Source: Gemmatimonadaceae bacterium
Lineage (GTDB): Bacteria; Gemmatimonadota; Gemmatimonadetes; Gemmatimonadales; Gemmatimonadaceae
Length of the DNA stretch: 20,282 nt
Reading direction: 5' to 3'
NCBI GenBank assembly: GCA_025357975.1
Contig: JANYKY010000520.1
Span: forward strand, 1-20,282
Shown: piece by piece, positions 1 through 20,282 of the stretch
Layout: each line of letters starts with the position of its first letter
How positions within the stretch are numbered: position 1 is the stretch's first letter
Position numbers and translations under genes: made by a program
Notes under the pieces: generated by a model
The model's database searches: none
What the model was told of the DNA's origin: nothing
The model's input: the letters and a program-made list of their open reading frames with translations, nothing else

Positions 1-907
1 TCAGCGTTCGGTTGAGGGCCGTCCTGAAAGCCCACCCGTTTTCCGGGATTCACTACCGGCCGAGGAGTGGTGCTCGATAGTCGCGAAAGCGGTAGCTGAG
101 ATTCGCGCTGGCGTGTTCGAGAAAGTGGTGCTCGCGCGTGCCGTCGAGACGTGCGCCAGCCGAGAGCTGGACGTCTTTGCCTTGCTTCATCTCTTGCGCG
201 GCGTCCACCGCAGCTCGTTCGTGTTCAGCTATTGGCGCGGCGACTCGGCGTTTGTCGGCGCGAGTCCTGAACTTCTTGTCCGGCTCGATGGCCGTGACGT
301 AAGTGCAAGCAGTCTCGCTGGAACCGCGCGGCGCGGCGACACGCCGGCGGAGGACGCAGCACTCGCGGATGAGCTCATGGCAAGCGCAAAGGATCAGGCC
401 GAGCATGCGACGGTGAGGGAGTCGTTGCGGCGGAAGCTCGCAGAAGTTTGCGATGAGGTCACCGCCGCAGAGCGCCCAGCCTTGTTGACTCTCCCGCACG
501 TTCACCACCTTCATACGACTGTGACCGGAAAACTCAGCGGCGGCAACTCGTTGCTCGACCTCGTCGGGCGCTTGCACCCGACTCCAGCTGTTGGCGGAAC
601 GCCCCGTGATAAAGCGCTGGAGTTTATTGGCCGAAATGAGCGGCTGGAGCGAGGGTGGTACGCTGCACCAATCGGCTGGGTGGGACGTGATCATGGTGAA
701 TTCGCAGTGGCGTTACGATCGGCCGTGGTGACCGGTAGCGAGGCGACGCTGTTTGCGGGCTGCGGGATTGTCGCCGCCTCGACCCCCGCTCGCGAGCTCG
801 AAGAATCCATTCTCAAGCTCCAGCCGATGGAGACTGCTATCGCTGCGGCACTGACTCGAGGCACTTCCGACGCTCCAGTCGCAGCAGGCCTGGAACAACT
901 CCCGTAG
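1..907 (+). CDS. menF: Isochorismate synthase MenF, 5'-truncated by the window edge
   Basis: Converts chorismate to isochorismate, the entry step of menaquinone synthesis, in the cytoplasm. The frame is open from position 2, so the true start lies upstream and about 300 C-terminal residues are visible. Chorismate-binding-enzyme motifs appear in order: FEKVVLARA, SLAGTARRG (the SLAGT block), HHLHTTVTG, LHPTPAVGGTP, RGWYAAPIGW, FAVALRSA, FAGCGIVAASTPARELEES. The family is shared by MenF, EntC, PchA and salicylate synthases. The choice of MenF rests on menD starting 2 nt after the TAG at 905-907, which makes an operon partner very likely. The N-terminal domain cannot be judged. Seen: motifs and adjacency. 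Inferred: substrate outcome (isochorismate rather than salicylate). Confidence 0.93.
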   Translation, partial: QRSVEGRPESPPVFRDSLPAEEWCSIVAKAVAEIRAGVFEKVVLARAVETCASRELDVFALLHLLRGVHRSSFVFSYWRGDSAFVGASPELLVRLDGRDVSASSLAGTARRGDTPAEDAALADELMASAKDQAEHATVRESLRRKLAEVCDEVTAAERPALLTLPHVHHLHTTVTGKLSGGNSLLDLVGRLHPTPAVGGTPRDKALEFIGRNERLERGWYAAPIGWVGRDHGEFAVALRSAVVTGSEATLFAGCGIVAASTPARELEESILKLQPMETAIAAALTRGTSDAPVAAGLEQLP

Positions 908-909
908 CG

Positions 910-2700
910 ATGGAGCAAGACAACAAGGCATTTGCATATGTCGGTGCCTTCGTCGACGAGCTCGTGCGCAGCGGCGTTCGACACGTTTGCGTATCGCCGG
1001 GTTCGAGATCCACTCCGCTCGCTCTGACCATTGCTCGCAACGCGTCAATGCGCATCTGGATGCACCTCGACGAGCGGTCAGGCGCTTTCTTCGCATTGGG
1101 ACTGGCCAAAGCGCTCGACGAACCTGTTGCTCTGCTCTGCACCTCAGGCACGGCCGCCGCGAATTTCTTGCCGGCGGTTGTCGAAGCGCATGCTTCGGGA
1201 GTTCCACTCCTGGTGTTCACTGCGGACCGTCCGCCCGAATTGCGCAACGTCGGCGCCGCGCAGACCATCGACCAGAACCGGCTCTTTGGCGCGCACTCTA
1301 AGTGGTTTGTCGACGTCGCGTTGCCAGAACAAACTCCCGAGCTGCTTCGTTACGCGCGAACGCTTGCCGCACGCGCGACAGCCCTTGCGAAAGCGAGCCC
1401 GGCCGGGCCGGTACATCTCAACTTTCCTTTTCGCGAGCCGCTCATTCCAGTGCGGGCAGCCCCGCCTCGGGATGCCTCCGCCGACGTAATCGAGGCGTGG
1501 CAAGGACGTCCGAACGGTGCCGCTTGGGTGAACGTGGAAGATTCGCTTCCATCGCTTTCGGAGCCGGCCGCTCGGCGCCTCGCAACGATGCTGGCGAAAG
1601 CGGAGAGGCCCTTGATCGTGTGTGGTCCTCAATCCGATGCCTCGCTTGCCGGCCCGTTGTCGGCATTGGCGAAATCGCTCGGAGCACCTCTTCTCGCTGA
1701 TCCGCTGTCTCAGATGCGTTGGGGGCCACACGATCACGAGACCCTGATCGACCGCTACGACTCGGCGTTGCGACATTACCCGACGGCTGACGGTTTTTCG
1801 CCCGACATAATTCTGCGAATCGGAAGTATTCCGACGTCCAAAACGCTGAACGATTACCTGAAGCGCCAATCGGGCGTCCCGCTCGTCTTAATCGATGCTT
1901 CCCGATGGCCCGACCCGTCTCTTCTCGCGAGCGAGATGATTCACGCGCAGCCTCGACTCGCGTGCGAGAGTTTGCTCGCATGCATTCAACCTCAGCGCGA
2001 CGGGCGGCCACAGTCGGCCTGGCTCGCGCGATGGCGCAAAGTGAATTCGACTGCGAATGCTGCGATCCAGGAGCATGTGTCAGCGCTTCACGAAACCTTC
2101 GAGGGGCGGATACTCAGCGACGTCGTATCAAGCATGCCATCACCGTCGACGCTCTTCGTCAGCAGCAGCATGCCGGTAAGGGACGTCGATGCATTCGGGG
2201 CTGGAGACTCACGCTCAATCCGGGTAATGGCGAACCGGGGTGCGAATGGGATCGATGGTGTCGTATCGAGCGCGCTGGGGGCCGTCGCCGCCATTGCTGA
2301 GAGCGATGGAGGGCCGCTTGTTCTCGTAATCGGCGATCTCGCGATGTACCACGACATGAATGGCCTGCTTGCGGCAAAGCTTCACACGCTCGATGCAACG
2401 ATCGTCGTTATCAACAACGATGGTGGGGGAATTTTTTCCTTCCTCCCGCAGTCTGCGGAGCACGAGCATTTCGAGATGCTGTTCGGTACGCCGCACGGGT
2501 TGACCTTCGAGCCGGCTGCCGCTCTTTATGGAGCGGCATACAATCGCGCAAAGAACTCGGCGTCATTGCGCCAGGCGATAGCGACTGGCATTGCTGGAAA
2601 AGGACTGCACATCATCGAGATCGAGAGCAATCGTGCCCGCAATGTCGAGATGCATCGCGAGGTGTGGGATGCTGTCGCCCAGGATCTGAGCAAGCTCTGA
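910..2700 (+). CDS. menD: SEPHCHC synthase MenD (thiamine diphosphate enzyme)
   Basis: Joins isochorismate and 2-oxoglutarate to give 2-succinyl-5-enolpyruvyl-6-hydroxy-3-cyclohexene-1-carboxylate, using thiamine diphosphate and Mg2+. At 596 residues it is slightly longer than the usual ~550-580. N-terminal motifs are classical: SPGSRSTPL (residues 29-37), DERSGAFFALG with Glu55 matching the ThDP-activating glutamate, SGTAAANFLPAVVEA, DRPPELR and GAAQTIDQ. The C-terminal ThDP-binding block starts with GDL at about residue 475 and ends with NNDGGGIFSFLP from about residue 502. The start ATG at 910 lies 2 nt after the menF stop, which suggests translational coupling. Its 3' end overlaps the putative GTG start of menH. 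No defects seen. Confidence 0.98.
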   Translation: MEQDNKAFAYVGAFVDELVRSGVRHVCVSPGSRSTPLALTIARNASMRIWMHLDERSGAFFALGLAKALDEPVALLCTSGTAAANFLPAVVEAHASGVPLLVFTADRPPELRNVGAAQTIDQNRLFGAHSKWFVDVALPEQTPELLRYARTLAARATALAKASPAGPVHLNFPFREPLIPVRAAPPRDASADVIEAWQGRPNGAAWVNVEDSLPSLSEPAARRLATMLAKAERPLIVCGPQSDASLAGPLSALAKSLGAPLLADPLSQMRWGPHDHETLIDRYDSALRHYPTADGFSPDIILRIGSIPTSKTLNDYLKRQSGVPLVLIDASRWPDPSLLASEMIHAQPRLACESLLACIQPQRDGRPQSAWLARWRKVNSTANAAIQEHVSALHETFEGRILSDVVSSMPSPSTLFVSSSMPVRDVDAFGAGDSRSIRVMANRGANGIDGVVSSALGAVAAIAESDGGPLVLVIGDLAMYHDMNGLLAAKLHTLDATIVVINNDGGGIFSFLPQSAEHEHFEMLFGTPHGLTFEPAAALYGAAYNRAKNSASLRQAIATGIAGKGLHIIEIESNRARNVEMHREVWDAVAQDLSKL

Positions 2701-3566
2701 AGCAGGTCATCAAGGGCGAAGGCGGCCCACACCGGGAAATTGCTGCTGCAGACGGTCTCACGCTGCACATCGTGACAAGTGGCGATGGGCCTCCAGTCAT
2801 CATGCTGCACGGCTTTACCGGCTCCGCGGATACGTGGAAACACCTGCGGCAGAAGCTCGACGGGACTTACAGGGTTATCGCGATCGACCAGCCTGGACAT
2901 GGACGCTCCAGCGCCCCAGCCGACCCTCAACGCTACAGGCTCGGACGGTTTGCAACAGACCTCTGCAATGTTCTTGATTCGCTTGAGATCGAGCGGACCG
3001 TTGTGCTCGGATACTCAATGGGTGGCCGAGCGGCGCTGAGATTTGCGCTCGACCATCCAGATAGACTTGCAGGGCTAGTGCTGGAAAGCACATCTCCTGG
3101 AATCCCCGATTCAAGGCAGAGGTCTGAGCGCCGCGCGGCTGATGCGGCGCTCGCGGACGGTATAGAGCGCGACGGGATCGAGAGATTCGTCAAACGATGG
3201 GAGGCACTGACACTGTGGGATAGCCAGCGTGCATTGCCGGACCTGGGAAATCTTTTGCGGCTGCAACGCCTTTCGAATACGCCGCATGGTCTTGCAAACA
3301 GCCTTCGAGGTGCGGGGACAGCAGAGGCCGAATCTGTGCTCGCCGCGGCGGCCGGGATCAAGGCACCGACGCTCCTCATTGCGGGCGGGCTCGATTCGAA
3401 ATACGTAGAGCTCGGACGCCAGCTCGCGAAATCGATCCCTCACTCCCGTCTGGAAATTGTTCCCAACGCCGGACATGCGGTGCATCTCGAGAGGGCGCAT
3501 GGATACGCCCATGCAATTACGACGTTTCTTTCAACTATCCCGTCGGCCGAGGGACGGTGGACATAG
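2664..3566 (+). CDS. menH: SHCHC synthase MenH, alpha/beta hydrolase
   Basis: Eliminates pyruvate from the MenD product to give 2-succinyl-6-hydroxy-2,4-cyclohexadiene-1-carboxylate. It is an alpha/beta-hydrolase fold: LHGFTGSADTW (oxyanion region, residues 48-58), nucleophile elbow GYSMGG with Ser118, and Asp244 (GGLDSKY) and His271 (NAGHAVHLE) completing a triad. The start is uncertain. The longest form begins with GTG at 2664, inside menD (37-nt overlap), without a well-spaced ribosome site; the conserved part begins near residue 30 (DGLTLHIV), and no in-frame ATG lies before the catalytic core. A rare CTG at 2697, touching the menD stop, is an alternative. Specificity as MenH, not a general hydrolase, comes from position between menD and menB. 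Confidence 0.88.
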   Translation: MGCCRPGSEQALKQVIKGEGGPHREIAAADGLTLHIVTSGDGPPVIMLHGFTGSADTWKHLRQKLDGTYRVIAIDQPGHGRSSAPADPQRYRLGRFATDLCNVLDSLEIERTVVLGYSMGGRAALRFALDHPDRLAGLVLESTSPGIPDSRQRSERRAADAALADGIERDGIERFVKRWEALTLWDSQRALPDLGNLLRLQRLSNTPHGLANSLRGAGTAEAESVLAAAAGIKAPTLLIAGGLDSKYVELGRQLAKSIPHSRLEIVPNAGHAVHLERAHGYAHAITTFLSTIPSAEGRWT

Positions 3567-3643
3567 CCCATCGAACCTTCTGCCCCTCATTCTTAGATTG
3601 AAAGGTGCCGGGAATTCCGACCCGCCCAATCAACGCCACACGA

Positions 3644-3650
3644 AGAGGAG
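3644..3650 (+). promoter_or_regulatory. Ribosome binding site deciding the menB start
   Basis: AGAGGAG ends 5 nt before the ATG at 3656. It favours this ATG over the in-frame upstream GTG at 3605, which would add 17 unconserved residues. It is the clearest Shine-Dalgarno sequence in the men cluster. Confidence 0.8.
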
Positions 3651-3655
3651 ATCGC

Positions 3656-4480
3656 ATGACCGCGCAGTGGAAGTCGATCAACAGCTATTCAGACATCCGG
3701 TACGAGCGAATTGAAGGCGAGCCCATCGCAAAAATCACGATCAATCGCCCAGAAGTGCGAAATGCATTTCGTCCGGAAACGGTGTCCGAGCTAATTGACG
3801 CATTTGATCACGCGCGCGACGACATGACGACCGGTGTGATTCTTCTTACCGGCGAAGGCGATCAAGCCTTCTGCTCAGGTGGCGACCAGCGCGTGAGAGG
3901 TGACGGCGGTTATGTCGGCGGAGATAAAGTGCCGCGCCTCAATATCCTGGACGTGCAAAAACAAATTCGCTATTTGCCCAAGCCCGTGATTGCCGTCGTC
4001 GCTGGATATGCAATCGGCGGTGGACACGTACTTCACCTTGTGTGCGACCTCACAATCGCGGCGGACAATGCAAAATTCGGCCAGACAGGACCAAAGGTCG
4101 GCAGCTTCGACGCGGGCTTCGGCGTGAGCCACCTCGCTCGTACGGTCGGCCACAAGAAAGCGCGAGAGATCTGGTATCTGTGTCGCCAGTACAGTGCGCA
4201 GGACGCGTTGAACATGGGTCTCGTGAACACGGTTGTACCTCTCGCACAACTCGAGGCCGAGTCGCTGCAGTGGGCGCGTGAAATCGCGGAGAAGAGTCCG
4301 ATGGCGCTTCGTTTTCTGAAGGCGGCATTCAACGCTGACACGGATGGCGCGGCCGGCCTGCAGCAAATTGCCGGCGATGCGACACTTCTTTACTACCTCA
4401 CCGAAGAAGCAAAGGAAGGAAAGAACGCGTTTCTCGAGGGACGCAAACCCGATTTCGGGAAATTCCCCCGATTCCCGTGA
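3656..4480 (+). CDS. menB: 1,4-dihydroxy-2-naphthoyl-CoA synthase MenB
   Basis: Cyclises O-succinylbenzoyl-CoA to 1,4-dihydroxy-2-naphthoyl-CoA (crotonase fold, Dieckmann-type ring closure). The protein from the ATG at 3656 is 274 residues, normal for MenB. Visible motifs: [12 protein letters not shown] (30-40), the oxyanion-hole segment [12 protein letters not shown] (71-82), [14 protein letters not shown] (118-131), and the MenB-specific [13 protein letters not shown] loop (144-156) followed by KAREIWYLC. The short C-terminal [12 protein letters not shown] tail is also typical of MenB and separates it from general enoyl-CoA hydratases. An 89-nt gap separates it from menH, the largest in the operon, so an internal promoter is possible, though I see no convincing one. 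Its stop overlaps the menA start by 4 nt. Confidence 0.97.
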
Positions 4481-5391
4481 CTGCCAGCACAGCAGCTCAG
4501 ATTGGATCAGCGCGAGCGTGGCTACTCGCGTCACGGCCCGCGACTTTGCCGGCAGCGGCGGTTCCGGTCTTTGTCGGTGCCAGTGCGGCAATCAACGAGG
4601 GCGCTACTCTGCGACCACTCGTGTTCGCTGTCACGCTCATGTGCGCGCTGCTGATTCAGATCGGAACGAACTTCGCGAACGACTACTCTGATTTTCATCG
4701 CGGCGCCGATCACGAAGGCAGGCTCGGCCCAGTTCGGGTAACGCAGAGCGGACTCATCTCCCAGAAGAGTGTCCGAAGCGGGATCGTTGCCGCGTTTGGA
4801 GCAGCTGCTCTTCTCGGCTTGTGGCTGGCGTGGACTGGCGGCTGGCCGATCATTGTCATCGGGGCGCTGTCGATAGTCGCAGGTCTCGCTTACACAGGCG
4901 GCCCATTTCCTTTTGGCTATTACGGCTTAGGGGATGTGTTCGTGTTCATCTTTTTTGGCTTGATAGCAGTCACTGGAACTGCGTTTCTTCAAATCGGATC
5001 GTGGAGTCAACTTCCGTTGATCCTTTCCGTGCCGGTCGGGCTGCTTGTTACGAATATCCTCGTGGTGAACAATCTCAGAGATCTGCCGACTGACCTCGCC
5101 GCGAACAAGCGCACCCTCGCCGTTCGCCTCGGCGACCACTCCACACGAATTCAGTACGTCCTGTTTGTAGTGGTCTCATATATGGTGCCGCTCGTGCTTG
5201 CAGCTACCGATGTTTCACGCCGCTGGCTGATGCTCACCTGGCTGACTGCGCCGCTGGCATTCGGTCTCAGCAAAACTGTCATGGGCGGACTTTCAGGGCG
5301 TGATTTGAATCCCATCCTCAAGCGCACCGGGATGCTGCTGCTGCTGTTCGGCATACTGCTGGCGGCCGGAGCGGTAATCGGGCGTTCGTGA
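4477..5391 (+). CDS. menA: 1,4-dihydroxy-2-naphthoate polyprenyltransferase MenA
   Basis: Membrane UbiA-family prenyltransferase that attaches the isoprenoid side chain to 1,4-dihydroxy-2-naphthoate, giving demethylmenaquinone. The first Asp-rich motif is [14 protein letters not shown] (about residues 66-79), followed by the MenA-type [14 protein letters not shown]. The second is in [22 protein letters not shown]. Several hydrophobic segments cover most of the 304 residues, beginning with [13 protein letters not shown]. The GTG start at 4477 overlaps the menB stop (GTGA), and its own stop overlaps the GTG of menE in the same way, so menB-menA-menE should be translationally coupled. The thioesterase step that frees DHNA from CoA is not encoded here. 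Confidence 0.96.
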
Positions 5392-6932
5392 CCCAAAAGG
5401 CCGTGTTCCCGGATTGGATCGCGCATCGTGGGCGCGGAATGCCTGGCCACATTGCCCTCGTCGTTGGACGCAGCGAGTGGACATTCGCCGAGCTCGATGA
5501 TGAAATCACGAGTGCTGCAAAGAAACTGGCGACGCTCGGTGTGCAGGCTGGTGACCGGGTTGCGGTGCTACTGCACAACGGGTGTGAAATGGCGGTGCTG
5601 CCGCACGCTGTGCTTCGTTGTGGCGCCACACTTGTCCCGCTCAATGTGCGACTGAGTGAGCACGAGCTCGCGTGGCAGCTCGGTGACTCGAAACCGCGGC
5701 TCCTGTTTGTCGATGAGCGCACCTACGATCAAGGAGTAAATGCTGCGCGTGAATATTCGGGGATCCGCGTTGTAAGCATCGACCGGCGCGATACCGAACA
5801 TGATTCGGAGAACACGTTTGATCGAGTCGCCGAAGCCGACGTAGAGCTTCGGCTTGTGCACGACGGCGATGCTGTGCTTGCAATTATCTACACCTCTGGC
5901 ACGACCGGTCGGCCAAAGGGTGCAATGCTCACTGTATCGAATTTTTGGTGGAGCGCGATTGGATCAGCGCTCAATCTCGGCACACGCAGTGAGGACAAAT
6001 GGCTTGCGTGCATGCCGCTCTTTCATGTCGGCGGATTGTCGATCCTCATTCGCGCGGCTATTTATGGAATCACTGCGGTTGTGCAGGACGGATTCGATGA
6101 AACGGCTGTGAATGCCGCTATCGATAAGGGCGTGACTATTGTTTCCGTCGTCGCCGTGATGCTCGAGCGCATGCTCGTGCAGCGTGGCGGCGATTTATAT
6201 CCCGCAACACTTCGGTGCGTGCTGCTTGGCGGAGGTCCCGCACCGGTTTCATTACTCGAGCGGTCCAGCTCCATGTCCGCTCCGGTAATCCAGACTTACG
6301 GCCTTACCGAAACCTGCTCGCAAGTAGCGACGCTTTCTCCACAGGACGCGGCTAGCAGACATGGCGCGGCAGGCAGGGCGCTTTATCCCAACGAAGTCCG
6401 GATCGCACTACAACCTGGCGGTACGCCGGGTGATCGGGCGGGAGAGATTGTTGTACGTGGCCCGGTGGTGATGGCTGGTTATTTCGGCCAACCAGATGCT
6501 ACGGCTCGCGCAATCGAAGATGGGTGGCTTCGCACCGGCGACATCGGGCTTGTCGACGGTCAGGGATATCTCTACGTGCTCGACCGCCGGGAGGATCTGA
6601 TCGTGACTGGCGGAGAAAATGTCTATCCTGCCGAGGTGGAGGATGCCCTTTTTTCACATCCGTCGATTGCTGAAGCCGGGGTTATAGGTATCATCGATGA
6701 AAAATGGGGACAGCGTGTAGTTGCGATTGCCAGGCTTGCGGACGGTGCGGACGAAGCGGCCCACGATGCCCCCGCACTCGCGTCATGGTGTCGCGCACGG
6801 CTCGCCGGGTACAAGATCCCAGCTGAATTTCGGTTTGTGACAGACCCGTTGCCGCGAACGGCATCGGGCAAACTTCGGCGGGGCGAACTTCGCGATGTGG
6901 CGAACGCGCAGGGCGGTGATAGAAAAGCTTAA
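5388..6932 (+). CDS. menE: O-succinylbenzoate-CoA ligase MenE
   Basis: Activates 2-succinylbenzoate with ATP and CoA through an acyl-adenylate. The ANL superfamily motifs are complete: P-loop YTSGTTGRPKG from about residue 167, QTYGLTETCSQ (A5 region), GWLRTGDIG and DRREDLIVTGGENVYPAEVE (hinge and A8), and PRTASGKLRRGEL with the catalytic lysine at about residue 495. Its 514 residues fit the family. GTG start at 5388 overlaps the menA stop by 4 nt. Sequence alone could also fit another acyl-CoA ligase; operon position makes MenE the best call. It is the last gene of the men operon and is followed by a hairpin before convergent genes. Confidence 0.93.
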   Translation: MTQKAVFPDWIAHRGRGMPGHIALVVGRSEWTFAELDDEITSAAKKLATLGVQAGDRVAVLLHNGCEMAVLPHAVLRCGATLVPLNVRLSEHELAWQLGDSKPRLLFVDERTYDQGVNAAREYSGIRVVSIDRRDTEHDSENTFDRVAEADVELRLVHDGDAVLAIIYTSGTTGRPKGAMLTVSNFWWSAIGSALNLGTRSEDKWLACMPLFHVGGLSILIRAAIYGITAVVQDGFDETAVNAAIDKGVTIVSVVAVMLERMLVQRGGDLYPATLRCVLLGGGPAPVSLLERSSSMSAPVIQTYGLTETCSQVATLSPQDAASRHGAAGRALYPNEVRIALQPGGTPGDRAGEIVVRGPVVMAGYFGQPDATARAIEDGWLRTGDIGLVDGQGYLYVLDRREDLIVTGGENVYPAEVEDALFSHPSIAEAGVIGIIDEKWGQRVVAIARLADGADEAAHDAPALASWCRARLAGYKIPAEFRFVTDPLPRTASGKLRRGELRDVANAQGGDRKA

Positions 6933-7013
6933 ACGACACTGCTCGCCAACTGTTCCCGCTGACCTCGAATGGTTCTACGAGTAAACGCGGATCTCGCAGA
7001 GGGAGACACGGTC

Positions 7014-7033
7014 GAGCCGGAGCATGCCGGCTC
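7014..7033. terminator. Hairpin between convergent menE and dinB-like genes
   Basis: A perfect 7-bp GC-rich stem, GAGCCGG / CCGGCTC, around the 6-nt loop AGCATG lies 81 nt after the menE stop and 16 nt after the end of the minus-strand gene. The plus-strand 3' side continues TTCCGCGTCTT, only moderately T-rich. It could end transcription from both sides. The rest of the 117-nt gap (6933-7049) shows nothing recognisable. Confidence 0.55.
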
Positions 7034-7049
7034 TTCCGCGTCTTGAGGA

Positions 7050-7574
7050 CTACTTCTTCGCTGTGGGAGGCAGCATCCCGTTCAGGCGCATGTAAATCGC
7101 GGCCTGGCTGTAGTGATCAGCCCAGTCTCCAATAGTTACAGCCATTACGCCGGCTCGTGACTTCTTTGATCCGCCGAAGAAGTTGAGCTGCTCATTCAGG
7201 TTGGAATCGTCGAGCGTCGCGAGCGACGAGTGGCAGAAATCAAACGTCTCTTTCAGCCTGGCGACCAGGGCAGCCTTCGGCGCAGTTGCAGCGATCGCCG
7301 TACGCGTAGGCGCCTTCGTTCCGCCGATCTCGCCGCAGAAATAGTCGTTGCCCTCGCTCAGATGGGTGACAATCTGCCCAAAGCTCATCTGCGCCGGCGT
7401 CGGCTTGTAGGAGTACTTCGCCGCCGGCACGGTCTCGGCCGCGGCAATCAGGTTTTTTGCTTCGCTCGCTTCGAAATCGCGGAATGCTGCAGCGACTGGA
7501 GCCTGCGCGCGAAGAAGGGACGCGTTAACCGCGACCGCAGCCGCGACTATCACTACACATGAACGAATGCTCAT
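7050..7574 (-). CDS. Secreted DinB-superfamily protein
   Basis: A 174-residue protein with an N-terminal signal peptide: a hydrophobic run over residues 7-16 and a likely cleavage after AQA (residue 25). The mature part reads as a DinB/YfiT-type four-helix bundle: QIVTHLSEGNDYFC with His71, and the C-terminal signature DHYSQAAIYMRLNGMLPP with His154. In the usual family pattern the second metal site is HxxxH; here it is Asp150-x3-His154, so one ligand may be replaced by Asp. Some DinB-family members are metal-dependent thiol transferases, but most exported ones have no known function. Start: ATG at 7574 with GAGGA 4 nt upstream. An open frame continues upstream to 7991 but covers the opposite-strand regulator and is rejected. 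Function unknown. Confidence 0.83.
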   Translation of the reverse strand: MSIRSCVVIVAAAVAVNASLLRAQAPVAAAFRDFEASEAKNLIAAAETVPAAKYSYKPTPAQMSFGQIVTHLSEGNDYFCGEIGGTKAPTRTAIAATAPKAALVARLKETFDFCHSSLATLDDSNLNEQLNFFGGSKKSRAGVMAVTIGDWADHYSQAAIYMRLNGMLPPTAKK

Positions 7575-7599
7575 AAAATCCTCTGTAGGGGAGATCTCA

Positions 7600-7628
7600 A
7601 TTCTGTCGCCGGAACCGATATCTGTCCA
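7600..7628 (-). promoter_or_regulatory. Candidate sigma-70-like promoter of the dinB-like gene
   Basis: Reading the minus strand, TGGACA (7628-7623, 5/6 to TTGACA) is followed after 17 nt by CAGAAT (7605-7600, 4/6 to TATAAT). A start near 7593 would leave a leader of about 20 nt containing the GAGGA ribosome site. Found by eye. The rest of the divergent region 7575-7704 must also hold the kdpE promoter, which I cannot place. Confidence 0.4.
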
Positions 7629-7704
7629 GCGAAACCTCGCAGTCGGGGCAAAATGTCGAGCGGCGACTCTGTTTACCAATGACAGCGATAGCTTTATCGG
7701 AACA

Positions 7705-8412
7705 ATGCTCCCTGAATCCGGTGCAGCCGTAGTCGGCTCCATTCTGGTGATCGACGACGAGCCACAGATTCGGCGCGTCGTCCGAAACGCATTGGTTGAA
7801 GTCGCTGAATCCATTCTTGAAGCATCGACAGCGCGCGCGGGGCTCGATCTCGCCGCATCCGCGTCTCCCGATATCATCATTCTCGACCTCACCCTTCCCG
7901 ATGCCGAAGGTGTCGATGTGTGCCGGGATCTGCGATCCTTCACGCGCTCGCCCATTCTCGTGCTTTCCGCACGCCACTCGGAGCGCGACAAAGTCGGATT
8001 GCTCGATTCCGGAGCGGACGACTATCTCACCAAACCATTCGGTACCCTCGAGCTGCAAGCGAGAGTGCGTGCGCTAAGCCGGCGCGCCTTTCCGTCCGTG
8101 AGCGAGACAGACAGCGAAACGATCGGCGACCTGGAGATCAGCGTATCCCGCCGGTCGGTGCACCGTGCCGGCTCTGCTGTCCATCTCACTCCCACCGAAT
8201 GGGGTCTTCTTCGCGCATTGCTCACCAATCGCGGACGAACGATGACGCACCGGCAACTATTCCGATCGGTGTGGGGCAACGCCGAGGGCGATGCACAACA
8301 ATATCTTCGCGTCTACGTCGGCCAGCTCAGGCGTAAGCTCGAACAGGACCCCGTGCGGCCAAAGCTAATCACGACGGAACCCGCGGTGGGATATCGCTTC
8401 GAGCCCGAATGA
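7705..8412 (+). CDS. kdpE: KdpE-type response regulator (OmpR family)
   Basis: Two-domain response regulator of 235 residues from the ATG at 7705. The receiver domain has the acidic pocket Asp17/Asp18, phospho-acceptor Asp61 in LDLTLPD, Ser88 (LSARH) and Lys110 (TKPFG). The C-terminal winged helix reads LTPTEWGLL...LFRSVWG...QYLRVYVGQLRRKLEQDP...GYRFEP. The stretches LSARHSERDKVGLLDSGADDY and YLRVYVGQLRRKLEQDPVRP are close to KdpE as I know it, closer than to PhoB or OmpR. The next gene is a KdpD-type kinase, overlapping by 4 nt (ATGA). The open frame extends upstream to 7567 without conserved sequence, so the ATG next to the receiver domain is preferred. Likely target: the following potassium transporter. 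Confidence 0.9.
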   Translation: MLPESGAAVVGSILVIDDEPQIRRVVRNALVEVAESILEASTARAGLDLAASASPDIIILDLTLPDAEGVDVCRDLRSFTRSPILVLSARHSERDKVGLLDSGADDYLTKPFGTLELQARVRALSRRAFPSVSETDSETIGDLEISVSRRSVHRAGSAVHLTPTEWGLLRALLTNRGRTMTHRQLFRSVWGNAEGDAQQYLRVYVGQLRRKLEQDPVRPKLITTEPAVGYRFEPE

Positions 8413-9854
8413 TGAACTCCTGGAAGGGCGCATCGGCCCGGCAGTGGGCGTTGTGGTTCGTTTTGCTCGCCGTCGCTACAACGGGACTTTTTCTTCTTCG
8501 CGGACGACTCGACAAGGCGCATTTTGCGCTGGTGTTTCTGCTCGTTGTGCTTGGCGGAAGCGCCGCCGGAGGACGCCTTCTTGGCATCACGTTGGCGGGC
8601 GTTGCGTTTCTTGTCTTCGACATTGGATTTGTTCCGCCCTACTACACAATGCAGGTGACCGATCCGTTCGACTGGATAATTCTTTTCGTTTTCCTTGCCA
8701 CCGGCGTGATCGCCGCCGAGCTGATGGAGAGGCAGCGAAGGGAAGCTGAAGTCGCGCGAGAGAGAACATCCGAAATCGACCGCATTGCAACTCTTGGCGC
8801 CGAGACGCTCAACGCTCCCCGGCCTGAGGATGCGCTGAAGGCAATTGCCGATGTGATCAGGCAATCGATGCACACCGATGAATGCGACATCTCGTTGACC
8901 GATTCCCGCGTGACGAACGTGCTCTCGCCAGATGACTCACGAGACGTTCCGCTGTTGCCTACGCGTTTCATGCGGATCCCTCTACGCATTCGCGACGCGA
9001 CCGTCGGCACGCTCACGCTGAGATCGAAGCGGCCGTTCCTCCTGTCGCGCGACCAGGAACGCGTCCTCAGCGCACTCAGCTACTACGCCGCCCTCGGAGT
9101 CGAGCGAGTCCGTCTGGCGTCAGCCGAGAGCGAAGCCGAATCGCTGCGGCGCGCCGACAGGTTGAAGGATGCACTTCTCGCGTCGGTGTCACACGACCTT
9201 CGAACTCCGCTAACCACGATCAAGGGGATTGCAAACGAGATCGCGCGCGGCGGTGATTCGGAGCGCGCGTATGTAATAGAAGAGGAGGCCGATCGGTTGA
9301 CTGCGCTCGTGGATGACTTGCTCGACCTGTCGCAGCTTGCAGCCGGCGAGATGGACGTCAATTCCGAGGTCAACACGGCGGACGACGTGATCGGCGCAGC
9401 GCTCCAGCGAGTCGAATCTTCCTATCCGCATCGCTCGATCGAGACCGAGCTGAAAGGGCCGTGGACCGAGCTCGTTGGACGCTTCGATTTCGTGCACACG
9501 ATGAGAATTCTCACCAATCTGCTGGACAATGCCTCGAAGTACGCTCCTCACGGAACTCCGGTGCGCATGACGGTCTGGCGCGCAAACAATGAATTGAATT
9601 TTTCCGTCGACAACGGTGGAAATCCGGTTCCGGAAGACGAAAGGGAGCGAATTTTCGAGCCGTTCTTCCGCGGCTCGTTACGGCGTGGCGAGGCACGTGG
9701 CACAGGCCTTGGGCTATCCATCGCGCGACGACTCGCCCAGTTGCAGGGCGGCCGACTCATCTACGCGCCGAATTCAGAGTCGGCAAGCCGATTCGTGTTG
9801 ACACTCCCGGCAGCAGACGTACCGGCGATGGAGATCGTAGCTCGATCCTTGTGA
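8409..9854 (+). CDS. kdpD: Shortened KdpD-type sensor histidine kinase
   Basis: Inner-membrane histidine kinase of 481 residues. Residues 12-105 form four close membrane segments including FDIGFVPPYYTMQVTDPFDW, characteristic of the KdpD transmembrane domain (DUF4118). A GAF-like region follows (about 125-240), then a HisKA domain with His262 in ASVSHDLRTPLTTIKG, and a HATPase domain with the N box NLLDNASKY (370-378), DNGGNP (401-406) and GTGLGLSIARRL (431-442). The classical ~890-residue KdpD has a large cytoplasmic N-terminal KdpD/universal-stress part with a Walker ATP site; that part is absent here. The gene overlaps kdpE by 4 nt, so the pair is co-expressed. The signal sensed is likely potassium or ionic status, by inference. 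Confidence 0.87.
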   Translation: MMNSWKGASARQWALWFVLLAVATTGLFLLRGRLDKAHFALVFLLVVLGGSAAGGRLLGITLAGVAFLVFDIGFVPPYYTMQVTDPFDWIILFVFLATGVIAAELMERQRREAEVARERTSEIDRIATLGAETLNAPRPEDALKAIADVIRQSMHTDECDISLTDSRVTNVLSPDDSRDVPLLPTRFMRIPLRIRDATVGTLTLRSKRPFLLSRDQERVLSALSYYAALGVERVRLASAESEAESLRRADRLKDALLASVSHDLRTPLTTIKGIANEIARGGDSERAYVIEEEADRLTALVDDLLDLSQLAAGEMDVNSEVNTADDVIGAALQRVESSYPHRSIETELKGPWTELVGRFDFVHTMRILTNLLDNASKYAPHGTPVRMTVWRANNELNFSVDNGGNPVPEDERERIFEPFFRGSLRRGEARGTGLGLSIARRLAQLQGGRLIYAPNSESASRFVLTLPAADVPAMEIVARSL

Positions 9855-9896
9855 AATCCTTGTGCCCAAGGGGCATCGCCTTGTGACTTCCTTACG
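9847..9896 (+). promoter_or_regulatory. Phased CCTTGTG direct repeats, candidate KdpE operator
   Basis: The 7-mer CCTTGTG occurs at 9847, 9858 and 9879, with a degenerate copy CCTTACG at 9890. Start-to-start spacings are 11, 21 and 11 bp, so all copies face the same side of the helix; the first two share the longer TCCTTGTG. Two 7-bp direct repeats with a 4-bp spacer is the layout bound by OmpR/PhoB-type regulators. The array begins in the last codons of kdpD and lies 33 nt before the nearest kimA start. A TGCCC-AAG-GGGCA dyad (9863-9875) lies inside it. Binding by the adjacent KdpE is inference. Confidence 0.5.
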
Positions 9897-9928
9897 GGAG
9901 AGGACTTAGCGTTCAGGCTCGACAGCCG

Positions 9929-11944
9929 ATGCCCCTTCGAAACCCGATTCGGTGGCAAACGGAAACCCGGATACCGTCGATGCCGTCAGCTTACACCCAT
10001 TTCAAACACGTCGTTTTCGGACGCCCGCTGGCCAGCGAGCGGCTCGAACACGAGCGCCTCAACAAGAAAACTGCGCTGGCAGTCCTGTCTTCCGATGCGA
10101 TCTCATCGGTTGCTTACGCCACCGATCAGATTCTCTTCGTTCTTGGCGGCGCCATCGGCATGACAGCCGTTGCCTACGTGCTGCCAATCTCGGCCGTGAT
10201 CGTCGGGCTGCTCGTACTCGTTGGATTGTCGTACAGGCAGACAATTTTCGCGTACCCCAATGGCGGCGGCTCCTACACTGTCGCGAAGGAAAACCTCGGC
10301 GATATGCCCGGCCTGGTGGCAGCCGCTGCTCTGCTTACCGACTACATCCTCACCGTCGCGGTGTCGATTTCAGGCGGCGTCGCCGCAATCACGTCGGCGT
10401 ATCCGGCATTGGTGCCTCACACTGTGGTGATCTGCTCGCTGTCGATCTTTCTTCTCGCGACGGTCAATCTTCGAGGCGTTCGAGAATCGGGCGCAGCGTT
10501 CAGCCTGCCCACGTACGCCTTCATCGTCATGATGTTGACGCTCATCGGATTCGGCGCATTCAGGTACTGGACTGGGCATGAATTGGCACCGTTGTCGGGT
10601 GCGCTTAAAGTCGATCCCGTTTCAGCGCAATCCGGCGGCAGATTTTCTCCCATCACTGGATTCGCGCTCGCGTACCTGCTGCTTCGCGGTTTCGCCGAAG
10701 GCTGCGCCGCGATGACGGGAACTGAAGCTATCTCGAATGGAGTGATGGCGTTCAAGGCTCCCGCCCAGAAAAATGCGGCGGCAACGCTTGGCTGGATGGT
10801 AGCGATTCTGGCTGCGTTCTTTCTTGGTGTTTCGTTTCTCGCGCACCACTATCACGTGATGCCCACGACCAGCGAGACCGTGCTTTCGATTCTCGGCCAT
10901 CATATTTTTGGCGGCGGCCCGCTTTATTACGCTCTCCAGTACACGACGTTCGCTGTGCTGGTGCTCGCTGCAAATACCGCGTTCGCTGACTTTCCGCGCC
11001 TTGCAGGAATTCTGGCAAATGACAAGTACATGCCGCGCCAGCTCGCCGCACGCGGAGACCGCCTTGCATTCTCGAACGGCATCATTATGCTCGCCCTCGT
11101 CGCGTGGCTTCTGGTCTGGCTCTTCAAGGGCAATACAAATGCTCTCGTGCCGCTGTATGCTATCGGCGTATTCGTATGCTTCACGTTGTCACAGGCCGGC
11201 ATGGTCGTACACTGGCGCAACACGCGCGAGCCAGGCTGGATATGGAAAGCATGGCTGAATGGAATCGGCGCTGTCGCGACAGCTCTCGTCTCACTCATCC
11301 AGATCGTCACGAAGTTCACCAGCGGCGGCTGGATCATCGCGCTCATTATTCCAGCGATCATTTTCCTGCTTCGCGCAATTCACAAGCACTATGTCGAATT
11401 CGCTGAAGACACGCGGTTTCTCGGTCAGAGTCCGATCAATCCACTTCATCACACGGTGATTGTGCCCGTGAATGGAATCAGCAAGGCAACCTCTGGCGCA
11501 CTCGTCTATGCGACCACGATATCTGACGAAGTGGTTGCGGTTTATATAGAAGTCGACAAGCGCGACACGCTGCGCATCGAGCAGGAGTGGGAAGCGTGGG
11601 ACATCGGCGTTCCCCTCGTGGTCGTTCCGTCTCCGTATCGATCGATCCTCAAGCCGCTCGTCGAATACGTGGAAAACCTTCGAATGGTCACGCCTGGTGA
11701 GCTCGTCACCATCGTGGTTCCAGAAATCGTGCCGAAGCGGTGGTGGGAACATCTTCTTCACAACAAGACGGCTCTCTACATCCGCACAGCGTTTCTGTTC
11801 AAACCCAACGTCGTCGTCACCGCGATTCCCTATCTGGTCGGGCACGCCTACCGCATTCGCGACTGGATGGACCACGACGAAGATCTGGACGAGGGTCCCG
11901 ACGAAGAGAACTCCGTTGCGAGCGAGAGTGCAACTGCTGCCTAG
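9929..11944 (+). CDS. kimA: KimA-type potassium importer (APC superfamily)
   Basis: Membrane potassium/proton symporter of the KUP-related KimA (YdaO) group. Many blocks match Bacillus KimA as I know it: LSSDAISSVAYATDQIL, SYRQTIFAYPNGGGSY, LLTDYILTVAVSISGG, GTEAISN, LVLAANTAFADFPRLA and GDRLAFSNGII. The three acidic residues important in KimA appear kept: Asp56, Asp138 and Glu266, counted from the ATG at 9929. About 12 membrane segments reach residue ~485. A cytoplasmic C-terminal universal-stress-like domain follows (VIVPVNGISKATSGALVYA onward), then an acidic tail. The start could also be ATG 9980, which lines up better with the KimA N-terminus (YTHFKHVVFGRPL); neither has a clear ribosome site. 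Generic databases may label it an amino-acid permease. No c-di-AMP riboswitch fits in the 74-nt leader gap. Confidence 0.88.
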   Translation: MPLRNPIRWQTETRIPSMPSAYTHFKHVVFGRPLASERLEHERLNKKTALAVLSSDAISSVAYATDQILFVLGGAIGMTAVAYVLPISAVIVGLLVLVGLSYRQTIFAYPNGGGSYTVAKENLGDMPGLVAAAALLTDYILTVAVSISGGVAAITSAYPALVPHTVVICSLSIFLLATVNLRGVRESGAAFSLPTYAFIVMMLTLIGFGAFRYWTGHELAPLSGALKVDPVSAQSGGRFSPITGFALAYLLLRGFAEGCAAMTGTEAISNGVMAFKAPAQKNAAATLGWMVAILAAFFLGVSFLAHHYHVMPTTSETVLSILGHHIFGGGPLYYALQYTTFAVLVLAANTAFADFPRLAGILANDKYMPRQLAARGDRLAFSNGIIMLALVAWLLVWLFKGNTNALVPLYAIGVFVCFTLSQAGMVVHWRNTREPGWIWKAWLNGIGAVATALVSLIQIVTKFTSGGWIIALIIPAIIFLLRAIHKHYVEFAEDTRFLGQSPINPLHHTVIVPVNGISKATSGALVYATTISDEVVAVYIEVDKRDTLRIEQEWEAWDIGVPLVVVPSPYRSILKPLVEYVENLRMVTPGELVTIVVPEIVPKRWWEHLLHNKTALYIRTAFLFKPNVVVTAIPYLVGHAYRIRDWMDHDEDLDEGPDEENSVASESATAA

Positions 11945-12070
11945 TGCAGCGGCGGTATTTCCGGCCATTTTGCAACGAAGAGCCGCCGACTCGGGCAGCG
12001 AAATCGCGTAACGCTGGCTCTCTCCATGCTAGGTTGAGTCGCCGAGACCACATTCTTCCGAGCTCCTATC

Positions 12071-13462
12071 ATGTCCACTGCGACTTCAGGCAACGCGCAG
12101 CTACTCTATCTGCTGCACCAGGATCCAACCGAGCTGATGGAAGCACTTTCGCAGCTCCGTGCGGAAGACATCGCCGAGGGCCTGCGAGATCTTCCGCCTG
12201 AGGCGGCGGCGAAGGTGATGGCTGCGATGCCGTTCGATCGTGCCGTGGAGGTATTCGACGAGCCGGAGATTGCCAGCAGGCGCTGCAGCATGCTCCTCAC
12301 CATGAAGGATGAGGATGCCGGCGAGTTGATCGACGCGATGTCTTCAGATCAGCAGGCAGATCTTTTCCGTGAAATCCCGGAGCGAGAGAGAAGCAGGATG
12401 TTGAAGTTGCTTCCCGATCCCACCCGTGAGTCGCTGAAGCATCTGCTGAAGTACTCGCCTGATACCGCCGGCGGAATCATGACCACGGAATTCACGAGCA
12501 TCCCCTCGAACTGGAAGGTCGAGCGGGCTCTCGAATTTGTGAGTGAAGTGGCTCGCGCAAAAGAAACTATTTACGTCATCTACGTGATCGATCCGGCCAC
12601 CGACACTCTCGTCAGGGTTTTGCCGCTTCGTGAGTTGCTGGCTTCTCCGCGCACTGCGGCTGTTATGGAAATCGGGCCCCGCCGCCAGCCGCTGACTGTT
12701 CACGCGGACACAGACAGAGAAGACGTCGCGAAGGTCATCTCGAAATACAACCTGCTTGCGGTTCCCGTGGTGGACGACGCGATGCACGTGCTCGGGATCG
12801 TAACCGTCGACGATATCATCGATACGCTGGTCAAGGAGCAGACCGAAGACGCGCAGAAGTTCGGCGGTATGGAGGCGCTCGACGCTCCCTACATGGAGAT
12901 CGGCTTCGTCTCGATGATAAAGAAGCGCGCGGGTTGGCTCTGCGCTCTTTTTCTGAGTGAAATGCTGACCGCTACCGCGATGCAGCGCTTTCAGGGGGAA
13001 ATCGAAAAAGCAGCTGTGCTCGCGATGTTCATTCCGCTTGTGATGAGCTCCGGCGGGAACTCGGGATCGCAGGCGACGTCATTGGTGATTCGCGCGCTTG
13101 CGTTGCGGGAGCTCAAGCTGAAGGACTGGTGGCGAATCGCAATCCGCGAGCTTCCCACTGGCCTGACGCTTGGGTTGATACTGGGCATCATCGGGTTCAC
13201 GAGAATAGTGCTGTGGCAGCATCTTCACATCTTCAGCTATGGGCCGCACTATCTTCTCGTCGCGCTGACAGTGGGGCTCGCGTTGATCGGCATCGTCGCG
13301 TTTGGATCGCTCGCCGGGTCTATGCTGCCATTTCTCTTGAAGCGGGTGGGATTTGACCCGGCCAGCGCGTCAGCTCCGTTTGTCGCAACGCTTGTGGACG
13401 TCAGTGGTCTCGTGATCTACTTCTCGGTCGCAGTTCTGATTCTCAAAGGGACACTTCTGTAG
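12071..13462 (+). CDS. mgtE: Magnesium channel MgtE
   Basis: Mg2+ channel/transporter of 463 residues with the normal MgtE layout: a helical, acidic N domain (about 20-125), a CBS pair (about 130-255, with YSPDTAGGIMTTEF at its start and LLAVPVVDDAMHVLGIVTVDDIID in the second CBS), a plug/linker, and a membrane domain from about residue 285. The membrane part shows SGGNSGSQATSLVIRA and FVATLVDVSGLVIYF, where Asp443 corresponds to the pore Mg2+-binding aspartate of Thermus MgtE. Gating by cytosolic Mg2+ through the N and CBS domains is known for the family. The 126-nt gap before it (11945-12070) has no terminator or promoter I can support. Its TAG stop directly abuts the next start. Confidence 0.96.
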   Translation: MSTATSGNAQLLYLLHQDPTELMEALSQLRAEDIAEGLRDLPPEAAAKVMAAMPFDRAVEVFDEPEIASRRCSMLLTMKDEDAGELIDAMSSDQQADLFREIPERERSRMLKLLPDPTRESLKHLLKYSPDTAGGIMTTEFTSIPSNWKVERALEFVSEVARAKETIYVIYVIDPATDTLVRVLPLRELLASPRTAAVMEIGPRRQPLTVHADTDREDVAKVISKYNLLAVPVVDDAMHVLGIVTVDDIIDTLVKEQTEDAQKFGGMEALDAPYMEIGFVSMIKKRAGWLCALFLSEMLTATAMQRFQGEIEKAAVLAMFIPLVMSSGGNSGSQATSLVIRALALRELKLKDWWRIAIRELPTGLTLGLILGIIGFTRIVLWQHLHIFSYGPHYLLVALTVGLALIGIVAFGSLAGSMLPFLLKRVGFDPASASAPFVATLVDVSGLVIYFSVAVLILKGTLL

Positions 13463-13978
13463 TTGAGAATAGTCGCGGGGAAGTTTGCGGGGCGTGACCT
13501 GACGTCGCCTCAGGGCTCGCGCGTCCGCCCCACTGCTGAGCACGTGAGGGCAAGCCTCCTTGACATGTTGCGGGTGGATGTGGTCAACGCGCGCGTTCTG
13601 GACCTTTTCGCAGGGACCGGCGCGCTTGGTCTCGAAGCGATCTCGCGTGGCGCAAAGTCGGCTGATTTTGTCGAAACGAGACCCGACAGCCTGCATTCGT
13701 TACGCGCCAATATCGCCGCGCTGAGGTTGATAAAAACCACTCGCGTCTTCAAGCGCGATGCGGTCCCGTTTGCAGAGGCGCTCGAAGAAGACCGTTACGA
13801 GGTTGCCTTTGCCGACCCGCCGTACGGTTCACGCATGCTCGACCGAATCGTTGAGAGCTGGCGGATTCGGCGGTTCTCCCGGATTCTCGCCCTGGAGCAC
13901 GACATTACTCACGACCTGCCCGACGGCGGGATTTGCCGAAAGTTCGATACTGCCGCGGTCACCATCTACAGGCTCTGA
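13463..13978 (+). CDS. rsmD: 16S rRNA (guanine966-N2)-methyltransferase RsmD
   Basis: S-adenosylmethionine-dependent methylase of helix 31 of 16S rRNA; 171 residues, slightly short for the family. The N-terminus MRIVAGKFAGRDL...VRPTAEHVRASLLDML is the standard RsmD opening and fixes the TTG start at 13463. The SAM site is LDLFAGTGALGLEA (46-59) with the acidic loop ending FVETRP, and the catalytic motif is DPPY (118-121). The start codon follows the mgtE stop with no gap (TAG|TTG), and an AAAGGGA sequence sits about 11 nt upstream inside mgtE, so expression probably depends on mgtE translation. The last 150 nt are overlapped on the other strand by the end of the BlaI-type gene. Confidence 0.95.
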   Translation: MRIVAGKFAGRDLTSPQGSRVRPTAEHVRASLLDMLRVDVVNARVLDLFAGTGALGLEAISRGAKSADFVETRPDSLHSLRANIAALRLIKTTRVFKRDAVPFAEALEEDRYEVAFADPPYGSRMLDRIVESWRIRRFSRILALEHDITHDLPDGGICRKFDTAAVTIYRL

Positions 13979-14446
13979 CGGGCCCACGTAATGAGGTCCA
14001 GCCGGTACCTGGACCTTCTTTTTCTTCGGCTTGATTTTCTTCGGCCCAACGTCGACGCTCACTTTACCCTTCGCCAGCTCGCGACGGATTCGCTTCAGTT
14101 CTTTCCGCGTAACCATTTTCTGCTGCGCCAGGTAGCGGACAAGTTGCTCCGGCGACCCTTCGAAGAACGAATCGACCACCCGGCAAATTGCCGCCTTGGT
14201 CGCTTGGGAGCGGCCGAGTAGGGGGGAGTACCTGTGAACGCGGCCTTCCTCTTCGTGACTGACGTACCCTTTGCTTTCGAGGTTTCGAAGAATCGTCAGA
14301 ACGGTCGTGTAAGCGAGCTCAGCGGCGAGCTTTCTCCTTACCTCGGCCACAGTTCCAGACCCGGCTATCCAAAGGGCGCGCATGATCTCAGCCTCGCGCT
14401 CGCCCAGTGCCGGACCATCGGTACCGGGCTTTGCAACTATGGTCAT
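13829..14446 (-). CDS. BlaI/MecI-type repressor with an extended C-terminal tail
   Basis: Winged-helix repressor of the Penicillinase_R family: GEREAEIMRALWIAGSGTVAEV (helix start), LAYTTVLTILRNLESKGYVSHEEEGRVHRYSPL (recognition helix and wing), then the dimerisation helices through ELKRIRRELAKGK. Numbered from ATG 14446 the protein has 205 residues; an upstream in-frame ATG at 14470 would give 213. Neither start has a clear ribosome site. BlaI proteins are usually near 125 residues; here a Lys-rich linker (KKIKPKKKK) and about 80 further residues follow. The last 49 of these are read antisense to the 3' end of rsmD and look low-complexity and unconstrained. No BlaR1/M56 sensor protease is present in the window. 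Target genes unknown; autoregulation is suggested by dyads at its start. Confidence 0.85.
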   Translation of the reverse strand: MTIVAKPGTDGPALGEREAEIMRALWIAGSGTVAEVRRKLAAELAYTTVLTILRNLESKGYVSHEEEGRVHRYSPLLGRSQATKAAICRVVDSFFEGSPEQLVRYLAQQKMVTRKELKRIRRELAKGKVSVDVGPKKIKPKKKKVQVPAGPHYVGPSEPVDGDRGSIELSANPAVGQVVSNVVLQGENPGEPPNPPALNDSVEHA

Positions 14447-14450
14447 AGTA
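14435..14450. promoter_or_regulatory. Dyad operator candidate 1 over the repressor start codon
   Basis: A-ACTATG-GT-CATAGT-A: a perfect 6-bp inverted repeat with a 2-nt centre. It fits the pattern AACTA-N6-TAGTA and covers the ATG at 14446. TA-rich dyads of this size are typical BlaI/MecI-family operators. Shares its pattern and size with the dyad at 14503-14518. Confidence 0.5.
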
Positions 14451-14502
14451 GAGAACTTATGTGAGGGCATGGGGATATCAAGAAGCTTGTAGAGGATCGC
14501 AC

Positions 14503-14518
14503 AACTAGGCAGCTAGTA
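14503..14518. promoter_or_regulatory. Dyad operator candidate 2 upstream of the repressor gene
   Basis: A-ACTAG-GCAG-CTAGT-A: a perfect 5-bp inverted repeat that again gives AACTA-N6-TAGTA, centred 68 bp from the first dyad. It lies in the 116-nt gap between ackA and the ATG at 14446. A weak promoter-like TTGTGC (minus strand, 14504-14499) overlaps its edge. Binding is not shown. Confidence 0.5.
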
Positions 14519-14530
14519 CACGCCCTTCGG

Positions 14531-14547
14531 AAAATTGCTCCGAGCAA
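14531..14547 (-). terminator. Small hairpin plus T-run after ackA
   Basis: On the minus strand, TTGCT-CGG-AGCAA is followed directly by TTTT, starting 15 nt after the ackA stop. The stem is short (5 bp, extendable to 6 with a 1-nt loop) and not GC-rich, so termination may be partial. It would separate xfp-ackA from the downstream repressor gene. Confidence 0.45.
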
Positions 14548-14562
14548 CAGGATCGCGGGTCG

Positions 14563-15732
14563 TCAGTTTCCGAGCGATAGCCTGGTACGCGACATAGCCG
14601 AAAAACTGTCGCAGGCGATTATCCAGTTCTCTTCCGCAGGGATGACCATTGTAGAGATTCTTGCGCCCGAGCGGGATATGATTCGCTCGCGAGCTCCGTC
14701 TCGGTTCAGGGTGGCGTTAAGGTCGACCCCAAGAAAGCCCAGCCCGCTCGCAATGTCCGCGCGAATGCGGGGCGAATGCTCGCCAATGCCACCGGCGAAA
14801 ACGAGGGCGTCGAGCCCGTCCATCGAGGCCGCCATTGCCCCGATTCCTTTCCTTACATGATGCACGAACACATCGATTGCCAGCCGGGCACGCTCATTCC
14901 CGCCGTCGGCCGATTCAAGAATCTCACGCATGTCCCCTGTCGTTCCAGAGAGTCCGGCCAACCCTGAATTGTGGTTGAGCATCTGATCGAGCGTGTCAAC
15001 GGTTTCTCCGCCGTGACGCAACAAATGGATCAAAATTCCAGGATCGACAGCTCCGGAGCGCCGCGCCATCGGAATACCATCCATGGGAGTAAAACCCATA
15101 GTCGTATCGACAGAGCGACCATTCCGAACAGCGGCGAGAGAGCAGCCGCTTCCAAGGTGACACGTGACAACGCGAAAAGAGCGATCGCGCGCGCTGTTCA
15201 GGCGAGCCGCGCGGTGAGATGTATAGCGGTGGCTCAAGCCGTGAAATCCGAACCGTCGAATTCCCTGCTCAACCCACGCCTGCGGACCCGGATAGGTGTA
15301 TGCGGCTGGGGCCAAAGACTTATGGAACTCCGTGTCGAACATTGCGATCTGAGGCATGTTCGCGTCGAGTGTTTTCGAGACGGACTCGATTGCGGCGAGA
15401 GCAGCAGCATTGTGCGCGGGCGCATACTCTGACACGCGAGCGAGTTGTTCCCGAATTTCGCTCGTGATTCTTGTTGGCTCGCGAAGCTCAGCTCCTCCGA
15501 AAACAACCCGATGGCCCACGACATCGATCGAAGCTGGACCATCGATGACGCGGTCGGGGCCGGTCCACATGTCCGTTATCAGTGCCTCGACATCACCACC
15601 CGATTTCTGCTCTTTTTCCCAGACCACGCCAGCCGGCGCGTCCCCTTCTGCGCCCGCGCTCTCAAGCTTGAACAGAGAGGCCTTTAAGCTGCTCGATCCT
15701 GCGTTCAAGACGAGAATGTTCAGGAAGGCCAC
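14563..15732 (-). CDS. ackA: Acetate kinase AckA
   Basis: Transfers phosphate between acetyl phosphate and ADP, giving acetate and ATP in the cytoplasm. The 389 residues match the family length. Key residues by eye against the archaeal/bacterial family: Asn10 in [10 protein letters not shown], Arg75 in GHRVVFGG, Asp133 in FDTEFH, His164 in GFHGLSHRY, Arg225 in [10 protein letters not shown], and Glu in the C-terminal PAEENWIIA. The nucleotide-site glycine segments [11 protein letters not shown] and [11 protein letters not shown] are present. GTG start at 15732 lies 13 nt inside the xfp end, so the two genes are one coupled operon. No phosphotransacetylase gene is seen nearby; acetyl phosphate supply from Xfp is the natural reading. 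Confidence 0.96.
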
Positions 15733-18107
15733 CGCCAGTCGCGCACATCGGGCATGTCATCACCGTTCGCGCGGATATATTCCGCATGCTCGACCAATCT
15801 GCCTCGGCACCAAGCGCCCAGATCTTTTGCCCCAGTGTGATCGGCCAGCCGTGGAACACGGTTGAGCACGTCCAACACAAGATGAAAACGATCGAGGTCG
15901 TTGATCACGGTCATGTCGAACGGGGTTGTCGTCGTTCCTTCTTCCTTGTAACCACGGACATGCAGGTTCGCGTGATTCGTGCGCCGGTAAGCCAGCCGGT
16001 GTATCAACCATGGATACCCGTGGAACGCGAACACGATGGGCTTGTCTTTCGTGAACAAGCCATCGAACGCATCATCGCTGAGTCCATGAGGATGTTCGTG
16101 CTGCGGCTGCAATGTCATCAGGTCCACGACGTTGATAAAACGAACGCGAAGGTCCGGAAGTCGCTCGCGAAGAATGGACGTTGCAGCCAGTGCCTCGAGC
16201 GTCGGAACGTCTCCCGCACAGGCGATGACAACCTCTGGATCGGTGCCCTCTGCCGTGCTCGCCCACTTCCACAATCCCAGGCCAGCCTCGCAGTGTGCCG
16301 CCGCGGAGTGGATGTCGAGCCACTGAGGCGATGGCTGTTTACCGGCGATGATGACATTCACGTAATTCCTGCTTCGCAGGCAATGATCAGCAACGGAGAG
16401 CAGTGTGTTCGTATCCGGTGGGAGGTAAACGCGCACTACGTCTGCTTTCTTGTTGACTACATGATCGATGAACCCCGGATCCTGGTGACTGTTGCCGTTG
16501 TGATCCTGCCGCCACACGTGCGATGTCAGCAGATAATTGAGTGACGCAATGGGTGCCCGCCATGGAATGTGCCGAGTGGTGTTCAGCCATTTGGCGTGCT
16601 GGTTGAACATCGAGTCCACGATGTGGACGAATGCTTCGTAACAGGAGAAGAGGCCGTGCCTGCCCGTGAGCAGATAACCCTCGAGCCAGCCCTGGCAGAG
16701 GTGCTCGCTGAGCACTTCCATCACTCGCCCGTCCGGCGTGACGTGATCATCCGTCGGAAGAATTGTCGCTGAAGACATTCGGCCGGTCACGTCGAATAGC
16801 GCGTCGAGGCGGTTCGAGCTCGTTTCGTCAGGCCCCATCACGCGAAAATTCGAGGCACCCTCGTTGAGCCGCATCACTTCGCGCAGCATAACACCAAGAA
16901 CGCGAGTCGCTTCCGCGTCGACTGCGCCGGGTGTCTTCACGCTCACGCCGTAGTCGCGAAAATCCGGCATGATGAGATCCTGGAGAAGCAGTCCGCCGTT
17001 CGCGTGTGGGTTGGCGCCCATTCTCCTCGCGCCGCGAGGTGCGAGGTTCGCGAGCTCCGGAATGAGAGCGCCGTTGTCGTCGAAAAGCTCCTCGGGTCGA
17101 TAGCTGTGCATCCATTCTTCGAGCAGCGCGAGATGCTCGGGGTTGTCAGCCAATCCCGACAGCGGAACCTGATGTGACCGGAATGAGCCTTCAGTTTGCT
17201 TGCCATCTACGGAGACGGGGCCTGTCCAGCCTTTCGGCGACCTGAGAACGATCATCGGCCATCGCTGGCGCTCGATCGAGTTTCCGTTTCTCGCGTTGAA
17301 CTGAATGTCGGCAATTGCATCTGCCACAATGTCGAGCGTGGTCGCCATCAGCTCGTGCATCTCGGCCGGATCATCGCCGGAAACGTAGTGGGGCTCGTAG
17401 CCGTAACCGTGCATCAACGAGGTGAGCTCACTCTCGGGTATCCGCGCGAGCACAGTAGGCCCCGCGATCTTGTATCCGTTAAGGTGAAGCACAGGGAGGA
17501 CGGCTCCGTCGCGGGCCGCATTGATGAATTTGTTCGAATGCCAGCTCGCGGCGAGCGCGCCCGTCTCGGCTTCGCCATCGCCGATCACGCAGCACACGAA
17601 CAGATCAGGGTTGTCGAACGCCGCGCCGAATGCGTGCAGTAGCGAGTATCCGAGCTCGCCGCCCTCGTGAATCGAGCCGGGCGTTTCAGGCGCGACGTGA
17701 CTTGGAATACCGCCGGGATAAGAAAATTGCGTGAACAGTCGCCTGAGTCCGTCGACGTCGCGCGAAATTTTCGGATATACCTCGCTATACGTTCCTTCGA
17801 GGTATGTATTTGCGACGATACCGGGGCCGCCGTGACCCGGGCCAGTAATGAACATGGCATTGAGGTCGCGGTCGACGATCAGCCTGTTCATGTGCGCGTA
17901 CACGAAGTTGAGCCCTGGCGTTGTTCCCCAGTGACCGAGCAGCCGGGGCTTCACGTGTTCGATTCTGAGCGGCTCCCGCATCAGCGGGTTGTCGCGCAGA
18001 TAGATCTGTCCGACGGAGAGATAATTCGCGGCTCGCCAGTATGCGTCGAGAAGCTTGAACGATTCGGAGACAGCAGGAAAAGTGGGCGCAACGGCTTGCA
18101 TGGTCAT
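15720..18107 (-). CDS. xfp: Xylulose-5-phosphate/fructose-6-phosphate phosphoketolase
   Basis: Thiamine-diphosphate enzyme that cleaves xylulose-5-P (and often fructose-6-P) with phosphate to acetyl phosphate plus glyceraldehyde-3-P or erythrose-4-P. The 795 residues match the family (~790-830). Motifs: [75 protein letters not shown], the ThDP motif [44 protein letters not shown] and [21 protein letters not shown]. Substrate preference between X5P and F6P cannot be told. First gene of xfp-ackA. Start ATG at 18107 (a second ATG follows two codons later) has no Shine-Dalgarno sequence but a promoter immediately upstream. Confidence 0.97.
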
Positions 18108-18112
18108 TTATC

Positions 18113-18141
18113 AGTATACCCAGTTGAGACCCTGCTGTCCC
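18113..18141 (-). promoter_or_regulatory. xfp promoter placed for a leaderless mRNA
   Basis: On the minus strand GGGACA (18141-18136, 4/6 to TTGACA), a 17-nt spacer, and TATACT (18118-18113, 5/6 to TATAAT) are followed by only five bases, GATAA, before the xfp ATG. Transcription starting 6-7 nt after the -10 box would begin at or beside the A of the ATG. The absence of a ribosome site upstream agrees with leaderless translation. Confidence 0.6.
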
Positions 18142-18161
18142 TCGCGAAGAGTGGTGTCGCG

Positions 18162-18170
18162 TGGTAGACT
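18162..18170 (+). promoter_or_regulatory. Possible extended -10 element of the kinase gene
   Basis: TGG-TAGACT has an extended -10 form (TGN plus a hexamer of TANNNT type) 32 nt before the kinase TTG start. No good -35 box is visible. The region 18108-18202 is shared with the divergent xfp promoter. Confidence 0.25.
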
Positions 18171-18202
18171 AGCCCGGGCCCCTAAATTCTCGCCACATCA
18201 GC

Positions 18203-20143
18203 TTGACCAATCCTTCTCAGTCAGTCTCCGAATCAGAGCTTCGTGCTCGCGTCGAACGCACCCTGGCTCCGTCATACGAGATCGAGCGTGAGATCGGCCG
18301 CGGTGGAGCAGGTATCGTCTACCGAGCTCGCGATGCGCGGCTGAAGCGCGATGTCGCGATCAAGCTGCTGCCTCCCGATCTCGCATTCCGGGCAGGGACG
18401 CGTGAAAGGTTCATGCGTGAGGCCGAGACTTCGGCAGGCTTGAATCATCCGAATATCGTGCAGATTTATTCTGTCGACGAGAAAGACGGCCTCGCGTACT
18501 TCACCATGGCGCTGATCGAAGGCCAGAACCTCGGCGACCGTGTCCGTATGCAGGGCGCGATGCCTTTTCCGGATGTGAGGCGTGTTCTGCGTGAAGTGGC
18601 GGACGCCTTGTCGTATGCACACAAGCATGGAATTGTCCATCGGGACATCAAGCCGGACAATATTCTGCTCGAGTCCCCATCGGGGCGAGCGATGGTGACG
18701 GATTTCGGGATAGCTCGCGCAGCTACCGAAGGCGATTCACGACTCACCGCCACGGGTACTGCAATCGGCACTCCTGCGTACATGTCGCCCGAGCAATGCG
18801 CCGGTGACCGCGAGCTCGACGGACGCTCCGATCTCTACTCACTTGGCGCCGTTGCATACTATATGATGACCGGTCAGCCGCCGTTCAGCGGACCGACGAC
18901 GCCGGTCGTGATGATGAAACAGGTGACCGAGCATGTGGTGCCGCCGTCCAACTTGCGCGCGGGAATTCCTGGAGACCTCGAAAGAATCGTCTTGCGTTTG
19001 CTGGAGAAAGATCCGGGCAACCGGTTTGGAGAAGGCAGCGACGTCGTGGAAGCTGTGGATGGCGGTCACGTTGCCTCATTCAGCCAATCTTCGTATCCAG
19101 CTTCGGTCGAGCGGCCGGTCGCCAGCTCATTCAAGTCTCCACTTCCCCCAAGCGTTGAAGACCTCGGCGGGTTCCCGGGTTTCGGCATGCCCAACGCTCA
19201 AATTCTTGCCATCCGCTCGCGACGAGCAGCACGACAACTTCGGCATGAAGAGAGGGAGCGACTAAAAGAAGACCGGGAGAATGCGAAGCCGCTTCCCGAT
19301 CGAATTCGTGGCTTCCGCCGCCAGTTCGCGAGCTATCTCGGAACCACCACGTTCCTGTTCGGCATCAACGCCGTAACTCAAAATGGCGGTCACCATTTCT
19401 GGTGGGCGGTGTTTCCGGCAATGGGCATGGCGATGGGAGTGTTCTCGCAGCTCGGAGGCTTGTGGGCCGCGGGTGCGCGCGTCGGGGATATTTTCGGCGG
19501 AGGCAAAGGGCTCCCATCATCGTCTTCCCAGTCATTGCCGCAATCCGCGATGCCGTCGCTGACCGCGCCGTCGACGAGTCAATCCGCCGACGCTGACTCA
19601 CCGGACGTGAGCAGAGAAGTGATCATCGGGCCTCGCGGGAGTGTTCTGAAGCAAGCGATCAACGATCGCCGTACCATCCGTGCCCTGGTCGCGCGGTTGA
19701 GCGAGACCGAGCAAAAGATGTTGCCCGATGTGAAGAGCACGGCTGACGGACTGTACGATCGGATCGCCGCACTCGCGACGGCGTTGCATCGCCTCGATGG
19801 TGAAATCGGTCCGGAGCGTTTGCCGGCGCTCGATGAGCGCATCGCGAAGATGGAGCAGTCCGCCGACAGCACGTCGGATAGGGAGCGCATGCTCAGACTT
19901 CTCAAGAGACAGCGCGAGATGCTCGCGAATCTCGTGAAGTCGCGTGACACGCTGGCCGAGCAGTATGAGAGTGCCGGTCTGCTGCTTCAGAACCTCACGC
20001 TGGATATGCTCAAGATGCGTTCGTCAGGCCTCCAGTCGGCGCTCGAGGATGTGACGAGCGTAACTCAGGAAGCGAGATCGCTGTCCAAGGAAATCGGTTA
20101 CGTGCTTGCTGCGGCCGATGAGCTTCGGGAAATGGGGACCTGA
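18203..20143 (+). CDS. Membrane Ser/Thr protein kinase with 2TM domain and coiled-coil tail
   Basis: A 646-residue Hanks-type kinase. Kinase domain (about 26-290): glycine loop GRGGAGIVY (32-40), Lys54 in VAIKLL, catalytic HRDIKPDN (146-153), DFG (167-169), activation segment to SPE (195-197) and DGRSDLYSLGAVAYYMMTG. All catalytic residues are present, so it should be active. A Pro/Ser-rich linker and a charged helix (about 336-362) lead to a 2TM-type domain with two hydrophobic hairpin segments (about 374-394 and 399-424). After a Ser-rich linker (436-466) comes a long charged helical region (about 480-640), likely coiled coil. There is no PASTA or other extracellular sensor. Start is TTG at 18203; no in-frame ATG precedes the kinase core and no ribosome site is clear. 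Substrates unknown. Confidence 0.92.
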   Translation: MTNPSQSVSESELRARVERTLAPSYEIEREIGRGGAGIVYRARDARLKRDVAIKLLPPDLAFRAGTRERFMREAETSAGLNHPNIVQIYSVDEKDGLAYFTMALIEGQNLGDRVRMQGAMPFPDVRRVLREVADALSYAHKHGIVHRDIKPDNILLESPSGRAMVTDFGIARAATEGDSRLTATGTAIGTPAYMSPEQCAGDRELDGRSDLYSLGAVAYYMMTGQPPFSGPTTPVVMMKQVTEHVVPPSNLRAGIPGDLERIVLRLLEKDPGNRFGEGSDVVEAVDGGHVASFSQSSYPASVERPVASSFKSPLPPSVEDLGGFPGFGMPNAQILAIRSRRAARQLRHEERERLKEDRENAKPLPDRIRGFRRQFASYLGTTTFLFGINAVTQNGGHHFWWAVFPAMGMAMGVFSQLGGLWAAGARVGDIFGGGKGLPSSSSQSLPQSAMPSLTAPSTSQSADADSPDVSREVIIGPRGSVLKQAINDRRTIRALVARLSETEQKMLPDVKSTADGLYDRIAALATALHRLDGEIGPERLPALDERIAKMEQSADSTSDRERMLRLLKRQREMLANLVKSRDTLAEQYESAGLLLQNLTLDMLKMRSSGLQSALEDVTSVTQEARSLSKEIGYVLAAADELREMGT

Positions 20144-20166
20144 CGTAGAAGCTCAGCTCTTCATGC

Positions 20167-20282
20167 CTAAAGGGGCTTCGTCGCTCGAACGAACCCGGCA
20201 CCCACACGTCCCGCCACTTCGTTCGCGATCTTTTCGGCATCGAGCCCGGTGTTGACGAGAAACGCTTGCGCATCCTCGAAGC
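20167..20282 (-). CDS. C-terminal end of an unrecognised protein, cut by the window edge
   Basis: Reading the minus strand from 20280, an open frame of 37 codons ends at TAG (20169-20167). It translates to FEDAQAFLVNTGLDAEKIA followed by NEVAGRVGAGFVRATKPL. Third positions are mostly G or C as in the neighbouring genes, and the frame is more protein-like than the two other minus frames here. It is convergent with the kinase gene, with a 23-nt gap holding no clear terminator. I do not recognise the family from this short piece. Confidence 0.5.
   Translation of the reverse strand, partial: FEDAQAFLVNTGLDAEKIANEVAGRVGAGFVRATKPL

Follow-up and report, generated by a model that had tools for sequence, protein, structure and literature searches.

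A candidate KdpE-type operator upstream of kimA, behind a short KdpD-type kinase gene, in a Gemmatimonadaceae bacterium and its relatives

A gene for a KdpE-like response regulator, a gene for a short KdpD-type histidine kinase and a kimA-type potassium symporter gene stand in line in a Gemmatimonadaceae bacterium, and a doubled KdpE-like repeat lies directly upstream of kimA. KdpDE is familiar as the regulatory pair that switches the KdpFABC pump, and KimA as an importer under c-di-AMP control. Judging from sequence comparisons, we consider it highly probable that the regulator and kinase form a KdpDE-type system with kimA as a direct target, activated at low K+. The most likely course is that the pair activates kimA under K+ limitation via the doubled box. 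When external K+ is low, the kinase in the membrane would phosphorylate the regulator, which would dimerise on half-sites at offsets 0, 11, 32, and 43 upstream of kimA and activate its transcription, and a K+/H+ symporter would be made in place of the KdpFABC pump. The KdpD/Usp part, which in classical KdpD inactivates KdpB at high K+, would be dispensable here because there is no pump. kimA would thus hold the slot behind the kinase gene that kdpFABC holds in relatives. Binding by the regulator, activation as the direction of the effect, the K+ signal, and transport activity are predictions.

The window, meaning the whole 20,282-nucleotide stretch that was analysed, is an entire contig of a 3.13 Mb assembly in 527 contigs with an estimated completeness of 90.88%. 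The features under discussion are:

7705..8412, forward strand: kdpE-like response regulator gene of the OmpR/PhoB family (Pfam PF00072 and PF00486, PDB 4kny)
8409..9854, forward strand: short KdpD-type histidine kinase gene (Pfam, KdpD model NF007793)
9847..9864, forward strand: KdpE-like box 1, CCTTGTG-N4-CCTTGTG (pattern and matrix)
9879..9896, forward strand: KdpE-like box 2, CCTTGTG-N4-CCTTACG (pattern, matrix, and shuffles)
9929..11944, forward strand: kimA-type K+/H+ symporter gene (PDB 6s3k, AA_permease_2, ion-site residues)
12071-13462: mgtE, downstream of kimA after a 126-bp gap

Open reading frames, Pfam, and PDB matches agree with the earlier note, which had read the first three genes as kdpE, a short kdpD, and a KimA-type gene in line on one strand. 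The open frame of the regulator runs from 7567 to 8412. An in-frame ATG at 7705 is the likely start, giving 235 aa with Response_reg and Trans_reg_C domains (Pfam), i.e., a receiver with a winged-helix output whose closest family is KdpE. KdpE is also the top NCBIfam match (2e-69) and KdpE 4kny the top PDB match (3e-62). We call the regulator KdpE-like because its 233 bits fall below the NCBIfam KdpE equivalog cut-off of 325. Nine other response regulators near kimA, eight from outside the phylum or unlabelled plus that of locus L179, also score under this cut-off. The KdpE residues R193, R200, and T215, named as DNA-binding in PMC3264566, are kept in the 4kny alignment, with numbering counted by hand.

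The start of the kinase gene overlaps the stop codon of the regulator gene. The 481 aa product carries DUF4118 at residues 13-119, followed by HisKA and HATPase_c (Pfam), which is the C-terminal half of KdpD with its four-helix membrane part and kinase core. Pfam found neither PF02702 nor Usp in it, so that it is not a full-length KdpD. It scores under the NCBIfam KdpD cut-off. Two stretches align to the KdpD model NF007793, and the better one spans positions 597-890 of 895. It is the sole DUF4118 match in its own genome and groups in one clade with kinases found at kdpFABC. A short kinase by itself is not unusual, as split KdpD proteins have been published (PMC11018627, PMC5716572). In Deinococcus, a split kinase half and regulator are described as accompanying a kdp operon induced by K+ limitation (PMC5716572). 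A KdpD derivative without the N-terminal region is reported to respond still to K+ limitation; in E. coli, truncated derivatives were unable to repress at higher K+, which counts against our reading (both PMC2714519). Among the 61 genomes searched, own included, PF02702 tracks kdpA, not kimA: it occurs in 16 of the 18 genomes with KdpA and in 3 others. This co-occurrence fits the role described in PMC11018627, where the KdpD domain acts as a serine kinase to switch off the KdpB protein of the pump.

The kimA open frame covers 9929-11944, and homology begins at an in-frame ATG at 9980, the likely start. KimA 6s3k is the sole PDB sequence match of the transporter (2.9e-147). Residues 22-635 align to 2-603 of 6s3k, the full length with the cytosolic domain included, and Pfam places the protein with AA_permease_2 in the APC superfamily. 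The residues D36, Y43, D117, T121, S125, T230, E233, and Y377, described as serving ion binding and proton coupling in the KimA structure (PMC6994465), are kept in the 6s3k alignment, as checked partly by script and partly by eye. The kimA product is predicted to transport K+.

The earlier note had reported that kdpFABC is absent from the window. The wider search extends this to the genome, which gave no match to KdpA (present in 18/61 genomes searched), PF02702 (19/61), or TrkH (4/61), absences that are provisional because the assembly is 91% complete. Searches of the assembly returned a single KimA and a single partial Kup match.

The element before kimA in the window consists of two direct repeats with a period of 11. 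Box 1 overlaps the stop codon of the kinase gene, and box 2 is placed 32 bp downstream of it. CYTTRYGNNNTCYTTRYG matches the 3.13 Mb genome perfectly at these two boxes and nowhere else. With one mismatch allowed, CYTTRYGNNNTCYTTRYG has 6 genome matches versus 9 for a reversed control. The half-sites CCTTGTG and CCTTACG are a divergent variant, unlike the E. coli TTTAY used in the half-site scan described below, and this counts against the reading. Many kimA upstream regions carry the direct repeat CTTTAYG-N4-CTTTAYG, likewise with an 11-bp period, and the E. coli KdpE site, given as TTTATA-N5-TTTACA (PMC3264566), has the same period. The window's four-half-site element scores 14.5 of 20, a value that 2/500 shuffles reached. 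The boxes at 9847-9896 are a candidate KdpE-type operator, to which the regulator is predicted to bind.

The same kind of box stands before kdpF or kdpA in 12 of the 15 kdp loci examined (L149 and L163, where the alignment starts inside KdpA, lie outside this set, and no box reaches 11.5 bits in L149). In 11 of the 12 it is doubled at a 32- or 33-bp offset. The doubled kdpFABC boxes include those of the same-genus genomes G006, G011, and G016, and family relatives likewise carry the paired element. Full-length KdpD frames (879-911 aa) are present in the genomes of the three box-less kdp loci (L152, L155, L160), although L158 and L162 have the box and also come from full-length-KdpD genomes. 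We built a matrix from 23 boxes before kdpFABC in the 12 loci, chosen by the 32/33-bp spacing and by a half-site score that was drawn by eye from kimA sites. On this matrix, box 1 scores 15.7 bits and box 2 14.8 bits. Scores of at least 13 bits occur in 19/39 kimA upstreams versus 6/393 other upstreams of the same loci, controls that include upstreams of kdp genes; the comparison is partly non-independent because the training boxes were picked with a score drawn from kimA sites. Two kimA loci with the start missing (L144, L145) were excluded before the upstream counts.

Two checks come from outside the training set, a scan for the E. coli half-site alone and the published KdpE sites of two species. 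TTTAY repeated at period 11 is found in 14/39 kimA upstreams versus 2/393 controls (p 2e-14, a value that overstates independence because the sequences are related by descent), and at periods of 8-10 and 12-14 in 0 to 2 of the 39. The matrix gives the E. coli KdpE site 14.6 bits, a score reached at a rate of 3.7e-5 per position. For a 22-bp sequence bound by M. smegmatis KdpE in EMSA, the authors noted no appreciable resemblance to known KdpE motifs (PMC5401905). Its other strand fits the matrix at 18.3 bits (rate 2.1e-5 per position), and we therefore do not count the site as evidence against the reading. The comparison shows the E. coli and M. smegmatis sites to be, at the level of sequence, one motif on opposite strands. 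Our confidence in kimA as a target is unchanged by this match, because in Clostridium acetobutylicum KdpE reportedly controls only the kdp operon, going by the title of a 2000 paper by Behrens and Duerre; this points the opposite way and counts against the reading.

Of 395 genomes surveyed from the phylum, 45 have KimA (E <= 1e-60) and 162 have DUF4118. We analysed 41 kimA stretches, the window and 40 that were fetched. Of the latter, 38 derive from the 52 non-window KimA places (at least 65% identity, one at 52%) and two from the 61-genome search; the other 14 places (fragments or 40-52% identity) were given no stretch of their own, one of them sitting in L116. KdpDE-like and/or kdp genes are near kimA in 25/41 stretches; 18 of these contain no kdpA, and the other 7 include a kdp cluster. 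The survey of relatives called for in the earlier note thus bears out a linkage of regulator and kimA, with kdpA in 7 stretches and a variable order: the pair precedes kimA, is divergent from it or follows it, kimA lies behind kdpABC, and convergent arrangements occur too. The remaining 16 stretches have no KdpDE-like or kdp genes. Several of these are short contigs, and one, L122, has a KdpD_N-type gene. The box is commoner at linked kimA, at 17/24 with KdpDE or kdp genes near versus 2/15 unlinked (p 8e-4, with the same overstatement of independence through descent). The other 7 of the 24 are without a same-strand box within 250 bp. Two of these have a box on the opposite strand (L113, L117), four have one farther upstream, before intervening genes (L116, L126, L127, L129), and we found no box in L121. 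The match in L118 may be a weaker reading of an opposite-strand box.

A reading of the boxes and the pair as the relic of a deleted kdpFABC, with kimA landed behind the kinase gene and the element functionless there, agrees with the kdp loci that, like the window, have the boxes shortly after the kinase gene (L140, L150, L156, L157, L159, L164) and with the lack of a kdpFABC match in the own genome. It is weakened by other arrangements of box and kimA, none of which a single deletion explains: the box is kept at divergent kimA (L114, L140) and at kimA-first loci (L109, L111), kimA behind a kdp cluster is preceded by its own box (L112, L119), and kimA has one even where the stretch holds no regulator (L110, L135). 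The 19 box-bearing kimA also span eight genera, with 68-86% KimA identity to the window. We regard the relic as unlikely. In L140 and L119 the element stands at both kimA and kdp within one locus. Because the kdp loci have the doubled box shortly after the kinase gene, like the window before kimA, the most economical account has kimA as an existing KdpE target that was kept when kdpFABC and the KdpD/Usp brake were lost.

In a tree built from concatenated alignments of regulator and kinase core (47 loci), the short pairs of the phylum fall into one clade, with kimA-linked, kdp-linked, and doubly linked pairs intermixed and several inner branches weakly supported. Nearest to the window is L179, with the order regulator-kinase-kimA, followed by L109 and L177, both kimA-regulator-kinase and the former with kdpABC behind. 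L179 is labelled Acidobacteria, has a KimA 85% identical to that of the window, and carries a doubled box (13.7 and 11.3 bits). The same regulator clade is thus found at kimA, at kdpFABC, or at both, a pattern more like a common regulon that has lost kdp than a private re-wiring. The proposal that KimA is coupled to the pair instead of KdpFABC fits the own genome, but not all of its relatives. The coupling of a KdpDE-type pair to KimA without the KdpD/Usp part is supported by the linkage, the KdpE-type operator at kimA, and the absence of PF02702 from the own assembly. The regulatory link, only inferred in the earlier note, now has sequence evidence in the operator-like element.

Public genomes gave 541 candidate KimA loci, of which we took the best 80: 15 labelled Gemmatimonadetes, Gemmatimonadaceae, or Gemmatimonas, which are the nearest contigs with a name, 64 from other phyla or unlabelled, and L179, which was kept apart. 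Among the best 80 of 541, 11 of these 64 have KdpDE-like and/or kdp genes near kimA. Seven have a KdpE-like regulator and kinase (L197, L203, L230, L234, L235, L248, L256), with full-length KdpD in L234 and L235 and a DUF4118 part recognised in L230 by a weak tblastn match only. The kinase near kimA in L252 is a MASE1/PAS kinase and was left uncounted, and the one open frame in L248, first taken as a fusion of response regulator and KimA, shows response regulator domains alone in Pfam. Four have kdpABC near kimA (L227, L228, L231, L251). The element was sought in 63 of the 64 loci (L218 was left out). The two best, at 0/200 shuffles each, are Acididesulfobacillus acetoxydans (L227) and Clostridium ragsdalei P11 (L251), where the element stands at both kimA and kdp with a 32-bp offset (0 or 1 of 500 shuffles) and where we found no riboswitch. 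L228 and L231 did not rank with the top loci of the 63. In the kinase-regulator loci, candidate elements before kimA were rejected: 321, 116, and 272 of 500 shuffles matched those of L197, L234, and L235, 24/200 matched that of L248, and L203, L230, and L256 fell outside the best 14 of 63. In several of these loci kimA may simply be co-transcribed. L195 and L219 gave 3 and 4 of 200 shuffles, have no kdp neighbours, and are near chance among 63 loci.

If c-di-AMP were the main control of kimA, as in Bacillus, the KdpDE-like pair would regulate something else. A diadenylate cyclase (DAC) domain does occur in 8/13 genomes with a KimA of at least 51% identity (61 searched, own included), and a riboswitch precedes kimA in L192 and L205 (29 of 80 loci searched), where the element is absent before kimA. 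Against this, the DAC domain, present in 25/61 genomes, was not found in the own genome or in the other 18 searched of its genus (54 to 98% complete). RF00379, present in 2/61 genomes, gave no match in the own genome, and the window has no Rfam match at the gathering score, in keeping with the view that no riboswitch fits before kimA. Neither half of a riboswitch-and-cyclase control was thus found in the 91% complete assembly, absences that are again provisional, and for this host we hold c-di-AMP as the main control to be very improbable. The box is also present in the cyclase-bearing genomes G026, G030, and G031, and therefore both controls may coexist there.

The direct downstream position of mgtE stands as described before, and it would suit a pair that senses osmolarity, Mg2+, or pH, with kimA and mgtE driven together by it as an operon for cation stress. 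The 126-bp gap shows terminator-like patterns on the other strand only, a weak point in its favour. We rejected MgtE as part of the system and treat it as a non-conserved neighbour, because it is near kimA in only 2/41 loci, window included. Both the membrane part, which is of KdpD type, and the KdpE-type operator speak for K+ instead, and such a stress operon seems hardly credible.

We favour, with some reserve, kimA as an ancient second KdpE target. KdpDE-type control of kimA would then hold in Gemmatimonadota and Firmicutes, and probably also in Chloroflexota and Actinobacteria, as an alternative to the riboswitch. In Gemmatimonadota and Firmicutes it would act via the 0/11/32/43 element that also serves kdpFABC; lineages like the host would have dropped the pump and its brake and left KdpDE with KimA as its only target. 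The textbook KdpDE circuit would then appear to gain a second target, and a conserved KdpE-type operator at kimA would join the KdpDE and KimA control worlds. The role of a KdpD-type kinase without the pump becomes a testable question, and there is a possible reason for genomes to keep the kinase half of KdpD without the serine-kinase brake. C. ragsdalei P11 and A. acetoxydans are named strains with matching elements at kimA and kdp. We found no report of KdpE control of kimA in the titles and abstract openings of the open-access matches listed, nor in the available passages of PMC9945522, PMC11302148, PMC11018627, PMC10117811, and PMC6488665. Streptomyces is described as having two KimA-like symporters and an uncharacterised KdpDE (PMC10117811).

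The system is like KdpDE-kdpFABC of E. coli in its KdpE homologue with the DNA-binding residues, in the order of DUF4118, HisKA, and HATPase, and in an operator made up, in E. coli, of TTTAYA-like half-sites repeated directly at a period of 11 (PMC3264566). It differs in that the predicted target is a symporter gene, the kinase is without KdpD/Usp, and the element is doubled at a 32-bp offset. The other strand of the KdpE site of M. smegmatis (PMC5401905) is one box of the same kind, but its target there is kdpFABC and here would be kimA. Split KdpD, described as a KdpD/Usp chain and a TM/GAF/DHpCA chain (PMC11018627; Deinococcus, PMC5716572), shares the separate short kinase half with its own response regulator, whereas here the KdpD/Usp half and the pump were not found in the genome and the neighbour is kimA. 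KimA of B. subtilis, described as under c-di-AMP control (PMC11302148, PMC6488665), is alike in transporter family and ion-site residues; here a KdpE-like operator precedes the gene, and the c-di-AMP riboswitch and diadenylate cyclase were not found. Bacillus thuringiensis offers the mirror image of KimA with KdpDE, as its kdpFABC is described as under a c-di-AMP riboswitch (PMC6488665), and transporter and regulator types appear swapped between the two control schemes.

Away from its potassium genes, the window carries two further gene clusters, and the isochorismate synthase gene of the first is truncated by the contig start.

Window 2-6932, + strand: menaquinone cluster (isochorismate synthase, menD, menH, menB, menA, menE)
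Window 14563-18107, - strand: adjacent phosphoketolase and acetate kinase genes

The regulator-kinase-kimA set also occurs at L179, on a contig labelled as an Acidobacteria MAG, and its KimA is 85% identical to that of the window. This contig is possibly mis-binned or transferred. Two kdp clusters, L112 and L129, were found to contain extra genes.

L112:10983-11924, - strand: ORF between KdpD_N and kimA, of unassigned family and matching DUF6611 weakly
L129:12790-14046, + strand: ORF between KdpD_N and kimA, of unassigned family and matching DUF6611 weakly
L129:3873-5858, - strand: Kup-type potassium transporter, on the opposite strand, separating the kinase gene from the kdp boxes

KimA-like permeases (30-33% identical) have DUF4118 kinases nearby at L165 (G011), L167 (G058) and L168 (G005), and KdpE-like boxes are predicted near these genes, with three overlapping boxes in 11-bp steps at L168. 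At L166 (G039), a DUF4118 match and a permease of the same kind are divergent, and no KdpE-like box lies between them. Another KimA-like permease (31% identical), in genome G037, is immediately preceded by a riboswitch and has a Kup gene just upstream at the same locus (G037:C48:172710-176256). This genome also encodes a diadenylate cyclase.

G037 contig C48, 174625-174766: c-di-AMP riboswitch, immediately 5' of the KimA-like permease

In M. smegmatis, the authors judged the 22-bp sequence bound by KdpE to be dissimilar to other KdpE motifs (PMC5401905). Read on the opposite strand, however, it groups with the E. coli site and those predicted in Gemmatimonadota, all of them direct repeats of one type.
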